64,000 nt of DNA from an uncultured Halobacteriovorax sp. (GTDB lineage: Bacteria > Bdellovibrionota > Bacteriovoracia > Bacteriovoracales > Bacteriovoracaceae). Every line of letters begins with the position of its first letter. Positions within the stretch are counted from its first letter, which is position 1. The notes beneath the pieces were generated by a model. That model was not told the DNA's origin and ran no database searches. It was given only the letters and a program-made list of their open reading frames with translations. The translations under genes were made by a program, and so were the position numbers. The DNA lies in the NCBI GenBank assembly GCA_913061265.1, contig CAJXVS010000004.1:310001-374000 (forward strand). The letters run 5' to 3'. Of this stretch, positions 1-64,000 are shown piece after piece.

Positions 1-2
1 CA

Positions 3-644
3 ATGAAGTGGGCATCCTTTCCTCTTCTCTTTTTAATCTGGCCTTATTTACTATTTCTTTTTCCCAAAAAAGATTTATTTCAAAGGCTAGTATCATTTCT
101 TCCCGCTTGGATTATTTTTGTGGCAGGCATCCTTATTTCGGCATTCATAATGCCGAGTCACTTTCAAGACTACATAAATATAATACTCTCGTTCGAAGCC
201 AACCTACTCCCTGTGGGGATTAGCCTAGGAACGAAAGTTCCCTTATGGCTCTCTAAGTTATTTCCTTTTCTACATTTGCTAGCTTCGCTTATCTTATATC
301 GATTATTTACTGATCAGTTTGGAAAGTGGAGAAAAGCATTCATCATTAATGCCATCTTTTCAGTAGGTATGATTTGTACGATGTTTGGGACTATCTGTTT
401 TCATTACAGGGTATTGATTATGCTCGGCTTTCTTCCCTTTCTCTTTTACTTAAAAGACGAGTTTGATTCAGCTGAGCAGCGCTCTATGCTTATATTTAAC
501 GGCTCTCTTGGCCTTCTTTTTCTTTTTAGAATTCTTGCATTTGAAACCGCTGGAATTGTTTACTCTTATCTTATTGTTTCTATGTATATTCTTATCTCTC
601 CATTTCTTTGGAGAAAGTTTTTTAAGAGCCTGAATATTACTTAG
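3..644 (+). CDS. Multi-pass membrane protein, possibly the C-terminal part of a polysaccharide polymerase/EpsG-like protein
   Basis: The reading frame encodes an almost entirely hydrophobic protein with about six or seven predicted membrane helices (roughly residues 5-20, 30-50, 75-98, 110-135, 137-150, 160-180 and 183-203). No soluble domain is visible. The first Met is at base 3 of the window, so the gene may begin upstream and this may be only its C-terminal part; no ribosome binding site can be seen. Its position next to sugar-nucleotide and glycosyltransferase genes suggests a role in polysaccharide assembly, such as a Wzy/EpsG-type polymerase, but I see no family-defining motif. The 3' end overlaps the convergent glycosyltransferase gene by 8 bases. 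Confidence 0.55.
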   Translation: MKWASFPLLFLIWPYLLFLFPKKDLFQRLVSFLPAWIIFVAGILISAFIMPSHFQDYINIILSFEANLLPVGISLGTKVPLWLSKLFPFLHLLASLILYRLFTDQFGKWRKAFIINAIFSVGMICTMFGTICFHYRVLIMLGFLPFLFYLKDEFDSAEQRSMLIFNGSLGLLFLFRILAFETAGIVYSYLIVSMYILISPFLWRKFFKSLNIT

Positions 645-1743
645 ATTTATCTTGGAATTTACTTAATACATATTCTTTTATATTTTTTTTAAAGATTTCT
701 TTAGAGAAGTCTTTCGCTCGGGCCAGCAACACTTCTCTATCAAAGCTCTTATCTTGAAAGCTATTAACGGCTTCTTCTAAGCTTTCAATCGAAGGTTCAT
801 CAAAAAAGACAGCCACATCTTCATTCAAAGTCTCAAGCACTCCACCGGCTCTATAAGCAATAACAGGCGTTCCACTGGCCATTGACTCAAGAGGAGTGAT
901 TCCAAAGTCCTCTACTCCAGGAAAGATCATCGCCTTAGCTCCCGCTAGGCAATTAACAACTTCTTCTCTGCTTATATTTCCAAGGAAACTAATATTATTA
1001 TTGGCCATCTCTTTCAATTCAGCTTCTTGTTGTCCAGATCCAATGATTCGTAAATTAAACCCAAGTTTATTAAAGGCACGAACAGCCAAATCCACTCTTT
1101 TATTTGGAGCGAAGGCCGTCACCATAATATAATAATCTTGTTTTTCAAGAGGGTTTGATTGAACAAATTGAAAGTCATCTAAATCAACAAAAGGATGAAT
1201 GACATCAGATTCTCTTTTATAGAATTTCGTCACACGTTCTTTAACGAAGGCGCTATTTGAAACAAAATAGTCCACATTTTGATTGGACTCTATATCCCAG
1301 TTCGTAAGGTAGTTCTTAAAAACCTTCATTCCAAGTCTTTGATAGAATGGGGCACCTGGACCAAAGTATGAGTCAAACTGATCGTACAAATATCTCATTG
1401 GGCTATGAATATAAGAAATATGGATCGAGCCTTTTGGTTTCTTAACTCCTTTTATCACACAGTGAGAACTTGATAAAACGACATCAGCTTCTTCAATGAT
1501 CTTTAGCCCATCTGCTGCCATGGGAAAAAGTGGTAAGAACTTTCTATACTGAGTGTAAACTGATGGAATAGAGTCCAAAAAAGAAGTTTCAATCTTTCTG
1601 TTCTCTATAGAAGAAGGAACACATCCTTTCTTATGAATAAGAGTGTAGATAGGAGCCTCTGGAAACATTTCACAAAAAACTTCGAGAACTCTTTCTCCTC
1701 CTCGAAAACCAGTCAACCAATCATGCAGCAACACTACTTTCAT
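637..1743 (-). CDS. Glycosyltransferase, GT4 family (GT-B fold)
   Basis: A cytoplasmic retaining glycosyltransferase of 368 residues, the usual length for GT4. The N-terminal acceptor half begins with a Rossmann strand and a glycine-rich loop (HDWLTGFRGGE). The C-terminal donor half carries the family E-x7-E motif (EDFGITPLE, residues 278-286), followed by SGTPVIAYRAGG, which binds the nucleotide-sugar. It is the last gene of a four-gene minus-strand operon with gmhB, a sugar-1-phosphate nucleotidyltransferase and an SDR epimerase, with 1 base between it and the epimerase gene. It therefore probably transfers the sugar made by that operon onto LPS or another surface glycan. Donor and acceptor cannot be read from the sequence. 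Confidence 0.9.
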   Translation of the reverse strand: MKVVLLHDWLTGFRGGERVLEVFCEMFPEAPIYTLIHKKGCVPSSIENRKIETSFLDSIPSVYTQYRKFLPLFPMAADGLKIIEEADVVLSSSHCVIKGVKKPKGSIHISYIHSPMRYLYDQFDSYFGPGAPFYQRLGMKVFKNYLTNWDIESNQNVDYFVSNSAFVKERVTKFYKRESDVIHPFVDLDDFQFVQSNPLEKQDYYIMVTAFAPNKRVDLAVRAFNKLGFNLRIIGSGQQEAELKEMANNNISFLGNISREEVVNCLAGAKAMIFPGVEDFGITPLESMASGTPVIAYRAGGVLETLNEDVAVFFDEPSIESLEEAVNSFQDKSFDREVLLARAKDFSKEIFKKNIKEYVLSKFQDKSK

Positions 1744-1744
1744 A

Positions 1745-2740
1745 TTACTTCTCTTTTAAGGCCTCAAACCAGGCTTTCGTTTCTCTTTCAATATCTTTAG
1801 AGGACCAAACGGGTGCTGAGGCCCAGTTATCAATATTTTCCAGCATAATTTCAATCCCTTTTTCAAAATCAACTTTAGGACACCAGCCAATACCTTTCCT
1901 AATTTTGGATATATCGGCGAAGGTGCAATCAGGCTCTCCTGGTCTTTTAGGAATAAATTCAATCTCTCCACCTAATAGCTCTACAAGGCGTAGAATTGAA
2001 TAATGGTTTCCAGAACCAATATTATAGACTTCATTTTCTTTTTTAGACTTGCTGGCCATAACAATCGCATCGACAACATCTGTTACAAAAGTAAAGTCTC
2101 TACTCTGCTTTCCATCACCTACTACAGTAAAGGCTTTACCTGCCAGTTTCTGTGCTAGGAAAACGCCAAAGACTGCACCATAAGTTCCCTTAGTTCTAGA
2201 TCTAGGTCCAAAAACATTAAAGAATCTAAGTGAGATCACTGGTATTTTATAAAGCTCTCCCCAATGTAAAACTAAATCTTCACCCATTTTCTTCGTTAAT
2301 GCGTAAGGATACATCGGTGAAATTAAATCCGTTTCTTTTGTTGGAAAGTTCTCAGGTAATCCGTAGCAGGAAGAACTAGCCGAATAAATAAATTTCTTTA
2401 TTTTTCCATGAGCCTTCACCGCTTCTAATACATTTAAAGTTCCAACTACGTTAGCCTTAAAATATTTTTCAGGGTTTTCAACACTCGGAACAATATCTGC
2501 AAGTGCCGCGAGATGAAATACAAATTCGGCATCTACGAGGGCATCTTTCAGCGCTTCTTTATCAATCGTGATGTCGATTTTTAAGATTTCTAAATTATTA
2601 TTCTCTTGGTGTTGCTGAATATTAGTAAGGCTACCTGTAGATAGATTATCTACAATAAGGACACTATGGCCGTCTTTTAGCAATGAATCGACAAGATGGC
2701 TTCCGATAAAACCGCAACCACCAATTACTACAGCCCTCAA
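1745..2740 (-). CDS. NAD-dependent sugar-nucleotide epimerase/dehydratase (extended SDR)
   Basis: An extended short-chain dehydrogenase/reductase of 331 residues. The N-terminal NAD-binding motif is GGCGFIGSHL (GxxGxxG). The catalytic Ser-Tyr-x3-Lys triad shows as SASSSCYG followed by YPYALTKK, and the RFFNVFGPR segment is typical of UDP-glucose 4-epimerase-like enzymes. The start is TTG, overlapping the upstream stop codon by 4 bases, with GAGGAG six bases upstream. Its place after a nucleotidyltransferase suggests it epimerises or dehydrates the activated sugar, perhaps an NDP-heptose. The exact substrate is not determinable. Confidence 0.88.
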   Translation of the reverse strand: MRAVVIGGCGFIGSHLVDSLLKDGHSVLIVDNLSTGSLTNIQQHQENNNLEILKIDITIDKEALKDALVDAEFVFHLAALADIVPSVENPEKYFKANVVGTLNVLEAVKAHGKIKKFIYSASSSCYGLPENFPTKETDLISPMYPYALTKKMGEDLVLHWGELYKIPVISLRFFNVFGPRSRTKGTYGAVFGVFLAQKLAGKAFTVVGDGKQSRDFTFVTDVVDAIVMASKSKKENEVYNIGSGNHYSILRLVELLGGEIEFIPKRPGEPDCTFADISKIRKGIGWCPKVDFEKGIEIMLENIDNWASAPVWSSKDIERETKAWFEALKEK

Positions 2741-3459
2741 GAGCTCTCCTCAGTTTTAAAATACTCTTTGGCCTGAAACAGCCTTTCTTCTGAGTCTATT
2801 GCAAATCTTTTTCCTAATAATTCTAAGCCAAAAAGTGATTCTTCTCTTACTAGGATAGGAAATATATCTTTAGGAAAGTCTACAGGAGAATCGGGTGGAA
2901 TAATACCCAACACGCTTGGGTTTAAACAATAAATGGCCGAGTTTACCCAAGAGTCCCCTTCCCAATCGTTTCGATCTTTATCTGTTGGCCTTTCAATAAT
3001 TTTATTAACAAGCCCACTCTTATCAATTGAGATCATAGAATTAGAGGAAGCTCTTTTATGTAAATAGATACTCGCCTGGGCAGAGTTCTTTACATGAAAT
3101 TCACCGATCCTAGAGAGGTCTTCATCCGTGACAATATCTCCATACAGAACATAAAAATAAGGTTGATCTTTTAGTTCATCTTCAAAGAGCTTTACCCCTC
3201 CAGCGGTTCCAGAGAGGGTCTCTTCTTTTTTGTACTTAATACGAACACCATATTGAGAACCATCTCCAAGCTTATCTACTATTTTTTCGCTAAGGTAGTT
3301 TAAATTGATGTAAATTTCTTTAACCCCGATCCGCTCAAGACTCTCGATTTGAAGTTCAACTATTGATTTATCTCCAATCATTAAAAGAGGTTTAGGAAGT
3401 TCATCTGTATGACTCCCTAATCTAGTACCGCGCCCAGCGCATAATATAACGGCCTTCAT
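2737..3459 (-). CDS. Sugar-1-phosphate nucleotidyltransferase (HddC-like)
   Basis: A 240-residue GT-A-fold nucleotidyltransferase. The N-terminal signature LCAGRGTRLG followed by LPKPLLMIGDKSIVE binds the NTP phosphates and the sugar phosphate. YGDIVTDED supplies a metal-binding Asp, and DWEGDSWVNSAIYCL is the usual sugar-binding segment. The size and the adjacent gmhB gene (ATGA overlap) fit HddC, which makes GDP-D-glycero-alpha-D-manno-heptose from heptose 1-phosphate. Related enzymes use other sugar phosphates and nucleotides, so the heptose assignment rests on context. Confidence 0.85.
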   Translation of the reverse strand: MKAVILCAGRGTRLGSHTDELPKPLLMIGDKSIVELQIESLERIGVKEIYINLNYLSEKIVDKLGDGSQYGVRIKYKKEETLSGTAGGVKLFEDELKDQPYFYVLYGDIVTDEDLSRIGEFHVKNSAQASIYLHKRASSNSMISIDKSGLVNKIIERPTDKDRNDWEGDSWVNSAIYCLNPSVLGIIPPDSPVDFPKDIFPILVREESLFGLELLGKRFAIDSEERLFQAKEYFKTEESS

Positions 3460-4037
3460 AGCGCCTCTAGAGTTTTAATAATTTCAACAAATGATGAAGC
3501 TCTTTTCCAAGGCAACTTATCTTTCTCTTCGATCTTTAGACTAGATTTAATAAGAGTGCTTTCGCTAAACTTACCCTCAAGTAAGATTGTTCTTACTCCC
3601 GCGAGGTTTCCAGCAATAACATCACTTAGACGATCACCTATAAAAAAGCTTTTTGATAAGTCTAGATTCAATTCTTTTGCAGCTTTTAACAACATTCCTG
3701 GCTTTGGCTTTCGGCATTCACAATCAATGCGATAGTCTTTTAAAGTTGCCTCAGGATGATGGGGACAGATATAGAGGCCATCAAATAATTTCTTACCGGC
3801 TAAGGATTCAACTGAATCTAAAATGAACTGGTTAAGCTCATTCATTTCTTTATAAGAAAGTAATCCTCTCGATACCACTGTTTGATTCGTCACTACGACA
3901 ATCTTATACCCTTCACTTTTAGCCCAGCTTAGGAACTTCTCAAGAGAGCTCAGAATGGAAATGTCATCACGCCGGCACAACAAGTGTACGTCCTCGATCA
4001 TCACCCCATCTCTATCTAAAAATATGCATTTTTCCAT
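3456..4037 (-). CDS. gmhB: D-glycero-D-manno-heptose 1,7-bisphosphate 7-phosphatase
   Basis: A HAD-superfamily histidinol-phosphatase-like enzyme that removes the 7-phosphate of heptose 1,7-bisphosphate. It has the nucleophile motif DRDGV, the VVTNQTVVSRG motif, the Cys/His zinc site (CPHHPE...DCECRKPKPGM) and the final FIGDRLSDV motif. The ATG at 4037 places DRDGV near residue 8, as is normal for GmhB. A longer GTG form from 4061 is possible but lacks a better ribosome site. It is the first gene of the minus-strand operon, and gmhA lies 6 kb away in the same locus. The gene for the intermediate kinase is not recognisable nearby. Confidence 0.88.
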   Translation of the reverse strand: MEKCIFLDRDGVMIEDVHLLCRRDDISILSSLEKFLSWAKSEGYKIVVVTNQTVVSRGLLSYKEMNELNQFILDSVESLAGKKLFDGLYICPHHPEATLKDYRIDCECRKPKPGMLLKAAKELNLDLSKSFFIGDRLSDVIAGNLAGVRTILLEGKFSESTLIKSSLKIEEKDKLPWKRASSFVEIIKTLEAL

Positions 4038-4160
4038 TCGTCCCAACGTGTCAAAAGACACTCTATTTTATCTAATGCCATCAGTAATTCAACCCCTGAG
4101 CTATGCTTCTACCTCTTCAGGCGTTATCATTCTAATGCCCTAAATAATCAGGACTTACAT

Positions 4161-5138
4161 ATGAAGATTTTAGTAACAGGTGGTGGTGGCTACGTTGGCT
4201 CATCTTTAATTCCTAAACTTCTAACTTGTGGCCATGAAGTTACAGTCCTTGATCTGTTCCTATACGGGTCAGATGTCCTAGATAAACACCCTCATTTAAA
4301 ATGTATAGCTGGAGATATCAGAGACGAAGCCATATTGAAAAAGTCTCTAGAAGCTGTAGATGCTGTCATACACCTAGCTTGTATTTCCAATGATCCTAGC
4401 TTTGAATTAAACCCCACTCTTGGTAAAGAAGTTAATTTCGATGCCTTTGAACCTCTCGTCAAGCTCTCTAAAAGCGCTGGAGTCAAGCGCTTCATCTATG
4501 CCTCTTCATCAAGTGTCTACGGAGTAAAGTCTGAAAGAAATGTTGTCGAAACGAGTGAACTAGAACCACTCACTGACTATTCAAAATACAAGGCTCTTTG
4601 TGAAAAAGTTTTATCAACCTATCAATCAAAAGATTTTACTACCGTCACAATTCGCCCCGCTACAGTATGTGGGTATTCAAGAAGGCAAAGATTAGATGTA
4701 GTCGTTAATATTCTTACAAATCATGCTTATCATAATAGAAAGATTAAAATCTTTGGCGGCGATCAACTTCGACCAAATATCCATATTGAGGATATGACTA
4801 ATCTCTACGTTCTTTTATTGGATATTGAAGAATCAAAGATCGCAGGCAAGATCTTTAATGCTGGTGGTGAAAACCTCAAGGTGAGTGAAATCGCTGAGAT
4901 TGTTAAACAAAAATTAGGTCCAAACATAGAGTTAGAAAGGACCCCAACCGATGATATTAGAAGCTATCATATATGTTCAGAAAAATTATCTAGAGAGCTA
5001 GGATTCACTCCTTCGAGAGGAGTCCTCGACGCTGTCTCGGATTTAGAAAAAGCCTTTAAAGAAGGGCTACTACCAAATGCCCTTAATGACTCTAAGTACT
5101 TCAATGTTAAATTAATGAATGAAGTAAACCTGAGGTAA
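4161..5138 (+). CDS. NAD-dependent epimerase/dehydratase (extended SDR)
   Basis: A second extended SDR enzyme of 325 residues, distinct from the one at 1745-2740. It has VTGGGGYVGSSL at the N-terminus, the Ser segment YASSSSVYG, and a YxxxK pair in DYSKYK. The segment FGGDQLRPNIHIEDM is typical of sugar-nucleotide epimerases and dehydratases. It starts with ATG after AGGA seven bases upstream and heads a plus-strand operon that runs to 10301. The gene diverges from gmhB, so promoters for both operons must lie in the 123-base gap. Substrate unknown. Confidence 0.87.
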   Translation: MKILVTGGGGYVGSSLIPKLLTCGHEVTVLDLFLYGSDVLDKHPHLKCIAGDIRDEAILKKSLEAVDAVIHLACISNDPSFELNPTLGKEVNFDAFEPLVKLSKSAGVKRFIYASSSSVYGVKSERNVVETSELEPLTDYSKYKALCEKVLSTYQSKDFTTVTIRPATVCGYSRRQRLDVVVNILTNHAYHNRKIKIFGGDQLRPNIHIEDMTNLYVLLLDIEESKIAGKIFNAGGENLKVSEIAEIVKQKLGPNIELERTPTDDIRSYHICSEKLSRELGFTPSRGVLDAVSDLEKAFKEGLLPNALNDSKYFNVKLMNEVNLR

Positions 5139-6715
5139 TGGTGAAAGGTCTGAGAATAGGTATCGATTTTGATAATACTCTTGTTTCTTACGACAAACTT
5201 TTTAAGCAGATAATAAAATCTAAAAAGTGGCCTCTTGCCAAGGGTGAAGCGACTAAGGAGCAGTTAAAAAAGGTTTTACTCAGTTCAGAGCCTAATGATC
5301 TAAAGTGGCAAGAAATACAATCAATGGCCTATGGAACAGAGCATATGCTTAAGGCTAAAAGCTTTGACGGAGCTCTTGAGTGCATAAAGTTTCTAAAGAG
5401 ATCTGGATGTGAAGTCTATATAGTTAGTCACAAGTCTAAGAAGTCCCATTTTGATGAATCAAAAGATTTACATGAGTTCGCTAAGAAATGGATCAAAGAA
5501 AATAATATTCATAAAGTAATCAGTTTAAAAAATATCTTTTTTGAAGAGACTCTCGAAAAAAAGAATAACCGAATAAAGGAAATCAACTGCCATTTCTTTA
5601 TTGATGACTTAGAAAAGGTCTTCAAACACCCCTCTTTTCCTAGTTCCTGTATTCCCATTTTATTTTCTAAGAATAAAATGGATTCATTAGTTACATTAAC
5701 GAATTGGAATCTTATAACTCATTACTTTGAATCTCTTTTCACGATCGATTGCAGAACCTTTAAGGCTTTGCTTAAAAGTGAATTAAAATATATCCGTCCC
5801 TTAAACATAAAAGGAAACAACAGAGTCTTTTTATTAATGAGTAAGGCACATTTAAAAACAGTCTTAAAAGTTTTTGCTACATCAGATAAAAAAGGCCGAG
5901 AAGTTTCCGCATTAAAGTATTACGCAAATGAGGAATCTTTAAACGCTCCACATTTAATCGATGAGCTTAAAGGTCACCCCGCTCTTATAATGGAGTACGT
6001 GGGTGAGCATAAGAGTGATTCTTCCTATGAGGTTGAAAAAGTCGCAGGACCAATCCTCGCCCTTGAACATAAAAATATAAATGAGTTAAATTGGGCTAAG
6101 GACGCAAGAACTTCTTTGGTGGACTATTTCCTCTCTATTGAAAAAAGATTACTAGCGCTAGATAAAAACCTCTTTAAGCACGCGCCTACTCTTCATCACA
6201 AGATCATTAACTTAAAAGAAGTTATTCTAAACTTAGTCCTCTTAGAGTCCAATGATCTTAGCTTGGATCTTAGAAAAAAATTCTCAGCTGACCAACTGAT
6301 CCCAAGTCCATCAGACTTCGGTCTTCATAATATGCTCTTTGATAAAGAGAATTTACACTTTATTGATTTTGAGTTCTTTGGAAAAGACGATCCTGTTAAG
6401 CTCTGGTTGGACTTTCTCTATCACGAAGGCTTTTCACTACCTAAAGATAAGCGAAGCGAAATAGTCAGCTATTATCTAAAAAATTCCAAGATTGAAGGCC
6501 TAAAGCAGAGGTTTAATTTGGTTCAACCTCTGATTCAATTTGAATGGATTCTCATAGTACTAAACGCACTCAACACCGAGCAGCAAAAAAGAAGATCAAA
6601 ACTCTTCCCTCACCTAGATATAGAATCTCTATCCCGATCGAGATTGCAAAGAGCAACTCAAATGCTAAACTCTCTTAGCAAAGAGTTGATCAATTATGGA
6701 ACAAAAGAACTTTGA
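5138..6715 (+). CDS. Fusion: HAD-like phosphatase domain plus APH/choline-kinase-like domain
   Basis: Two unrelated domains are joined in 525 residues. Residues about 1-190 are HAD-like, with motif I GIDFDNTL, a Ser motif (VSHKSKKSH) and an acidic motif FFIDDLEK. Residues about 230-480 resemble the aminoglycoside phosphotransferase/choline kinase fold, with the catalytic loop PSDFGLHNML (D and N kept, the usual leading His replaced) and the Mg-binding IDFEFFG. It overlaps the upstream stop by one base and the transketolase gene by 20 bases, so it belongs to the operon. It could be a sugar phosphatase with a small-molecule kinase; this would suit a locus where a heptose kinase is otherwise missing. 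The function is inference. Confidence 0.75.
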   Translation: MVKGLRIGIDFDNTLVSYDKLFKQIIKSKKWPLAKGEATKEQLKKVLLSSEPNDLKWQEIQSMAYGTEHMLKAKSFDGALECIKFLKRSGCEVYIVSHKSKKSHFDESKDLHEFAKKWIKENNIHKVISLKNIFFEETLEKKNNRIKEINCHFFIDDLEKVFKHPSFPSSCIPILFSKNKMDSLVTLTNWNLITHYFESLFTIDCRTFKALLKSELKYIRPLNIKGNNRVFLLMSKAHLKTVLKVFATSDKKGREVSALKYYANEESLNAPHLIDELKGHPALIMEYVGEHKSDSSYEVEKVAGPILALEHKNINELNWAKDARTSLVDYFLSIEKRLLALDKNLFKHAPTLHHKIINLKEVILNLVLLESNDLSLDLRKKFSADQLIPSPSDFGLHNMLFDKENLHFIDFEFFGKDDPVKLWLDFLYHEGFSLPKDKRSEIVSYYLKNSKIEGLKQRFNLVQPLIQFEWILIVLNALNTEQQKRRSKLFPHLDIESLSRSRLQRATQMLNSLSKELINYGTKEL

Positions 6716-7520
6716 AAAGAGATGCCTTCAAACTCGCTTAGATGTTGTTGAAATGGCGAGACACGGAAGAAGAGGACATATTGCTTCCTCTTTTTCTATC
6801 GTTGAATCGCTTGTCATCCTTTTTGACTATATTTTAAACCTTAATCCCAAGGATCCTACTTGGGATGATCGTGACCGCTTTATTTTGAGTAAAGGCCACG
6901 GATGCATGTCCTACTATTCAGTCTTGGCAAGAAAAGGGTTTTTCCCAACTTCAGAGTTTGAAGGCTTCTGTAAACTAGACGGTAACCTTGGTGGTCATCC
7001 TACAAAAGAAAAGATTCCCGGCTGCGAAGCCTCAACGGGATCTCTCGGGCACGGACTCTCTATTGGAGTGGGTATCGCTCTCAATGCAAAGATTGATAAA
7101 CGAAATTCAAAATGCTTTGTCTTAGTTGGTGATGGTGAGTGCAACGAAGGCTCAATCTGGGAAGCTGCTTTATCCGCCTCTCAAAATAAGCTTAACAACC
7201 TAATCGTGCTAGTTGATTACAACAAGTATCAATCTTACGGGAAAACAGAAGAGGTTTGTTCACTAGAGCCCCTTACTGATAAGTGGAAGGCCTTTGGTTT
7301 TGATACTCATGAAGTTGATATGCAAAAGAGCCCCTTAGATCTAAAAACCTTATTAGAAAACGTTGGCGAGAACTCTGAGAAACCAACAGCCGTCATCTTG
7401 CATACAATAAAAGGCCAAGGTGTAAGCTTTATGGAGGGAGACTTAAAGTACCACCATATGTCTAAGATCACCGATGAAACCCTCGACTCTATTAAGTCAA
7501 CTCTCAATGGTGATAAATGA
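6696..7520 (+). CDS. Transketolase, N-terminal (pyrophosphate-binding) subunit
   Basis: A 274-residue protein matching the first half of transketolase. It has FILSKGHG, GSLGHGLSIGVGIALN and the thiamine-diphosphate/Mg motif beginning GDGECNEG and ending VDYNK. The start lies inside the end of the preceding gene, and its stop overlaps the next gene (ATGA), so the two transketolase halves are translationally coupled. Split transketolases of this type transfer two-carbon units between sugar phosphates. Within a polysaccharide operon they more likely make a ketose precursor for a special sugar than serve the central pentose pathway. Confidence 0.93.
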   Translation: MEQKNFEKRCLQTRLDVVEMARHGRRGHIASSFSIVESLVILFDYILNLNPKDPTWDDRDRFILSKGHGCMSYYSVLARKGFFPTSEFEGFCKLDGNLGGHPTKEKIPGCEASTGSLGHGLSIGVGIALNAKIDKRNSKCFVLVGDGECNEGSIWEAALSASQNKLNNLIVLVDYNKYQSYGKTEEVCSLEPLTDKWKAFGFDTHEVDMQKSPLDLKTLLENVGENSEKPTAVILHTIKGQGVSFMEGDLKYHHMSKITDETLDSIKSTLNGDK

Positions 7521-8452
7521 GAAAAAGAGGACTCTTAGAAATATTCAACCTAGCAAAAAAGAATAATAAGATTATCTTTCTAGGGTCTGACTTAGGTCAT
7601 AAGACTTTGGATGACTTCAAAGAAGCATGCCCTAATCAATTCTATATGGAAGGAATAAGCGAACAAAACATAGTTGGAATGGCCGCAGGCCTGGCTCAGG
7701 AAGGTAAGATAGTATACATCAACACCATAGCTACTTTTTTAACACGAAGATGTTTTGATCAAATAGCCATGGATGTCGCTACTGGAAATCACAATGTAAG
7801 GCTTTACGCTAATGGTGGAGGTGTTGTATACGCTCCTCTTGGGCCAACTCATCTAGCCGTAGATGATATTGCCCTCATGAGAAGTATTCCTGGCATGACC
7901 ATTGTCCATCCCTCCGACTCTGAAGAGATGGCACGATTAATAAAGGCCTCTGAGAAATGGCAAGGACCTATCTATATAAGGCTTTGCCGAGGTGGTGAAA
8001 CTCAAACCTCTCAAGCAGAAAACGGTTTTGAAATTGGTAAGGCCATTACTCTCAAAGAATCGGGAGAAATTACTATCTGCGCTACAGGAGTGATGGTTTA
8101 TAGGGCCTTAGAGGTGGCGAAGAAACTTGAAGAAGAATTTAAGATTCAAGTTGGAGTAATAAATATTCATTCGATTGCTCCTTTAGATAAACCAGCTATT
8201 GAAGAAGCTGCAAAGCGTTCATCTCTTATCGTAACCTTTGAAGAACATAATATAACAGGTGGACTAGGTTCTGCTGTTGGAGAAGTTCTGTCGGAGTCAC
8301 TCCTCCCTAATAGACCTTCTTTTAAAAGATATGGGTTTCCAGATTGTTACCCTGATAAATACGGTCAACAGGATTTAATTATTTCTCATTATGGTTTAGA
8401 TACCGAAACTCTTACAAAGAAAGTATCCAAGCTTTATAGGAGTCTAAATTGA
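7517..8452 (+). CDS. Transketolase, C-terminal (pyrimidine-binding) subunit
   Basis: A 311-residue partner of the preceding gene. The conserved catalytic Glu that activates the thiamine lies in FYMEGISEQNIVGMAAGLA. GPTHLAVDD and the C-terminal transketolase domain (INIHSIAPLD, VTFEEHNITGGLGSAV) complete the enzyme. Together the halves total 585 residues, somewhat shorter than single-chain transketolase (about 660) and normal for split forms. Its stop overlaps the TTG start of the oxygenase gene. Confidence 0.93.
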   Translation: MRKRGLLEIFNLAKKNNKIIFLGSDLGHKTLDDFKEACPNQFYMEGISEQNIVGMAAGLAQEGKIVYINTIATFLTRRCFDQIAMDVATGNHNVRLYANGGGVVYAPLGPTHLAVDDIALMRSIPGMTIVHPSDSEEMARLIKASEKWQGPIYIRLCRGGETQTSQAENGFEIGKAITLKESGEITICATGVMVYRALEVAKKLEEEFKIQVGVINIHSIAPLDKPAIEEAAKRSSLIVTFEEHNITGGLGSAVGEVLSESLLPNRPSFKRYGFPDCYPDKYGQQDLIISHYGLDTETLTKKVSKLYRSLN

Positions 8453-9231
8453 ATCTAAAAGACTCTTTTCAATCTTCTAAAGAAAAAGAAATATCTGATG
8501 CCTTTCTTAAAGATGGATACTATATCTTCAAATTAGAAGACAATGAGGCTTTAGACCATTTAAAGTCAAAGTTGATTGATTCGATTTTAGGAACTGAAGA
8601 ACTAGAAAAGATTCACCTCTCGACAAGTACAAGCGATATAAACAAAGTTCGTCTCGCGTCTATTTCGAAAATAAACTCTTCAAGAGACTTCTCACCTTCA
8701 CTCTATCATTTAGCAAAGCCTGTTCTCGACATTCTAGTTGGCAATGAGCTTGTAATGCAAAGAACAGTTAATCTAAGTATCCAAATGCCAAACGATGATA
8801 GCTCTCTCTTACCGATCCATACAGATGTTTGGTCTGGAAACTCTCCTTATGAAGTAGTCTTATGGTTACCTTTTGTTAACTGCTCTAAAACTAATTCAAT
8901 GTTTATTCTACCAAGAGAAAAGTCCCTCTCCGTCTTAGAGAACTATTCTGAGTACAAAGACTTAACAACTGAAGAGTTCTTCAAGAGAGTTGAAAGTGAC
9001 CTCCTCTTTTTGGATGTTCCTTACGGAAGTGCCGTCATCTTTAGTCATACTCTTTTTCACGGAAATAGAACTAATAGTGAGCCTGATACAAGAGTAAGTA
9101 TAAATGTCCGGTTTAAATCAGTCCTAAGCCCTTATGGTAGCAAGGGGCTTGGAGAATCATTTAGACCCATATCTCTAAAGCCTGCAACTCAAATAGGGCT
9201 TGATTACCAAGATAGGAACAACTCCCTATGA
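8449..9231 (+). CDS. 2-oxoglutarate/Fe(II) oxygenase of the sporadic carbohydrate cluster type
   Basis: A 260-residue phytanoyl-CoA-hydroxylase-like protein. The iron site can be read as HTD (in LPIHTDVW) plus a distal His in SHTLFHGNRT. The following Arg in DTRVSINVRF would bind 2-oxoglutarate. The start is TTG, overlapping the transketolase stop (TTGA), and its own stop overlaps the next gene (ATGA). From memory, families of this kind (sporadic carbohydrate cluster 2OG-Fe(II) oxygenases) occur beside LIC12192-like proteins in Leptospira and other polysaccharide loci, exactly as here. The likely role is oxidation of a sugar or sugar-linked group; the substrate is unknown. Confidence 0.8.
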   Translation: MNLKDSFQSSKEKEISDAFLKDGYYIFKLEDNEALDHLKSKLIDSILGTEELEKIHLSTSTSDINKVRLASISKINSSRDFSPSLYHLAKPVLDILVGNELVMQRTVNLSIQMPNDDSSLLPIHTDVWSGNSPYEVVLWLPFVNCSKTNSMFILPREKSLSVLENYSEYKDLTTEEFFKRVESDLLFLDVPYGSAVIFSHTLFHGNRTNSEPDTRVSINVRFKSVLSPYGSKGLGESFRPISLKPATQIGLDYQDRNNSL

Positions 9232-10301
9232 GAAAGGCTCTACGAGGATACATTGTTAGTGGGAATACTTTAAATCCATTTATACCCCAGCGGGTTCAAA
9301 ACCTTGTGATACGAGATTACTGTGAATCAAACTCATTAGACTTTCTCCTTAGTTCAACGGAGTTTTCATTTGAAGGCTCTGATCAAACGTTAAAATCTTT
9401 ACTTAAAAAAGACGAGAGTAAGGATGGAATCGTTTTCTATTCGATTGATCAATTTATATTCTCTCAAAAGATACTTTCCTCTATAGAAGAGTATCTCTCT
9501 GTAGGTAAAGAAGTTCATTTTGCTCTTGAAGAAAAAAAATTAGCCTCAAAAAAAGATCTTAAAGATTTATCAGGCTTAATTAAAATAAAAGCCCTTTCCA
9601 ATAGTCCTTCTCAAGCATCATCAATATCTGATTCTCTCTTAAGGATAAAAGATTTTGTTACCCCTCTACACAAAAGTTCCAAGAGAGATTATCTAGAAAG
9701 AGTAACCTCCTTCAACAAAGCTGATTGCGCCATCATTGCTAAAGAATTTGGAAAGGACTACTGGGACGGAGAAAGACAGTTTGGCTACGGTGGATATAGC
9801 TATGATGGTAGATGGAAAGAGGTGGCTGAGAAGCTGATTAAGAACTACGCCCTCAATAATAAGTCATCTGTTTTAGATATTGGCTGCGGAAAAGGTTACT
9901 TACTTTTTGAATTAAAAAAAATCCTTCCTGATTTAACAATATCGGGAATAGATATATCAGACTATGCCATCAAAAATGCCAAAGAAGAAGTTAAGGAGTT
10001 TTTAAGTGTTGGTGACGCCAGTAAACTTCCTTACAAAGATAAGCAATTCGACTTAGTCATTTCAAATACTACTTTTCATAATTTCACGATTGATAAACTT
10101 TTTATGTCTCTTGCAGAACTCGAAAGGGTAAAGAAAGGCTCTTCGTGGATCTGTGTAGAGTCTTACAGAAATGAACTTGAGAAAATGAACCTACTTTATT
10201 GGCAACTGACTTGCGATTCATTTTATTCTACTGAGGAATGGATCTGGTTATTCAATAAGGCTGGATACTCTGGTGATTTTGAATTTATCTATTTTGAATA
10301 A
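9228..10301 (+). CDS. Fusion: LIC12192-like carbohydrate-cluster protein plus SAM methyltransferase
   Basis: Residues about 1-140 (beginning RKALRGYIVSG, then PQRVQNLVIRDYC and LLSSTEF) resemble the small LIC12192-family protein of sporadic carbohydrate clusters, whose biochemical role I do not know. Residues about 175-357 form a class I methyltransferase with motif I VLDIGCGKGYLL, an acidic motif II (SGIDISDYA) and motif IV (FDLVISNTTFHNF). The upstream oxygenase is the usual partner of the N-terminal family. The fusion implies that the methyl transfer acts on the same intermediate. The 3' end overlaps the convergent gmhA gene by 13 bases. Confidence 0.75.
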   Translation: MRKALRGYIVSGNTLNPFIPQRVQNLVIRDYCESNSLDFLLSSTEFSFEGSDQTLKSLLKKDESKDGIVFYSIDQFIFSQKILSSIEEYLSVGKEVHFALEEKKLASKKDLKDLSGLIKIKALSNSPSQASSISDSLLRIKDFVTPLHKSSKRDYLERVTSFNKADCAIIAKEFGKDYWDGERQFGYGGYSYDGRWKEVAEKLIKNYALNNKSSVLDIGCGKGYLLFELKKILPDLTISGIDISDYAIKNAKEEVKEFLSVGDASKLPYKDKQFDLVISNTTFHNFTIDKLFMSLAELERVKKGSSWICVESYRNELEKMNLLYWQLTCDSFYSTEEWIWLFNKAGYSGDFEFIYFE

Positions 10302-10888
10302 GTATAATAACTTCCAATAAGATGATTTAAGATACTATGGATGTCTTCTACTGGTCCAAACTCCTTATCACCGGTTGGAATATACAAAGAATGATCAGAG
10401 ATCTCTTTCAGTATTCCTCCAGAGAACCCAACGAGAGAAAAGGTTTTGCCACCATTAAGCTTCACGAACTCAACGGCCTTTACAAGGTTAGCAGAGTTCC
10501 CAGAGGCAGAAATAGCAACGAGGACGTCACCTTTTTCCATTAATGATTCAAGCTGCTTCTCAAAGATATACTCATAACCATAATCATTTGCGATAGCGGT
10601 TATCTTAGAATTATTTTCACACAAGCTAATGGCCTTAAGATGCTTAAGATTTTTATTCTTAAGCACGCCCATATCATTAGCAAAGTGTGATGCCGTTGCA
10701 GCAGAGCCACCATTTCCAATAAAGAAAACAGTCTTGCCATTCGCTCTAGCCTCTTCAAAGGTATCCACTAATAGCTTAATCTTTGCCGTATCGATCTTAG
10801 AGAAGAGCTCTTTCAAATAATCAAAGTAACGAGATGAAAATTCTTCAATCCCATTAGATCCTTCAAAGTCTTTTTGAACTCTATTCAT
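10289..10888 (-). CDS. gmhA: SIS-domain phosphoheptose isomerase
   Basis: A GmhA/DiaA-type sugar isomerase that converts sedoheptulose 7-phosphate to D-glycero-D-manno-heptose 7-phosphate. The phosphate-binding loop FIGNGGSAATASHFANDM and the ISASGNSANLVKA segment are diagnostic, and the C-terminal HSILNHLIG helix is typical. I prefer the ATG at 10888, with GGGG five bases upstream and 14 bases after the galE stop, over the in-frame ATG at 10924 inside galE, which has no ribosome site. It pairs functionally with gmhB in this locus and, inferentially, with the split transketolase that could supply its ketose substrate. Confidence 0.87.
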   Translation of the reverse strand: MNRVQKDFEGSNGIEEFSSRYFDYLKELFSKIDTAKIKLLVDTFEEARANGKTVFFIGNGGSAATASHFANDMGVLKNKNLKHLKAISLCENNSKITAIANDYGYEYIFEKQLESLMEKGDVLVAISASGNSANLVKAVEFVKLNGGKTFSLVGFSGGILKEISDHSLYIPTGDKEFGPVEDIHSILNHLIGSYYTYSK

Positions 10889-10902
10889 AAAATCCCCAAG
10901 CC

Positions 10903-11877
10903 TTACTTTAGCTTCTTTTCCCATTCATACGCGGTCTTCACGATTAACTTAAGGTCGTCATACTTTGGCTGCCAGCCTATCGTCTTTCTAATTTTATCAG
11001 CAACAGAAATAAGCTTCTCGGCGTCTCCTGCTCTTCTTTCGATATTCTCAGCAATGATTTCAACCCCAGTAACTTCTCTAACAGCATCTATAACTTCATT
11101 CACACTAAAACCATGCCCATACCCGCAATTCATAATTTGAGACTCACCACCATTTTTTAAGTAAGAAAGTGAATCAACATGGGCCTGAGCTAAATCATCA
11201 ACATGTATATAGTCTCTGACACAAGTTCCATCAGGAGTATTATAATCAGTTCCAAAGATCGCCATCTTCTCACGTTTTCCAGAAGCACATTCCGAAGCAA
11301 TCTTAATCAAATGAGTAGCATTTGGCGTACACTGCCCAATTTTCAGATCAACATTAGCGCCAGCAACATTAAAATATCTAAGCACAACAAAGTTGATATC
11401 TGTTGCAGCTGCAATATCTCTTAACATATTTTCCGTCATTAACTTCGAAGTACCATAAGGATTAATAGGAACAGTGATTGACTCTTCAGTACAAACACCA
11501 CCTTCAAGATCTCCATAGACGGCTGCCGTCGAAGAGAAAATAAAATTATTACACTTATGTTTCACGCACATAGAAATGACGTTCAATGAGTTTTCCGTAT
11601 TATTTTTATAATACTTAATCGGATCCGTAACACTTTCAGGAACCACAATACTTCCAGCAAAGTGAATGCAAGCTTCAAACTTTTCTTTTTCAAAAAGCTT
11701 ATCAATAGCTTCAGTATTTTCTAGGTTCTCTTCCACGTGCCTGCCATAAAGCATGGCCTCTTTACGCCCAGTCGATAAGTTATCAACAACAACTATTTCA
11801 TGCTCTCCTGTCATCCCTAACAAGTTCAAAACATGCGATCCAATATAGCCGGCTCCTCCGGTCACTAATATCTTCAT
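10903..11877 (-). CDS. galE: UDP-glucose 4-epimerase
   Basis: A 324-residue cytoplasmic enzyme that interconverts UDP-glucose and UDP-galactose. It has VTGGAGYIGSHVL for NAD binding, FSSTAAVYG with the catalytic Ser/Thr region, and the YxxxK pair in NPYGTSKLM. RYFNVAGA and DGTCVRDYIHVDDLAQAH are hallmark GalE segments that separate it from the other two SDR proteins in the locus. It is transcribed ahead of gmhA and probably supplies UDP-galactose for surface glycan assembly. Confidence 0.93.
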   Translation of the reverse strand: MKILVTGGAGYIGSHVLNLLGMTGEHEIVVVDNLSTGRKEAMLYGRHVEENLENTEAIDKLFEKEKFEACIHFAGSIVVPESVTDPIKYYKNNTENSLNVISMCVKHKCNNFIFSSTAAVYGDLEGGVCTEESITVPINPYGTSKLMTENMLRDIAAATDINFVVLRYFNVAGANVDLKIGQCTPNATHLIKIASECASGKREKMAIFGTDYNTPDGTCVRDYIHVDDLAQAHVDSLSYLKNGGESQIMNCGYGHGFSVNEVIDAVREVTGVEIIAENIERRAGDAEKLISVADKIRKTIGWQPKYDDLKLIVKTAYEWEKKLK

Positions 11878-12039
11878 TACTACTTCCTCAATATCTAAGA
11901 TTGGTTAATTTAGTATCCCAATTCTACCCTTTTCCATGAAATTTATCATTGTTTTCAATAACTTACGCGGCGCCAAGATCTGTAAATATTTCAAATTACT
12001 ACACTTCAATTTATAATCAGATATTATGCGAAGCGTAAT

Positions 12040-13335
12040 ATGAAAATAAAGATCTTCCTACTTTCAGCCTTGATCATCAGCGGGTGCTCAAAAAACAACT
12101 CAGAAGCTCCACTTCCTGGCCCTGTTCTTTCGGAGGAGTCTAGCCAACCTCTTATTACTGAAAGACTTAAGAATGCGAAAATTGATTACACTAAAGGCCT
12201 TGAAGACTTTACTAATTCAAAAGAGAAAAAATTAGCAGAAAGAGAGAGCCTCTTTATTGCTTTCTTAGATAAAGCAAACCTATATAAAAACCTGCTCTCA
12301 ACCACACAAGATACGACCAACATAAAGAAAGTCGAGCTAGAACTAATACGTCAAAAGTATCAGCATGAGTTAATTTTAACCGATATCAAGAAACTAAATG
12401 ATTCAAAGGAAGCCTTAGATGAGGCCCTTCAGAACTTAGAAACCATAAGTTCTAAAACTGATGAATTCATCCTAACGAAGATAACAGATCTAGATCTAAG
12501 AGATTCTCTTCTCGAAGAAATATCTACTTATAAGAACACAACTCGATTCCTTACACTCAGCTTTAAAAAAGAATTCGATTTAAATGAAATCATCAAATTT
12601 GAGAATAAGGTTAACGAATTAGAGTTGATTGAACAAAAATTCTCTGACTATTTTCGGTATAAGGAAGTCCTAGACCAATCTGAACATGCGCTAGAGAAAG
12701 TCGATTTCTCTTTCTTATCAGACGATCATACGACTGCAGCCTTAACTCACGAAGAAGATTTTTTTAAGGCCCTAAACCAACATATAGAATCACTTGATAC
12801 TTTTAAAAAAGATGCCTCTATCTACTTAAATAGAAAAGATATTGGATTTATAAAATCTTCAAAATCAAGAGTAACTCAAACTTTATCTCTACTGAATGAA
12901 CTTAGAGAAACTCAAAAGAATATTAAATCGGATTTAAAACGAATCGAGTATTTAGGCTATATTTTCCCAAAAGATTTATCTAATATTCCTAAAGAAAAAC
13001 TTAAATGGAAAGAGCAAGAAGTTTATATTTTCACAGGTGTTCTTCCAGAGAAAATCAATTGGAAAATCGGTTTTCATCGAGTAGACCTCTTGTTTAACAG
13101 TAACTATCCAGTAGAAACTATTAAAGAATTTTCTCTCTTTGAATTTGTAAATAAGAAGACCTATTCCACTTTTGAGAATGTATTCGGTACAGCCTTTAGT
13201 CGTCTTATAGTTTATAGAACAACCTATGATGAGTTACTTCCAAAGCATATAGACGAAAAATATTTCAAAATGGGCCTCTTGATAGGGTTAACCTACCAAG
13301 AGGTTGATGACTATATCGAATCTATACCTTTCTAA
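12040..13335 (+). CDS. Coiled-coil lipoprotein of unknown function
   Basis: I do not recognise this 431-residue protein. It has a short lipoprotein signal peptide ending in the lipobox ISGC (Cys at residue 16), with a Ser/Lys/Asn-rich linker after it. The body is Lys/Glu/Leu-rich and largely helical, with long heptad-like stretches between about residues 60 and 320. A more globular C-terminal part follows. It is probably anchored in the outer or inner membrane facing the periplasm. It stands alone on the plus strand and overlaps the convergent small secreted protein by 4 bases. Confidence 0.7.
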   Translation: MKIKIFLLSALIISGCSKNNSEAPLPGPVLSEESSQPLITERLKNAKIDYTKGLEDFTNSKEKKLAERESLFIAFLDKANLYKNLLSTTQDTTNIKKVELELIRQKYQHELILTDIKKLNDSKEALDEALQNLETISSKTDEFILTKITDLDLRDSLLEEISTYKNTTRFLTLSFKKEFDLNEIIKFENKVNELELIEQKFSDYFRYKEVLDQSEHALEKVDFSFLSDDHTTAALTHEEDFFKALNQHIESLDTFKKDASIYLNRKDIGFIKSSKSRVTQTLSLLNELRETQKNIKSDLKRIEYLGYIFPKDLSNIPKEKLKWKEQEVYIFTGVLPEKINWKIGFHRVDLLFNSNYPVETIKEFSLFEFVNKKTYSTFENVFGTAFSRLIVYRTTYDELLPKHIDEKYFKMGLLIGLTYQEVDDYIESIPF

Positions 13336-13730
13336 TTCTGTCCTTTAAGAATCTCATCTGCCCTTAATATGGTACCATCCTTTAAAGTTATCTCTTCAAT
13401 ATTATTAAAGTCCGTCATGATTTTTAATTTCATCATTTTTATAATTTTATCAGATCGTAAATTACTATTAAGGAAACCATTAATTTTAGGTCTAGCATCT
13501 TTTAACTCGAAGTTAGAAGTTCCACTTACTCTTTCAAGCTTAAGCAGTTCTATTCCACTCGTAACTCTACCTGACCCACCACCACCTGAACCAATATCGG
13601 TAAGAACTCTAGAACTTCCATCACCTGCATTAACACTTTCAATGAAGTATCCTCCACCTCCAGCATCAATTCCTTGAGCTTGTGTTGTATAGCTTAAAAT
13701 TAATGCTAATGTTATTGCTATTTTTTTCAT
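13332..13730 (-). CDS. Small secreted protein with Gly-rich segments
   Basis: A 132-residue protein with a clear signal peptide (residues 1-18, ending TTQAQ) and two glycine clusters (DAGGGGYF and GSGGGGSG). A charged C-terminal half follows. No enzyme motif or membrane helix is present after the signal. It starts 2 bases after the stop of the HTH regulator gene, so the two are co-transcribed and this protein may be a regulated product or part of the same function. Function unknown. Confidence 0.65.
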   Translation of the reverse strand: MKKIAITLALILSYTTQAQGIDAGGGGYFIESVNAGDGSSRVLTDIGSGGGGSGRVTSGIELLKLERVSGTSNFELKDARPKINGFLNSNLRSDKIIKMMKLKIMTDFNNIEEITLKDGTILRADEILKGQN

Positions 13731-13731
13731 T

Positions 13732-14496
13732 TTATACCTCTTTGTAGTTCAAGAAATCTGAGACTAGTCCTACGAAGTACTTGTTCTCACCCTTGTATTG
13801 TTCACTTTTTAAAACATTATCAACCTCTTCGTAGGTCTTTTTTAAAATATTGGTTATTACTCTTGCTCCTTCTTCACTAAGGCCTGTCGTTTGGATAGAT
13901 AAAAAGTTCTTCATTTTATTTATAGTCTCAGACTGTGAACAACTTTCAATCGTGTTTAGTAAAACTTTCTTAGTTGTTTCTTGAGAAAATTTTACTTTTT
14001 GATCAGTGCCTTTAATGATTCCTTCGTTAACAGTTAAAATATTTTTCTTTATTAAGTGCCTTAGAGTCCTTACTCCTTTGGCCCCTACCTCTCTTTCTAT
14101 CTCGCCAAAATTAGTACCTTTATCAGTGTAAGCTAGGACCATTATTAAAAAAGTATCTGGATCTTCAAAATACTTTTCCAACTCAAAATCAACTCTGCTG
14201 TTGTCAAGATTATGACTGTAGATCTTCTTATAAGTCTCAGAAATATCCGGATAGTACTCTTCAATAAAAGACAGCAAATCGTTAGCCTCTCCAGTCCCTC
14301 TCAGAACCTTTAAAACCTGATCAATTGTCGGGTTTCTGATGTCTTCATTTTCGATCCTATTAAGTGTCGAACTAGACATCTTAAATCTCTTAGCTATTTG
14401 CTGTGAGCTCAGGGCCGGGTGGTCCTTTTTGTAATGCTTCACTCGCCGTCGCAACGCTTGGCAGAGATCCTCATCCTGTAGTGCAAATGTGCTCAT
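13732..14496 (-). CDS. XRE-type helix-turn-helix regulator with C-terminal winged-helix-like region
   Basis: Residues about 15-75 hold a lambda-repressor-type HTH (SSQQIAKRFKMSSSTLNRIE). Residues about 110-160 look like a second, winged-helix-like DNA-binding or dimerisation segment (GTNFGEIEREVGAKGVRTL), followed by a helical tail. I choose the ATG at 14496 because AAGGGG lies five bases upstream; the in-frame ATG at 14514 has no such site. The upstream gap contains four YCCC-N5-GGRA inverted repeats, which makes autoregulation plausible. The architecture parallels the two-gene pair at 20846-21636. Confidence 0.8.
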   Translation of the reverse strand: MSTFALQDEDLCQALRRRVKHYKKDHPALSSQQIAKRFKMSSSTLNRIENEDIRNPTIDQVLKVLRGTGEANDLLSFIEEYYPDISETYKKIYSHNLDNSRVDFELEKYFEDPDTFLIMVLAYTDKGTNFGEIEREVGAKGVRTLRHLIKKNILTVNEGIIKGTDQKVKFSQETTKKVLLNTIESCSQSETINKMKNFLSIQTTGLSEEGARVITNILKKTYEEVDNVLKSEQYKGENKYFVGLVSDFLNYKEV

Positions 14497-14595
14497 GCAT
14501 CCCCTTTGGTTCATTCGTAATTATTTATTGATGTAAGAGATTAAGTATAATTTGGGAAACACTAGTTCAAACGTATTGAAATAATTACCTTTTTG

Positions 14596-14705
14596 GCCCG
14601 CCACGGGACAATCATGTCTACCTGTAAGAAAGAGAATCAAGTACTTATATATCCCGCATTGGGATACGTCCCATCTCGGTGGGTAAGCTCTGTCCCACAG
14701 AGGAA
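14596..14705. promoter_or_regulatory. Cluster of four YCCC-N5-GGRA inverted repeats (putative operators)
   Basis: Four sites with the same five-base centre lie between the divergent HTH regulator and histidine kinase genes: GCCC-gccac-GGGA (14596-14608), TCCC-gcatt-GGGA (14652-14664, extended to TATCCC/GGGATA), TCCC-atctc-GGTG (14669-14681, weak) and TCCC-acaga-GGAA (14693-14705). Matching perfect palindromes occur at 31088-31102 and 58430-58448. The arrangement looks like operators for one dimeric regulator. Which protein binds is inference; the adjacent XRE-type regulator is the first candidate. Confidence 0.5.
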
Positions 14706-14766
14706 TCTTTTCGACCTTTAGGCAAATCCCTTCTAAGAATTTTCTACAACATTTACAGGGGATAAT

Positions 14767-15420
14767 ATGAATTCAGGAATTACGAATGAGGTTTTGGCGC
14801 TTATACACGATATCAACTCACCGCTTTGTGCACTTAAGGGACTAATTAAGACAGATCAGAGGGATCAACAACTAGAGCATGAAGCTTATAGAAAGTTTTT
14901 TGACTTGGCAGGAAAGCTAAAGGCTCACTTTCATTTGGACTTAAATGAAGAGCCCAGTTATTTGCTCGATTCACTAGAGCTATCATTGAGCCATAAAGAA
15001 ATGGAGGACCCTAAGGTAGTCTTCTCTTTGAATGCCCAACCAAGCCTTAGAGACTTAATCTTTTCATTTGACCAGGAAGACTTTGAAAGAGCCGTGTCCA
15101 ACATCTTAAATAATGCCGTTGAGGCTGGCGCTACCCAAGTCTTAGTGAAAGTTGGCTGCAATAGAGATGAGATACAAATAAAGATCACTGATAATGGAAT
15201 TGGATTTTATGCTAGCGATATTCAGCAGGTTCATAAGAAGAAGGGGTTTACGACTAAGACGGAAGGCTCTGGAATAGGTCTCTCTTCGAGTATGAATTTT
15301 ATGAATAAAGTTGGAGGAAGCTTAAAGATTCTTTCAACTCCATATATTGGTACGAATATCATAATGTGTTTTCCAAAAAGTTTCTTTGATTCTCTAGACT
15401 ACGGTCCTTTCGCTAGTTAG
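14767..15420 (+). CDS. Small cytoplasmic sensor histidine kinase
   Basis: A 217-residue protein with a kinase core and no sensor or membrane segment. The H-box reads LIHDINSPLCALKGL near residue 12, where the His would be phosphorylated. The ATPase part has the N-box (NILNNAVEAG), the G1 box (ITDNGIGF) and the G2 region (GFTTKTEGSGIGLS). The ATG follows CAGGGG. No response regulator is adjacent. The orphan sigma-54 response regulator at 29789-31072 is a candidate partner because both promoter regions share the same inverted repeat. That pairing is inference. Confidence 0.85.
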   Translation: MNSGITNEVLALIHDINSPLCALKGLIKTDQRDQQLEHEAYRKFFDLAGKLKAHFHLDLNEEPSYLLDSLELSLSHKEMEDPKVVFSLNAQPSLRDLIFSFDQEDFERAVSNILNNAVEAGATQVLVKVGCNRDEIQIKITDNGIGFYASDIQQVHKKKGFTTKTEGSGIGLSSSMNFMNKVGGSLKILSTPYIGTNIIMCFPKSFFDSLDYGPFAS

Positions 15421-15429
15421 ATTATAAGG

Positions 15430-16032
15430 GTGGAACTCCCAGGAATAAAAAACATCAATACACCAAACTTACTTCCCAAGGATGGAGAGGTTGAGTTTAA
15501 CTCTCACTTTATAGAAGCTGATCATCTTCAAGAATTGATTGAGCAGACAAAGTGGACTCAAGATAAGATGAATATGTTTGGTAAAGTCGTAGACCTTCCA
15601 AGACTAACTGCTTGGTATGGCGACCCAGAGGCTTCATATACCTACTCTGGAATTACGAACAATCCCCTAGCATGGACGCCCCTTCTTCTTAACCTAAAGA
15701 AAGAAATTGAGACCTACACTGGTTCAGAATTTAATAGTGTTCTCTTGAATTACTACCGCGATCAGAGTGATCACATGTCTTGGCATAATGATGATGAAAA
15801 AGAATTAGGCCATCAACCTGTCATTGCATCTCTGTCTTTTGGGGAGCCCAGGCTTTTTCAATTTAAGCATTTTGAGGATAAAACCATTGAGAAGATTAGC
15901 GTCTCCACAGAGGGAGGTTCCCTTATAATTATGAGAGGTGAGACCCAAAAGTATTGGCGTCACAGAATTGCCAAAACTTCTTTACCTATGGGGCCGAGGG
16001 TTAACCTAACCTTTCGAAAAATTTCCGTTTAA
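15430..16032 (+). CDS. AlkB-like 2-oxoglutarate/Fe(II) dioxygenase
   Basis: A 200-residue homologue of AlkB-family enzymes, which oxidatively demethylate alkylated nucleic-acid bases. The iron site reads HND in MSWHNDDEKELG with the distal His in RHRIAK. The 2-oxoglutarate-binding Arg pair is in GPRVNLTFR. The segment VLLNYYRDQSDHMSWH and SLSFGEPRLFQF are typical of the AlkB/ALKBH2 type. A GTG start is assumed. It follows the kinase gene by 9 bases and may be co-transcribed. Whether it acts on DNA or another substrate is not visible. Confidence 0.85.
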   Translation: MELPGIKNINTPNLLPKDGEVEFNSHFIEADHLQELIEQTKWTQDKMNMFGKVVDLPRLTAWYGDPEASYTYSGITNNPLAWTPLLLNLKKEIETYTGSEFNSVLLNYYRDQSDHMSWHNDDEKELGHQPVIASLSFGEPRLFQFKHFEDKTIEKISVSTEGGSLIIMRGETQKYWRHRIAKTSLPMGPRVNLTFRKISV

Positions 16033-16189
16033 TTTCAATGGCCTGCCCTTCTCCAATAAATCTCCTTTAATGGCAGTGTCCAAATAACTTCCCTTTGAAA
16101 ATCAGGTAATTAGGCTTATAATCTAGTGTATTATTTATTTAGGCTTACCCTGTGTAACTTTAATAACCGCATGGGGTGACGAGGAAATT

Positions 16190-17143
16190 ATGAAAGTTGT
16201 AGAGCATCTGGCGAACGCCAAAAAAACCCCCTTTAGTTTTGAAATTGTTCCACCTCCAAGAGGAAGAACTGTTAAAGATATCGTTGATATTGTTAAGGCC
16301 ATTCAACCACTTAATCCACCGTGGATTGATGTGACCGCTCATTCAGCTGGTGCTTACTATAACGAAAAAAATGATGGTTCCGTAGAGAGAAGAATTTATA
16401 AAAAACGCCCAGGGACTGTTGGTATCTGTGGAATTATTCAAAACCGTTTTAAGATCGATACTGTCACTCATTTACTTTGCCAAGGTTTTACAAAAGAAGA
16501 AACTGAAGATGCCTTGATCGAGCTTAATTACTTAGGAATTGAAAACGTCTTGGCCCTTAGAGGTGATGGACTTAACTATAATAAAGTCGTCTCTAAAGGA
16601 CGCTCTCAAAATAGATACGCTATTGATCTTGTAGAGCAAATCTCAGAATTGAAGGCCGGTAAGTTTGTTGATGATATTGCAAACTCTCAACCATTAGATT
16701 TCTGTGTTGGCGTCGCTGGTTATCCAGAGAAACATTTTGAAGCTCCCAATTTAAATCAAGATCTCCAGTGGCTTAAGAAAAAAGTAGATGCTGGCGCTGA
16801 GTATGTCACAACTCAAATGTTTTATAATAATCAACACTACTATGACTTTGTGACAAAATGCCGTGAGATTGGGATCACTGTTCCTATCATTCCAGGACTA
16901 AAGATTCTTAAATCAATTAAACAATTACAGTCACTACCAAGAAATTTTTATATTAACTTTCCAGATGACTTTGTTGAAGAAGTTATGGCCAACCCTGATC
17001 ATGTTAAAGAGCTTGGTAAGAAATGGGCCATGCAACAAGTCGAAGGGTTGTTAAACTTTGGAGTTCCTGATGTTCATTTTTATATTATGAACGATACGGA
17101 ATCGGTAGTTGACGTCGTTTCACATTTTCAAAAACAACAATAA
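16190..17143 (+). CDS. metF: 5,10-methylenetetrahydrofolate reductase
   Basis: A cytoplasmic flavoenzyme that makes 5-methyltetrahydrofolate, the methyl donor for methionine synthase. The 317-residue length is close to E. coli MetF (about 296). Diagnostic segments are SFEIVPPPRG at the N-terminus, NVLALRGDG, and the flavin/folate-site stretch AGAEYVTTQMFYNN, then PIIPGLKIL. It sits 9 bases upstream of metH, forming a methionine-synthesis operon. I saw no SAM, SAH or cobalamin riboswitch in the 157 bases upstream. Confidence 0.95.
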   Translation: MKVVEHLANAKKTPFSFEIVPPPRGRTVKDIVDIVKAIQPLNPPWIDVTAHSAGAYYNEKNDGSVERRIYKKRPGTVGICGIIQNRFKIDTVTHLLCQGFTKEETEDALIELNYLGIENVLALRGDGLNYNKVVSKGRSQNRYAIDLVEQISELKAGKFVDDIANSQPLDFCVGVAGYPEKHFEAPNLNQDLQWLKKKVDAGAEYVTTQMFYNNQHYYDFVTKCREIGITVPIIPGLKILKSIKQLQSLPRNFYINFPDDFVEEVMANPDHVKELGKKWAMQQVEGLLNFGVPDVHFYIMNDTESVVDVVSHFQKQQ

Positions 17144-17152
17144 GAGTGATCT

Positions 17153-20100
17153 ATGAGTAAGCCAAAAAGCCAAGCCTATATTAGGCTTCAAGAACTCCTT
17201 TCAGAGAGAATCGTTTTTCTTGATGGTGCAATGGGCACCATGATTCAACAAGAATTCTTAGAAGAAGAAGATTTTCGTGGTGAGATTTTTAAAGACAGTA
17301 AGATTGATCTTAAAGGTAATAACGATCTTTTGGTTCTTACTCGTCCTGAGATCATTGAAGAAATTCATTATAAATATTTTATTGCGGGCTCTGATATTGT
17401 TGAGACCAATTCTTTTAGTGGGACTCAAATTGCCCAAGCTGATTATGGGCTTGAACATGCCGTTGATGATATCAATAGAGAGTCAGCTAAGGTTGCAAAA
17501 CGTGCTGCTGAAAGGGCCTCTAAAGAAGTTGGAAGATATTGTTTTGTCGCTGGAGCCCTAGGACCAACAAACAGAACCGCCTCAATGTCACCGGATGTTA
17601 ACAACCCTGCGTTTAGAGCAGTTTCATTTGATGAACTAAAAGATAATTATTACCAACAAGGTAAGGCGCTTCTAGAAGGTGGCTGCGATATTCTTTTGCC
17701 TGAGACAACCTTTGATACTCTTAACTTAAAAGCGGCGATCTACGCCATTAAAGAACTTCAAGATGAATGGCATGAAGAATTTCCTGTCATGGTTTCAATA
17801 ACAATTACTGATAATTCAGGAAGAACACTTTCTGGGCAAACTGTTGAAGCTTGCTGGAATTCAATCCGTCATGCTAATCCTGTTAGTATCGGTATTAACT
17901 GCGCCTTAGGTGCTGCCGAGATGAGACCATTTCTAGCAGAACTCTCTCAAGTAGCAGATATTCCTGTTTCTTGTTATCCAAATGCTGGACTGCCTAACCC
18001 TCTCGCTCCGACTGGTTATGATGAAACTCCAGATATTACCGGAAGTAACTTAAAAGATTTTGCTGAAAGTGGTTATGTAAATATTGTTGGTGGTTGTTGT
18101 GGAACAACTCCAGATCATATTGCTGCTGTTGTTAAGTCTCTTGAAGGCGTACCTCCAAGGAAGATCCCTGATCTTACTGACGGCACACGCCTCTCTGGAC
18201 TTGAGCCATTAAATATTTATGATGAAAGAGCGACTCCATTTTTAATGGTAGGAGAGAGAACTAACGTTACTGGTTCTCCTCGTTTTAATAAGCTTATTAA
18301 AGAAGATAATTTTGATGAGGCCCTTGAAGTAGCAAGACAACAAGTTGCTAACGGCGCAAATATTATTGATATCAACTTTGATGAAGGTCTTCTTAACTCT
18401 GTTGAATGTATGGTGAAGTTTTTACACCTCGTCGGAAGTGAACCAGATATTTGTAGAGTACCGATTATGATCGACTCTTCGAAGTGGGAAGTTCTTGAAG
18501 CTGGCCTTAAATGTATTCAAGGTAAGGGCGTTGTTAATTCGATTTCCCTAAAAGAAGGTGAAGAGCAATTTATTAAGTACGCCACTATCATTAAGAACTT
18601 TGGCGCGGCTGCAGTAGTTATGGCCTTTGATGAAAAAGGGCAAGCTGCTACTAAAGATGATAAAGTGAGGATTTGTAAAAGAGCTTACGATATTCTTGTT
18701 GATCAAGTTGGCTTTGACCCAAGAGATATTATTTTTGATCCAAATATTTTAACAGTCGCTACTGGTATTGAAGAGCATGACTCTTATGCAGTAGATTTTA
18801 TTGAAGCGATTAGAGAAATCAAAAAGGTTTGCCCTGGAGCACTAACTAGTGGTGGTGTTTCTAATATTAGTTTTAGTTTTAGAGGTAATAACGTTGTTAG
18901 AGAAGCGATGCACTCTGCTTTTCTCTACCATGCTATTAAAGCTGGCCTAGATATGGGTATCGTGAACGCAGGAATGCTTGCAGTCTACGAAGATATTCAG
19001 CCAGATCTAAAAGAAAAAGTTGAAAATGTTCTCTTAAATAAATCTCCTAATGCCACTGAAGAACTCCTTGATTTCGCGGAAGGTTTTAAAGGAAAAAGTA
19101 AAAAGAAAGATAGAATAACTAATGAATGGAGGAATAACCCTCTCCAAGAAAGAATTACTTACAGCCTGGTTAACGGTGTTGCAGACTTTATAGAGATCGA
19201 TACTGAAGAAGCTAGAAAAGAGTTAGATAAGCCACTCGATATTATCGAAGGCCCTCTCATGGAAGGGATGAAAGTTGTAGGTAAGCTTTTTGGTGAAGGA
19301 AAAATGTTTCTTCCTCAAGTTGTTAAATCAGCAAGAGTGATGAAGCGAGCCGTTGCTTACTTAGAACCTTACATGGAAGAAGAAAAGAAAAAGAACCCTA
19401 CTCAAAAGCAAGGTGTCTTTTTAATCGCAACTGTAAAAGGTGACGTTCATGATATCGGTAAGAATATTGTTGCCGTTGTTTTGGCCTGTAATGGATATGA
19501 AGTTCATGACATGGGAGTCATGGTAAGTTGTGATCAAATTCTCAAAAAAGCTATAGAGCTTGACGCTGATATTGTAGGTCTTTCAGGCCTTATTACTCCT
19601 TCTCTAGATGAAATGATTTTTAACGCTAAAGAGATGGAACGCTTAGGGTTTAAAACTCCCCTCCTCGTTGGTGGAGCTACTACTTCTCGTGCTCATACCG
19701 CCATTAAGATTGCAGAACATTATAGTGAGCCAATTGTTCACGTAGGTGATGCTAGTTTGGTTGTCGAAGTTTGCCAGAAGCTTCTTAATCCAAACACAAA
19801 AGAAGCCTTTGTTACTGAGTTAAAAGAGAAACAAATTGCAACAAAGACAGCCTTTGACTCTAGAGAAAAGAAAGTACTAACCCCTTTAAAAGAAGCTCGT
19901 TCAAAGCGGACTAAGATTCAATGGGAAAAAGCTGAAGAGTTCATCCCAGAGAAACTAGGTCTTCAGATCTTTGAAACCGTAAGCCTTGATGAAATAATTC
20001 CCTATATCGATTGGTCCCCCTTCTTTTGGACTTGGGAGTTAAAAGGAAGTTACCCGCAAATACTTAAGAATGATAAATACGGCGTGGAAGCTACTAAGCT

Positions 20101-20833
20101 TTTTGAGGACGCTAATACCATGCTCAAGAAGATTGTTAGCGAGAAGCTTTTCAACCCACGGGCGGTCCTAGGTCTATGGCCTGCGAACAGCACAGGGGAT
20201 GATGTTGAAATCTATAATGACGAGAATAGAGATGATATTCTACAGACTTTTCATTTCCTAAGACAGCAGAGTGGATCATTTAAATCACTAGCAGACTTTG
20301 TCGCTTCTAAAGAATCGGCTCATAAAGACTATGTCGGTGGCTTTGTTGTAACTGCAGGATCAGAAGTTGAGCAACTAGCATTAAAGTATAAAGACGATCT
20401 AGATGATTATAATTCAATCCTAGTAAAGGCCCTTGGCGATAGAGTCGCTGAAGCTCTAGCAGAGCTTATGCATAAGAAGATTAGGGATCAATGGGGCTTT
20501 GGCCTCAATGAGAACCTAACAAATGAAGAACTTATCAGAGAGAAATACAGAGGCGTAAGACCAGCTCCTGGGTACCCTGCTTGTCCTGATCATACGGAAA
20601 AAGGACTTCTTTGGAGGCTCTTAGACGCTGAGAAGAACACTGGTGTTACTCTTACTGAAAACTTTGCCATGACTCCAGCAAGTTCAGTTTCGGGCTTTTA
20701 TATGGGCTATCAAGGATCGAAGTACTTTAACCTTGGTAAGATAGATAAAGATCAAGTTACCGAATACGCCACTAGAAAAAATATGAGTGTAGAAACAGTT
20801 GAAAAATGGCTCGCCCCTAACTTAAATTACTAA
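17153..20833 (+). CDS. metH: Cobalamin-dependent methionine synthase
   Basis: At 1226 residues this matches full-length MetH. The homocysteine domain carries the zinc ligands Cys250 (INCALG) and Cys315-Cys316 ([11 protein letters not shown]). The folate domain begins at about 365 ([13 protein letters not shown]). The B12 domain has the lower-ligand motif GDVHDIG with His near residue 766, preceded by its cap helices. The C-terminal SAM-reactivation domain ends with [15 protein letters not shown] and [12 protein letters not shown]. It transfers the methyl group made by MetF onto homocysteine. Its need for cobalamin matches the B12 importer and the riboswitch-controlled receptor 4-8 kb downstream. 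Confidence 0.97.
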
Positions 20834-20847
20834 GGGCGAGGTTTTTT
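20810..20847 (+). terminator. Rho-independent terminator of the metF-metH operon
   Basis: A perfect 7-bp stem CTCGCCC (20810-20816) / GGGCGAG (20834-20840) is followed by six T residues (20842-20847). The left arm lies in the last codons of metH. The T-tract touches the stop codon of the convergent regulator gene. Confidence 0.75.
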
Positions 20848-21349
20848 AAGCTGCCAGTGTCGACTCAATTAAGTTTGAATAAGTGTCACTTCCCCAGAAG
20901 ATAACCCTTTGCTCTGAAAGAATTTCTTCTTCAGGGTGAAGTAAGCGGTCTTTTCTGATCGACTTTATATAGGTCTCGATATTGCTCATCATGCTTTTCA
21001 TAACTTTGAATTCATATTCAGTTAACCAGATCTTCTGCATCTTTAGTATTTGTTCTCTTTCCCCTAGAGGAGATTGAGAGTAATGATTATCCACCATGGA
21101 CTCGAAAAGATCTTTAAGCTCCATCTTTACGTTATCGGCTTTGTTAAATTGGACTAAGTTCTTCGTTGATTTAGTTAAGATGAGTTTTCTTTTATCAAGC
21201 TCAACTAGTTGATAATCTTTTAAGTTATCTACGAGAGTGGAGACGAAGCCTTCACTAAGAGATGTATCCTTCGCAATACTTGATTCTGCGGTTGAACCTT
21301 TTGCGATCGACTCTAATACCATTCTTTCTACTGCTAATAATCCTTCCAT
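20846..21349 (-). CDS. Winged-helix-like regulatory protein, partner of the upstream HTH protein
   Basis: A protein of 167 residues with an N-terminal winged-helix-like region (IAKDTSLSEGFVSTLVDNLKDYQLVELD) followed by a mostly helical tail. The chosen ATG at 21349 has AGGGG seven bases upstream and overlaps the stop of the preceding HTH gene by one base, so the two are translationally coupled. The order XRE-HTH then winged helix is the same as in the single protein at 13732-14496, suggesting a two-subunit version of that regulator type. No target is known. Confidence 0.65.
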   Translation of the reverse strand: MEGLLAVERMVLESIAKGSTAESSIAKDTSLSEGFVSTLVDNLKDYQLVELDKRKLILTKSTKNLVQFNKADNVKMELKDLFESMVDNHYSQSPLGEREQILKMQKIWLTEYEFKVMKSMMSNIETYIKSIRKDRLLHPEEEILSEQRVIFWGSDTYSNLIESTLAA

Positions 21350-21636
21350 CAATATCCCCTAAGTTTAGCTAGTGCTATTTTTCTGTTAATGCTTTGTTCG
21401 ACTTCTGTGAGTGTTTTTTGATCTAGGTATCGATAACAATCAAAGAACAAGCTCATCGGGTTGCTTGTTTTACTCATAAGTTTCAAGATCTTTTCAAACT
21501 CCTCGAGCCTCATGGCCGTACCATTCTTAATCCTAAACAATCTGGTTTGCTCAATACCTGTTAACTCAACCATTTCTTTATAGGTTGGATTTGAAAACTT
21601 CTTTTGAAACTGATCCATAATGACTTTTTGCAACAT
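21349..21636 (-). CDS. Small XRE-like helix-turn-helix protein
   Basis: A 95-residue protein with a single HTH (TYKEMVELTGIEQTRLFRIKNG) and a C-terminal helix. The ATG at 21636 has AAGGGG spaced five bases upstream; a GTG two codons earlier is less likely. The promoter region carries an inverted repeat (ACCCCTTG/CAAGGGGT) around a TATATAAG -10-like sequence, with one arm overlapping the ribosome site. This suggests autorepression by this protein or the complex it forms with the downstream gene product. Confidence 0.72.
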   Translation of the reverse strand: MLQKVIMDQFQKKFSNPTYKEMVELTGIEQTRLFRIKNGTAMRLEEFEKILKLMSKTSNPMSLFFDCYRYLDQKTLTEVEQSINRKIALAKLRGY

Positions 21637-21640
21637 AACC

Positions 21641-21672
21641 ACCCCTTGTTTTAGTCTTATATAGCAAGGGGT
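21641..21672 (-). promoter_or_regulatory. Inverted repeat over promoter and ribosome site of the small HTH gene
   Basis: The arms ACCCCTTG (21641-21648) and CAAGGGGT (21665-21672) are perfect 8-base complements with a 16-base spacer. On the minus strand the spacer contains TATATAAG, a plausible -10 element, and the proximal arm contains the Shine-Dalgarno sequence of the gene starting at 21636. It looks like an autoregulatory operator. The binding protein is inferred. Confidence 0.5.
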
Positions 21673-21776
21673 TAGCCAACATAAGGCATTGAAATTATGT
21701 ATCTAATTAGGCGAAAGCGGCATATATTAAGACTTTGTGGTCTGAATTAGACCGGCCTATACTTACAAATGAAATT

Positions 21777-22550
21777 ATGGATATAAAAATCATCTCTTCT
21801 AATATTCGCTTTAATAACCCTGCTGATACAAATCACGCTTGGGATAATAGAAAGCAAATTCTTTGTGACTTCCTCAATTCGGAGAGCCCCGATATTGTTT
21901 GTAGCCAAGAAGGAAGAAGACCCCAGTTAATGGAGTTCAACACACTCTTAGGGAACCTAGATATAATTGAATCACATCGAAATTGGATCAAGGAAAGAAT
22001 GTATCCTTGTATCTATATTAATAAAGACAAGTTCTTTGTAGAAGAGTCTGGAGATATTTGGCTTAGTGAAACTCCAAATGAAGCAGGGTCAAAATCTTTT
22101 AATAGTGCCTTTCCTCGTCTTTGTACTTGGGCCAAGCTTGCCATTAAAGATAGCGGCCGTGAGATCTTCATTGTTAATTGTCATCTTGATCATTGTTTCT
22201 CTGATACAAGAGTAGAACAAGTAAAAGTCCTTCTAGAAGAAATCTATAAGATCAATTCAAGTAATGAAGCACTTTTATTATGTGGCGACTTCAATGAGAA
22301 TCCTGAAGGCGAAGTAAGAAAGACTTTAATGACTATGAGAGATAATTTAGTAGATCCTTGGATTGATTTCAATCATCCTGAAGAAACAACTTTTCATAAA
22401 TTTAAAGGAAAGTTAGAAGAAGGCTCGCGGATTGATTGGATCATTTCCGATAAGCGCTTCGATTGTTCGAGTATAAAGATTATCAAAGAAAACAAAGAAG
22501 GCATCTACCCTTCTGATCACTTCCCTGTCGTAGCACAGTTTAGCATTTAG
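21777..22550 (+). CDS. Endonuclease/exonuclease/phosphatase-family (EEP) hydrolase
   Basis: A Mg-dependent phosphodiesterase/phosphatase fold protein of 257 residues. Motifs in order are ISSNIRFNN (metal-binding Asn), CSQEGRR (metal Glu), FIVNCHLDHC (catalytic His), LLCGDFNENPEG (Asp/Asn), RIDWIISD and the C-terminal SDHFPVVAQF (catalytic Asp-His). I use the ATG at 21777 because the fold begins right after it; an upstream TTG at 21735 would add 14 residues. There is no signal peptide, so it is probably cytoplasmic. The substrate could be a nucleic acid, phosphoinositide-like or other phosphodiester. It overlaps convergent psd by 11 bases. Confidence 0.85.
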   Translation: MDIKIISSNIRFNNPADTNHAWDNRKQILCDFLNSESPDIVCSQEGRRPQLMEFNTLLGNLDIIESHRNWIKERMYPCIYINKDKFFVEESGDIWLSETPNEAGSKSFNSAFPRLCTWAKLAIKDSGREIFIVNCHLDHCFSDTRVEQVKVLLEEIYKINSSNEALLLCGDFNENPEGEVRKTLMTMRDNLVDPWIDFNHPEETTFHKFKGKLEEGSRIDWIISDKRFDCSSIKIIKENKEGIYPSDHFPVVAQFSI

Positions 22551-23439
22551 AAGCGGTACTTTCCCCTAACTGCAAATACGTTTCAATTCCTTTTTGGGTA
22601 TAGTCTAAGATCTCTTGATCAGGTTTCCATTTTCCTTTTTCTCCAAGGACAATAACTGTCGAGCCACCAAAAAGAAAATAGCCTTTCTCATCGCCTCTCT
22701 TAAAGCTCTTAAGGTCACCAGATTGAACAATCTTTCCTACCATCATAGCGCCAACTTCGATATAGGCTAGCTTTCCGAAGTTCTCCGTTTCTAAGATAGT
22801 TACTTCTCTAACATTACTTGAGAAAACATCTGCATATTCTTTAAGGGCAATCGGATTAACTGAATGAAGTTTTCCTTTTACCTTATAATAGTCTAAAACC
22901 TTTCCATTATCTGGATAATGGAAGCGGTGATAATCAACAGGACATAATCTTGCAAGAAGAAGTGGTCCCTCTTGAAAAGTACTATTCCATTTTTCTGAAT
23001 TTAAAAGAGCCTCGGCTCCTAAGAATTTCCCTTTAACAGGAATCGTTTGTTCGTCAGTCATGCTTTCGTAGCCAAAGTATCTAGCTTCAGAAAAGGCAGG
23101 CATAACTTCAGGAGAAGATAAAAAAGACCTCTTCCCTTCTTTAAACTTTCTTATGAAGAATTTATTAAAACTTGAATAAGGCTCGTTTTCACTTCTTCCT
23201 TCTTCAGGAACATAATCTTCCATTTTTATTTCGAATTTTTTAATAAAATTAGCAATCTTCTTTCGGCTTTGACCTGAACTTTGAAGAGCACCATAACCAA
23301 CACTTACGGGTGCCGTGATAAGTAACCTAGTTAACAGCTTTCCGCTAAGGGTCTGATACATCCACTTTACAGCGCCATCGCCGTAAACTTTCTCTTGCTC
23401 AAGACAACCCTTCCCTCTATTGTAATACTGTATTTTCAA
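22540..23439 (-). CDS. psd: Phosphatidylserine decarboxylase
   Basis: The membrane-associated enzyme makes phosphatidylethanolamine from phosphatidylserine using a self-generated pyruvoyl group. The self-cleavage site is GGST in YFLFGGSTVIVL near the C-terminus (the LGST-type motif). Upstream hallmark segments are CPVDYHRFHYPDNGKV (catalytic His) and YIEVGAMMVGKI. I prefer the TTG at 23439, with GGAG eight bases upstream, over the GTG at 23472, which lacks a ribosome site. The N-terminal YYNRGKG, then LEQEKVYG, fits the chlamydial/bacterial long-form Psd proteins. Confidence 0.92.
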   Translation of the reverse strand: MKIQYYNRGKGCLEQEKVYGDGAVKWMYQTLSGKLLTRLLITAPVSVGYGALQSSGQSRKKIANFIKKFEIKMEDYVPEEGRSENEPYSSFNKFFIRKFKEGKRSFLSSPEVMPAFSEARYFGYESMTDEQTIPVKGKFLGAEALLNSEKWNSTFQEGPLLLARLCPVDYHRFHYPDNGKVLDYYKVKGKLHSVNPIALKEYADVFSSNVREVTILETENFGKLAYIEVGAMMVGKIVQSGDLKSFKRGDEKGYFLFGGSTVIVLGEKGKWKPDQEILDYTQKGIETYLQLGESTASKC

Positions 23440-23556
23440 GTGGTTAACTCCATTTTGACAGGCTTTTGACACAAGTCTAGCTTGATTAAACTACTGAACA
23501 GAATTATACCTATAAGGGCCAACAGGTCAAAGAATTACCCAAGGAGCAAAATAGGC

Positions 23557-24609
23557 ATGAAAATACTTCTTATTATTGTTTGTTTAATTCCCAGTTTAGC
23601 TTTTACTAAATCCCCACCAGACACTTCTCATCTTTTAGAGTTTGAAAGAAATACTGTTAATGTTTTTCAAAATGTTAGTAACGCTGTCGTTAACGTCTCT
23701 AGTATTAAAGTTACGCGAAGTAGAAATTTCTTTGACCCAGAGCCTATGGAAGTTCCAAGCGGAGCTGGATCAGGTTTTGTTTGGGATGATAAAGGTCATA
23801 TCGTCACCAACTTTCATGTCGTAGCCGATAGTGATTTTTTTAATATTTCATTCAAAGGTGATAAAAAACAATATAAGGCTAAGATTGTTGGAACAGAACC
23901 TAAAAAAGATATCGCTGTTTTAAAACTTCAAGAGATGCCTAAGCGCCTTCAACCAATCACCCCTGGGAACTCTTCAACACTTCTAGTTGGTCAAAAAGCC
24001 ATGGCCATTGGAAATCCTTTTGGATTAGATCACACCATGACCAGTGGAATAATTTCAGCTTTAGGAAGAAAGATTCAAGGTATTGGTGGTGTGAAAATTC
24101 ACGGGATGATTCAAGCTGATACTTCTATTAATCCTGGAAACTCTGGTGGTCCATTACTAGATTCACAAGGATCTCTTATAGGTATGAACACAATGATCTT
24201 TTCAGGATCTGGAACAAGTGCAGGTGTTGGTTTTGCTGTTCCTGTTGATACGATTAAAGCCATAGTTCCTCAGTTAATTAAATACGGCAAGGTGAATAGA
24301 GCTGGCCTTGGTATCGGAATTTTAGATGATCACCATAAGCACTACTTTGGTGTAGAGACCGGAATCGTTTTAAAGTATGTAGACAAGACTTCACCTGCAG
24401 GGAAAGCCGGTCTTGAGGGTATGGGCAGAGACCGTTATGGTCGTTACTACCTAGGCGATATCATCACAAAGATTGATGGAAAAGTGATTAAAGACTTCGA
24501 CGATATCTATCATGTTTTAGAGAAATATAAAGCTGGTGATTTAGTAACAGTAACTTATAAAAGAAAAGGAAAGTCGAAGACGGCTAAGATTAAGCTAACT
24601 CAACTTTAA
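23557..24609 (+). CDS. htrA: Periplasmic HtrA/Deg-type serine protease with one PDZ domain
   Basis: A protease of 350 residues with a signal peptide (MKILLIIVCLIPSLAFTKS). The trypsin-like triad is His in IVTNFHVVAD, Asp in KKDIAVLKL and Ser in INPGNSGGPL. A single PDZ domain follows (about residues 235-345), with the closing stretch DLVTVTYKRKGK. One PDZ makes it DegS-like in layout, but it has a cleavable signal rather than a clear anchor. ATG 23557 follows AAGGAG and is preferred to an upstream TTG at 23482. The likely role is degradation or sensing of misfolded envelope proteins. Confidence 0.93.
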   Translation: MKILLIIVCLIPSLAFTKSPPDTSHLLEFERNTVNVFQNVSNAVVNVSSIKVTRSRNFFDPEPMEVPSGAGSGFVWDDKGHIVTNFHVVADSDFFNISFKGDKKQYKAKIVGTEPKKDIAVLKLQEMPKRLQPITPGNSSTLLVGQKAMAIGNPFGLDHTMTSGIISALGRKIQGIGGVKIHGMIQADTSINPGNSGGPLLDSQGSLIGMNTMIFSGSGTSAGVGFAVPVDTIKAIVPQLIKYGKVNRAGLGIGILDDHHKHYFGVETGIVLKYVDKTSPAGKAGLEGMGRDRYGRYYLGDIITKIDGKVIKDFDDIYHVLEKYKAGDLVTVTYKRKGKSKTAKIKLTQL

Positions 24610-25569
24610 TCTAAGTAGGAGGTCAGAAAGAGACTTAAAACTCTTACCTCCTTCAATTTTAAACTCTCCATTTGCAAAATAAATTCGAAGTTCGGCTTCT
24701 TCAGCATACTTAAACCCAATTTTCTCTAGTGCATGAAGGCTCCAATACTTAATATTCGAGTCTTCACAATCTAAGTAAATTTCTTTAGGTGTGCTTTTCA
24801 ACTCGCAGAACCTTCCACTTGAGCTGTTTAAAAAGAACTTTTCATTCATAAAGAGCTTTTGCATAGTCCCATTAAAAAGAAACTCTTCTGGTGTTCCCAT
24901 TGAGATAGTTCCTGAATGATCTAAAAGCCATGCCTTTGGGCACATCTCTAAGGCCAAGCTCCAATCATGTGAAGAAAAAAGAAGAGTCTTTCCTTTCTCT
25001 TTTGAGATATTTGTTAAGATAGACATCAGCTCCATCTTATTGGCAATATCCAAGTATGTTGTAGGCTCGTCTAGGATTATAAGTTCAGTGTCCTGAGCTA
25101 GGGCTCTCGCTATGAAAACCTTCTGCACTTGCCCATCGCTAAGTTCAGAGATCAACTTCTCGCGAATTGATTCAAGGTTCATTGTCTCGATACTTTCTTT
25201 TATTATATTTCTATCTGATCGTTGTAGCTTTCCAAAACGGTTAGTATGCGGAAATCGCCCTAGGCGAACCACATCTTCAACCGTAAGGCCTTGTACATCG
25301 CCCTTGTTCGTTAAGACAATACTTACGATCTTCGATAATTCTTCTTGTTTAATTTTATCAATTCGTTTTCCATTTATCTGAATCTCGCCTTCTAAAAAAG
25401 GTAGTATTCCTACAAGGGATTTCAACAAGGTTGATTTCCCAGAGCCATTCGGTCCCATGAGACAAATCATTTCTCCTTTTGAAATACTTAGATCAAGTTT
25501 TGAAAGGATTGCTTTCTTCTCATAACCGACAGATAAATTCTTAACTTCGAGTAAAAGATTACTAGGCAT
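24595..25569 (-). CDS. btuD: ABC transporter ATPase for cobalamin or siderophore uptake (BtuD/FecE-like)
   Basis: A 324-residue ABC ATPase. The Walker A motif is GPNGSGKST, the signature is LSDGQVQKVFIARAL (a LSGGQ variant), and Walker B is LIILDEPTTYLD, followed by the switch His in LLFSSHDW. ATG 25569 has AAGGAG nine bases upstream and overlaps the end of btuC by 8 bases. The last 90 residues extend beyond the usual 250-residue ATPase and have no recognised domain. It energises the BtuC channel. Vitamin B12 is the inferred cargo, based on the neighbouring riboswitch-controlled receptor. Confidence 0.88.
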   Translation of the reverse strand: MPSNLLLEVKNLSVGYEKKAILSKLDLSISKGEMICLMGPNGSGKSTLLKSLVGILPFLEGEIQINGKRIDKIKQEELSKIVSIVLTNKGDVQGLTVEDVVRLGRFPHTNRFGKLQRSDRNIIKESIETMNLESIREKLISELSDGQVQKVFIARALAQDTELIILDEPTTYLDIANKMELMSILTNISKEKGKTLLFSSHDWSLALEMCPKAWLLDHSGTISMGTPEEFLFNGTMQKLFMNEKFFLNSSSGRFCELKSTPKEIYLDCEDSNIKYWSLHALEKIGFKYAEEAELRIYFANGEFKIEGGKSFKSLSDLLLRLKLS

Positions 25570-26584
25570 CTCTAAATCTCCTTTTCCCAAATAAGAAGAA
25601 GACGATAAAAGGAGCTCCAAAGAGACCAAGGATAGCGTTGATAGGCACAACCAAGGTTACGCCAAGTCCACTTAAGAACTCAGCAACAAGGCAGAGAATA
25701 CTTCCGATAATAAAGGAACCTGGGATTAAAACAAAATGATCTTGTGAAGAAAAAAGTTTCCTAGCGATGTGCGGAGCCATGATTCCAACAAAAGCTACTG
25801 GCCCACATAATGAAGTAACGGCCCCTGATAAAAGCGAGGTTAGAAGTAAGGTTTCTATCTTGAATCTTTTAAACCTTAGTCCAAGGCTAAGTGCATACTC
25901 CTCACCTAATAAAAGAACATTTAGTCTTTTCCCCAAGTAAAGAGACCAAATCAGCCCAATGCCTAGTATCAAAGATAACATAATTAATTCAAGTGCAGTT
26001 TTTCCCTGAAAGCTTCCAAGAGTCCACATCAGGAAGGTTTTTATTTTTTGAGCATCTGTTACTGAGATCAATAAGCTTATAAGACCGCTCGTGAAGTAAC
26101 CGAAAAGTAGCCCTATAACGAGAAGGATGATATTTCCTTTTATCTTCATTGAAACCAGCAAGAGCATAAAGAAAACCGCCGCTCCTCCTAAGATACTCGA
26201 AAAAGTGACTCCGGCAACTGCGACACTTTCAGGAAGTGTTATTCCTAGTGCAGTACCAGTCATAATCCAAAAAGCTACGGCCAATGATGATCCGCTATGA
26301 ATTCCCAAAACAAAAGGTCCAGCAAGTGGATTTTGAAAGAAGGTTTGCATGAGCAGACCAGCTAAACCTAGAGAGGCCCCGGCTAGCATAGAACAAAAGG
26401 CCCTTGGTAAGCGTAGCTCCCAGATAATTTGTCTAAAACTATCCTCTTCAATATTCGAACCTAATACAATACTAACTATTTCATTGAAGGGAATCTTAAC
26501 GGCTCCCCATGAAAGGATAGAAAAAATCAAGATCATGACAATAAAAATTAAATAAGTGAATATGAACTTATGATTCTTAATCAA
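25562..26584 (-). CDS. btuC: FecCD/BtuC-type ABC transporter permease
   Basis: A 340-residue inner-membrane protein with about ten hydrophobic segments. It carries FecCD-family hallmarks: LRLPRAFCSMLAGASLGLAG, MQTFFQNPLAGPFVLGI and, near the C-terminus, GPVAFVGIMAPHIAR, the coupling-helix region that contacts the ATPase. A TTG start two bases after the btuF stop fits tight coupling. The family carries B12, haem or ferric siderophores; context favours B12. Confidence 0.92.
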   Translation of the reverse strand: MIKNHKFIFTYLIFIVMILIFSILSWGAVKIPFNEIVSIVLGSNIEEDSFRQIIWELRLPRAFCSMLAGASLGLAGLLMQTFFQNPLAGPFVLGIHSGSSLAVAFWIMTGTALGITLPESVAVAGVTFSSILGGAAVFFMLLLVSMKIKGNIILLVIGLLFGYFTSGLISLLISVTDAQKIKTFLMWTLGSFQGKTALELIMLSLILGIGLIWSLYLGKRLNVLLLGEEYALSLGLRFKRFKIETLLLTSLLSGAVTSLCGPVAFVGIMAPHIARKLFSSQDHFVLIPGSFIIGSILCLVAEFLSGLGVTLVVPINAILGLFGAPFIVFFLFGKRRFRDA

Positions 26585-26586
26585 TG

Positions 26587-27729
26587 TTATTCCAAGTTTT
26601 TATACCAAATAAGGTCATGTCCGGGGATTAGGATAGGATGAAAGATCTTCAATAAATCTTGAATTAACAAATCAGGCCTCATTAGAGCTGATTCCCAATA
26701 GTCATTACCGCCATCAGGACCCATCCTATTCACAATATTATAGACACCTAAAGTCTGAAGACTTCCGATTGATTTATAATTTTCTTCTTTATAAAGCTTC
26801 TTTAAGTCAATAGCCATATTTTGAGGAAGCCAAACTTCTGTTTTAGTAGAATCAACTAGAACCTTTTCAATATTCAAATTAAGCATGGTGGTAGACTTCT
26901 CATCAGCCCAAACATAATCCCCACCGGCATCAGAAATGAGAGTAGCAAGATCACTCTTCCCACCGGGAGCTTTCCAAACACCTTTAATCAACTCACCTAC
27001 CAAGACTTTCCTTTTAGGTCGCGCCTTTAAAGCAATCTCAGTGACTTCGATGTACCTAGTTTCAATCTCTTTAAATTTCTTATGAGCAAAGTCTAACTTT
27101 CCATAAAAGAGACCAAAAACTTTGATCCATTCAGCCCTCGCTAATGGATGCTTTTCTCTAAACTCAGAAATAAAGACTAGCGGTATCTTTAAGTCGATCA
27201 ATTGAGAGATCCCCTCAACACGTGGCTCAGAAGTGGAATAAGAGAAGACCACATCAGACTTTAAAGCCACAAGCCTCTCACCTGATGGTGGAGATCCTAG
27301 TTCAAAGATATCTCCTTTTTTTTCAGCCTCTTTAACCGCTTTATTATAAACAAAATTAAGATTGCTAAAGGCCTTTATGCTTTTCAATTCTTCTATAAGC
27401 TCTAGTGCAGGTATATGTGTTGTGGAGAGGCTTGCCACTCTTTTAACTGGAATCTTTATATTGAAATATTTTTGGCAAGTACTCGGAAAGCTAAGAGAGT
27501 TTTCAACTAAGAAGATCTCTTGAGACTTCTTTGAACTTAACCAAGGTTTCTCAATAGTCAGATGAAAGAAGCCTTTATATCTCTTGATAGAAAAGCCAGT
27601 GGCATACTTGTTTTGCACTTTTAAGAATTTTCTCTGCTTTAATTTCTTCGCACAGATTCCAGAAATTCCGGTAGCAAAACCGTATCCACTAAAACTCAAA
27701 GTAAAAAAGAATATCAACAATTTAGACAT
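26587..27729 (-). CDS. btuF: Periplasmic binding protein of the B12/iron-chelate ABC importer
   Basis: A 380-residue BtuF/FhuD-like (type III) substrate-binding protein with a signal peptide (MSKLLIFFFTLSFSGYGFATG). The two lobes are joined by a long helix; recognisable stretches are VASLSTTHIPALELI in lobe one, ALKSDVVFSYSTS, and APGGKSDLATLISDAGGDYVW in lobe two. About 80 residues between the signal and lobe one are extra relative to BtuF. ATG 27729 is chosen over the GTG at 27747. It is first in the btuF-btuC-btuD operon, divergent from the receptor gene. Confidence 0.85.
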   Translation of the reverse strand: MSKLLIFFFTLSFSGYGFATGISGICAKKLKQRKFLKVQNKYATGFSIKRYKGFFHLTIEKPWLSSKKSQEIFLVENSLSFPSTCQKYFNIKIPVKRVASLSTTHIPALELIEELKSIKAFSNLNFVYNKAVKEAEKKGDIFELGSPPSGERLVALKSDVVFSYSTSEPRVEGISQLIDLKIPLVFISEFREKHPLARAEWIKVFGLFYGKLDFAHKKFKEIETRYIEVTEIALKARPKRKVLVGELIKGVWKAPGGKSDLATLISDAGGDYVWADEKSTTMLNLNIEKVLVDSTKTEVWLPQNMAIDLKKLYKEENYKSIGSLQTLGVYNIVNRMGPDGGNDYWESALMRPDLLIQDLLKIFHPILIPGHDLIWYKNLE

Positions 27730-27791
27730 GTTAATAATATAGCACACTTGAGCTTAGTTGACTTTTACATTTTCTAGCAGATAATGGCCCC

Positions 27792-27932
27792 ATTCTGAAG
27801 AAGGGAATTTAGTGAGAAGCTAAAACTGCCCCGCAGCGGTAAAGGGATCGAAAGTCTATTAGACACTGGGTAAAACCTGGGAAGTCAGACAAGTAGTATA
27901 AAGCCCTAAAGTCCGAATACCTAATTCAGAAT
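27792..27932 (+). ncRNA. Cobalamin riboswitch
   Basis: The element is closed by a perfect 8-bp P1 stem, ATTCTGAA (27792-27799) with TTCAGAAT (27925-27932). Inside it are the conserved cobalamin-aptamer core blocks: GGGAA near 27803, GTGAGAAGC followed by AACTGCCCCGCAGCGGTAA, then CACTGGG, CTGGGAAGTCAGAC and a B12-box-like GTCCGAATACC. It lies 33 bases before the ATG of the TonB-dependent receptor. It should repress that receptor when B12 is plentiful, probably at translation initiation because no strong terminator hairpin follows. Confidence 0.92.
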
Positions 27933-27965
27933 GATCTTACTTACCTGATTTTCGTGGGAGAAATC

Positions 27966-29792
27966 ATGCTGAAAACTTTTCTATTATGCCTTTTTATATC
28001 TACTCATCTCAATGCGGAAATCATCGTATCCGCTGATAGAATTGATGGAAACCGAGAAACGACGAGTAACCAAATATTTTCCTTTGATATAAACAATCAA
28101 AGTTCTGATAAAGGGCTTCTCCTTTGGGAAAAGATCCAATCAGTACCAACTGTTACTGTATCCAATAATGGAGGACTCGGACAAACAACCACAGTCTTTA
28201 TAAGAGGTGCAGAATCTCGCCATAGTTTAGTACTATTTGAGAATGTTGAGCTTAATGACGCCTCATCTACAGGAAACTTGAGCGACCTCTCTCAAGTATC
28301 CATCAATTCCTCAAGCTCAATAGAAGTATTACCAGGAAGTCAGAGTGTTCTCTATGGCTCAGATGCAATTGGAGGAGTCTTAAGTATTAACCTTTTAGAC
28401 TTTGAAAAGATCTCTAGACCCTTCTTTGAATACAATGGATCTTACGGCTCAAAATCAACGCATTCATTAGGAGTTACTCACTATAATAAGATTGATAAAG
28501 TAAAATATTTTATTAACCTCAATCAACGAGGGTCAAACGGACTCAATCAAACTTCAGTAAGAAACAGTGAAGATAGTGAAAAAGATGGATACACCGCCGG
28601 ATCGGCTACAACAAAGATTGAGTTCGCCCTAAACCAGAACCATAAAATTTCATTTGTCTCTAATCTCGTAAGTTCAAATACCGAATTAGATAAAGGCTTT
28701 GGAGCAACTAGAGACGATACAAATTATGAATCCAAATCGAGAAACTTTCTCTACAAAGCTGAGACCAACAGTCTTTTCTTTGAAGGTAACTTAGAGACGA
28801 TCTTCTCTATTAGTAGCATAAGCAATAAACGGGATGATTTAGATGAGGCAGATGCCCTAAGCTCAACCATTTCTACTTTCAAAAGCCGATTTAATAGGAA
28901 AAAAATTCATAATCAAAACAATTACACTATTGATGAAAAGAATATCTTAATTGGCGGAATGGAGTACGAGTCTGAAAGTGGGCAAACAGAATCTCTCAGC
29001 TCTGGAACACTTTCCGGACTTTCCAGATCTAAAGAAGAGAACAGCTCTCTTTATTTTCTCCATAAAAGGGAATCTGATATTTTCTGGTCCACTGGCGCAA
29101 GAGTTCAAAAAATTGAAGACGACCTTGAAGCTACTTATAAGATCGCTCCTGGATTAAAGTTTAAAAACTCTAGAGTATGGATCTCCTATAGTACTGGCTT
29201 TAAAAACCCTAGCCTCTTTCAGAGAAATAGCAGTTCGTTTGGAAATCAAGAGCTCTCCCCCGAAGAATCTAAATCCTATGAACTAGGCTTTAATACTCTA
29301 CTAGCAAATATTGGCTCCGTTGAAGCAGTACTCTTTCATCTAGATATAACTAATCTCATTGATACAACAGGGGTCTTCCCTAACATCCGATATATTAATC
29401 TAAAGTCAGCTCAGTCCACAGGCGTTAATATTAATTTCAAATCACGCTTTATCGATATGGATTTTACAAAGTTAAGTACTGAAGATGAAAACGGCTTTGA
29501 GCTCATCAATAGACCTGAGACAACAGCCTCCATAACAGGAAAGTATAAAGTCGATAAGTACTCTTTCAAACTTAGCTCTAGTTATTCAGGACCAAAAGAT
29601 TCAGGTTCGACTTTTAGCAGGACTAGGCTTGGAGGATATACACTATTTAACGGTAGCGTAAACTTTGAATACAGAAGGACTCTCCTACTCTGGCTTAAAC
29701 TCAATAACCTATTAAATAAAAGCTATACCGATATTAGTAATTTTAATACCGAGAAATTTAATTTTCATGTTGGTTTCAACTGGCGTTACTAA
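27966..29792 (+). CDS. btuB: TonB-dependent outer-membrane receptor for cobalamin (BtuB-like)
   Basis: A 608-residue outer-membrane transporter with signal peptide MLKTFLLCLFISTHLNA, then the plug domain (LLLWEKIQSVPTVTV, TTVFIRGAESRHSLVL, GSQSVLYGSDAIGGVLSI). A 22-strand-type barrel ends in aromatic Tyr after FNFHVGFNWRY. The size and plug match BtuB. ATG 27966 is preceded by GGGAG; a GTG four codons upstream is less likely. The cobalamin riboswitch in its leader identifies the ligand with fair certainty. It would deliver B12 to the divergent btuFCD importer. Confidence 0.93.
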   Translation: MLKTFLLCLFISTHLNAEIIVSADRIDGNRETTSNQIFSFDINNQSSDKGLLLWEKIQSVPTVTVSNNGGLGQTTTVFIRGAESRHSLVLFENVELNDASSTGNLSDLSQVSINSSSSIEVLPGSQSVLYGSDAIGGVLSINLLDFEKISRPFFEYNGSYGSKSTHSLGVTHYNKIDKVKYFINLNQRGSNGLNQTSVRNSEDSEKDGYTAGSATTKIEFALNQNHKISFVSNLVSSNTELDKGFGATRDDTNYESKSRNFLYKAETNSLFFEGNLETIFSISSISNKRDDLDEADALSSTISTFKSRFNRKKIHNQNNYTIDEKNILIGGMEYESESGQTESLSSGTLSGLSRSKEENSSLYFLHKRESDIFWSTGARVQKIEDDLEATYKIAPGLKFKNSRVWISYSTGFKNPSLFQRNSSSFGNQELSPEESKSYELGFNTLLANIGSVEAVLFHLDITNLIDTTGVFPNIRYINLKSAQSTGVNINFKSRFIDMDFTKLSTEDENGFELINRPETTASITGKYKVDKYSFKLSSSYSGPKDSGSTFSRTRLGGYTLFNGSVNFEYRRTLLLWLKLNNLLNKSYTDISNFNTEKFNFHVGFNWRY

Positions 29793-31072
29793 GATTGATA
29801 TTTTTCAATCCTGTAAAAAAGGCTCTTCGAAATGCCTAGCATCTTGATAGTTTTATTTAGTGCCCCTCGGTTCATAATTTTCCCCCATTCGACAACTTCC
29901 TTTTCTACCTTATTAATAAAAGAACCCATCCCTTGTGTTTTGATATAGGCCTTCATCTTTGTATCTAAGAAATCAATCTCATCATTTTCAACTAAGCTTT
30001 GTTCAATCATTTCTCTACAAATCAATCCATTATTTACTGTTTGCTGCCTTTTAAAGAAAGAATGAAGCTGTCTATAATTACCTTTCCAACTATGTAGAGA
30101 GATAAGTTCTTTGGCTTCTTTAGAAAAACAAATCTTTGATACATTCGTTTTGTTAAATACTTTAATTTGATGAAGAATATCTTCAGGCCTTTCACTAAGA
30201 GAAGGGATCTTCAAATGAATGCCATTGATTCTATAGAGAAAGTCTTCTCGAAACTTCCCATTCAAGATCATAGTTGATAGGTCATCGCAAGTGGCGCAGA
30301 TTAAGCGAAAATCAACCTTAACCGGCTCGTCACAGCCAACGGGATAAAACTCTCCCTCTTCAAGAACCCTCAATAGTTTTTTCTGTATTTCTAAGTCGAG
30401 TGTTCCAATCTCATCTAAAAAGAGAATTCCTTTATCTGCTTTTCTTAATATTCCTCTTTTATCTTCAATCGCTCCTGTAAAAGACCCCTTCTTATGTCCG
30501 AATAGCTCACTCTCCAAAGTGCTTCGAGAAAATTCAGAGAGATTAACATGGACGAATTTCTTATCCCTTAGTAGCGACTTAACAAAGTACCCTTTTCCAG
30601 AGCCTGTCTCTCCGGTTACAAGAAGAGAATCTTTTGAACCTTCAAAGTTAGCTACTGTCGCGACTATTTCTTTTTGAAATTCAACGTTTAGACTTTCATA
30701 ATAATCATTGGGATCTATTTTTGTGTTTAGAAAAAGTTTCTTTATTGTAGTCGCTAGATATTCATCAAAGTCCCATTTGTTTAGGAATTTCTCTGCTCCC
30801 AAGTCATAGGCTTTTTCAATAATATCCTCTTCACTATGAGAACTTAAAATTATAGATCTAGTCCCTTTAGACTTTTTTAAGAACTCTAGTCCAGCGAGCT
30901 TTTTTCCATTTAGGTCTAAGTCCACAAAAGCCAGGTCAACCCTTAAGGTTTGTAGGATCTTCTGCCCATCACTAACGTTGTTTGCTTCAAAGACACGGCC
31001 ATATTGAGAAAGGTTCTTTCTAAGCATTTTTCTGTAAATCTCGTTATCTTCTAAAATAAGTATATGTTTCAT
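29789..31072 (-). CDS. Sigma-54-dependent response regulator (REC-AAA+-HTH)
   Basis: A 427-residue NtrC-type activator. The receiver domain (1-120) has the acidic pair in LILEDNE and the phospho-acceptor Asp in LAFVDLDL. The AAA+ domain (about 135-360) has Walker A GETGSGKG, Walker B GILFLDEIG, and the sigma-54 contact loop written GSFTGA instead of GAFTGA. The C-terminal Fis-type HTH reads LNKTIKMLGISKSLFYRIE. It would switch on sigma-54 promoters when phosphorylated. No kinase is adjacent. A 15-base palindrome lies 15 bases upstream of the ATG. The gene overlaps convergent btuB by 4 bases. Confidence 0.93.
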   Translation of the reverse strand: MKHILILEDNEIYRKMLRKNLSQYGRVFEANNVSDGQKILQTLRVDLAFVDLDLNGKKLAGLEFLKKSKGTRSIILSSHSEEDIIEKAYDLGAEKFLNKWDFDEYLATTIKKLFLNTKIDPNDYYESLNVEFQKEIVATVANFEGSKDSLLVTGETGSGKGYFVKSLLRDKKFVHVNLSEFSRSTLESELFGHKKGSFTGAIEDKRGILRKADKGILFLDEIGTLDLEIQKKLLRVLEEGEFYPVGCDEPVKVDFRLICATCDDLSTMILNGKFREDFLYRINGIHLKIPSLSERPEDILHQIKVFNKTNVSKICFSKEAKELISLHSWKGNYRQLHSFFKRQQTVNNGLICREMIEQSLVENDEIDFLDTKMKAYIKTQGMGSFINKVEKEVVEWGKIMNRGALNKTIKMLGISKSLFYRIEKYQS

Positions 31073-31087
31073 CTGCTCAAAATATCT

Positions 31088-31102
31088 GTCCCATTATGGG
31101 AC
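31088..31102. promoter_or_regulatory. GTCCCATTATGGGAC palindrome upstream of the sigma-54 regulator
   Basis: A perfect palindrome with one central base, 15 bases before the regulator's ATG. On the minus strand it sits between TTGCCG and TATTTT, a possible -35/-10 pair with a 17-base spacer, so a bound protein would block the promoter. It is the same YCCC-N5-GGRA motif as at 14596-14705 and 58430-58448. Confidence 0.55.
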
Positions 31103-31146
31103 GGCAAGTCATTGGAAATATCTCCTTATGGAGTTAGACTAGGTCT

Positions 31147-31920
31147 ATGATTCAAAAAATAATAGAGATAGCTGAAGAAGCAGGAAGAGTAGTAGAGAAG
31201 GTCGCAGAGAAGGCCTTCAAGGTTACTATTAAGTCAGATAACACTCCGGTAACTGAAGCAGACTTAGCCAGCCACAACTACATTACAAAGGCCCTAAGTG
31301 ACCTCTACCCTGATATACCAATTCTGAGCGAAGAGAGCGGCTCTATAGATGTGAAAGAGAGGCAGGCTTGGAAGAAGTACTTCTTAATAGATCCAATTGA
31401 CGGCACAAAAGAGTTTATTAAACAAAATGGTCAATACGCAGTTCTTATCTCCTTAATGGAAGATAATCGTCCCACTCTGGGCGTCATTCACGCACCTGTC
31501 TTTAAAGAGACTTGGTATGCTGAAAAAGGGAAAGGCGCTTTTAAGAAAGACCCTAGCGGCTCGGTTTTCCCAATTAAGACAGCACCGGCTCCAAAGAATG
31601 AAGTTAAAGTTGCAGTAAGCGCTAGCCACTTAACTAAAATAACTTCTGAGTATATGGATAGAGAGTTCGAGTCCTATGAGACTCACCCTATTGGTAGTGC
31701 CATAAAGTTTTGTAGGATTGCAGAAGGGAGGGTCGATATTTATCCAAGGCTCGGCCCAACTAGTGAGTGGGATACAGCTGCAGGAGAAATAATCCTAGAA
31801 GAGTCTGGTGGTGGCATTGTTCAATATGAAGATACCACTAAGAAGCTTGAATATAATAAGGAGAACCTAAGAAACCCATGGTTTATAGCCTTCGGTGCTC
31901 CCCTTAAAGAATTAAACTAA
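31147..31920 (+). CDS. cysQ: 3'(2'),5'-bisphosphate nucleotidase (CysQ, inositol monophosphatase family)
   Basis: A 257-residue Mg-dependent phosphatase that hydrolyses 3'-phosphoadenosine 5'-phosphate, a by-product of sulfate assimilation. The metal site reads ILSEESG (Glu) with FLIDPIDGTKEF, the family DPxDGT motif. SEWDTAAGEIILEESGG near the C-terminus is the second signature. The KSDNTPVTEAD stretch and the DGTKEF form favour CysQ over inositol monophosphatase. It stands divergent from the sigma-54 regulator gene. Confidence 0.92.
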   Translation: MIQKIIEIAEEAGRVVEKVAEKAFKVTIKSDNTPVTEADLASHNYITKALSDLYPDIPILSEESGSIDVKERQAWKKYFLIDPIDGTKEFIKQNGQYAVLISLMEDNRPTLGVIHAPVFKETWYAEKGKGAFKKDPSGSVFPIKTAPAPKNEVKVAVSASHLTKITSEYMDREFESYETHPIGSAIKFCRIAEGRVDIYPRLGPTSEWDTAAGEIILEESGGGIVQYEDTTKKLEYNKENLRNPWFIAFGAPLKELN

Positions 31921-32931
31921 GTTAGGATCCATTGCATCTCTAAGCCCTTCACCTACTAGGTTGAGCATATAAAGAGTCACGAATAAACAAAGTGATGGAT
32001 AAACTGCTAACCACCAAGCAACAGAATAATACTTTTGTCCCTGAGCTAGCATCTCACCCCAACTAGGCGTTGGAACCGGTAAACCAAACCCCAGATAATC
32101 AAGAGAGGCTAAGGTCGCAAATTGAGCTGCGATAAAGAACGGCGCAAAGGTGATAACTGGTGTTAAAGAGTTTGGAAGAATATGTCTTAAAAAGATTCTC
32201 GTATCAGAGGCTCCCATAGACCTTGCGGCCTCAACAAATTCTCGGTTTCTATTTTTTAAGAATTCCGCACGGATATAATAACTAATCCCAATCCAGCCAA
32301 AGGCAATAACAATTGTCGCCAGTAACCCAACGCTTGAATCAAACATGGAAACTAAGATAATAATTAAAAACAACTGAGGAACAGTAGAGAGGATCTCTAC
32401 AAGTCTTTGACCGATAATATCAACCTTACCTCCGTAAAAGCCCATGATTCCGCCTGAAGCAATCCCTAAGGCATATGAAAAGAACCAAACTAATCCAGCA
32501 AAAATAATTGAAGGTCTAAAGCCATAAAGAAGTCTTGAGAAAACATCACGTCCACCTTCGTCGGTGCCTAAAATATTAGTTCCTGACGGTGGTGAAGGAT
32601 ACTCATCTACGTCATCATTAGATTCATAAGGATTCCACTTATTAAAAGGCCAAGTGGCCCAATCCCCTTCTCCAAGCTCAAGCTTACGATAATCCATCAT
32701 AAGGTTTTCATTATCCCCAAACTCTTTAGGGTGATACATCTTTAAAGCTGGAAAATATAAAGTCCCTTTAAAGGACATAATAATAGGTCTCGAGTTTGAA
32801 ATGACAGGGGCCATAAATGAAAAGAGACACATAAAAAGGAAGAACCAAGCCGCAAAGACAGCGGTCTTTCTCTTTTTAAATCGAGCATATCTTTTCTTAG
32901 CTACTTCTGTTTTTAGCAATAGTCCTATCAT
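31912..32931 (-). CDS. yejE: ABC peptide transporter permease (YejE/OppC-like)
   Basis: A 339-residue inner-membrane permease of the dipeptide/oligopeptide family. It begins with a cytoplasmic N-terminus and a first helix, followed by a long periplasmic loop (about residues 50-130) as in YejE. The C-terminal half has five helices and the EAA coupling motif EAARSMGASDTRIFLRHILP. It overlaps yejB by 4 bases. It forms the channel with YejB for an oligopeptide or microcin-C-like ligand. The gene cluster contains no ATPase (YejF) gene. Confidence 0.9.
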   Translation of the reverse strand: MIGLLLKTEVAKKRYARFKKRKTAVFAAWFFLFMCLFSFMAPVISNSRPIIMSFKGTLYFPALKMYHPKEFGDNENLMMDYRKLELGEGDWATWPFNKWNPYESNDDVDEYPSPPSGTNILGTDEGGRDVFSRLLYGFRPSIIFAGLVWFFSYALGIASGGIMGFYGGKVDIIGQRLVEILSTVPQLFLIIILVSMFDSSVGLLATIVIAFGWIGISYYIRAEFLKNRNREFVEAARSMGASDTRIFLRHILPNSLTPVITFAPFFIAAQFATLASLDYLGFGLPVPTPSWGEMLAQGQKYYSVAWWLAVYPSLCLFVTLYMLNLVGEGLRDAMDPNLV

Positions 32932-33959
32932 TTGAAATCAATCCTTGGATCGACAAAAACATATGCCAAATCGCTTATTAAGTTACCTACCAACATAAGT
33001 AATGACTGAATAAAAATTAGCCCCATCAGAACATTATAATCTCTTTCTAGAACCGCTTGATAACCTAGAAGTCCCATTCCATCTAACTGGAAAATAACTT
33101 CGATGAGAAGTGATCCTGCAAAGAAGACAGACAGAAAACTACCGATCCCAGTCACAATTGGAATCAAAGCATTTCTAAGGCCATGCTTGAAATAGATCCA
33201 TTTTTCAGCAACACCTTTGGCCCTCGCTGTACGGATATAATCTTTACTAATTTCATCTAAGAGAGAGTTCTTCATGAGAACAGTTAAGACTGTGAAAGAT
33301 CCAATCATATAGGAGATCAGAGGAAGCACGAAGTGCCAGATTCTATCAGTAATCTTTCCCCATAAAGTAAATTCATCATAACCATCAGAATAAAGATCTC
33401 CTAATGGAAACCATTCAAAGAACTGACCACCGGCGAAGAAAACGATTAAAAGAACTCCTAGCATATATCCAGGGATCGCATAAGCCGCAAAGATGATAGT
33501 ACTTGTAATGGTATCGAACATGCTTCCGTTCTTAACAGCTTTTGCCACTCCAAGAATGATACAAACCACGTAGGACAAAAAGAGAGAAACAATTCCGAAT
33601 TGAAGGGAGACAGGAAACTTCGAGATAATGACATCAGTCACTGGCTCTTCGTAAGTAAAACTTTCTCCAAAATCTAGACGGGCCAAGTTCTTAAGCCAGA
33701 TAAGATATCTAATGTGAACCGGCTTATCGAAACCATACTGCTTATTTAGAGCGTCAATGACTTCTTGAGAAACAGCACTATCTTTACTATCGCCACCAAC
33801 ACCAGCATTTGAAGAATCCATTCCTCCAAAACGCATCTGCTGGATCTTCTGCTCAACAGGAGATCCAGGGGCTAAGTTAATGATAGCAAACACTACTAAG
33901 GTAACCCCGAATAGTGTTGGTATCATTGCTAGAATTCTTCGAATTATATAATCAAACAA
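32928..33959 (-). CDS. yejB: ABC peptide transporter permease (YejB/OppB-like)
   Basis: A 343-residue permease with the OppB/DppB N-terminus (IIRRILAMIPTLFGVTLVVFAIINLAPGSP) and the EAA-type motif RTARAKGVAEKWIYFKHGLR. An insert of some 30 residues with Gly/Ser (about 48-70) precedes the motif LNKQYGFDKP, as in YejB proteins. It partners YejE. It lies 8 bases after the binding-protein gene. Confidence 0.9.
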   Translation of the reverse strand: MFDYIIRRILAMIPTLFGVTLVVFAIINLAPGSPVEQKIQQMRFGGMDSSNAGVGGDSKDSAVSQEVIDALNKQYGFDKPVHIRYLIWLKNLARLDFGESFTYEEPVTDVIISKFPVSLQFGIVSLFLSYVVCIILGVAKAVKNGSMFDTITSTIIFAAYAIPGYMLGVLLIVFFAGGQFFEWFPLGDLYSDGYDEFTLWGKITDRIWHFVLPLISYMIGSFTVLTVLMKNSLLDEISKDYIRTARAKGVAEKWIYFKHGLRNALIPIVTGIGSFLSVFFAGSLLIEVIFQLDGMGLLGYQAVLERDYNVLMGLIFIQSLLMLVGNLISDLAYVFVDPRIDFK

Positions 33960-33967
33960 AATTTAAC

Positions 33968-35599
33968 CTACTTTTTAATCCACCAGTAGGAAATTCCTAC
34001 ACTGTAGTTATATGAGTCTTTTTCTCTCTTCATACGTTTTGTGTGGCCATAAAAACCAAACTTGTCGTTGAAGAAAAAAGCATAAGGAACATCATCAGCA
34101 ATTAGTTTAAAAACTTTCTGAAGAACTTTTTGTCTTTTCTTGAAATCAAGAAGAGTTCTTGCTTCGTCGATAAGCTTATCAACCTCAGGGTTATTATAAC
34201 CGATAAAGTTTGATCCACCTTTTTGAGAAGCCGAATGCCAAATTTGTTTTGGGTCCCAATCAATTGATCCTGCTCCCCAACCAAGTCTAACAGCTTGAAA
34301 TTTTCTTTCATCAAGAAGCTTTAAGAAAGCATTCCACTCAATAAGCTTAACATTGATCTCAACACCAGCTTTTTTAGCGTCTTCTTTATACATCGTTAAG
34401 TATTTAACAAATTCTTTATTAGGCTCAAGAATTGTAATACTCATCTTCGTTTTCTTTCCATTGATAACTTTATCAAGGATTTGATCACCATCAGTATCGG
34501 CCCAACCAGCTTTCTTAAAAAGGAACTTGGCTTCTTTAAAGTTATAAAGAATAGGTCTTACGTTTCCGTTAGCATAAACACTCTTTCTATAAAGTGGACC
34601 AGTTGCAGGCTCTGCAAGGCCATAACGAAACTTCTCAATCATTTTCTCTCTATCAAGAAGATGATAAAGTGCTTTACGTACTTTCTTATCTTTTAGAATA
34701 GGGTCCTTCAAGTTCCAACCAATAAAGCCATAACCTTTAGCGGCCTTATTTTGCATCTTAACTTTAAAGACTTCTTTTCCCCACTTATCACCCTTAGTGT
34801 TCTTCATGTAGTTTTCAGCAGTCATCTCTTGAAAGTCTAACTGACCTTTCTCAAGTCTTCGTAGTCCTGCCGTTCTTTCTTTAACAAATCTCATTAAGAT
34901 TTGATCATAGTTATATTCGTTAGCTAGGTGTTTCTCTTTACTGCCCCACCACGATTTATTTTTTTTCAGTGTGATACTCTTTCCTCTTTTAAATTTATGA
35001 AGAGTATAAGGACCAGTTCCGACTAATGTTTTGTTTAATTTTTTCTTTTGTTTTTTAGTTGGGTTCTCATAAAGGTGCTTTGGAACAACTGTAAGGCCCG
35101 CCACAACATCAAAGTTTAGAAAGTAAACTTTCTTAGCTGTGAAGACGATTGTCTTCTTATCGATAACAACAGCATCCTTAATATTTTCATAGTAAGGCTT
35201 TAGTCTCGCTGTTTTATATTTATCTTTAGGATGCATAATAGCGTCGTAGCTAAATTTAACATCTTCAATTGTTAAGGGCTTACCATCATGCCACTTAACT
35301 CCGTCTCTTAAAGTAAAAGTATACTTAAGGCCGTCTTTACTAATTTCCCATTTGGCAGCAAGGCCTGGTTCCCATTCTCTCGTTTCAGGATTTCGAGTAA
35401 GAAGTCCTTCCATTACATAGTTCTGAACAACAGAAGCGTAATAGTCTGAAGATGAAAGGGCATTCAACGTTGGCGGTTGAGACTCTAGGTTGTATTTAAA
35501 GGTTCCGCCTTTTGGCGCTTTAGGATTTCCAACAGCCGCAAAAACTGACGCGGTTAGTGAAAATGAAAATAATAGAACGAGAAATTTTTTGGGGTTCAT
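33968..35599 (-). CDS. yejA: Periplasmic extracellular solute-binding protein family 5 (YejA-like)
   Basis: A 543-residue oligopeptide-binding protein with a signal peptide (residues 1-21, cleavage after SVFA). Family-5 hallmarks include the N-terminal APKGGTF, GLAAKWEISKDGLKYTFTLR, and WHDGKPLTIEDVKFSYDAIM. The GTFKYN start and C-terminal FKLIADDVPYAFFF are typical of the YejA branch. It captures peptides for YejB-YejE. Confidence 0.9.
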   Translation of the reverse strand: MNPKKFLVLLFSFSLTASVFAAVGNPKAPKGGTFKYNLESQPPTLNALSSSDYYASVVQNYVMEGLLTRNPETREWEPGLAAKWEISKDGLKYTFTLRDGVKWHDGKPLTIEDVKFSYDAIMHPKDKYKTARLKPYYENIKDAVVIDKKTIVFTAKKVYFLNFDVVAGLTVVPKHLYENPTKKQKKKLNKTLVGTGPYTLHKFKRGKSITLKKNKSWWGSKEKHLANEYNYDQILMRFVKERTAGLRRLEKGQLDFQEMTAENYMKNTKGDKWGKEVFKVKMQNKAAKGYGFIGWNLKDPILKDKKVRKALYHLLDREKMIEKFRYGLAEPATGPLYRKSVYANGNVRPILYNFKEAKFLFKKAGWADTDGDQILDKVINGKKTKMSITILEPNKEFVKYLTMYKEDAKKAGVEINVKLIEWNAFLKLLDERKFQAVRLGWGAGSIDWDPKQIWHSASQKGGSNFIGYNNPEVDKLIDEARTLLDFKKRQKVLQKVFKLIADDVPYAFFFNDKFGFYGHTKRMKREKDSYNYSVGISYWWIKK

Positions 35600-35678
35600 G
35601 TTTCCTCACAAAATAAGGCCCTTAGGGCGATTGAATCCCACATATAGTAGTTGAGAATAGTTCATAAATGAAGGAAAA

Positions 35679-36359
35679 CTACTTTTTGAAGTAGAGCCTA
35701 GGGTCAAGTGCCCAGCGGTCTAACTTGAGGTTCTTGTCTTCTATGCTGTAGCGCTGCAGCTTCTTATCGAGACCTTCCAGTCTGATTTCTAAGTCTTTGA
35801 AATTTCTCAAACTGGTGGTCTTATCTTCTTCAAGAGAGCCGATTTGATCTCTCCATTCGGCTTCTAATTTGTCTCTTAGGATCTGATATCTCGCGTTAAC
35901 ACTGTTCACTTTCTCTATAAAGCTGTCTAAAGATTTTTGCTCACGACGAAGCTTTCCACTTAACGCTAAGCGCTTTTTCAAAAGAATGTCGATTAGACTC
36001 TTTCCCATCTTGATATTGTTAAAGAGGTCTATTGAATAAAACTTCAAATAAGCACCTACCGAAAGAAAAACCTTAGTCTTACAGAAGTTGATCGAAGGAA
36101 CTTTAAATAGCAGATAATCATTCGACTTCCCTACGAGATAGGCCTTACATCTTTTGCTTGAATCTCTTTCATCCCAAAACTCAACCTTATCTTTAACGTT
36201 AAGATACTTAACATTTCCAAAATCAATCTTAATTCTGAGTAGGTCTGCTTTAAAATTTATTCTTGAAGCTCTTCCCGAAAAAATAGCAACATCATCTTCA
36301 CCAAAAACATTTTGAGAAGTTAGAAAGATGAAAAGAAGTGCGAATGAAATTAATTTCAT
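35679..36359 (-). CDS. Exported protein with C-terminal coiled coil, unknown function
   Basis: A 226-residue protein with a signal peptide (residues 1-20, ending NVFGED). A small beta-rich part (about 25-105) contains the segments SRINFKADLLRIKIDF and VFLSVGAYLKFYSID. A helical coiled-coil region (about 118-205) rich in Lys, Glu and Leu follows. Two Cys residues in the beta part (KRCKAY and NFCKTK) could form a disulfide. I recognise no family. It may be a periplasmic scaffold or adaptor. Confidence 0.65.
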   Translation of the reverse strand: MKLISFALLFIFLTSQNVFGEDDVAIFSGRASRINFKADLLRIKIDFGNVKYLNVKDKVEFWDERDSSKRCKAYLVGKSNDYLLFKVPSINFCKTKVFLSVGAYLKFYSIDLFNNIKMGKSLIDILLKKRLALSGKLRREQKSLDSFIEKVNSVNARYQILRDKLEAEWRDQIGSLEEDKTTSLRNFKDLEIRLEGLDKKLQRYSIEDKNLKLDRWALDPRLYFKK

Positions 36360-36419
36360 TCTTCCATTATGCCCCAGCCCTGAATTTAGCGCTAGGTTGG
36401 ATTCATTTACTTGAGTTTT

Positions 36420-37103
36420 CTATTCAGGCTTTTTCTTTTGGAGAATGATGCTTGTTGTATAGTTACCTTGATGAACCGGCTCTTCATATTTAAGCACTCT
36501 CATTCCAGGGAACATGGTAAGTAGTTCTGCTTCACGAAGCAGGTAACGCTTATCATAATTTTCGTTACCTTTAACCTTTCTTTGATTATCAGTATGACTT
36601 TCATAAATAAGAATCCCTCCGGGCTTTAACCACTCAACCATTCTTTTATTCAGGGATCTATCCACATAGTAAAAACAGACCACAGCATCTAAAGTATTCT
36701 TTGGAATTCTATAGTTATTTAAGGAGGCCACTACCGTATTTATACGAACTCCAAACTCTCTGGCCAAGAGCCTAGCCTTCTTAACTGCAACAGATGAAAT
36801 ATCAACACCAGTCACTTTATATCCTTTTCTCGCTAGGAATACGGCATTTCGCCCCTCGCCCATTCCCATGTCTAAGACTCTAGAGCCTGCAGGAATATAG
36901 TTATAATTGAGTGACAAGAATTTTGCGGGGGTTTTACCAAAGACATATTCATCGTTGTTATATTTTTTATCCCAATAAGTTTTTACTTCCTTACCTTTCT
37001 TAGTTCCAGATAAGAGTTCAAATCGCCCACCAGACTGAGAGCCACGATCTTGGGCAAATAGAGTTAAAGAAGTAAAAAGGAAAATGAGGGAAAATTTATA
37101 CAT
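36420..37103 (-). CDS. TehB-like SAM methyltransferase with an apparent signal peptide
   Basis: A class I methyltransferase of 227 residues. Motif I is RVLDMGMGEGRNAVFLA and the acidic motif II is VTGVDISSVAV. Motif IV is DAVVCFYYVDR and a late motif is LKPGGILIYESHT. The layout resembles TehB/thiopurine-type small-molecule methyltransferases. The first 17 residues (MYKFSLIFLFTSLTLFA) look like a cleavable export signal, which is unusual because SAM is cytoplasmic. A shorter start without the signal is not obvious, since the next Met is well inside the fold. Substrate unknown. Confidence 0.75.
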   Translation of the reverse strand: MYKFSLIFLFTSLTLFAQDRGSQSGGRFELLSGTKKGKEVKTYWDKKYNNDEYVFGKTPAKFLSLNYNYIPAGSRVLDMGMGEGRNAVFLARKGYKVTGVDISSVAVKKARLLAREFGVRINTVVASLNNYRIPKNTLDAVVCFYYVDRSLNKRMVEWLKPGGILIYESHTDNQRKVKGNENYDKRYLLREAELLTMFPGMRVLKYEEPVHQGNYTTSIILQKKKPE

Positions 37104-37126
37104 AGTTTTTTATAGAAGATTTTAGC

Positions 37127-37537
37127 TTAGGATGCAACTTCTTCAGAGGCCTGTTGAGATACATCTAGCTCAGCATCCAAATAGAGAGATAAAGTATCAA
37201 AGCTCCCTTTTAACTCTTTTACATCTTTGGAAGTTTTATCTTGAACAGTAGCTGGCATATCTTCAGTTGAGTAAAGATACCACTTTAAATTATCTACCAA
37301 CGTATAGTAAGAGTCTAAACAGCCAATAAGTTCAGGAGAGAGAAGCTTCAAGTCTGAGAAAGTAATCGTATCATAACGACTCTTGAAGACTTCCTTAAAG
37401 TGTTCTCGAGTTCTTTTTACAGCGAATGTCGCCATATATTCTTTTCTTCTTTCAACAATTCTTTCATACAGTCTTTTAGAATCAAGTTTCAAGATTGTTA
37501 AGATACTTTTGCGAATTTCAAAGTTAGAATCACTCAT
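37127..37537 (-). CDS. Small helical cytoplasmic protein, unknown
   Basis: An unrecognised 136-residue protein, strongly charged and predicted mostly helical, with no signal or membrane segment. A basic N-terminal half (ILKLDSKRLYERIVERRKEY) is followed by an acidic C-terminal tail. It lies 7 bases after the stop of the gene at 37545-38000, so the pair is probably co-transcribed and may act together. No motif suggests a function. Confidence 0.6.
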   Translation of the reverse strand: MSDSNFEIRKSILTILKLDSKRLYERIVERRKEYMATFAVKRTREHFKEVFKSRYDTITFSDLKLLSPELIGCLDSYYTLVDNLKWYLYSTEDMPATVQDKTSKDVKELKGSFDTLSLYLDAELDVSQQASEEVAS

Positions 37538-37544
37538 CTATCAC

Positions 37545-38000
37545 CTATGCCATTGCTGGAAGTTTTGCTCTAGAACCACCTGGCCAGCGTTTAACTGTAC
37601 CTAGCTCTGAAAAGTAGTGTGAAGCGATATTAGCTGCAATATTCTTAAAACTCATCGGAAGTGCATAATGAAAATAAGACCTATTCTTTTCTAATTTATA
37701 AGAAATAGATATTTTACCAAACGACGAAACATCAAACATACAAAATTTTTGGTTCACTAAAGCAAAATCCAAAAAACTTCTTCTCGTCATTTCTAATCCT
37801 TTTAGACTTGTTAAGTCCGCAGTTATAGAAATGATAAATTGTTTTTTAGCTTTCGCAATATTGGCAAGCTCTCTTGGAACAATCGGAACAAGAGTGATGT
37901 TGAACTTATTCAACACTTGACCTAAAGCAAAGAAAGTTTGCGGAAGCTTACTAGTATATTGAACGTAAAAAATATAATGTTCTTGGTCGTCACTATTCAT
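37545..38000 (-). CDS. Unknown cytoplasmic protein, first of a two-gene unit
   Basis: A 151-residue soluble protein of alpha/beta character that I do not recognise. Strands alternate with helices (for example YIFYVQYTS, FNITLVPIVP, QFIISITADL), which suggests a receiver- or STAS-like small alpha/beta domain, but no catalytic or phospho-acceptor residue stands out. It has no signal peptide. The following gene starts 7 bases after its stop. Confidence 0.6.
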   Translation of the reverse strand: MNSDDQEHYIFYVQYTSKLPQTFFALGQVLNKFNITLVPIVPRELANIAKAKKQFIISITADLTSLKGLEMTRRSFLDFALVNQKFCMFDVSSFGKISISYKLEKNRSYFHYALPMSFKNIAANIASHYFSELGTVKRWPGGSRAKLPAMA

Positions 38001-38044
38001 AAGTAACGTATCGGAATACTCGAAAATAAATTAAGATTAGTTGA

Positions 38045-38818
38045 CTAAACTTCTTTAGATTTAAAACTGGCTAAAAGTGCCGATAGTGCTAGTCCTAGCA
38101 AGAGAGATACACCAAAGCCACCTGGTGGGCCTTTGCGATCATTATCGTCCCCAGAAATAAAAGCAACTGATCCACAACTCGAATATTCCTCAGTTGTTGT
38201 CGAGCCCGCTAGCGGCGAGACATAGCCTATTGATTGTCTATACAAAGTCTCCGAGACGACAGCATTCACACCTTGAACGTCATCCCACTGAAGAGTACTT
38301 ATATTACTAGCATAAGCTCCCATGATAGCGCTCTGAAAAGAGTGATCAAGCCCCAGAGTGTGGCCCATTTCATGTAAGATCGTTTTATCTAAAAGTCCAT
38401 TTTCGTTATTTTTTAGTGAAGGCATATTTCCATTTAAGATAATTTCAGTTCGAACCATATGAGGACCGCTGGTATACCTGATTGTGATTGCGAGAGTTTG
38501 AGTCGGGTCATAGCCTGTTTCAGCACCGAAGTTATCAGACCATCTTATGTAGTTTCCAGAGTAGGATCCGGTAACAATAACGCCAGAGTTAAAGCTCCAA
38601 AGATCTCTCCCTGCAGCACCTTCCCATGCATTTTCTGAGTTACCAACAATTTGCGAAAGTTCAGGTCCATCATTCGGGTCCGTCACAAACTTGTTCACTC
38701 CTATTGGTAAAGAGCCCCAATAGAAACCGTTATTAAAGTCACTTGTATACTCAAACGTGTGTGCGCTTGTGATTGTCATCACTGAAAGTAATACAAGCTT
38801 GAAGAAATTCTTCTTCAA
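38045..38818 (-). CDS. Secreted matrixin-like zinc metalloprotease with C-terminal membrane tail
   Basis: A 257-residue protein with an N-terminal signal peptide (residues 1-20) and a zinc-protease site HEMGHTLGLDH (about residues 115-125), the metzincin HExxHxxGxxH motif. A downstream Met in SAIMGAYAS could be the Met-turn. The C-terminus reads GPPGGFG followed by a hydrophobic stretch LLLGLALSALLASF and a charged end KSKEV. This resembles a sorting tail of the GlyGly-CTERM kind. The start is TTG with AAGGA seven bases upstream. It probably cleaves extracellular or prey protein substrates; that role is inference. Confidence 0.82.
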   Translation of the reverse strand: MKKNFFKLVLLSVMTITSAHTFEYTSDFNNGFYWGSLPIGVNKFVTDPNDGPELSQIVGNSENAWEGAAGRDLWSFNSGVIVTGSYSGNYIRWSDNFGAETGYDPTQTLAITIRYTSGPHMVRTEIILNGNMPSLKNNENGLLDKTILHEMGHTLGLDHSFQSAIMGAYASNISTLQWDDVQGVNAVVSETLYRQSIGYVSPLAGSTTTEEYSSCGSVAFISGDDNDRKGPPGGFGVSLLLGLALSALLASFKSKEV

Positions 38819-38848
38819 TACAACATCCTTGTCTATAGGGTTTCCTTC

Positions 38849-39244
38849 CTAGAAGCCCTGTGTCTCTATTTCCCCCAGCTGTGAAGCTGAACAGATATAA
38901 TTCCCTCTTAGCTCGACTTCATATTGCTTTCCTTCCTGGAATGCGGTGGGTCCGTGCTTTAGAGTTTGAATCATTAAATTATTTTCGACGGAACCTCTAA
39001 TGGTCTCATCATTTTTAAAATAGACATCGATTTTTTTTAACTGATTAAAAGCTTGTTTAGAGAAAGAAGGAGCCTCAGCGTTTGCAATTTTCGTTACTGT
39101 TCCAACGAACTTTTTTGGGCATTTAACATTGAGCTTCATCATAGCGTGAGCGGTATTGGAATTAAGCGCAAACAGAATCGCAAGAGAGAGAGAAATTGCT
39201 ATCTGTTTTTTCGAAAAGTGCTTCGTCCCTAAGGCTCCTTTCAT
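38849..39244 (-). CDS. Small secreted protein of unknown function
   Basis: A 131-residue protein with a signal peptide preceded by an extended basic N-terminus (hydrophobic core about residues 14-28, cleavage near NTAHA). Two Cys residues remain after cleavage (VKCPKK and NYICSA), possibly disulfide-bonded. The mature part is basic and beta-rich with no recognised family. It is followed after 30 bases by the metalloprotease gene on the same strand. A long leader with nested inverted repeats precedes it. Confidence 0.6.
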   Translation of the reverse strand: MKGALGTKHFSKKQIAISLSLAILFALNSNTAHAMMKLNVKCPKKFVGTVTKIANAEAPSFSKQAFNQLKKIDVYFKNDETIRGSVENNLMIQTLKHGPTAFQEGKQYEVELRGNYICSASQLGEIETQGF

Positions 39245-39329
39245 CTAAATCATCCTTGATCACTACAGCCTCCTTCCTTGGTGGCTTGATACTTATTAGT
39301 ATTGCAGATATCGTGCCATAAATCATGAG

Positions 39330-39424
39330 GGCATAAGTAGCCGATAGGTGCTCTGTAAGGGGCTTTCAGGCTCCACTTCGCCAGAGTCATTAAGGTGGGT
39401 ATGCTTTAAAATTAAGAGCTTATG
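39330..39424 (-). ncRNA. Putative structured leader RNA upstream of the small secreted protein gene
   Basis: Three nested inverted repeats lie in a gene-free stretch: GCATA (39331-39335) with TATGC (39400-39404), CTCTG (39351-39355) with CAGAG (39382-39386), and GGGGC (39359-39363) with GCTCC (39370-39374, one G-U pair, six-base loop). CATAAG (39332-39337) can instead pair with CTTATG (39419-39424), giving a rival fold. Both flanking genes are on the minus strand, so it would be the 5' leader of the gene starting at 39244. It matches no RNA family I know, including GEMM, TPP or cobalamin. Confidence 0.4.
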
Positions 39425-39505
39425 TAGGGGCAAAGTGGAACTAAGTTTTGACTCCTAAACCTATGTTTAGAAATGTGAATTACTGTGATTTACTTACGGA
39501 AATGA

Positions 39506-40198
39506 TTACCAATCCTTATCTTCAAATAGGCGACTGTAACACTCGGAGGTTGATGGTAAAACTTCTTTTGAGCTTCTCAACAGGGTACTTTCTAGGTCTT
39601 CTTTGGTGTCAATATCCGACCACTCATTCAAAACTTTGACCTTTAAATTGAGATTACGGCACCTTGAGATAAGGGCCTCTACAACACTTTCATCTTCTTT
39701 CTTCTCGCTAATAAATCCAAAGATTTCATCGTTCTTTGCTTTAGACCCAAGGTAGTAGAAACCTCCATCTTTGTCTGGTCCAATAAAAACATCAGCCTCT
39801 TCTATATTTTGTTTTTTAATATGAGAGAAAGGAAAATCAGGAATGTCAGTTCCTGTGAGATGAACAAAAGTTTCTCCATCTTCCCTAAAGCGAACATCTT
39901 CAAATATATCAGAGAGCCTCTCGAAGAAGGGCTTTTCTTTTTGAAAGTAAAACTGGAAGTCGAGGATCTGGCACTTCAAAAACATTTGTTTAAAGTAATC
40001 TTCTGTTTGAGAAATAGCTGGAGCTCCGTAAAAGAACAAAGGCGCTTTAGCTGTATGCTTTCTAAAGTTACTAAAGAAATCGTCTATAAATGAATTATAT
40101 AATTCATAGGCTTCTTCTTGTCCTACAACAGCTGCAAGGCGAGTTTTTGAATACCCTTCAACTGGGCGTTTACCTATTACGGCGAAGACTTGTTTCAT
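39506..40198 (-). CDS. DUF2064/GT-A-fold nucleotidyl- or glycosyltransferase-like protein
   Basis: A 230-residue protein with a nucleotide-sugar fold. Near the N-terminus it has IGKRPVEGYSKTRLA, resembling the LxGRxxxGKTRL start of DUF2064/TIGR04282 proteins. It also has HLTGTDIPDFP, with a probable metal Asp, and GPDKDGGFYYLG, which is characteristic of this family. The family has been linked to arsenosugar and other glycoside synthesis in some bacteria, but the role here is unknown. It has no signal peptide. A bidirectional terminator lies just upstream, separating it from groEL. Confidence 0.75.
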   Translation of the reverse strand: MKQVFAVIGKRPVEGYSKTRLAAVVGQEEAYELYNSFIDDFFSNFRKHTAKAPLFFYGAPAISQTEDYFKQMFLKCQILDFQFYFQKEKPFFERLSDIFEDVRFREDGETFVHLTGTDIPDFPFSHIKKQNIEEADVFIGPDKDGGFYYLGSKAKNDEIFGFISEKKEDESVVEALISRCRNLNLKVKVLNEWSDIDTKEDLESTLLRSSKEVLPSTSECYSRLFEDKDW

Positions 40199-40224
40199 TT
40201 GAGTATTATATCAGGATTTTGGAT

Positions 40225-40260
40225 AAAAAAAAGGGAGGTACGAGACCTCCCAATTTTTTT
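40225..40260. terminator. Bidirectional rho-independent terminator downstream of groEL
   Basis: A perfect 7-bp stem GGGAGGT (40233-40239) / ACCTCCC (40245-40251) is flanked by an A-run on the left (40225-40232, a T-run on the minus strand) and a T-run on the right (40254-40260). It can stop transcription from groEL on the minus strand and any plus-strand read-through. It leaves only 26 bases before the start of the gene at 40198. Confidence 0.8.
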
Positions 40261-40335
40261 AAATTTCTTTGAACTAGCCCCTCTGCGAGGCCAGTCGGTA
40301 AGCCGGAGTTGGCTTTGGCCAACTCCTCTTTCCGA

Positions 40336-41997
<1,662 letters not shown>

Positions 41998-42014
41998 TTA
42001 CATTTGTGAGCAAG

Positions 42015-42034
42015 GTTAAACCTCGCGGTTTAAC
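42015..42034. repeat. Intercistronic inverted repeat between groES and groEL
   Basis: A perfect stem GTTAAACC (42015-42022) / GGTTTAAC (42027-42034) with a four-base loop overlaps the first base of the groES stop codon on the minus strand. There is no T-run after it, so it is not a terminator; it may stabilise or process the groES message. Confidence 0.55.
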
Positions 42035-42321
42035 TACTGAATGATTCCAAATACATCACTTTCTTTCATGATGAGGTAATCATTTGCTTCTACTTTAACT
42101 TCTGTTCCTGCGTACTTTCCAAAAAGTACTGTATCACCTGGCTTAACTTCTAAGGCGCGGAATGATCCGTCTTCCTTTAAGTAACCTGGGCCTACAGAGA
42201 TAACTTTCCCTTGAGCAGGCTTTTCAGCGTTGTTATCAGGAATAATAATTCCACCAGCTGTCTTCTTCTCTTCTTCAAGTCTTTCAACGAGAACTCTATC
42301 TTGTAATGGTCTCACTTCCAT
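42034..42321 (-). CDS. groES: 10-kDa co-chaperonin GroES
   Basis: The 95-residue lid of the GroEL chaperonin. It has the expected [25 protein letters not shown] start, the mobile-loop region around KTAGG, and the C-terminal [22 protein letters not shown] has GGAGGAA upstream. I looked for a CIRCE operator (TTAGCACTC-N9-GAGTGCTAA) in the upstream gap and did not find one. Heat regulation, if any, must use another mechanism, such as a heat-shock sigma factor. Confidence 0.97.
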
Positions 42322-42497
42322 ACTTCCTCCGTTTATGCAGATATACTGCGATGTTTCATAGGTTTAGTTTTAACAGTTTGTGACAATGTAATATCGCTTT
42401 GATGAGTGTCAAGGGTGGCCTAGCAAACTAAATTACATGGTCCCTTGCCCTCAGGCACTAACATGCTGTAATTTCACCATATAAAGAGGAACACTCA

Positions 42498-44264
42498 TTG
42501 CGACGCATTAAAAATACTTTTTCAACTCTCCTAAAACCTTCACTTTTTAAAGCTGTTTTTAAGAATCAAGTTACTGAAGAGAGGACCTATTTCATCCTTA
42601 CGATTCTTACGGGAGTCATTGCTGGAGTAGTTGCAGTAGCCCTTAATAAGTCAGTTCATGTCTTAACCGATTTCTTTAATTCGGATCAACCCTTTACCCT
42701 CAGAACAACCCTACTAGCTGGAACTGCCATCTTTATTAGTGGCTGGTTAACAACAAGGAAATTTCCTTCTACTGCTGGATCAGGAATCCCTGGTGTTCGT
42801 GTAGCGCTTGCCGTCTATCACGGAAAAATCAGCATTGGGTCTACTATAGCCAAGTTCTTTACAACGATCTTAAGCCTCTCTTCAGGTTTCTCTCTTGGTA
42901 GAGAAGGGCCAACCGTTGCTATTGCTAGTGGATTTGGATCAGCACTTGGAAGCTACTTTCACTTATCTAAAAACAAAGTAAAGGCCCTTGTGGCTGTGGG
43001 AGCTTCTGGTGGCATCGCTGCCGCCTTCAACACGCCAATCTCTGCCGTTGTCTTCACCTTAGAAGAAATCATAGGGGATTTAAATGCAAAGATGCTTGGC
43101 TCTATTATTATTTCATCAGTTGTAGCTTCTGTTACAGCTATTTTACTAACGGGTGATACTCACCCTTTTGTAGAACTTAACTATAAACTAAACTCTGTAA
43201 GTGAACTTATCTTTTATCTATTTATCGGAATCTCAGCTGCCTTAGTTGGGCCACTATGGGTTAAGTCAGTTTTAGCCGTTAGAAAATACAACTTAAGATT
43301 ATTATTTGGTCACAAGCTTACTAATATTATGCTTACCTTTTTAATCATTGCTGTTATTTCTCATCTAAACCCAAAGGTTTTAGGGTCTGGTCATCACACA
43401 ATTAGGGAAGCTCTTCTTTCACTCATCTTAGACTGGCGGGTGCTCCTAGGGATTTTCTCTTTGAAGTTTATCGCTACCGCTCTGTCATATGGCTCAAATG
43501 TTAGTGGTGGTCTATTCATGCCTACACTTTTAATGGGGGCAACTCTCGGAAGTTTAGTCGGTGCTTTAGGCGAAAATCTATTCCCTGAACTAGTTACCAA
43601 CTCAGGGGCCTTTGCTATTGTCGGAATGGGTGCATACTTTGCAGCAGTCATTAGAGCCCCAATGACTTCAGTCCTTATCGTTTTTGAACTTACTAGAGAT
43701 TATAATATTATCCTTCCTCTAATGATTGCTAACGGAACCGCCTATCTTATAAGTTTGCATATCCAAAAGGGCTCTGTTTACGAAATGATCTCTGAGCAAG
43801 ATGGTATTCATCTTCCCTCTCATGAGGATAACGAAGTATTAGAAACTCTTCATATCGAAGATGCCATGATCACTGATGTCTATACGCTAGAAGCAAGTCT
43901 AACGATTCAAAAAGCATCTGAGTTAATCGAAGATAAAAAGTACTCGGGGTTTCCCGTTGTTAAAAAAGGAGAACTTGTAGGTATGGTTTCTTCAAATGAC
44001 ATCCTTGCTTGTGTTACTAAAGGAGATCTAGATAGAGAGATCTTTGTTATATCTGAAAGAAAGGTTATTACTGTCTATCCCGATCAATCGCTACTAGTGG
44101 CCTTTCATAAGTTAAGAAGGTTTCATGTAAGCAGACTGCCTGTTGTTAGTAGAGTAAATAGAAGAAAAGTTCTCGGCATTATTACAGCAGAGAATATCGC
44201 TTCAAAGTTTGGCTATCATGTTACCCATGAAGATGATGATGAAAACACTGGTCTAAAAAGCTAG
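42498..44264 (+). CDS. ClC-family chloride channel/transporter with two CBS domains
   Basis: A 588-residue membrane protein with about ten to twelve helices. The ClC anion-pathway motifs are present: GSGIPGVR, GREGPTV with the gating Glu, and GGLFMPTLLMGATLG. Two C-terminal CBS domains (about residues 455-510 and 520-575) probably bind nucleotides and tune gating. The start is TTG with AAGAGGA seven bases upstream. Bacterial relatives usually exchange Cl- for H+; whether this is a channel or an antiporter is not certain. Confidence 0.92.
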   Translation: MRRIKNTFSTLLKPSLFKAVFKNQVTEERTYFILTILTGVIAGVVAVALNKSVHVLTDFFNSDQPFTLRTTLLAGTAIFISGWLTTRKFPSTAGSGIPGVRVALAVYHGKISIGSTIAKFFTTILSLSSGFSLGREGPTVAIASGFGSALGSYFHLSKNKVKALVAVGASGGIAAAFNTPISAVVFTLEEIIGDLNAKMLGSIIISSVVASVTAILLTGDTHPFVELNYKLNSVSELIFYLFIGISAALVGPLWVKSVLAVRKYNLRLLFGHKLTNIMLTFLIIAVISHLNPKVLGSGHHTIREALLSLILDWRVLLGIFSLKFIATALSYGSNVSGGLFMPTLLMGATLGSLVGALGENLFPELVTNSGAFAIVGMGAYFAAVIRAPMTSVLIVFELTRDYNIILPLMIANGTAYLISLHIQKGSVYEMISEQDGIHLPSHEDNEVLETLHIEDAMITDVYTLEASLTIQKASELIEDKKYSGFPVVKKGELVGMVSSNDILACVTKGDLDREIFVISERKVITVYPDQSLLVAFHKLRRFHVSRLPVVSRVNRRKVLGIITAENIASKFGYHVTHEDDDENTGLKS

Positions 44265-44275
44265 TCCTAAAGCAA

Positions 44276-46969
44276 TTACTTTAAATCAAACCAGTTAACA
44301 CCAATTCCCATATCAACTTTTAAAGGCACTTTTAGTTCGACAATATTTTCCATTCCATCAACGACAAGTTTCTTCATTACCGAAAGCTCGTCTTCAGGAA
44401 TTTCAAAGATTAGCTCATCGTGTACTTGAAGAAGCATCTTAGACTTAAGACCTTTCTCTTTAATCTCTGAATCGATCTTAATCATCGCGATTTTGAGAAT
44501 ATCAGCAGCTGTTCCCTGAATAGGTGAGTTCACGGCCATCCTCTCTGCCATAGACTTTACTGTTCTATTCTTAGAATGAATGTCAGGAAGAAATCTCTTT
44601 CTACCATTAAGAGTGATAGCATAACCTGTTTCCTCACAGAGTTCTTTTAGTGAATCTAAGTAGGACTTCACGCTAGAGAACCGCTGAAAGTAATTTGTAA
44701 TATAATCTTTCGCTTCTCTTCTTGATATCCTAAGAGCTTTTGCCAGTCCAAAACTAGACTGACCATACATAAGACCAAAATTAACAGCTTTAGCTTTAGA
44801 GCGATCATTTGAAGTTACATCTTTTAAAGGAATTCCCATTACTTCACTAGCGGTTTGAGAGTGAATATCAACGCCTGTTTTAAAAGCTTCAAGCATTGTC
44901 TCATCTTCAGAGAAGTGAGCGAGAAGCCTAAGCTCTACTTGAGAATAATCACATGCTAATAGTATGTTTCCAGGAGAGGCCATAAAGCCTTTCCTAATCT
45001 TCCTTCCCATCTCTGTACGAATAGGGATATTTTGTAAGTTAGGATTGTTTGAGGCTAAACGTCCTGTTGCAGCGACGTGCTGATCAAAGGTTGTATGAAG
45101 CCTTCCCGTTTTTTCGTTAATGAGAAGAGGAAGGGCCTTAACATAAGTAGATTGTAACTTACTTAATTCCCTATTTTGTAAAATTAGTGCTGGTACTGGA
45201 CTTAGATCTTTAGAGGAAAGCTCCTCTAAAACTTCTGCGTCTGTTGAGTAGCCTGTTTTAGTTTTCTTAACGACAGGTAATTCTAATTTTTCAAAAAGTA
45301 GTTGCCCAACTTGTTTTGGAGAATTCAGGTTGATCTCTTCTCCATCACAATATTTTTTAATCTCTGTTTCAATATCAGTTAGCTTTCCCGCTAACTCTTC
45401 TTCTAGTTCAGTAAAAAAATCCTTATTAATATGAATCCCTTCGTATTCCATATTATTGAGGATTTCAAAGAGGTTATCATCCATTTCATAATAAACAGAT
45501 TCAAGATCTTTAGCCTTCAATTCCTCCTTAAAGATTGAGCTTAGTGAATAAATACTAGCCGCTCTCTCACCAGCAATAGCACTAGCTTCTTCTAAGGTTT
45601 TTTCATTCAAGTAAGGGTTCTTTTTTTCAAGTTCGACCAATGAATAGTCGAGGTACTCTTTAACTATATTAGAAAACCCATGATTAGCTCCTGCATCTAA
45701 AACAAAATGAGCTTGGATTACATCAAAGTGCTGAGCCTTAAATAAGACTTCCTCTCTTTTGCAAAAAGAGTAATCCTCTTTGACGTGACTTGAGCAAATT
45801 TCTTTGGTTTCATCACAAAGAGTTACTTCATAAAGGTCTTTAAAATAACTAAGCTTTAACTCACTTTTAGAGAAGTAAAATGCTTTATCTGTTTCAATCG
45901 AAACAGATATTCCCACAAGGTCTCTAGTTAGAAAGTCCCGGCTATCATATTCTGTATGAAAAGCCATTCCAGTGGCCGCTTCAATTTGTAACAGGACTTC
46001 TTTTATGTTTTTCTCAGTTACATTAGTGACGGCAATTTCTTTTTGAACTGATTGCTCCTTAAAGCCAGCCCACTCTTGAGCTTTATCAGTTAAACGTGCC
46101 TCTTCGACACCCTTTCTGATATCTTCAAGTTTCTTGATCGCTGATTTAAAACCTAGACTCTTTAACCACTCAATTAATTCATCTGAGGGTGTAAAACAAA
46201 ATTCTGTAGAATTTGGCTGTTTCCCTAAACTTAAGTCAGTCACAATCTGAACTAATCGTTTAGAAAGAAGAGCATCATCTAAGTGATTCTCAAATGCGTT
46301 CGTTAATTTTTTTCCTTTAAATGTATCTTTAGCTTCGATGCAGGCTTCTAAAGTTTTATGCTCATCTAAAAGCTTAGCTGCACCCTTCGCTCCAATTCCT
46401 TTCATTCCAGGTATATTATCTGAGGAGTCACCTACCATAGAAAGGTAGTCAACAATCTGCTCCGGCCAAACGCCCATCTTATCAAAGACTGCTTGACGGT
46501 CATATTTTATGTCTTTCATAGTATCGAGAATAAAAACATTATCCCCAACAAATTGCATAAGGTCTTTATCACCTGAAGCAATCAAAATTTCGTCAAAGTC
46601 ATCCTTCCACTGAGTAGCAACGGCTCCCATAATATCATCAGCTTCATAATTATCTTCTGCAATCCAAGACAAACCAATCTTTTCAATGAGGGTTTGAATT
46701 AAAGCAAATTGAGGAATCAAGTCTTCAGGAGGTGGTGGACGATGTCCCTTATAATCTTCATAGATTTCATTACGAAAAGTTCCACCCGAAGTATCCTTGG
46801 CAACAATCACATGTGTTGGCCTATAAGTAGAAAAGAGTTTCATGAACATACTTAGAACTCCATGAACGGCATTAACGGGAGTACCGTCTGGAGAATGCAA
46901 AGTTCTAATGGCGTAAAAAGCACGAAAAATAAAATTACTGACATCGATTATGATGAGACGTTTCTTCAT
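44276..46969 (-). CDS. polA: DNA polymerase I
   Basis: An 897-residue repair and lagging-strand polymerase. The N-terminal 5' nuclease is intact (IIDVSNFIFRAFYA, YEADDIMGAV, GDSSDNIPGMKGIGAKGA). The polymerase domain is intact: DYSQVELRLLAHFS, RSKAKAVNFGLMYGQSSFGL, MAERMAVNSPIQGTAADI, and QVHDELIFE. The middle 3'-5' exonuclease region is degenerate: the usual FDTE reads FHTE (His338), and the YxxxD motif appears as IAGER. Proofreading is therefore probably lost, as in Bacillus and Thermus Pol I. It converges with the ClC gene. Confidence 0.97.
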   Translation of the reverse strand: MKKRLIIIDVSNFIFRAFYAIRTLHSPDGTPVNAVHGVLSMFMKLFSTYRPTHVIVAKDTSGGTFRNEIYEDYKGHRPPPPEDLIPQFALIQTLIEKIGLSWIAEDNYEADDIMGAVATQWKDDFDEILIASGDKDLMQFVGDNVFILDTMKDIKYDRQAVFDKMGVWPEQIVDYLSMVGDSSDNIPGMKGIGAKGAAKLLDEHKTLEACIEAKDTFKGKKLTNAFENHLDDALLSKRLVQIVTDLSLGKQPNSTEFCFTPSDELIEWLKSLGFKSAIKKLEDIRKGVEEARLTDKAQEWAGFKEQSVQKEIAVTNVTEKNIKEVLLQIEAATGMAFHTEYDSRDFLTRDLVGISVSIETDKAFYFSKSELKLSYFKDLYEVTLCDETKEICSSHVKEDYSFCKREEVLFKAQHFDVIQAHFVLDAGANHGFSNIVKEYLDYSLVELEKKNPYLNEKTLEEASAIAGERAASIYSLSSIFKEELKAKDLESVYYEMDDNLFEILNNMEYEGIHINKDFFTELEEELAGKLTDIETEIKKYCDGEEINLNSPKQVGQLLFEKLELPVVKKTKTGYSTDAEVLEELSSKDLSPVPALILQNRELSKLQSTYVKALPLLINEKTGRLHTTFDQHVAATGRLASNNPNLQNIPIRTEMGRKIRKGFMASPGNILLACDYSQVELRLLAHFSEDETMLEAFKTGVDIHSQTASEVMGIPLKDVTSNDRSKAKAVNFGLMYGQSSFGLAKALRISRREAKDYITNYFQRFSSVKSYLDSLKELCEETGYAITLNGRKRFLPDIHSKNRTVKSMAERMAVNSPIQGTAADILKIAMIKIDSEIKEKGLKSKMLLQVHDELIFEIPEDELSVMKKLVVDGMENIVELKVPLKVDMGIGVNWFDLK

Positions 46970-47007
46970 TGAGTCCTCAAGAGAAAATTTTGGACTAAAC
47001 TAACATT

Positions 47008-47514
47008 TTAGGAACTAGCTTGACTACCTGTAGCTTCAAACCAAGATGACTTTCTATTCTTAATTGCCACGTGGCTTCCATCATTTGCCATAACAGAAGT
47101 ATCTGCCATAACGTCGCCTAGCCTGTGACCACTATCGAGTTTATAAAGGAGATAAACTTCTAGAATTAATAGTGGAATGCCTACAATAAACGAAAAGATC
47201 CAGCCCCATATAGGCACTACAGCAAAAACTAAGGGTATCAGTATAGGTAAGTTTCTAATGACTGATTGCTTTAACGTACAAGGCTTTCCATCCTCTAAAG
47301 AGATGACAGCGAAGCCCATAAACTTCTTACCCACTGACTGACCATTTTGTAACGAGTCAGCAATCCCCATATAAGCTGCTGAGAGTATTAAACCAAGTGG
47401 ATAGAAGAAAACAGAGAGCAAGAGAACTATAAAAAGATCAATGGCCTTGGCCATTAAACGGCTCAATCTCGCTGCATTAATCGACCTTTTTAGTAGGTAC
47501 TTTCTGTTGTTCAT
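47008..47514 (-). CDS. RDD-family membrane protein
   Basis: A 168-residue inner-membrane protein of the RDD family, with the segment RLSRLMAKAIDLFIVLLLS containing the Arg and Asp positions of the family. SVGKKFMGFAVISLEDGKPCTLKQSVIRN and HRLGDVMADTSV complete the signature. About three membrane helices are visible. The function of the family is uncertain; some members affect ion or Na+/H+ exchange. It is 38 bases upstream of polA on the same strand. Confidence 0.85.
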   Translation of the reverse strand: MNNRKYLLKRSINAARLSRLMAKAIDLFIVLLLSVFFYPLGLILSAAYMGIADSLQNGQSVGKKFMGFAVISLEDGKPCTLKQSVIRNLPILIPLVFAVVPIWGWIFSFIVGIPLLILEVYLLYKLDSGHRLGDVMADTSVMANDGSHVAIKNRKSSWFEATGSQASS

Positions 47515-47692
47515 TTAGTCTCCGACTAATTATTACTTTCTACCATTGTATCTCATTGAATTTTTTAGGGACAGAAGGCTTTTTTTTCCATACCGCATAA
47601 AACACGGTGCACAAGTTTTTTCAGGGGAAATTATGTACATAAAGAGGCCAATAAGTTAAAAAAGTGGTCCCTAAATTAGTAAAGGAGTTTTC

Positions 47693-48013
47693 ATGGGTGC
47701 AGTAGGTAAAGTTGACCAAAGTAATTTTGACCAAGATGTTCTTAAATCAGAGAAACTTGTTCTTGTTGATTTCTGGGCAGAGTGGTGTGGACCTTGTCGT
47801 CAGCTAGCTCCAATACTCGATGAAGTAGCTGGTGAATCAGAATCAGTTAACATTGTTAAAGTTAATGTAGATGACAATGGTGACATTGCTCAAAAATATG
47901 GGATTCGTGGAATTCCTACTATGATCTTTTTTAAAGACGGAGAAATCGCTAAAACTTTAGTTGGTGTTTCTAGTAAAGAAGAGATCAAGAAGTTAGTTGA
48001 AGAACTAGCTTAA
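47693..48013 (+). CDS. trxA: Thioredoxin
   Basis: A 106-residue cytoplasmic disulfide reductase with the active site FWAEWCGPCRQLAPIL and the cis-Pro loop YGIRGIPTMIFF. The length and motif are standard for TrxA. The ATG is preceded by AAAGGAG six bases upstream. It is a single-gene unit followed by a strong hairpin. Confidence 0.97.
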   Translation: MGAVGKVDQSNFDQDVLKSEKLVLVDFWAEWCGPCRQLAPILDEVAGESESVNIVKVNVDDNGDIAQKYGIRGIPTMIFFKDGEIAKTLVGVSSKEEIKKLVEELA

Positions 48014-48027
48014 GCAAAATTAAATAA

Positions 48028-48050
48028 TAGGGGCAGTCTTCCTGCCCCTA
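48028..48050 (+). terminator. Hairpin terminator after trxA
   Basis: A perfect 9-bp stem TAGGGGCAG (48028-48036) / CTGCCCCTA (48042-48050) has a five-base loop 14 bases after the trxA stop. No T-run follows immediately, so it may end transcription weakly or mark the 3' end of the message. Confidence 0.5.
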
Positions 48051-48193
48051 CCTCATACTTAAATACTCTTTTTTGTTTTCTAGGTAATTCTTTCCAAGAC
48101 ATTTTTTGAACAGCTAGATCCATGTTTGCTGTACAATATTACTATAAGTAATAGAAATGACGGAACTATCGTTTCAACAGGAGAGAAGAAGCA

Positions 48194-48868
48194 ATGGAAA
48201 CCCAAGCAGTTGAACAAGCCACAGGATTGATGGCATCTATAAATGGCCTCGCCGAATTTATTCAAAGCGGAGGCGTCTTTATGTGGGTCATCGTAATTAT
48301 CTGGGCCTTCGGTATTGCAATCAGTTTAGAAAGATTTTCAAAACTCTTTTTTAAATTTGATGTCGATGGTGCTTCATTCATGAATGAACTACAAAGGTAT
48401 ATTTTATCAAATGATATCCAAGGAGCCATTAGAGTTTGCTCCGGATCTGTTGCTGCCCTTCCAAAGGTCCTAAAGAGTGGACTTAAAAGAAGTACGCAAA
48501 AGACAGAGCAGATACAAAATGCAATCGATGCTACCGCGCTAGAAGTTATCCCCAAGGTTGAACTCAGGTTAAACTATCTTCAACTCATTGCGAATATCTC
48601 TACACTATTTGGACTACTTGGAACTATCCAAGGTTTGATCCAATCCTTTGGAGCTGTTGCTGCCGCGGACCCATCTCAAAAAGCTGAATTGCTAGCGCAA
48701 GGTATTTCAAAAGCTATGAACACTACGTTCCTAGGTCTCCTCGCTGCTATCTCTATAATGATGCTTCATACTTTCCTTCAGTCTAAGTCTGAAAAGATTA
48801 TAAATGAGATCGATGAATTCTCAGTTAAGTTGCTTGATCTTTTAGGAACAACGAAAGCTGAGGACTAG
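48194..48868 (+). CDS. MotA/TolQ/ExbB-type proton-channel protein (AglR-like)
   Basis: A 224-residue inner-membrane protein with the three-helix layout of TolQ/ExbB. Helix one is near residues 30-50 (GGVFMWVIVIIWAFGIAISLERF). The second and third helices follow the family core LNYLQLIANISTLFGLLGTIQGLI and NTTFLGLLAAISIMMLHTFL. It forms a proton-driven motor with the two ExbD-like proteins encoded next. With the FHA/AgmX protein and TPR genes downstream, it corresponds to the AglR-AglQ-AglS motor of Myxococcus gliding. Confidence 0.9.
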   Translation: METQAVEQATGLMASINGLAEFIQSGGVFMWVIVIIWAFGIAISLERFSKLFFKFDVDGASFMNELQRYILSNDIQGAIRVCSGSVAALPKVLKSGLKRSTQKTEQIQNAIDATALEVIPKVELRLNYLQLIANISTLFGLLGTIQGLIQSFGAVAAADPSQKAELLAQGISKAMNTTFLGLLAAISIMMLHTFLQSKSEKIINEIDEFSVKLLDLLGTTKAED

Positions 48869-48871
48869 AAG

Positions 48872-49423
48872 ATGTATAAAGCTCCAAGTAGAAGAAAAAA
48901 TAGATCAAGACCTGCGTTTACTAAACCGAATCTTATTCCAATTCTAGATGCGGTCTTTATTTTTATTTTCTTTCTACTGATGTCAGCAAGTTTCGTTAAG
49001 ATCTATGAAATCCCAAGTGACGTTCCTATCCTAACTTCGACACCTCCTTCAAAGAAGAAGCAGCTGGCACTTACCCTATCCATAAGTAATAACGGGGTAA
49101 ACGTTCTAACAGGCGTGCCCAGTAAAAGTGTAAAGTTTATAAGAAAGAATAATGAAGGTGAATACGACAATGAAGCCCTTCACAGATACCTCATCAATCT
49201 TAAGAAAAGGTATAAATCAGAACGCGGAGTTATCATTGAGCCTCAAGTAGACTTAGTTTACGACAAGCTTGTTAAGATAATGGATGCTGCAAGAATCCTT
49301 CGCCAAACAGATGAAGCCATATATGGAAGATCTAAAGAGGGTATTCAAGAAAGAATCAGTGTTCTTTTTGACCAAATGATTTTTAGCAATATTAGCAGTA
49401 TTGTAAGAACCCAGGCTAAATAA
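48872..49423 (+). CDS. ExbD/TolR-like proton-channel subunit
   Basis: A 183-residue protein with one membrane helix near the N-terminus (IPILDAVFIFIFFLLMSAS), in which the Asp is the proton-carrying residue of the family. A periplasmic TolR-like domain follows (about residues 60-183). It begins 4 bases after the channel gene and its stop overlaps the next ATG by one base, so the three are one operon. Confidence 0.87.
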   Translation: MYKAPSRRKNRSRPAFTKPNLIPILDAVFIFIFFLLMSASFVKIYEIPSDVPILTSTPPSKKKQLALTLSISNNGVNVLTGVPSKSVKFIRKNNEGEYDNEALHRYLINLKKRYKSERGVIIEPQVDLVYDKLVKIMDAARILRQTDEAIYGRSKEGIQERISVLFDQMIFSNISSIVRTQAK

Positions 49424-49935
49424 TGAGAAATCGTTCTATTAGAAATAGAGGCAAGAGAAAGAAGAAAGAAGTAATGGATATTGATATTACTTCCCTTCTG
49501 GATATCTTAGTTATCCTTCTTGTTTTCCTTTTAAAAAGTTATAACAGTTCAGGTCAAGTCATCACAGTTCCAAAAGGTGTTGATCTTCCCATCTCTGAAT
49601 CACAATCCATTAGCTCCTCTGGAACCATTGTCCAAGTCTCACCTTCTTCGATTTGGGTCGATGATAAAGAAGTTCTCATTCATAAAGGCGCTTCGATATC
49701 TAAATACTCTGATCGTGGGAATAGGATCATTCCTCTTTTAACAGTCCTTAGACAAAAGAAAGCTGAGATTGAAAAGATTAGCAAACAAGCCCCTAAAGCA
49801 AAAGAGTTCACGGGGAAATTAAACTTACTTGTTGATAAGTCGATTAAGTATAGTTTTCTTCAACGGATAATGCACACTAGTGCTTCAGCTGGTTTTTCTC
49901 AGTTTAAGTTTGTTGTTTTGGGGACGGATAATTAG
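49423..49935 (+). CDS. Second ExbD/TolR-like proton-channel subunit
   Basis: A 170-residue protein with the ExbD helix DITSLLDILVILLVFLL containing the key Asp. A periplasmic domain of about 120 residues follows. Two different ExbD-type subunits per channel gene is the arrangement seen in the Agl gliding motor (AglQ and AglS). A terminator follows the stop by 26 bases. Confidence 0.87.
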   Translation: MRNRSIRNRGKRKKKEVMDIDITSLLDILVILLVFLLKSYNSSGQVITVPKGVDLPISESQSISSSGTIVQVSPSSIWVDDKEVLIHKGASISKYSDRGNRIIPLLTVLRQKKAEIEKISKQAPKAKEFTGKLNLLVDKSIKYSFLQRIMHTSASAGFSQFKFVVLGTDN

Positions 49936-49960
49936 ATAGTTTTTAAACTTGGCTTTATTT

Positions 49961-49987
49961 AACCCGCTTTATTGGCGGGTTTTTTTT
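49961..49987 (+). terminator. Rho-independent terminator after the proton-channel operon
   Basis: A 7-bp stem AACCCGC (49961-49967) / GCGGGTT (49975-49981) with a seven-base loop runs into a T-tract through 49987. It closes the operon that starts at 48194. Confidence 0.85.
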
Positions 49988-50048
49988 GGTTTCCAAAGTC
50001 ACTCTATATCAATCAACTCTCTCTATTATTATGGACTTAAGCAAGAAA

Positions 50049-50215
50049 GATACTCCGCACGATCTTTCGGGCGCTGGCGCTTCCTCAGATCTTTACGATG
50101 ACTCCGCATCAAATTGATGCCCGCATGACTTTGAATTAAATGAGAGAGATACTCCGCGCGATCTGTCGGGCGCTGCCGCTTCCTCGGATCTTTACGATGA
50201 CTCCGCATCAAATTG
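50049..50215. repeat. Pair of 68-bp direct repeats between convergent motility operons
   Basis: Unit one (50049-50116) and unit two (50148-50215) are offset by 99 bases and differ at only about four positions. Both begin GATACTCCGC and end CATCAAATTG, and each holds the sub-motif ACTCCGC twice. They are visibly more G+C-rich than the surrounding sequence. A short inverted repeat AAATTG-ctttg-CAATTT (50210-50226) ends the second unit. They fill most of the 300-base gene-free gap between the terminator and the FHA gene. They look like a dispersed repeat element; copies elsewhere cannot be checked here. Confidence 0.85.
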
Positions 50216-50235
50216 CTTTGCAATTTGACTGCGGG

Positions 50236-52209
50236 TCATTTCCTTTTAGGATAGAAGTTAAATGGTTGATTCACTTCAACAACACCGCCACCTAGAGGTT
50301 CTGGAAACTTGATTCCTTTTAGAACGTTAACCACACAACCCTTAACCCTTACAGGTAATGGGCTAAATGAATCGACTCCGGCTTTTGTGACGTGACCACT
50401 GGCCCCAATAATAAAGTTAAGCCTAACAACTCCACTGAATTCTCTGGCCGCTTTATCTAATTCTTTTTGATAACAATATCTAAATTGAGGAATATGATCC
50501 TCAATGATTTTTCTGATGATATCCGGATCCATTCCACCTAAAACAACCGTTTTGAAAGGGAGTCCAGCTGTATAGATATTCTTTTTATCAACAAGTCCTT
50601 CTACACCTTTACTAGAATCTAATTTACCTTGAGCTGAACCTGATAAACTTCCAACGTTATTGCTTACGGTAGCTTTTTTAAGTGTTGCTCCATCTGTATC
50701 ACCTGAGTCCACACTACTTGAGTCTGAAACTGAAGCTGAATTACTTTGGGCCTTGAAAGTACTTGTGGCGCCGCCCTTACTTAACAAACTGCTTACCGTA
50801 CTCTTGAAGTTAAAAGACTTATAAGTGTCTACTCTTCCTTTTGATTTAGATTTAGCCGTTACCTTAGCAGGTCTATTGGTGCTTTTAGGTTTTCCGCTTC
50901 CACTTTTTTTCTTAGGAGTCACTTTATCGACTAGATTATCTTTCTTGCCTTTATTAGGTGAAGCTTTTTTTACTAAACCTGTTTTCTTAGCGTTCTTACT
51001 TCCTTTGGAACCGACTTTAACTTTACTCTTATCAACGACTACTTTCTTTTGTTGAGTCGCGCTATTCTTTTGAGCCAGGGTATTAGATTTTTGTACTTTA
51101 TTCTTTGGCTTATCCTTTGTTTTGTCGATTGCTGGAGACTTCTTAGCTTTAAACTTCTTTTTATAAAGAATCTTAGCGATCCTATCAGGAACTTTCTCTT
51201 TCTCTATCTCTTCGTCGACTTCGATAAAGGATAAACTTCCCATAACAAAAGTGACAAGGAGTAGCATAAGTAAAAAATACTTCTTTAAGTCACCACTATC
51301 TCGCCTAAGTATTGGAGCTGGAGCCACCTTCGGTGGAGCTTCATCCCCTCTTACGAAAACCTGAAGATCTCCATTTTTGAATCTTAAGATATCATCACGG
51401 TTAAGTTCGATTTCACTGCTATTCGCACTTATATCATTATCTGATAAAGACTGTAGTTCGTAGCCAGGAATAGGAAAGACAATAGAGTGTCCATTTGCCA
51501 TCTTAACAAGAGGTACTTTCTCATCCTTACCTAGGTATGAATATTCAACATCACTTTCATCAGGCTGAAATCCCACTAAGTTATAAACCCCATCGCGATC
51601 AGGAAGATAATCAACTGAATAGACCCTGTCTTTAAAGAGGACAATAATCTCTACGGATGACTTTGACACATCGTACTTAAAGATCGGATAGAGTTGATCT
51701 GAATCTTCAAAGATATATTCACTGAATTCGGCGTTTGGATCTCTTGCTAATGGATATTCAACTACAGGGACATATTCTGCTGTCTCTCGATTTTCTACTT
51801 CACTAGGTGGACTTGGTAGACGTGGAGATTCATCAATAATCGGAGGAAGTCCATCGTCAAGCATCGCCAAGGGCGGAGGTAGTATATCTTCTTTTGAGTA
51901 TTCTTTAAAAGTATAGTGGTTTGATCCAAACCGTATTTCATCGCCGAGTTTGAATTCTTCAACGACAACACTCTTTCCATTTACAAAAGTACCGTTAGTG
52001 GAATTCATATCGTAAATTTTGTTCCCAGACTTTGTAACTTCAATGACAGCGTGAATTGCTGTTATATCATCATGATCTAATACAATGTCACAGGCCTTCG
52101 ACCGGCCAACAAGAAGTCGCTTCTTTTTAATTGGATAGCCGCCTTCATCCTTACCATTAATAGGATTAAGTTCGAACGCGACCTGTTTTTTACCATTCTC
52201 GACTTCCAC
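50236..52209 (-). CDS. FHA-domain envelope protein with AgmX/PglI C-terminal domain (gliding motility type)
   Basis: A 657-residue inner-membrane protein. Residues about 25-105 form an FHA phosphothreonine-binding domain (LLVGRSKACDIVLDH, then NSTNGTFVNGK). A membrane helix lies near 313-335 (KKYFLLMLLLVTFVMGSLSF). A long Lys/Ser-rich periplasmic linker (340-540) follows. The C-terminal 100 residues match the AgmX/PglI (myxobacterial TonB-like) domain, including QFRYCYQKELDK, SGVVRLNFIIG and KGCVVNVLKGIKFPEP. It probably links the proton-driven motor to outer-membrane parts, like GltG/GltJ in Myxococcus. It opens toward the convergent motor operon. Confidence 0.88.
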   Translation of the reverse strand: MEVENGKKQVAFELNPINGKDEGGYPIKKKRLLVGRSKACDIVLDHDDITAIHAVIEVTKSGNKIYDMNSTNGTFVNGKSVVVEEFKLGDEIRFGSNHYTFKEYSKEDILPPPLAMLDDGLPPIIDESPRLPSPPSEVENRETAEYVPVVEYPLARDPNAEFSEYIFEDSDQLYPIFKYDVSKSSVEIIVLFKDRVYSVDYLPDRDGVYNLVGFQPDESDVEYSYLGKDEKVPLVKMANGHSIVFPIPGYELQSLSDNDISANSSEIELNRDDILRFKNGDLQVFVRGDEAPPKVAPAPILRRDSGDLKKYFLLMLLLVTFVMGSLSFIEVDEEIEKEKVPDRIAKILYKKKFKAKKSPAIDKTKDKPKNKVQKSNTLAQKNSATQQKKVVVDKSKVKVGSKGSKNAKKTGLVKKASPNKGKKDNLVDKVTPKKKSGSGKPKSTNRPAKVTAKSKSKGRVDTYKSFNFKSTVSSLLSKGGATSTFKAQSNSASVSDSSSVDSGDTDGATLKKATVSNNVGSLSGSAQGKLDSSKGVEGLVDKKNIYTAGLPFKTVVLGGMDPDIIRKIIEDHIPQFRYCYQKELDKAAREFSGVVRLNFIIGASGHVTKAGVDSFSPLPVRVKGCVVNVLKGIKFPEPLGGGVVEVNQPFNFYPKRK

Positions 52210-52227
52210 AAGCTCTCCTTGCTTGTA

Positions 52228-52488
52228 CTACCTTATTCTCTCAATCCCTTTTCTAATCTCAGGATTGAAGTTTTTGCGATAAGGGAGTTTATTTCTGAAT
52301 TTCTGTTGTGTTCTAGTTCCATCACCTAAATCAGGAGGTGAACCAGTTTCACCTTCAATAGTAAGATCTTCAAAATCAAACTTTTGATATTTTTTGTATT
52401 TATAGATTATTCTTTCTTTTTTTTGAGTTCTCGTTTGTGCAAACGAAGCGCCCGAAAGAAAAAGCAGTAAGATTAATAATTTACTCAT
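52228..52488 (-). CDS. Small periplasmic protein of the gliding-type gene cluster
   Basis: An 86-residue protein with a signal peptide (residues 1-17, ending ASFAQ). The conserved-looking core is KFDFEDLTIEGETGSPPD, followed by a basic C-terminus KNFNPEIRKGIERIR. Small proteins of this shape recur beside AgmX-type and TPR genes in myxobacteria-like motility loci, so I infer a role in the same complex. It overlaps the upstream TPR lipoprotein gene by 8 bases. Confidence 0.7.
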   Translation of the reverse strand: MSKLLILLLFLSGASFAQTRTQKKERIIYKYKKYQKFDFEDLTIEGETGSPPDLGDGTRTQQKFRNKLPYRKNFNPEIRKGIERIR

Positions 52489-53386
52489 TGATAAATCTCC
52501 CTACTTTATTATAGTAACCACCAAGGTCACCTAGTGTTTGAGGGTCTACTCTCTCAAATACTGTCTTTGCATCCTTAATTCTTCCAGCAGCCTTTAACGC
52601 TACCGAGAAGTTTAATCCAACCTGTGCTTTACTTAACTCTTTCCTTGGAATCTTTGAGAAGAATGCAACTGCCCTAGAATAATTTTCTTTTAATAAGGCA
52701 CTTGTCCCTAAAGCGCTTAGAACATCAACATCGTTTGAGTTCTTTCTATAGAGGGTATTGAAAACACCCTCGGCTTTATCGACAAAACCATACTTTAAAT
52801 AGAGTTGTCCCAAGTTAAAAAGCGGAGTCAAAGAAAACTTATTCAGCTCGACTGCTTTTTCAAATGCTGAAAGCGCTTTCTGGTCCCTACCTTGCCTTTG
52901 ATGAATAACACCAATATTATTCACAGGTGGGGCATACTTCGAGTTTAGCCCACGTGATTTATTATAAAAGAGGAGAGCTTTTCTATATTCGCCTTTTAAG
53001 AACTGACATGTTCCTATTTGGTTCCAATACCCTGGGTGATTTTTATATCGCTTATAATTGGCTTCAAAAATCTTCTCTGCCTGAGCAAAGTCCTTACCAT
53101 AACACTTACCTATTCCCTGGCTTACTGGATCACTTGATTTGGAGATCCTTTCAATTTTAGGAGCTGGTAAACGCGAGATCGATTCTGATGAAAGCGAATC
53201 ATCTCCCATGACTTCTTTAAACATATCTTCAGAGCTATTGTATTGAACCTCAGAAACCTTATTAAAGGCCTTATTTTCAATCCATCCAAACTCTTTATCT
53301 TCTGGCGAGTTGCCTTCGCTATTGTTTTTGTCAGTACTACCACAAGAACTGACTACAAGAATAAAGGCCATCAATACATATTTCAT
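52481..53386 (-). CDS. TPR-repeat lipoprotein (AglT/GltE-like)
   Basis: A 301-residue lipoprotein with lipobox VSSC (Cys at residue 15) followed by a disordered stretch. Several tetratricopeptide repeats lie between about residues 95 and 280 (for example NQIGTCQFLKGEYRKALLFY and NNIGVIHQRQGRDQKALSAF). TPR lipoproteins serve as scaffolds in the gliding and envelope complexes of this type. It overlaps the 959-residue TPR gene by 4 bases. Confidence 0.85.
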   Translation of the reverse strand: MKYVLMAFILVVSSCGSTDKNNSEGNSPEDKEFGWIENKAFNKVSEVQYNSSEDMFKEVMGDDSLSSESISRLPAPKIERISKSSDPVSQGIGKCYGKDFAQAEKIFEANYKRYKNHPGYWNQIGTCQFLKGEYRKALLFYNKSRGLNSKYAPPVNNIGVIHQRQGRDQKALSAFEKAVELNKFSLTPLFNLGQLYLKYGFVDKAEGVFNTLYRKNSNDVDVLSALGTSALLKENYSRAVAFFSKIPRKELSKAQVGLNFSVALKAAGRIKDAKTVFERVDPQTLGDLGGYYNKVGRFINE

Positions 53387-56262
53387 TGTCCACCTCCTCT
53401 ATCCATCAGTACCCCTTCACGACGAGGAGAAAATTCAAGTGAGAATTTAAGTTTCTCTCCGTTCAAAAAGAAATTATTCTCTTTTGAAAGAATCGAACTC
53501 TTTAAAATTTGTTTTCTAGCTTCACGTCTAAAGTCTTGTGCTTTTTGATTCAGAGGAAGAACGATCTTTCTCATTGTTCCTTGAAAGGATTTCACATACT
53601 CTGGGGATTTTCCAGCTGGTGCAAATCTTGAGATATCATCGACTAATCCTTGATAACTAAGAACAAGATACTTGTATGAAGTTACGATACCTACACCAGA
53701 TCCAATTTCTAAGATTTTCAGGGCTTTTGATGTTACTCGATCTAGGAGCTCAAACTTTTTCTTTAGTCGGTTGTTATAAACCTTTTCAGGGAACTCCAAC
53801 CTTACCCTTTGAAGCTGTTTAGTTTTTGCTTCGAGAGATAAAAGTTCAAAGCTTGCTACAACGTCTAGGGCCTCAAGAGGGATAGACTGCCGTCTTTTTC
53901 TAGCAGTATTATAATAAGAGAGAATTCTTTTCTTAATACGCTCTGCTTCACTTTCTCTACCTGTTGAGACAAATGCACTTCTAAGAATACTTAGAGGATG
54001 TATTAGTTCAGCTCGATAGGACTTATCGACACTTAGAGTGTTTATCAGAGATTCTAGTAGCCCCCATTTTTGCTCTTCAATAACGGCATTCATCAGGTCA
54101 ACTCTTGCTCTTTTGATTTCATCTGCCTCAATCGAACACTGAAGACCTTTCTTAATCAAGCTTTGACTCTCGCTAAGTTTCTTTTCAGATAATAATATGA
54201 CGTTTGAGTTTCTAAAAAAGAGCCTCTTATTCTTTGAATTTTGCTTACAAAGCTTAGATAAAACTAATTGATTAATCTTTGCTGATCCTGCAAATTCCTG
54301 TCTATTAAAGAGGTCGCTTGAAATGGCCAAGAATGAGCCATCGAACTTTTTAACATCAGAGCCATTCATTTGATTCAACGCTTTTTCTGACCAAAGGTAT
54401 GAATATTTTTTATTTCCTAATTCATAGAATAAGACTGCAATATTATAGGCAGCGTTCTTTTTGGCGTCATTACTGCTGTCCTTATTTCTATATATTTGAA
54501 CATATCCTTTAAGTGCATTCGTTTTATCACCTTTAGTATTGAACTTCTCTACTCCCTCAAACTGCATTGTAAGAAGAAGAAGCTTTAACTTTCTTGCATA
54601 TTTTTTGGAGACCTTGAATTCACCGCGATTTATTCGAGTAACCCATAACTTTATTGATTCTTTATCATTCTTATCTTTATAGTGATCCATGATCTTAGCA
54701 ATCATGGCCTCTTGGGTTGAGTGATCTTTGGGGTAGTTCTTTTTAAAGGCATAAAGAACTTTCTCAGCATTACCAAATTCTCTAGATTCAATATATGAAG
54801 AAAAAAGTCTTTGATAGATCTTGTAACTCTTTTTCGACTTGGGTTTATTTTGAAGATACAAAAGATAAACTTTGCTTAAATACTTGTCAGTTGTCGCTTT
54901 CTTAATACTCTTTGACCCCAAGGAAGCTATCATCCCTTCGAGGGCCAAGCCTGCGATCTTCGAATCACCTTTTTCTTTAGCCAATTTGTAAGCTCTATCA
55001 TACTGAACAACAGCATCATCATATTTATTACTTGCGTAGTTCGTCTCAGCGGCATGAAAAGCGGCCCTATGTGTATTCTTTGTATCTAAGCCAGCTAGAA
55101 TATTAAAATAGGCTACAGCTTTCTTAGCTTTGTTTCTTTTTGTTCTTCTTTGCTTTTCGTACCTTTTTGAAGCTACTTGTTTTTGAAGCAAGGCAGACAT
55201 TCTTTGAACATGATATTTTAGTTGATCTAGAGAGTCTTCATCCAAGTTTCCCTGTTGAAAATCTCCATAGAGTTCCTGGCAAACTTTTAAGTGTTTAGTT
55301 GTATTGCCAAACCTTTCATAAAGGCCCAAAAGAGCGATATTGGCATTAACTCTTTCTTTAGGATCAGTTACATAATTCTTAGCTTCTGTTAATGCTCTCT
55401 CAGCACTAGTAGGATTTTTCCCTTGAGTGATCAAATACTTCGCTACCTTTATAAGGTTTGAAGAAATGTCTTTACCTATCTTCTTATAGAAATTGATCGC
55501 AGATTTAGTTTGACCAGCCTCTGTGTAGAAGAAGGCCAGATCTCTTTCAACAGCGCTACTCATATTCACATAGCGGCTGTTCTTACTAAGAGCATAGACT
55601 TCGTTCATCAGTTTGATGGCCTTAGATCTTTGTTTTGTTCTGAAATAACACCATGCTAGATTGTAAGCATCTTTTGTATACCAACGGTCCTTCTTACTTT
55701 TAAAAGCTTGTTCAAATAAAGGAATCGCTTTTCTATAGTCTTTTTTATTATAGTAGATTTGAGCTAAGGCAATCTTAGATTTTTGACCAGAATTAGAATT
55801 TCGGGCTGAGTACTTCATTGCTCTTTTAAAGAACTCTTGGGCCTTTTCCTGTTGCTGAAATTCTTTCGCGTTATAGGCGAGAATATAGTAAACATCACCT
55901 TTTTGCTTAAACTTCTTAAATCTTTTTAGAATGTAATAACAAGTTTTTTGAGCCTGTACAAAATACTTTTGGGATTTCTTGAAGTACTTTGATTTCTTTA
56001 CACTGGCCCGTTGAAGTGAATCAAGACCTAAGTAAACTGCATTTTCTTGTTCCTTAACGTGACGAGCTTTTTCGAGAAGAAGTTCCGCCATTCTCAATAA
56101 AAGATTGGGGTTTCTGCTTCCTGTTTGCTTGTTCAGCCTAGTTATTTCTTTTAACTCTTGGTCAATTATAGAAATAACCTTGGTTCTTCTCTCTTCAATG
56201 GAAGCCGCAAATGCGGTTGAGCAAAAGAAGATAAGGAAAAATATAACTTTCAGATTTTTCAT
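53383..56262 (-). CDS. Large secreted TPR-repeat protein
   Basis: A 959-residue periplasmic protein with a signal peptide (residues 1-19, ending TAFAAS). It contains many tetratricopeptide-like helical repeats, clearest at about residues 105-260 and 390-560 (KGDVYYILAYNAKEFQQQEKA pattern). It is basic and rich in Lys and Tyr. It overlaps its neighbours on both sides by 4 bases and must be co-translated with them. It probably forms a large scaffold of the motility or envelope complex. Confidence 0.85.
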   Translation of the reverse strand: MKNLKVIFFLIFFCSTAFAASIEERRTKVISIIDQELKEITRLNKQTGSRNPNLLLRMAELLLEKARHVKEQENAVYLGLDSLQRASVKKSKYFKKSQKYFVQAQKTCYYILKRFKKFKQKGDVYYILAYNAKEFQQQEKAQEFFKRAMKYSARNSNSGQKSKIALAQIYYNKKDYRKAIPLFEQAFKSKKDRWYTKDAYNLAWCYFRTKQRSKAIKLMNEVYALSKNSRYVNMSSAVERDLAFFYTEAGQTKSAINFYKKIGKDISSNLIKVAKYLITQGKNPTSAERALTEAKNYVTDPKERVNANIALLGLYERFGNTTKHLKVCQELYGDFQQGNLDEDSLDQLKYHVQRMSALLQKQVASKRYEKQRRTKRNKAKKAVAYFNILAGLDTKNTHRAAFHAAETNYASNKYDDAVVQYDRAYKLAKEKGDSKIAGLALEGMIASLGSKSIKKATTDKYLSKVYLLYLQNKPKSKKSYKIYQRLFSSYIESREFGNAEKVLYAFKKNYPKDHSTQEAMIAKIMDHYKDKNDKESIKLWVTRINRGEFKVSKKYARKLKLLLLTMQFEGVEKFNTKGDKTNALKGYVQIYRNKDSSNDAKKNAAYNIAVLFYELGNKKYSYLWSEKALNQMNGSDVKKFDGSFLAISSDLFNRQEFAGSAKINQLVLSKLCKQNSKNKRLFFRNSNVILLSEKKLSESQSLIKKGLQCSIEADEIKRARVDLMNAVIEEQKWGLLESLINTLSVDKSYRAELIHPLSILRSAFVSTGRESEAERIKKRILSYYNTARKRRQSIPLEALDVVASFELLSLEAKTKQLQRVRLEFPEKVYNNRLKKKFELLDRVTSKALKILEIGSGVGIVTSYKYLVLSYQGLVDDISRFAPAGKSPEYVKSFQGTMRKIVLPLNQKAQDFRREARKQILKSSILSKENNFFLNGEKLKFSLEFSPRREGVLMDRGGGQ

Positions 56263-57704
56263 AAGCTAACTTCACATTCCGATTTCAGACTGAAGACATA
56301 ATCCCCAAGCTCATCGGCCCAGAATTCACCTTCAAAGGACCAGAAATATTGCTTTTCATTTCTTTTAATATAACGAATATCCCCCCTACCTCTTAAAGGT
56401 TCAGGCTCTATTCCATACAATCTATCTTTAGATCTTTTAAGCATCTCAAGTTTAATATAAGTAAGTGCTTCAAGTGATCTTTCGAGGTGATGTTCAGCAA
56501 TATTCAGGCTTTTCCTAACATAGGCACCAATAAGGTTTCTTTGTAAAAGAAGAGATTCCTTCAAGTTTATTGTCAGTATTTTTTTTAACTTCTGATTCCT
56601 AATTTTATTAACTCTTTCAATTTCTTCTTTTCCACTTACAAATCGATCGACTAGTTCTATATAGGCTGAATCTCTATTAATCTTATTAAGGAGTCTGTTA
56701 ATTAGATTGTTACCTCTAATTCTTCCATCTTTTCTACTCTTAGCTAAGAGGTAATAGTATCGATAGTTCTTCCCATTCTTTCTTAGTAATTTAGATAATC
56801 CTAAGTGTTGGTTCTCATATTCATTTTGGAATTTATCGGAAACTTTTTTTGCATCTTCATAGAGGCACATTTCAAGATAGGTCATGGCCTCTAATACTGG
56901 AACTTCAGGGTTAAAGAGAAATTGTAAGATTGGCGCTTTATAAGTCACAAGCTTTCCAAGAGTTCTGTTGTAATCTTGAAGGTAAAAGCTGTTCCAAGCT
57001 TCTTCAAATAAAACTTCCGGCCAAATTGGGCTTCTCTTATCCAGATCTAGATAACTCAAATTAGCTCTTTCATAGTCATTATTCGCAAACTGGGTTCTTG
57101 CTATTCCCACTAAACAATAATCTCTATTTATTTCAAGTTGTTTTTTATCATTTGCTATTCGTGTCTTCTTGATCTGTTTACGAGATTCCAATACGCATTC
57201 ATTGTATGTGGCCACAGAAGATTTGAAACGGCGTTCGATACTATGAATGCTTCCTTCTAAGAAAAGGGCAAAAGGTTTAGTTGTATGACTTTTTGGAATA
57301 GTCCCGTTAAGGGCACGAAGGGCATCTTTATACTTACCACTTCTAAAGTACTTTTTGGCCAAGATATATTTCATAGAAGGAGCAGAAGTCTTTTTTAATA
57401 TTTGAGTAGGAAGAACTTCAAATTGTTTCACCCCAACATAAGTAACAACTGTATCAATTAAACGATCAATTTTTTTATTTTCAATACTTGATGATCTAGT
57501 TAAATATTCCTTTATATAAGGAACAGCGGCAAAGTAGAGTTTATCTTGAACTAGTTCTTCAACAACTCTTGGATAACTCTTTATACTTCCGTTTGAAGAT
57601 ACAAGTAGATCCCATGCTCGCTCGGCGGACGCGTTAGCTTTTCCCGAAGCTATGACGAGAAATATTAGAACAATGATAGATTTTGCAAATCGATTCATAC
57701 TCAT
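56259..57704 (-). CDS. Secreted helical-repeat (TPR-like) protein
   Basis: A 481-residue protein with a signal peptide (residues 1-25, ending ANASA). The body is made of TPR/SEL1-like helical pairs (for example ILAKKYFRSGKYKDALRAL and VGIARTQFANNDYERANLSY). A C-terminal WSFEGEFWADELGDYVF element is predicted beta-rich and matches the ends of related myxobacterial/Bdellovibrio proteins, as I remember them. Its place between the beta-barrel gene and the big TPR gene suggests a GltC-like periplasmic adaptor; this is inference. Confidence 0.8.
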   Translation of the reverse strand: MSMNRFAKSIIVLIFLVIASGKANASAERAWDLLVSSNGSIKSYPRVVEELVQDKLYFAAVPYIKEYLTRSSSIENKKIDRLIDTVVTYVGVKQFEVLPTQILKKTSAPSMKYILAKKYFRSGKYKDALRALNGTIPKSHTTKPFALFLEGSIHSIERRFKSSVATYNECVLESRKQIKKTRIANDKKQLEINRDYCLVGIARTQFANNDYERANLSYLDLDKRSPIWPEVLFEEAWNSFYLQDYNRTLGKLVTYKAPILQFLFNPEVPVLEAMTYLEMCLYEDAKKVSDKFQNEYENQHLGLSKLLRKNGKNYRYYYLLAKSRKDGRIRGNNLINRLLNKINRDSAYIELVDRFVSGKEEIERVNKIRNQKLKKILTINLKESLLLQRNLIGAYVRKSLNIAEHHLERSLEALTYIKLEMLKRSKDRLYGIEPEPLRGRGDIRYIKRNEKQYFWSFEGEFWADELGDYVFSLKSECEVSL

Positions 57705-57705
57705 C

Positions 57706-58407
57706 CTAAAGGTCCATAACTACAGAAAGACTCAAGTCATAATGGGAATAAACATTTTCTTCGTTTCTATCTGGTCTTAAAGATTTGAACATAACACCTG
57801 TAAAGTCTGGGCGTATGCTAAAGCTGTCGTTGACATAAAACTTCATTCCCATACTCCAGAGAAGAGCATTGTGAGCTTCAACGGTTTCATTCTTATTAAC
57901 AGTATTCTGTAATTCTAAACGATTGTTAGTCTCTTCAATCTTTCCAATGCCTATACCAAAGATATAATCCATGTAGACGATGGTATTAAAGGTATTAATT
58001 TTCGTATAAAAGGGAGACCAAAGTAACATGGCGCCCATATAGTAATTTGTTATTTGTCTAAAGGGAGTAGATCCTGCGGCAGTAGTATTTCGAACGGCCT
58101 GAGCGTCAGCATTCTCTTCTCCGGCATTCTTAGAGTAAAGCAGCTCAAAACCCCACTCTTCCTTAAAGAAATAACCTGCTCTTCCCTGTAGGTTTGATCC
58201 ATTTACAAAAGATCCTGAAGTCGTCATCCCTGCTCCTAAAGAAACATGAAATTTACCTTTCTTTCTAAATTTACGATTTTGTAAGACATAGACTTCTTTA
58301 TCTTGATCGAGCCAAGTAAAGGAGTATGTATCGCCTTCTGCAGATAGAACCTGCTGGCTAAATAACATAATAAAAAACAGAGAAATAAGAGTTAGCTTCT
58401 TGACCAT
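57706..58407 (-). CDS. Outer-membrane beta-barrel protein (myxobacterial-type, GltA/GltB-like)
   Basis: A 233-residue protein with a signal peptide (residues 1-22, ending QVLSAEG). The mature part alternates polar and hydrophobic residues as in an 8-strand barrel, with KGKFHVSLGAGMTTSGSFV and FFKEEWGFELLYSKNAG. It ends SHYDLSLSVVMDL, close to an outer-membrane insertion signal. It resembles the OMP family found in myxobacteria and Bdellovibrio (TIGR04565-like). It is the first gene of the six-gene minus-strand motility arm, and its promoter region has a 19-base palindrome. Confidence 0.82.
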   Translation of the reverse strand: MVKKLTLISLFFIMLFSQQVLSAEGDTYSFTWLDQDKEVYVLQNRKFRKKGKFHVSLGAGMTTSGSFVNGSNLQGRAGYFFKEEWGFELLYSKNAGEENADAQAVRNTTAAGSTPFRQITNYYMGAMLLWSPFYTKINTFNTIVYMDYIFGIGIGKIEETNNRLELQNTVNKNETVEAHNALLWSMGMKFYVNDSFSIRPDFTGVMFKSLRPDRNEENVYSHYDLSLSVVMDL

Positions 58408-58429
58408 AGTGCATCCTGCGCAAAAAAAC

Positions 58430-58448
58430 TTGTTCCATCATGGAACAA
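58430..58448. promoter_or_regulatory. TTGTTCCATCATGGAACAA palindrome in the promoter of the motility operon
   Basis: A perfect 19-base palindrome lies 23 bases before the beta-barrel start codon. On the minus strand, TTGCGC followed after 16 bases by TAGAAT makes a plausible sigma-70 promoter upstream of it. It fits the YCCN-N5-GGRA pattern of sites at 14596-14705 and 31088-31102 (GTYCCATNATGGRAC). It may be an operator; a hairpin in the leader RNA is the alternative. Confidence 0.55.
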
Positions 58449-58502
58449 TTTCCTTAAATAATCATAACTTATTCTAACATAGGACTAAAACCGCGCAACA
58501 AT

Positions 58503-61500
58503 CTAGGTGAGATTCTGGCATAAATTTCCAAAAGAGCAGGTACTACAATGATCTAGGTTTACTTGATTAAAGTTTGCTAGTTTTTGCCACTCGCAAAAAA
58601 GTTTTTCTTTTAAAAGCTTTTTACTTAGCCTTTGCTCAACTACTTTTTTCTCATCAACATAAACTAAGGCCAAAACAATCTCATCAGAGTCCGAAAGTCC
58701 TTGTTCATCGCAGGTTTGAATACCGTAGCAATATAGTTGAAACCAGTAAGCCATTTCTGAGTTTTCTTTCTGAGTCCCCGTTTTAAAATCCCATATTTCA
58801 GGAGACTTAGTTTTATCCTCAGGTAATAGGATTAAGTCAGGAGTACCCGAGATCATTTGTCCGAATAAAGAAAACTTAACTGGAACTTCCGTAATCAATT
58901 CATAAGAAGCTTTTTCCTTCAAAAGATCGATCCCATAATTCACAGCTGGTAGATTCTTTTCAGAAACATCTAGCGGGCATGTTAAATTTCCTAATACAGC
59001 CCTTGATAAAGCATCATGAACTTCAATTCCCCGTTCTCTAGTATTAGGCTTTGGTTTTTCATATTCAATTTCTTCTTTAATATGTTTTTGATCGTTAATT
59101 AAGAACTCACTTCCATAACCAGTTCTTTCTAAATCTTCCTCGTCAATCTTACAGATATTGCTAAGGTAAAACTTACGTGGGCATTGAGCCAGAGTCGCAA
59201 GTCTAGTGACAGATATTTCAGATATTAGACCTAGAGACTTTTGATCTTCCTTTTTTAGAAATAAACCGAGGTTATCTCGTTGAAAAAGAGGTCCCTTAAC
59301 TTCATCTGAAAGGTTTCTCCCTTCATAATCCACTTGAGCACTTGAGCTACTAACCTTTTTCTCAATAAAGTCATTACTTTGCTCGTATAATCTAAATCCA
59401 TTGATCCAACTATCATCCGAATATTTAATGGGTTTTACATCAGTATTTAGATCGGCATACGTAAGAGTTTTTTGTGCCCTTGTACACGCGACATAGAAGA
59501 GACGTTTAGATTCGGCGAAATCCTTTTTCGTTGAAATCTTTTCTTCTAAAAGATAAATCGGCGATTTGAAGTAGTCTTTCTGATCAGCACTTAGTTTCCA
59601 TTTAATACTTCCTGGCCTTTTACCAAGAAGAGGCGAATTATTGTTCTTTCTCCCGTTTGTATGAATGCCACCTAAGAAGACATGATCAAACTCTAGACCT
59701 TTTGAGCCATGAGCTGTCATCAAGAAAATATTCTCTGGGGTTTCTCCATAACGAAACTCAACCGAAATTCTCTCGGGCCCAAATTCTTTTAGAAGATCGA
59801 AAAGTTTTTCAGGATCTTCACCAGCTAATTCTATCAAGTGAGATATATTTGAAAAGTTCTTCCCATTATCTGCATCACAGATTCCAAAATCGGACATGAA
59901 GACTTCAAAAGATGATTGAACTCCCATTACCCCAACATTACTGAAGAACTTATTAGAAAAGCCACTTACCTTTTCTGTTTCAATCTTTAAACCAAGCCAA
60001 TTAAGTATTCCTTGAATAAGAAATGAAATTTGATCAGGCTTCGACTCTTTTCCTTTATCTAAATAAGCTTCTAGCAAAGTATAGAAGAGGGCCCATAGCG
60101 GGCCTTCACTCATTGGTATTTTAACTTGCGCCGTAAAGCTAAGATTTGATTCAATAAGTTTTTGTATTAAATGAGAAGAGGCTCCTAGGTTTTTATAAAG
60201 GATTCCAATGGTCTCTTCTGAATTTGCAGTCGTTACAATAGATTTATGAAGTTCAATGGCCTCTAAGAGATCCATGTCTTTAGAGGAAATCGTTTCTTCG
60301 GAGTCAACTTCCACTATCAATCTACGAACATCCCCGCTCTCTTCATCAGCACCAGGGTATTCTTGATAATCAACAACAACAGGGTTTTTCTCGAGTCCTT
60401 TAAAGCTTACTCCTACTTTAAAAAGGAAATCAAAGAGAGTGTTGTTCAACTCTATTATTTTTGCTTCAGACCTATAATTTTTAGATAAAAATAAACTTTT
60501 GGGCATTAAGAATTGGCATTTTTTAAAAACGCCTAAGTCCCCTCCTCTAAAACCGTATATAGCTTGCTTTAGATCTCCTACACAGAAAAGCCTTTCATAA
60601 TTTTTATCAATGAGATTTTCCAAAATTTCAAATTGAACTTCACTGGTATCTTGAAATTCATCTACGATATAATACTTGTACTGTGAATTTAGTTTTTCGA
60701 TCGTTTCCCGACTTCCTTTCACTCCCTTCAAAACATAATACTCTAAGTCTGAGAAAGTTAAGCCGCCTAGTTTATCGTACCTCGAACTTATAAAATTGAA
60801 TAAGCTAAAGAACTCACCTATCCAACTAGCGTATATATCCTTATTCTTTAAAAAAGCCTGGATAGCTTTTCCATCGACAGCGAGAAATTTCTTAAACTCT
60901 TTTATATCGTCAATAAACTGATCGACCTCTTCTGATTTATCCACTTTTGTCGTTTTCGACCATCTGGAAATACTAGAGAAAAAATCATCAAGGTCTTGCC
61001 AAGACTTCTCACTAGACCAGTCTATTGATTCAACGGTTTTTAAAAAGGTATCAATATTCTTAAACCAAGCTTTTGATTCACTTGCTCCAAAAGGTCCTAG
61101 GTCAAATCGACCATCAACAACATATCCCCAAGTCTCATTATCAATGATCTCTTCTACGGTTCTAACAATATCTGTTTCGATCAAGCTTTCAAGAGAGGTT
61201 TCTTCCCAGAAATTACGAAGGTCCGGATTTGAGAATATCTCAAAGACTGACCCCAGGACTTGTTTCCTATTCAAGAGCAACACTTCATTCATGAAGCCTT
61301 GCCTTTCTTTCTTTCCTTCTTGAAACCACTCATCAAATAAATCCTGAATCTTAGACTTTTGTGAGTCAGCATCTATGATGTCAAAATTTGCTTTTAGCTC
61401 AGGAAAGAAGTTCTTTGAAATTAACTTATAACAAAACCCGTGGATCGTTCCTACGTAAAGGCTATTTAAGTTCTTACCGACAAGATCCCAAAATTCCCTA

Positions 61501-61787
61501 TCTCCACCTATCTCTCCCTCTTCAATTAATCTTTTATAAAGCCGAGTTCCCATTTCCCCAGCGGCTTTTTTAGTAAAAGTCATCATAACGACAGAGTTTA
61601 GATACTTCTTAATATCTTGCTCTAGATTCTCATTACTTCCTATTTTACTTCTCAACCCTTTAAGCAGGTAAATTATATGCTCTACAAGAACAAACGTTTT
61701 ACCAGAGCCTGCACCGGCTGCTAGGAGAACGCCACCACTATGCTCTATTGCTACCTTTTGCTCTGCATTTGGCTCTCTTATACTCAC
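58503..61787 (-). CDS. addA: AddA-like UvrD/Rep-type helicase with C-terminal nuclease domain
   Basis: A 1094-residue double-strand-break repair enzyme. The superfamily-1 helicase has Walker A AAGAGSGKT near residue 22, YIVDEFQDTSEVQ (motif II), SKNYRSEA, and MTAHGSKGLEFDHVFLGG (motif V). The C-terminal PD-(D/E)XK nuclease reads SGTPDLILL, then EIWDFKTGT. Cysteines CPRKFY near residue 900 and CSTCSFGNLC at the end look like a four-Cys iron-sulfur site wrapped round the nuclease, as is usual for AddB. The start is GTG overlapping the addB stop. It loads RecA after resecting DNA ends with AddB. Confidence 0.9.
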   Translation of the reverse strand: MSIREPNAEQKVAIEHSGGVLLAAGAGSGKTFVLVEHIIYLLKGLRSKIGSNENLEQDIKKYLNSVVMMTFTKKAAGEMGTRLYKRLIEEGEIGGDREFWDLVGKNLNSLYVGTIHGFCYKLISKNFFPELKANFDIIDADSQKSKIQDLFDEWFQEGKKERQGFMNEVLLLNRKQVLGSVFEIFSNPDLRNFWEETSLESLIETDIVRTVEEIIDNETWGYVVDGRFDLGPFGASESKAWFKNIDTFLKTVESIDWSSEKSWQDLDDFFSSISRWSKTTKVDKSEEVDQFIDDIKEFKKFLAVDGKAIQAFLKNKDIYASWIGEFFSLFNFISSRYDKLGGLTFSDLEYYVLKGVKGSRETIEKLNSQYKYYIVDEFQDTSEVQFEILENLIDKNYERLFCVGDLKQAIYGFRGGDLGVFKKCQFLMPKSLFLSKNYRSEAKIIELNNTLFDFLFKVGVSFKGLEKNPVVVDYQEYPGADEESGDVRRLIVEVDSEETISSKDMDLLEAIELHKSIVTTANSEETIGILYKNLGASSHLIQKLIESNLSFTAQVKIPMSEGPLWALFYTLLEAYLDKGKESKPDQISFLIQGILNWLGLKIETEKVSGFSNKFFSNVGVMGVQSSFEVFMSDFGICDADNGKNFSNISHLIELAGEDPEKLFDLLKEFGPERISVEFRYGETPENIFLMTAHGSKGLEFDHVFLGGIHTNGRKNNNSPLLGKRPGSIKWKLSADQKDYFKSPIYLLEEKISTKKDFAESKRLFYVACTRAQKTLTYADLNTDVKPIKYSDDSWINGFRLYEQSNDFIEKKVSSSSAQVDYEGRNLSDEVKGPLFQRDNLGLFLKKEDQKSLGLISEISVTRLATLAQCPRKFYLSNICKIDEEDLERTGYGSEFLINDQKHIKEEIEYEKPKPNTRERGIEVHDALSRAVLGNLTCPLDVSEKNLPAVNYGIDLLKEKASYELITEVPVKFSLFGQMISGTPDLILLPEDKTKSPEIWDFKTGTQKENSEMAYWFQLYCYGIQTCDEQGLSDSDEIVLALVYVDEKKVVEQRLSKKLLKEKLFCEWQKLANFNQVNLDHCSTCSFGNLCQNLT

Positions 61788-64000
61788 AATGCACCTCGGT
61801 CGCAGATATTTTCAACAGGACAATAAGAACACGAGCCACTGTCTAGTGGCCTTGCCGGATACCCTTTCTCACTTTTAAGATCGACTATCAGCTTCTTTTC
61901 TTTATTAAGATAGGACTCAGTAAGTTCTTCGTAGTCTTTCAAGTGCCCTACTCTTGCACTTAAATCAGATAAGAACCTCGTTAATTCTTTTGCCGTTTCC
62001 TTATCAGGAGAAAAAAGCAATGAGGCACTTGGGTCCTTTAGGTTAAAGTATCCAATTAACGCATTAGACGCGGAATCAACTCCACAATGAGAAAGATAAT
62101 ACCAAGCCTGTAATTTTTCGTGACTCTTAAACTTACCAACCGCCGGGATTCCAGCTGCTGACCTTTTGAAATCTATGATGATACTTGTATCAGAACTTTG
62201 ATAGAAAAAATCGATACTCCCTCTATGCTTAATGCCTTCCACAGTATGTTCAAAGTTCTTTTCAAACTCAAAACTGGCTTTCCCAAAAAAGTTGTTTATG
62301 GCCTCTACAAACTTGATTCCTCGGTTTGCATAGAGGTTGATCTCATAAAGAGCTTCTTGGTATTGAACCTGATTTAATTTAAGAGATTCCTTAGCCAAGA
62401 CTTTATTGAGTTCTTTAATAACTATTTCTTCAAGATTCTTATCACTCGTCTTAAAGTATTGCCCAATCACTTCATGCTCTATTATTCCTAAATGATATGA
62501 TTGCAACCTTTCACTTAGATGAGCTTCAAGATCAACTCTCTCTATATAATTATAATAAAATTTCCTAGGACAATCGAGATAGGACTGAAGTGATGTGGAT
62601 GAGGCTTTTTCTAATTGAAAACTATCAACATTCTCTTTTTCGGATATTAAATTGATTTTATCAACCACTTCAGAATGGAGGTTTATATCCTCCGTTTCAA
62701 ATTCCTCTAAGATTTCAAGCCAAGAGAGGTCTGTCTCTTCAAAGTCTTTTTCTAGAAAGAGACTTACTTTAACCTCTGAGGCTAGGTCCTTAAAAGCGAC
62801 TTTCTTTGTTAAAAAATCTAGTTCACTACTTCTAATAGGACCTAAGGTAACCAATGAGTCTAACTGAATATCAGAAAAGTTAGACTCTCCTCCTTTTAGA
62901 GGTCCTAAAAATGAACCTCCGATTAAAACAGCTTCTTCTTTACTAACAAGTTCAGCACTATCAAGAGATGAAAGAAAATGTGTCGGTTCAGTATCAAAAA
63001 GTGGAATCAAATAATTTCTTGGTAAATCTAAGTCTAAGATCTCAAAGAAAACTTCCGCATCAAAGAAGGTAAAGCTATCGTTTGCATCAGATAACTCCTC
63101 CCAGTCTTCAAGTAGTTTTAGATACAAGCTTTTAATTTTCAAGAATCGAAAGAAGTAATCGCCTCTCTGAGACTTCTCATCAAAGCTATTTAGAACTTCT
63201 TTTACCTCATCTAAAGGAAGCTCAATACTTCCAAAATCTGTTAATGACTTTAATTCAGATGTTATGGTGGTCAAGATAGGCTTAAAGGGATCGATACCCG
63301 CTTTAAAGAAAAGACCTTCAACTGGGAGAACATTTAGCTCTTGAAAGGTTTGGGTTGAAGTTGGAATGAGAACCTCCGCCCCTCTTCGAGTAATTTCATT
63401 TAACTTTGCATAAGACTCTTCAGAGAAACGCCCTTTTTTGAACCTATAAACCTTCAATGATTGCTTTTCTAAGACTACCTCTTCAATAACCTCTGTGTTT
63501 TCACCAAGCCAAGAAATCCAAGAGAGTGAATCTGCATTTTTATAAATTTCTTGATGAATGGGCACTACAACTTCCGCTCGAATGCCCAAACTTTTCAACA
63601 AGTCTAACTGCCCACCACTTAGATGCTTAAAGCCCAAGAAAACAATGACCTTGCCTTTGACACTTTCGTGGACAGGACTCTCCATAGATCGAAGTTCTTC
63701 AGCCAGAATTCCGTATGAGCTATGCTCATCATGAAGATTCAACTCTTCTGCTACAAGCCAGAAGAACCTGACGGCCGTTGCCATCTTCTCTTCTTCTTCC
63801 TCTAGAACATCTTCAAGCATTTCAAGGTTCAAACTAAACCCACGAAGCTCGGTATAAAGATTAAAGGCTTTTGTGAAGATATCGTACTCGTAGCCTGGAA
63901 ACTTTATCTTCCAAATTGTGGAAAGCTTTAAGAGTAAATCAGACTTACGAGAAATTTGCGGTGCCTCATCCCCTAACATTGAGAGGGCCTCTTTTATGAA
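61784..64000 (-). CDS. addB: AddB-like nuclease subunit, 5' end outside the window
   Basis: The visible part is 738 codons; the frame stays open to the window edge, so the true start is upstream and the Met at 63979 is probably internal. The nuclease domain reads SYLDCPRKFYYNYIERV, then HEVIGQYF, RGSIDFFYQSSDTSIIIDFKRS. Closing cysteines CSYCPVENIC complete an AddB-type four-Cys iron-sulfur fold. The N-terminal helicase-like Walker region of AddB is not visible here. Its stop overlaps the addA start, giving the standard addB-addA order. Confidence 0.85.
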   Translation of the reverse strand, partial: FIKEALSMLGDEAPQISRKSDLLLKLSTIWKIKFPGYEYDIFTKAFNLYTELRGFSLNLEMLEDVLEEEEEKMATAVRFFWLVAEELNLHDEHSSYGILAEELRSMESPVHESVKGKVIVFLGFKHLSGGQLDLLKSLGIRAEVVVPIHQEIYKNADSLSWISWLGENTEVIEEVVLEKQSLKVYRFKKGRFSEESYAKLNEITRRGAEVLIPTSTQTFQELNVLPVEGLFFKAGIDPFKPILTTITSELKSLTDFGSIELPLDEVKEVLNSFDEKSQRGDYFFRFLKIKSLYLKLLEDWEELSDANDSFTFFDAEVFFEILDLDLPRNYLIPLFDTEPTHFLSSLDSAELVSKEEAVLIGGSFLGPLKGGESNFSDIQLDSLVTLGPIRSSELDFLTKKVAFKDLASEVKVSLFLEKDFEETDLSWLEILEEFETEDINLHSEVVDKINLISEKENVDSFQLEKASSTSLQSYLDCPRKFYYNYIERVDLEAHLSERLQSYHLGIIEHEVIGQYFKTSDKNLEEIVIKELNKVLAKESLKLNQVQYQEALYEINLYANRGIKFVEAINNFFGKASFEFEKNFEHTVEGIKHRGSIDFFYQSSDTSIIIDFKRSAAGIPAVGKFKSHEKLQAWYYLSHCGVDSASNALIGYFNLKDPSASLLFSPDKETAKELTRFLSDLSARVGHLKDYEELTESYLNKEKKLIVDLKSEKGYPARPLDSGSCSYCPVENICDRGAL

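Follow-up and report, generated by a model that had tools for sequence, protein, structure and literature searches.

The locus studied here raises the question of why a transketolase split into two chains should lie within a polysaccharide operon, and what sugar it might help to make. The window, a 64,000-nucleotide stretch of a contig from an uncultured Halobacteriovorax sp. (phylum Bdellovibrionota), contains six forward-strand open reading frames at 4161-5138, 5138-6715, 6696-7520, 7517-8452, 8449-9231 and 9228-10301. In agreement with the original prediction, which described the genes as overlapping end to end, successive overlaps measured 1, 20, 4, 4 and 4 bases. Because many unrelated genomes show this gene order too, the operon arrangement is not due to chance. 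Promoter and terminator scans of the operon gave nothing better than shuffled sequences, and a sharp island edge was not seen in the base composition around the locus. The earlier view of a dedicated sugar operon with a probable unusual product and a sporadic spread was supported, and its gene families had been named correctly. The six-gene operon looks like an undescribed route to a branched surface sugar.

The split transketolase claimed at 6696-8452 was recognized in both halves by NCBIfam and Pfam profiles. The N chain (6696..7520, + strand), which holds the ThDP diphosphate-binding domain, scored 143.8 bits with PF00456 and 222.8 bits with the corresponding chain of a Carboxydothermus split transketolase (6yak). 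The C chain (7517..8452, +) matched PF02779 and PF02780, and scored 192.7 bits with 6yaj. The PP domain is therefore carried by one open reading frame and the Pyr and C-terminal domains by the next, with a ThDP motif of the form GDGE..EG. Where the canonical motif is ..DGPTH, the C chain carries YAPLGPTH. At the acceptor site, 15/15 cassette C chains have Leu in place of Asp (D469 in E. coli), and the positions of Ser385 and His461 are also changed. A separate, full-length housekeeping transketolase at C1:605130 keeps Asp at the 469 position. The donor-phosphate Arg is retained in the cassette enzymes and the R520 position still holds a basic residue, so that phosphorylated substrates may be accepted. 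Other split transketolases of the phylum without Asp469 adjoin aminotransferases in the absence of the dehydrogenase described below, which indicates that loss of this residue is not specific to the cassette.

The first gene of the operon (4161..5138, +; PF01370) encodes a short-chain dehydrogenase/reductase (SDR) that we propose to be a Cj1427-like C4 dehydrogenase of a nucleotide sugar. Its profile (A4) scored 190 bits with 6vo6 and 6vo8, compared with 126 bits for the next solved structure, a 64-bit margin within the same general SDR family. We take 6vo6 to be Cj1427. The window SDR is 52-61% identical to orthologues from other cassettes. Cj1427 is a C4 dehydrogenase that acts on GDP-heptose (PMC10680097). 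The window enzyme might instead oxidize a different position or be an epimerase.

GmhA and GmhB had also been assigned to this locus. Both a GmhA-like phosphoheptose isomerase (10289..10924, - strand; nearest solved structure 1tk9, a phosphoheptose isomerase, at 96 bits) and a GmhB-like HAD-IIIA phosphatase (3456..4061, -; above the TIGR01656 cutoff) were found, which supports the heptose-type link; the equivalog or subfamily assignments did not hold, with scores below the curated cutoffs for GmhA (TIGR00441, 121.6 against 209 bits) and GmhB (TIGR00213, 128.7 against 149.6). The same was true of HddC (NF049965, 62.7 against 300 bits) for the sugar-1-phosphate nucleotidylyltransferase at 2737..3459 (-; PF00483, 107 bits), a MurU/HddC/mannose-1-P guanylyltransferase-like protein whose nearest solved structures are 8yre and 7x8j and whose orthologue at locus L039 lies within the same operon. 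Two epimerase genes flank this region on the same strand. The GalE-like SDR epimerase EpB (1745..2740) scored 184 bits with the GalE profile, below the cutoff of 262.3, and recurs in eight cassette loci and in phage L169. The other, at 10903..11877, is a UDP-glucose 4-epimerase, GalE (TIGR01179, 446 bits; cutoff, 262).

Across genomes, the conserved cassette comprises the SDR, a HAD/APH protein, the transketolase N and C chains, an oxygenase, LIC12192 and a methyltransferase, often with heptose enzymes alongside. It was found in Bdellovibrionota, Elusimicrobia, Nitrospinota, Alphaproteobacteria and one phage contig. A split ThDP enzyme, either a transketolase or an E1 pair, was near the SDR in 19 of the 22 strong loci of the phylum; of the three SDR loci without one nearby, two are on short contigs. 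At L123 the SDR is present and the ThDP pair is absent. The pair is PDH-E1-like in L036, L118, L120 and L124-L126, and the SDRs of L118 and L120 are 59% and 57% identical to that of the window. In L036, the oxygenase/LIC12192/methyltransferase module stands directly behind the E1 pair, as it does behind the transketolase pair in the window. Enzymes of the PDH-E1-like class add C2 branches to keto sugars, and hydroxyacetyl transfer to keto sugars by split transketolases has been proposed for Streptomyces antibiotics, unproven in vitro (PMC12247030). Since a Cj1427-like putative C4 dehydrogenase is the strict neighbour of these enzymes, the cassette suggests that a C2 branch is added to a keto sugar. 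By homology, a ketone-forming oxidoreductase adjoins a C2-transferring ThDP enzyme, as in a branched-sugar pathway.

On the basis of these families, we consider it quite plausible, if short of probable, that the SDR turns a nucleotide sugar (probably a heptose) into its 4-keto form, that the transketolase attaches a branch of two carbons to it and that the later enzymes tailor the product for a surface polysaccharide. Enzymes of the GmhA, GmhB and nucleotidylyltransferase types (HldE in other loci) would supply the nucleotide sugar, probably a heptose, and the SDR at 4161 would oxidize it to the 4-keto form. With a ketose or ketose phosphate as the donor, the split transketolase (6696-8452) would then transfer a two-carbon hydroxyacetyl unit to the ketone, forming a branched tertiary alcohol. 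A HAD/APH protein may assist the transketolase form of this step, through donor preparation or phosphate relocation. Subsequently, the 2OG oxygenase would oxidize the branched product, with LIC12192 as an obligate noncatalytic partner or adaptor, and the methyltransferase would methylate it.

The HAD/APH protein, which the original prediction left undescribed, is encoded at 5138..6715 (+) and consists of an N-terminal HAD phosphatase fused to a C-terminal APH-type kinase (PF01636). In its AF2 model, the HAD part matched 3bwv with a Z score of 18.4 and the APH part matched 3tdw with a Z score of 18.6. Invariant residues are D10, D12, T14, K142, D156 and D157, and K244, D393, N398 and D410. The protein accompanies the transketolase form of the cassette (19/20 loci) and none of the six E1-type loci, and it co-occurs with HldE. 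For these reasons, it more likely serves the transketolase step, and a role in activating the nucleotide sugar was dropped. Its function is unexplained in the branching scheme and the phage block is without it, which counts against C2 branching. This block, in phage L169 (IMG/VR), unites EpB, HldE, GmhA, the SDR, transketolase, oxygenase, LIC12192 and methyltransferase. A search for the oxygenase in GenBank phages and plasmids returned no match, and the phage copy was found only in IMG/VR.

According to the original prediction, the transketolase could generate a ketose phosphate for GmhA. In its full form, chain extension would produce an unusual heptulose or octulose phosphate, GmhA would convert it to an aldose phosphate, the kinase, phosphatase and nucleotidylyltransferase would activate it, and the SDR, oxygenase and methyltransferase would modify an unbranched higher sugar. 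Aldose phosphates are normal transketolase substrates, HAD and kinase domains fit sugar-phosphate traffic, and GmhA, GmhB or HldE with nucleotidylyltransferases occur in or beside many cassettes, the phage block included. However, many cassettes have no GmhA nearby, a housekeeping transketolase is already present, and the Asp, Ser and His of the acceptor site are replaced. Moreover, a PDH-E1-like replacement would be expected to yield 1-deoxy-ketoses, which GmhA could not isomerize; as the swap occurs in homologous clusters, the ketose-phosphate role is less well supported. We regard chain extension as rather unlikely, and as less coherent than branching.

Transfer of the C2 unit to a different acceptor, such as an amino-keto sugar, a nonsugar ketone or a polymerized glycan, with the oxygenase and methyltransferase finishing the product, seems quite unlikely. 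DegT aminotransferases do occur within the same module at L031, L032, L035, L037 and L117, in two cases as fusions with LIC12192, and the aminotransferase-paired split transketolases of the phylum are related. Conversely, the window cassette has no aminotransferase, and the constant partner is an SDR adjoining nucleotide-sugar genes. Separately, an aminoshikimate-type route was considered from aroA, aroB and aroC beside the cassette in three related genomes only (L030, L034 and L037); it was rejected, as those genes checked score as ordinary shikimate genes. That the transketolase pair is a central-metabolism enzyme placed here by chance is highly improbable: it resembles a functional split transketolase, but a separate full-length enzyme exists, the cassette is conserved across phyla and the acceptor site is altered.

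C2 branching, the reading we favor, leaves the final steps to the last two genes, for which the original prediction had named the profiles. The product of 8449..9231 (+) is a PhyH-like 2OG-Fe(II) oxygenase (TIGR04324, 300.6 bits; curated cutoff, 150), with an HxD...H triad plus Arg (H124, D126, H204 and R215) invariant in 12 homologues and an E value of 0.0026 to phytanoyl-CoA dioxygenase (2a1x). TIGR04323 matched residues 5-122 of the 9228-10301 product at 92.8 bits (curated cutoff, 55), or 95.3 bits in an independent search. Thus, the oxygenase and methyltransferase families were right, with the correction that the gene at 9228 encodes a LIC12192 domain (9228..9632, +) fused to a SAM methyltransferase domain (9813..10301, +; PF13847, 76 bits, residues 211-346).

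As modeled, LIC12192 is a serine-recombinase fold without the catalytic residues. Its AF2 model (pLDDT, 90) matched 4bqq with a VIA Z score of 13.9 (rmsd, 3.9; 131 residues) and 24 recombinase entries with Z scores of 9-13.9. Alignment to serine recombinases with hhalign gave 87.4%, with controls reaching no more than 1.2%. Neither single-sequence nor profile searches of PDB sequences returned a match, and the fold was revealed only by structure and profile-profile comparison. At the aligned catalytic positions, Arg was found in 0/22 sequences and Ser in 2/22. A DNA-binding domain is absent: stand-alone homologues span about 119-156 amino acids, and here the methyltransferase follows. LIC12192 adjoined the oxygenase throughout the cassette comparison. 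Their mirror-tree correlation (0.68) was just under that of the two transketolase chains (0.72), a weak signal as nearly all pairs correlate. Taken together, we tentatively suggest that split transketolases, or interchangeable PDH-E1-like enzymes, branch a 4-keto nucleotide heptose in polysaccharide and phage-borne loci, and that the 2OG oxygenase acting afterwards requires a domesticated, catalytically dead serine-recombinase domain, LIC12192, as its partner.

The locus provides a testable biochemical setting for two orphan families, TIGR04323 and TIGR04324, one bearing a Leptospira-derived name. A literature search for LIC12192 and "sporadic carbohydrate cluster" found no paper and no published function for either family, and one for Leptospira O-antigen loci with a transketolase found nothing relevant. 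If the proposal is correct, ThDP-dependent C branching by transketolase- and E1-type enzymes would reach beyond actinomycete antibiotics into the surface glycans of Gram-negative bacteria, and a DNA recombinase fold would have been recruited into sugar metabolism. Ketone-accepting split transketolases are sought as biocatalysts; a 2025 review lists 13 split-transketolase candidates, all from Streptomycetes and none in polysaccharide loci (PMC12247030). The conserved PLG-motif enzymes are concrete candidates.

Several known systems resemble parts of this locus. LIC12192 shares its fold with serine recombinases such as phiC31 integrase and gamma-delta resolvase, and its invariant Gln aligns with their conserved first-helix Gln; unlike them, it lacks the catalytic Arg, mostly the Ser, and the DNA-binding domain, and it has a constant oxygenase neighbour. 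With the NCBIfam "sporadic carbohydrate cluster" proteins (LIC12192 family, Leptospira), the window shares both profiles above cutoff, in adjacent genes of a polysaccharide locus, but its LIC12192 carries a fused methyltransferase and now has an assigned fold; the Leptospira likeness consists of the family name and the TIGR04323 match. The Campylobacter jejuni GDP-heptose pathway (GmhA, HddA, GmhB, HddC and Cj1427) has counterparts here in the Cj1427-like SDR and the GmhA-, GmhB- and HddC-like genes, whereas the window has no recognized HddA (GHMP) kinase and adds the transketolase, which the C. jejuni paper does not mention, the oxygenase and LIC12192 (PMC10680097). The proposed miharamycin and amipurimycin pathways likewise place a split-gene transketolase beside an oxidoreductase able to make a keto sugar (PMC12247030); the window differs in being a Gram-negative surface-polysaccharide locus with heptose-type genes, HAD/APH, TIGR04324 and LIC12192. 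Finally, C2 branching by YerE (yersiniose in LPS) and by alphaKADH2/AviB1-AviB2 also employs a ThDP enzyme on a 4-keto nucleotide sugar, and the sister clusters carry a comparable E1-like pair; YerE belongs to the decarboxylase type of ThDP enzymes, and both YerE and alphaKADH2 use pyruvate, whereas the window has a transketolase (PMC4753412, PMC12247030).

Six overlapping ORFs were found at 4161-10301 on the + strand, inside a polysaccharide locus of a genome of about 4 Mb, which relatives of the cassette with names such as Bacteriovorax and Halobacteriovorax place in the Bacteriovoracales. The upstream 10 kb carries ORFs that we read by inspection as a sugar-phosphate transferase, glycosyltransferases and a polysaccharide deacetylase. 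The operon encodes an SDR (4161-5138), a HAD phosphatase-APH kinase fusion (5138-6715), a split transketolase made as two chains (TkN, 6696-7520; TkC, 7517-8452), a TIGR04324 2OG-Fe(II) oxygenase (8449-9231) and a TIGR04323 (LIC12192) domain fused to a class I methyltransferase (9228-10301). Profile searches matched TIGR04324 at 300.6 bits (cutoff, 150) and TIGR04323 at 92.8 bits (cutoff, 55), confirming the operon as described in the original prediction, whose gene list left the HAD/APH gene undescribed and the fusion in the last gene unmentioned. These family assignments are firm, and the operon is real, conserved and other than an ordinary O-antigen set.

Oxygenase genes were gathered from 129 Bacteriovoracales genomes and a bacterial and archaeal genome collection, and the genes around each were called. 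The series SDR, HAD/APH, TkN, TkC, oxygenase, LIC12192 and methyltransferase was found in Bdellovibrionota, Elusimicrobia, Nitrospinota and Alphaproteobacteria. Repeated neighbors were the GalE-like epimerase EpB, GmhA, HldE- or HddC-like enzymes and sugar nucleotidyltransferases. Within the order, LIC12192 occurred in exactly the 14 genomes with an above-cutoff oxygenase and adjoined an oxygenase every time. Since two genomes of one genus (loci L116 and L128) carry SDR, HAD/APH, TkN, TkC and methyltransferase without the oxygenase and LIC12192, this pair is an add-on to the core. In three related genomes (L030, L034 and L037), aroA-, aroB- and aroC-like genes directly adjoin the cassette, which is probably plain synteny.

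A phage copy, L169 (IMG/VR IMGVR_UViG_3300047552_000915, contig 7251-19991; noted with loci L175 and L176), runs EpB, HldE nucleotidyltransferase, GmhA, SDR, methyltransferase, HNH/AP2 endonuclease, TkN, TkC, oxygenase, LIC12192, methyltransferase, a terminase-like gene (by inspection), HldE kinase and SU10-type portal. A DnaB-like helicase lies elsewhere on the contig, with a GT2 glycosyltransferase among the later genes. Because the phage carries one block, a self-contained pathway including heptose-type enzymes is supported. Its target could be the virion, DNA or the host surface.

The LIC12192 domain (9228-9632) was modeled with AF2 from 22 sequences (pLDDT, 90; pTM, 0.82). Foldseek matched the model to serine recombinase catalytic domains with probability 1.00 for the best five matches. 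VIA aligned it to 4bqq (Z, 13.9; rmsd, 3.9; 131 residues); the best 24 entries were serine recombinases or IS607-type relatives (Z of at least 9.0), and the first clearly unrelated entry had a Z of 8.4. By hhalign, LIC12192 scored 87.4% against 24 recombinase domains; control values were at most 1.2% for seven unrelated families and at most 1.0% for 20 column shuffles. On this model, LIC12192 has the recombinase fold. Its invariant Gln24 aligns with the recombinases' conserved Gln. At the positions that we assign to the catalytic residues, Arg was found in none of the 22 sequences and Ser in two, and the DNA-binding domain is absent. The domain is fused to a methyltransferase in the window, L030, L034 and L038-L041 and to an aminotransferase in L032 and L035. 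We infer that it acts as a partner of enzymes sharing one sugar substrate or as a domain that holds this substrate for them. A divergent branch with an FYS(S/C)LD-type start was seen in three loci (L029, 10372-11561; L047, 1897-2340; L064, 4915-6136); in L029 and L064 it lies beside a second oxygenase and shares the cluster with the ordinary pair, giving paralogous oxygenase-LIC12192 pairs. Four actinomycetotal loci (L057, L059, L060 and L062) hold distant oxygenase relatives followed by a protein of about 151 to 157 residues, a LIC12192-like layout, in a context unlike polysaccharide synthesis (amidase-like and GntR-like neighbors).

The core joins a C4-dehydrogenase-like SDR to a ThDP enzyme. 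A profile built from ten SDR orthologues matched 6vo6/6vo8 at 190 bits, the next solved structure reaching 126; we take 6vo6 to be Cj1427. In Campylobacter jejuni, Cj1427 works on GDP-heptose as a C4 dehydrogenase (PMC10680097). When this profile was searched over 291 genomes of the Bdellovibrionota and neighborhoods were inspected, a split ThDP enzyme lay near the SDR in 19 of the 22 strong loci; two of the other three are on short contigs. In L036, L118, L120 and L124-L126, the pair resembles PDH E1 alpha/beta (228 to 292 and 208 to 295 bits, respectively), not transketolase. Identity to the window SDR is 59% in L118 and 57% in L120, as high as for SDRs from transketolase clusters, and the order E1alpha, E1beta, oxygenase, LIC12192, methyltransferase in L036 parallels that of the window from TkN onward.

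We mapped transketolase residues onto the cassette enzymes by our own assignment, as we did the roles of His461 and Arg358. ThDP and catalytic residues are retained. Leu replaces Escherichia coli Asp469 in all 15 aligned cassette transketolases (motif [AG]PLG; YAPLG also in the phage), and substitutions are also present at the Ser385 and His461 positions; the housekeeping transketolase of the same genome retains the Asp. S385, D469 and R520 shape the acceptor and phosphate site (PMC5073344). Asp469 is also gone from other split transketolases of the phylum, adjoining aminotransferases or radical SAM genes, so its loss marks an altered acceptor rather than branching as such. A second split pair of another type (motif YPDSGPTH) lies in the same genome as the window (L069, 8280-11622; contig C3, about 139.9 to 143.2 kb) and adjoins a B12-type radical SAM gene, a PhyH-like oxygenase, two DegT aminotransferases and a cupin; both types share one locus in L031, L032, L038 and L127. 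A further family (motif (A/S)LG(M/I)SH; L163, L165, L166 and L168) adjoins a DegT aminotransferase, lacks the SDR and probably reflects a further, as yet unexplored role for such enzymes in polysaccharide loci.

Both domains of the HAD/APH model (pLDDT, 85) are intact: the HAD domain matches 3bwv with a Z of 18.4, and the APH kinase matches 3tdw with a Z of 18.6. The catalytic residues are invariant. This gene was present in 19 of 20 cassette-transketolase loci (L160, among the 19, was assigned by its N subunit, the motif not being seen in its C subunit) versus none of six E1 loci (Fisher P = 3e-5); the single exception is the phage. On this distribution, HAD/APH probably belongs with the transketolase variant of the step.

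C2 branching of a 4-keto nucleotide sugar by the split transketolase is the best supported of several mechanisms, although unproven. The transketolase form would add a hydroxyacetyl branch and the E1 form an acetyl branch, and branching is favored because the interchange of the two enzymes fits it directly. Chain extension to a ketose phosphate for GmhA is at odds with the interchange, since the E1-type product would presumably be a 1-deoxy-ketose, which GmhA could not isomerize. By analogy, a putative C4-ketone-forming SDR beside a ThDP enzyme that transfers C2 units follows the plan by which C-branched sugars arise. Yersiniose in LPS is made by YerE, and branched sugars of antibiotics are products of E1-type alphaKADH2 enzymes (PMC4753412, PMC12247030). 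For miharamycin and amipurimycin, hydroxyacetyl transfer to keto sugars by split transketolases has been proposed but is unproven, and the 13 candidate split transketolases counted in that review are all from Streptomycetes (PMC12247030).
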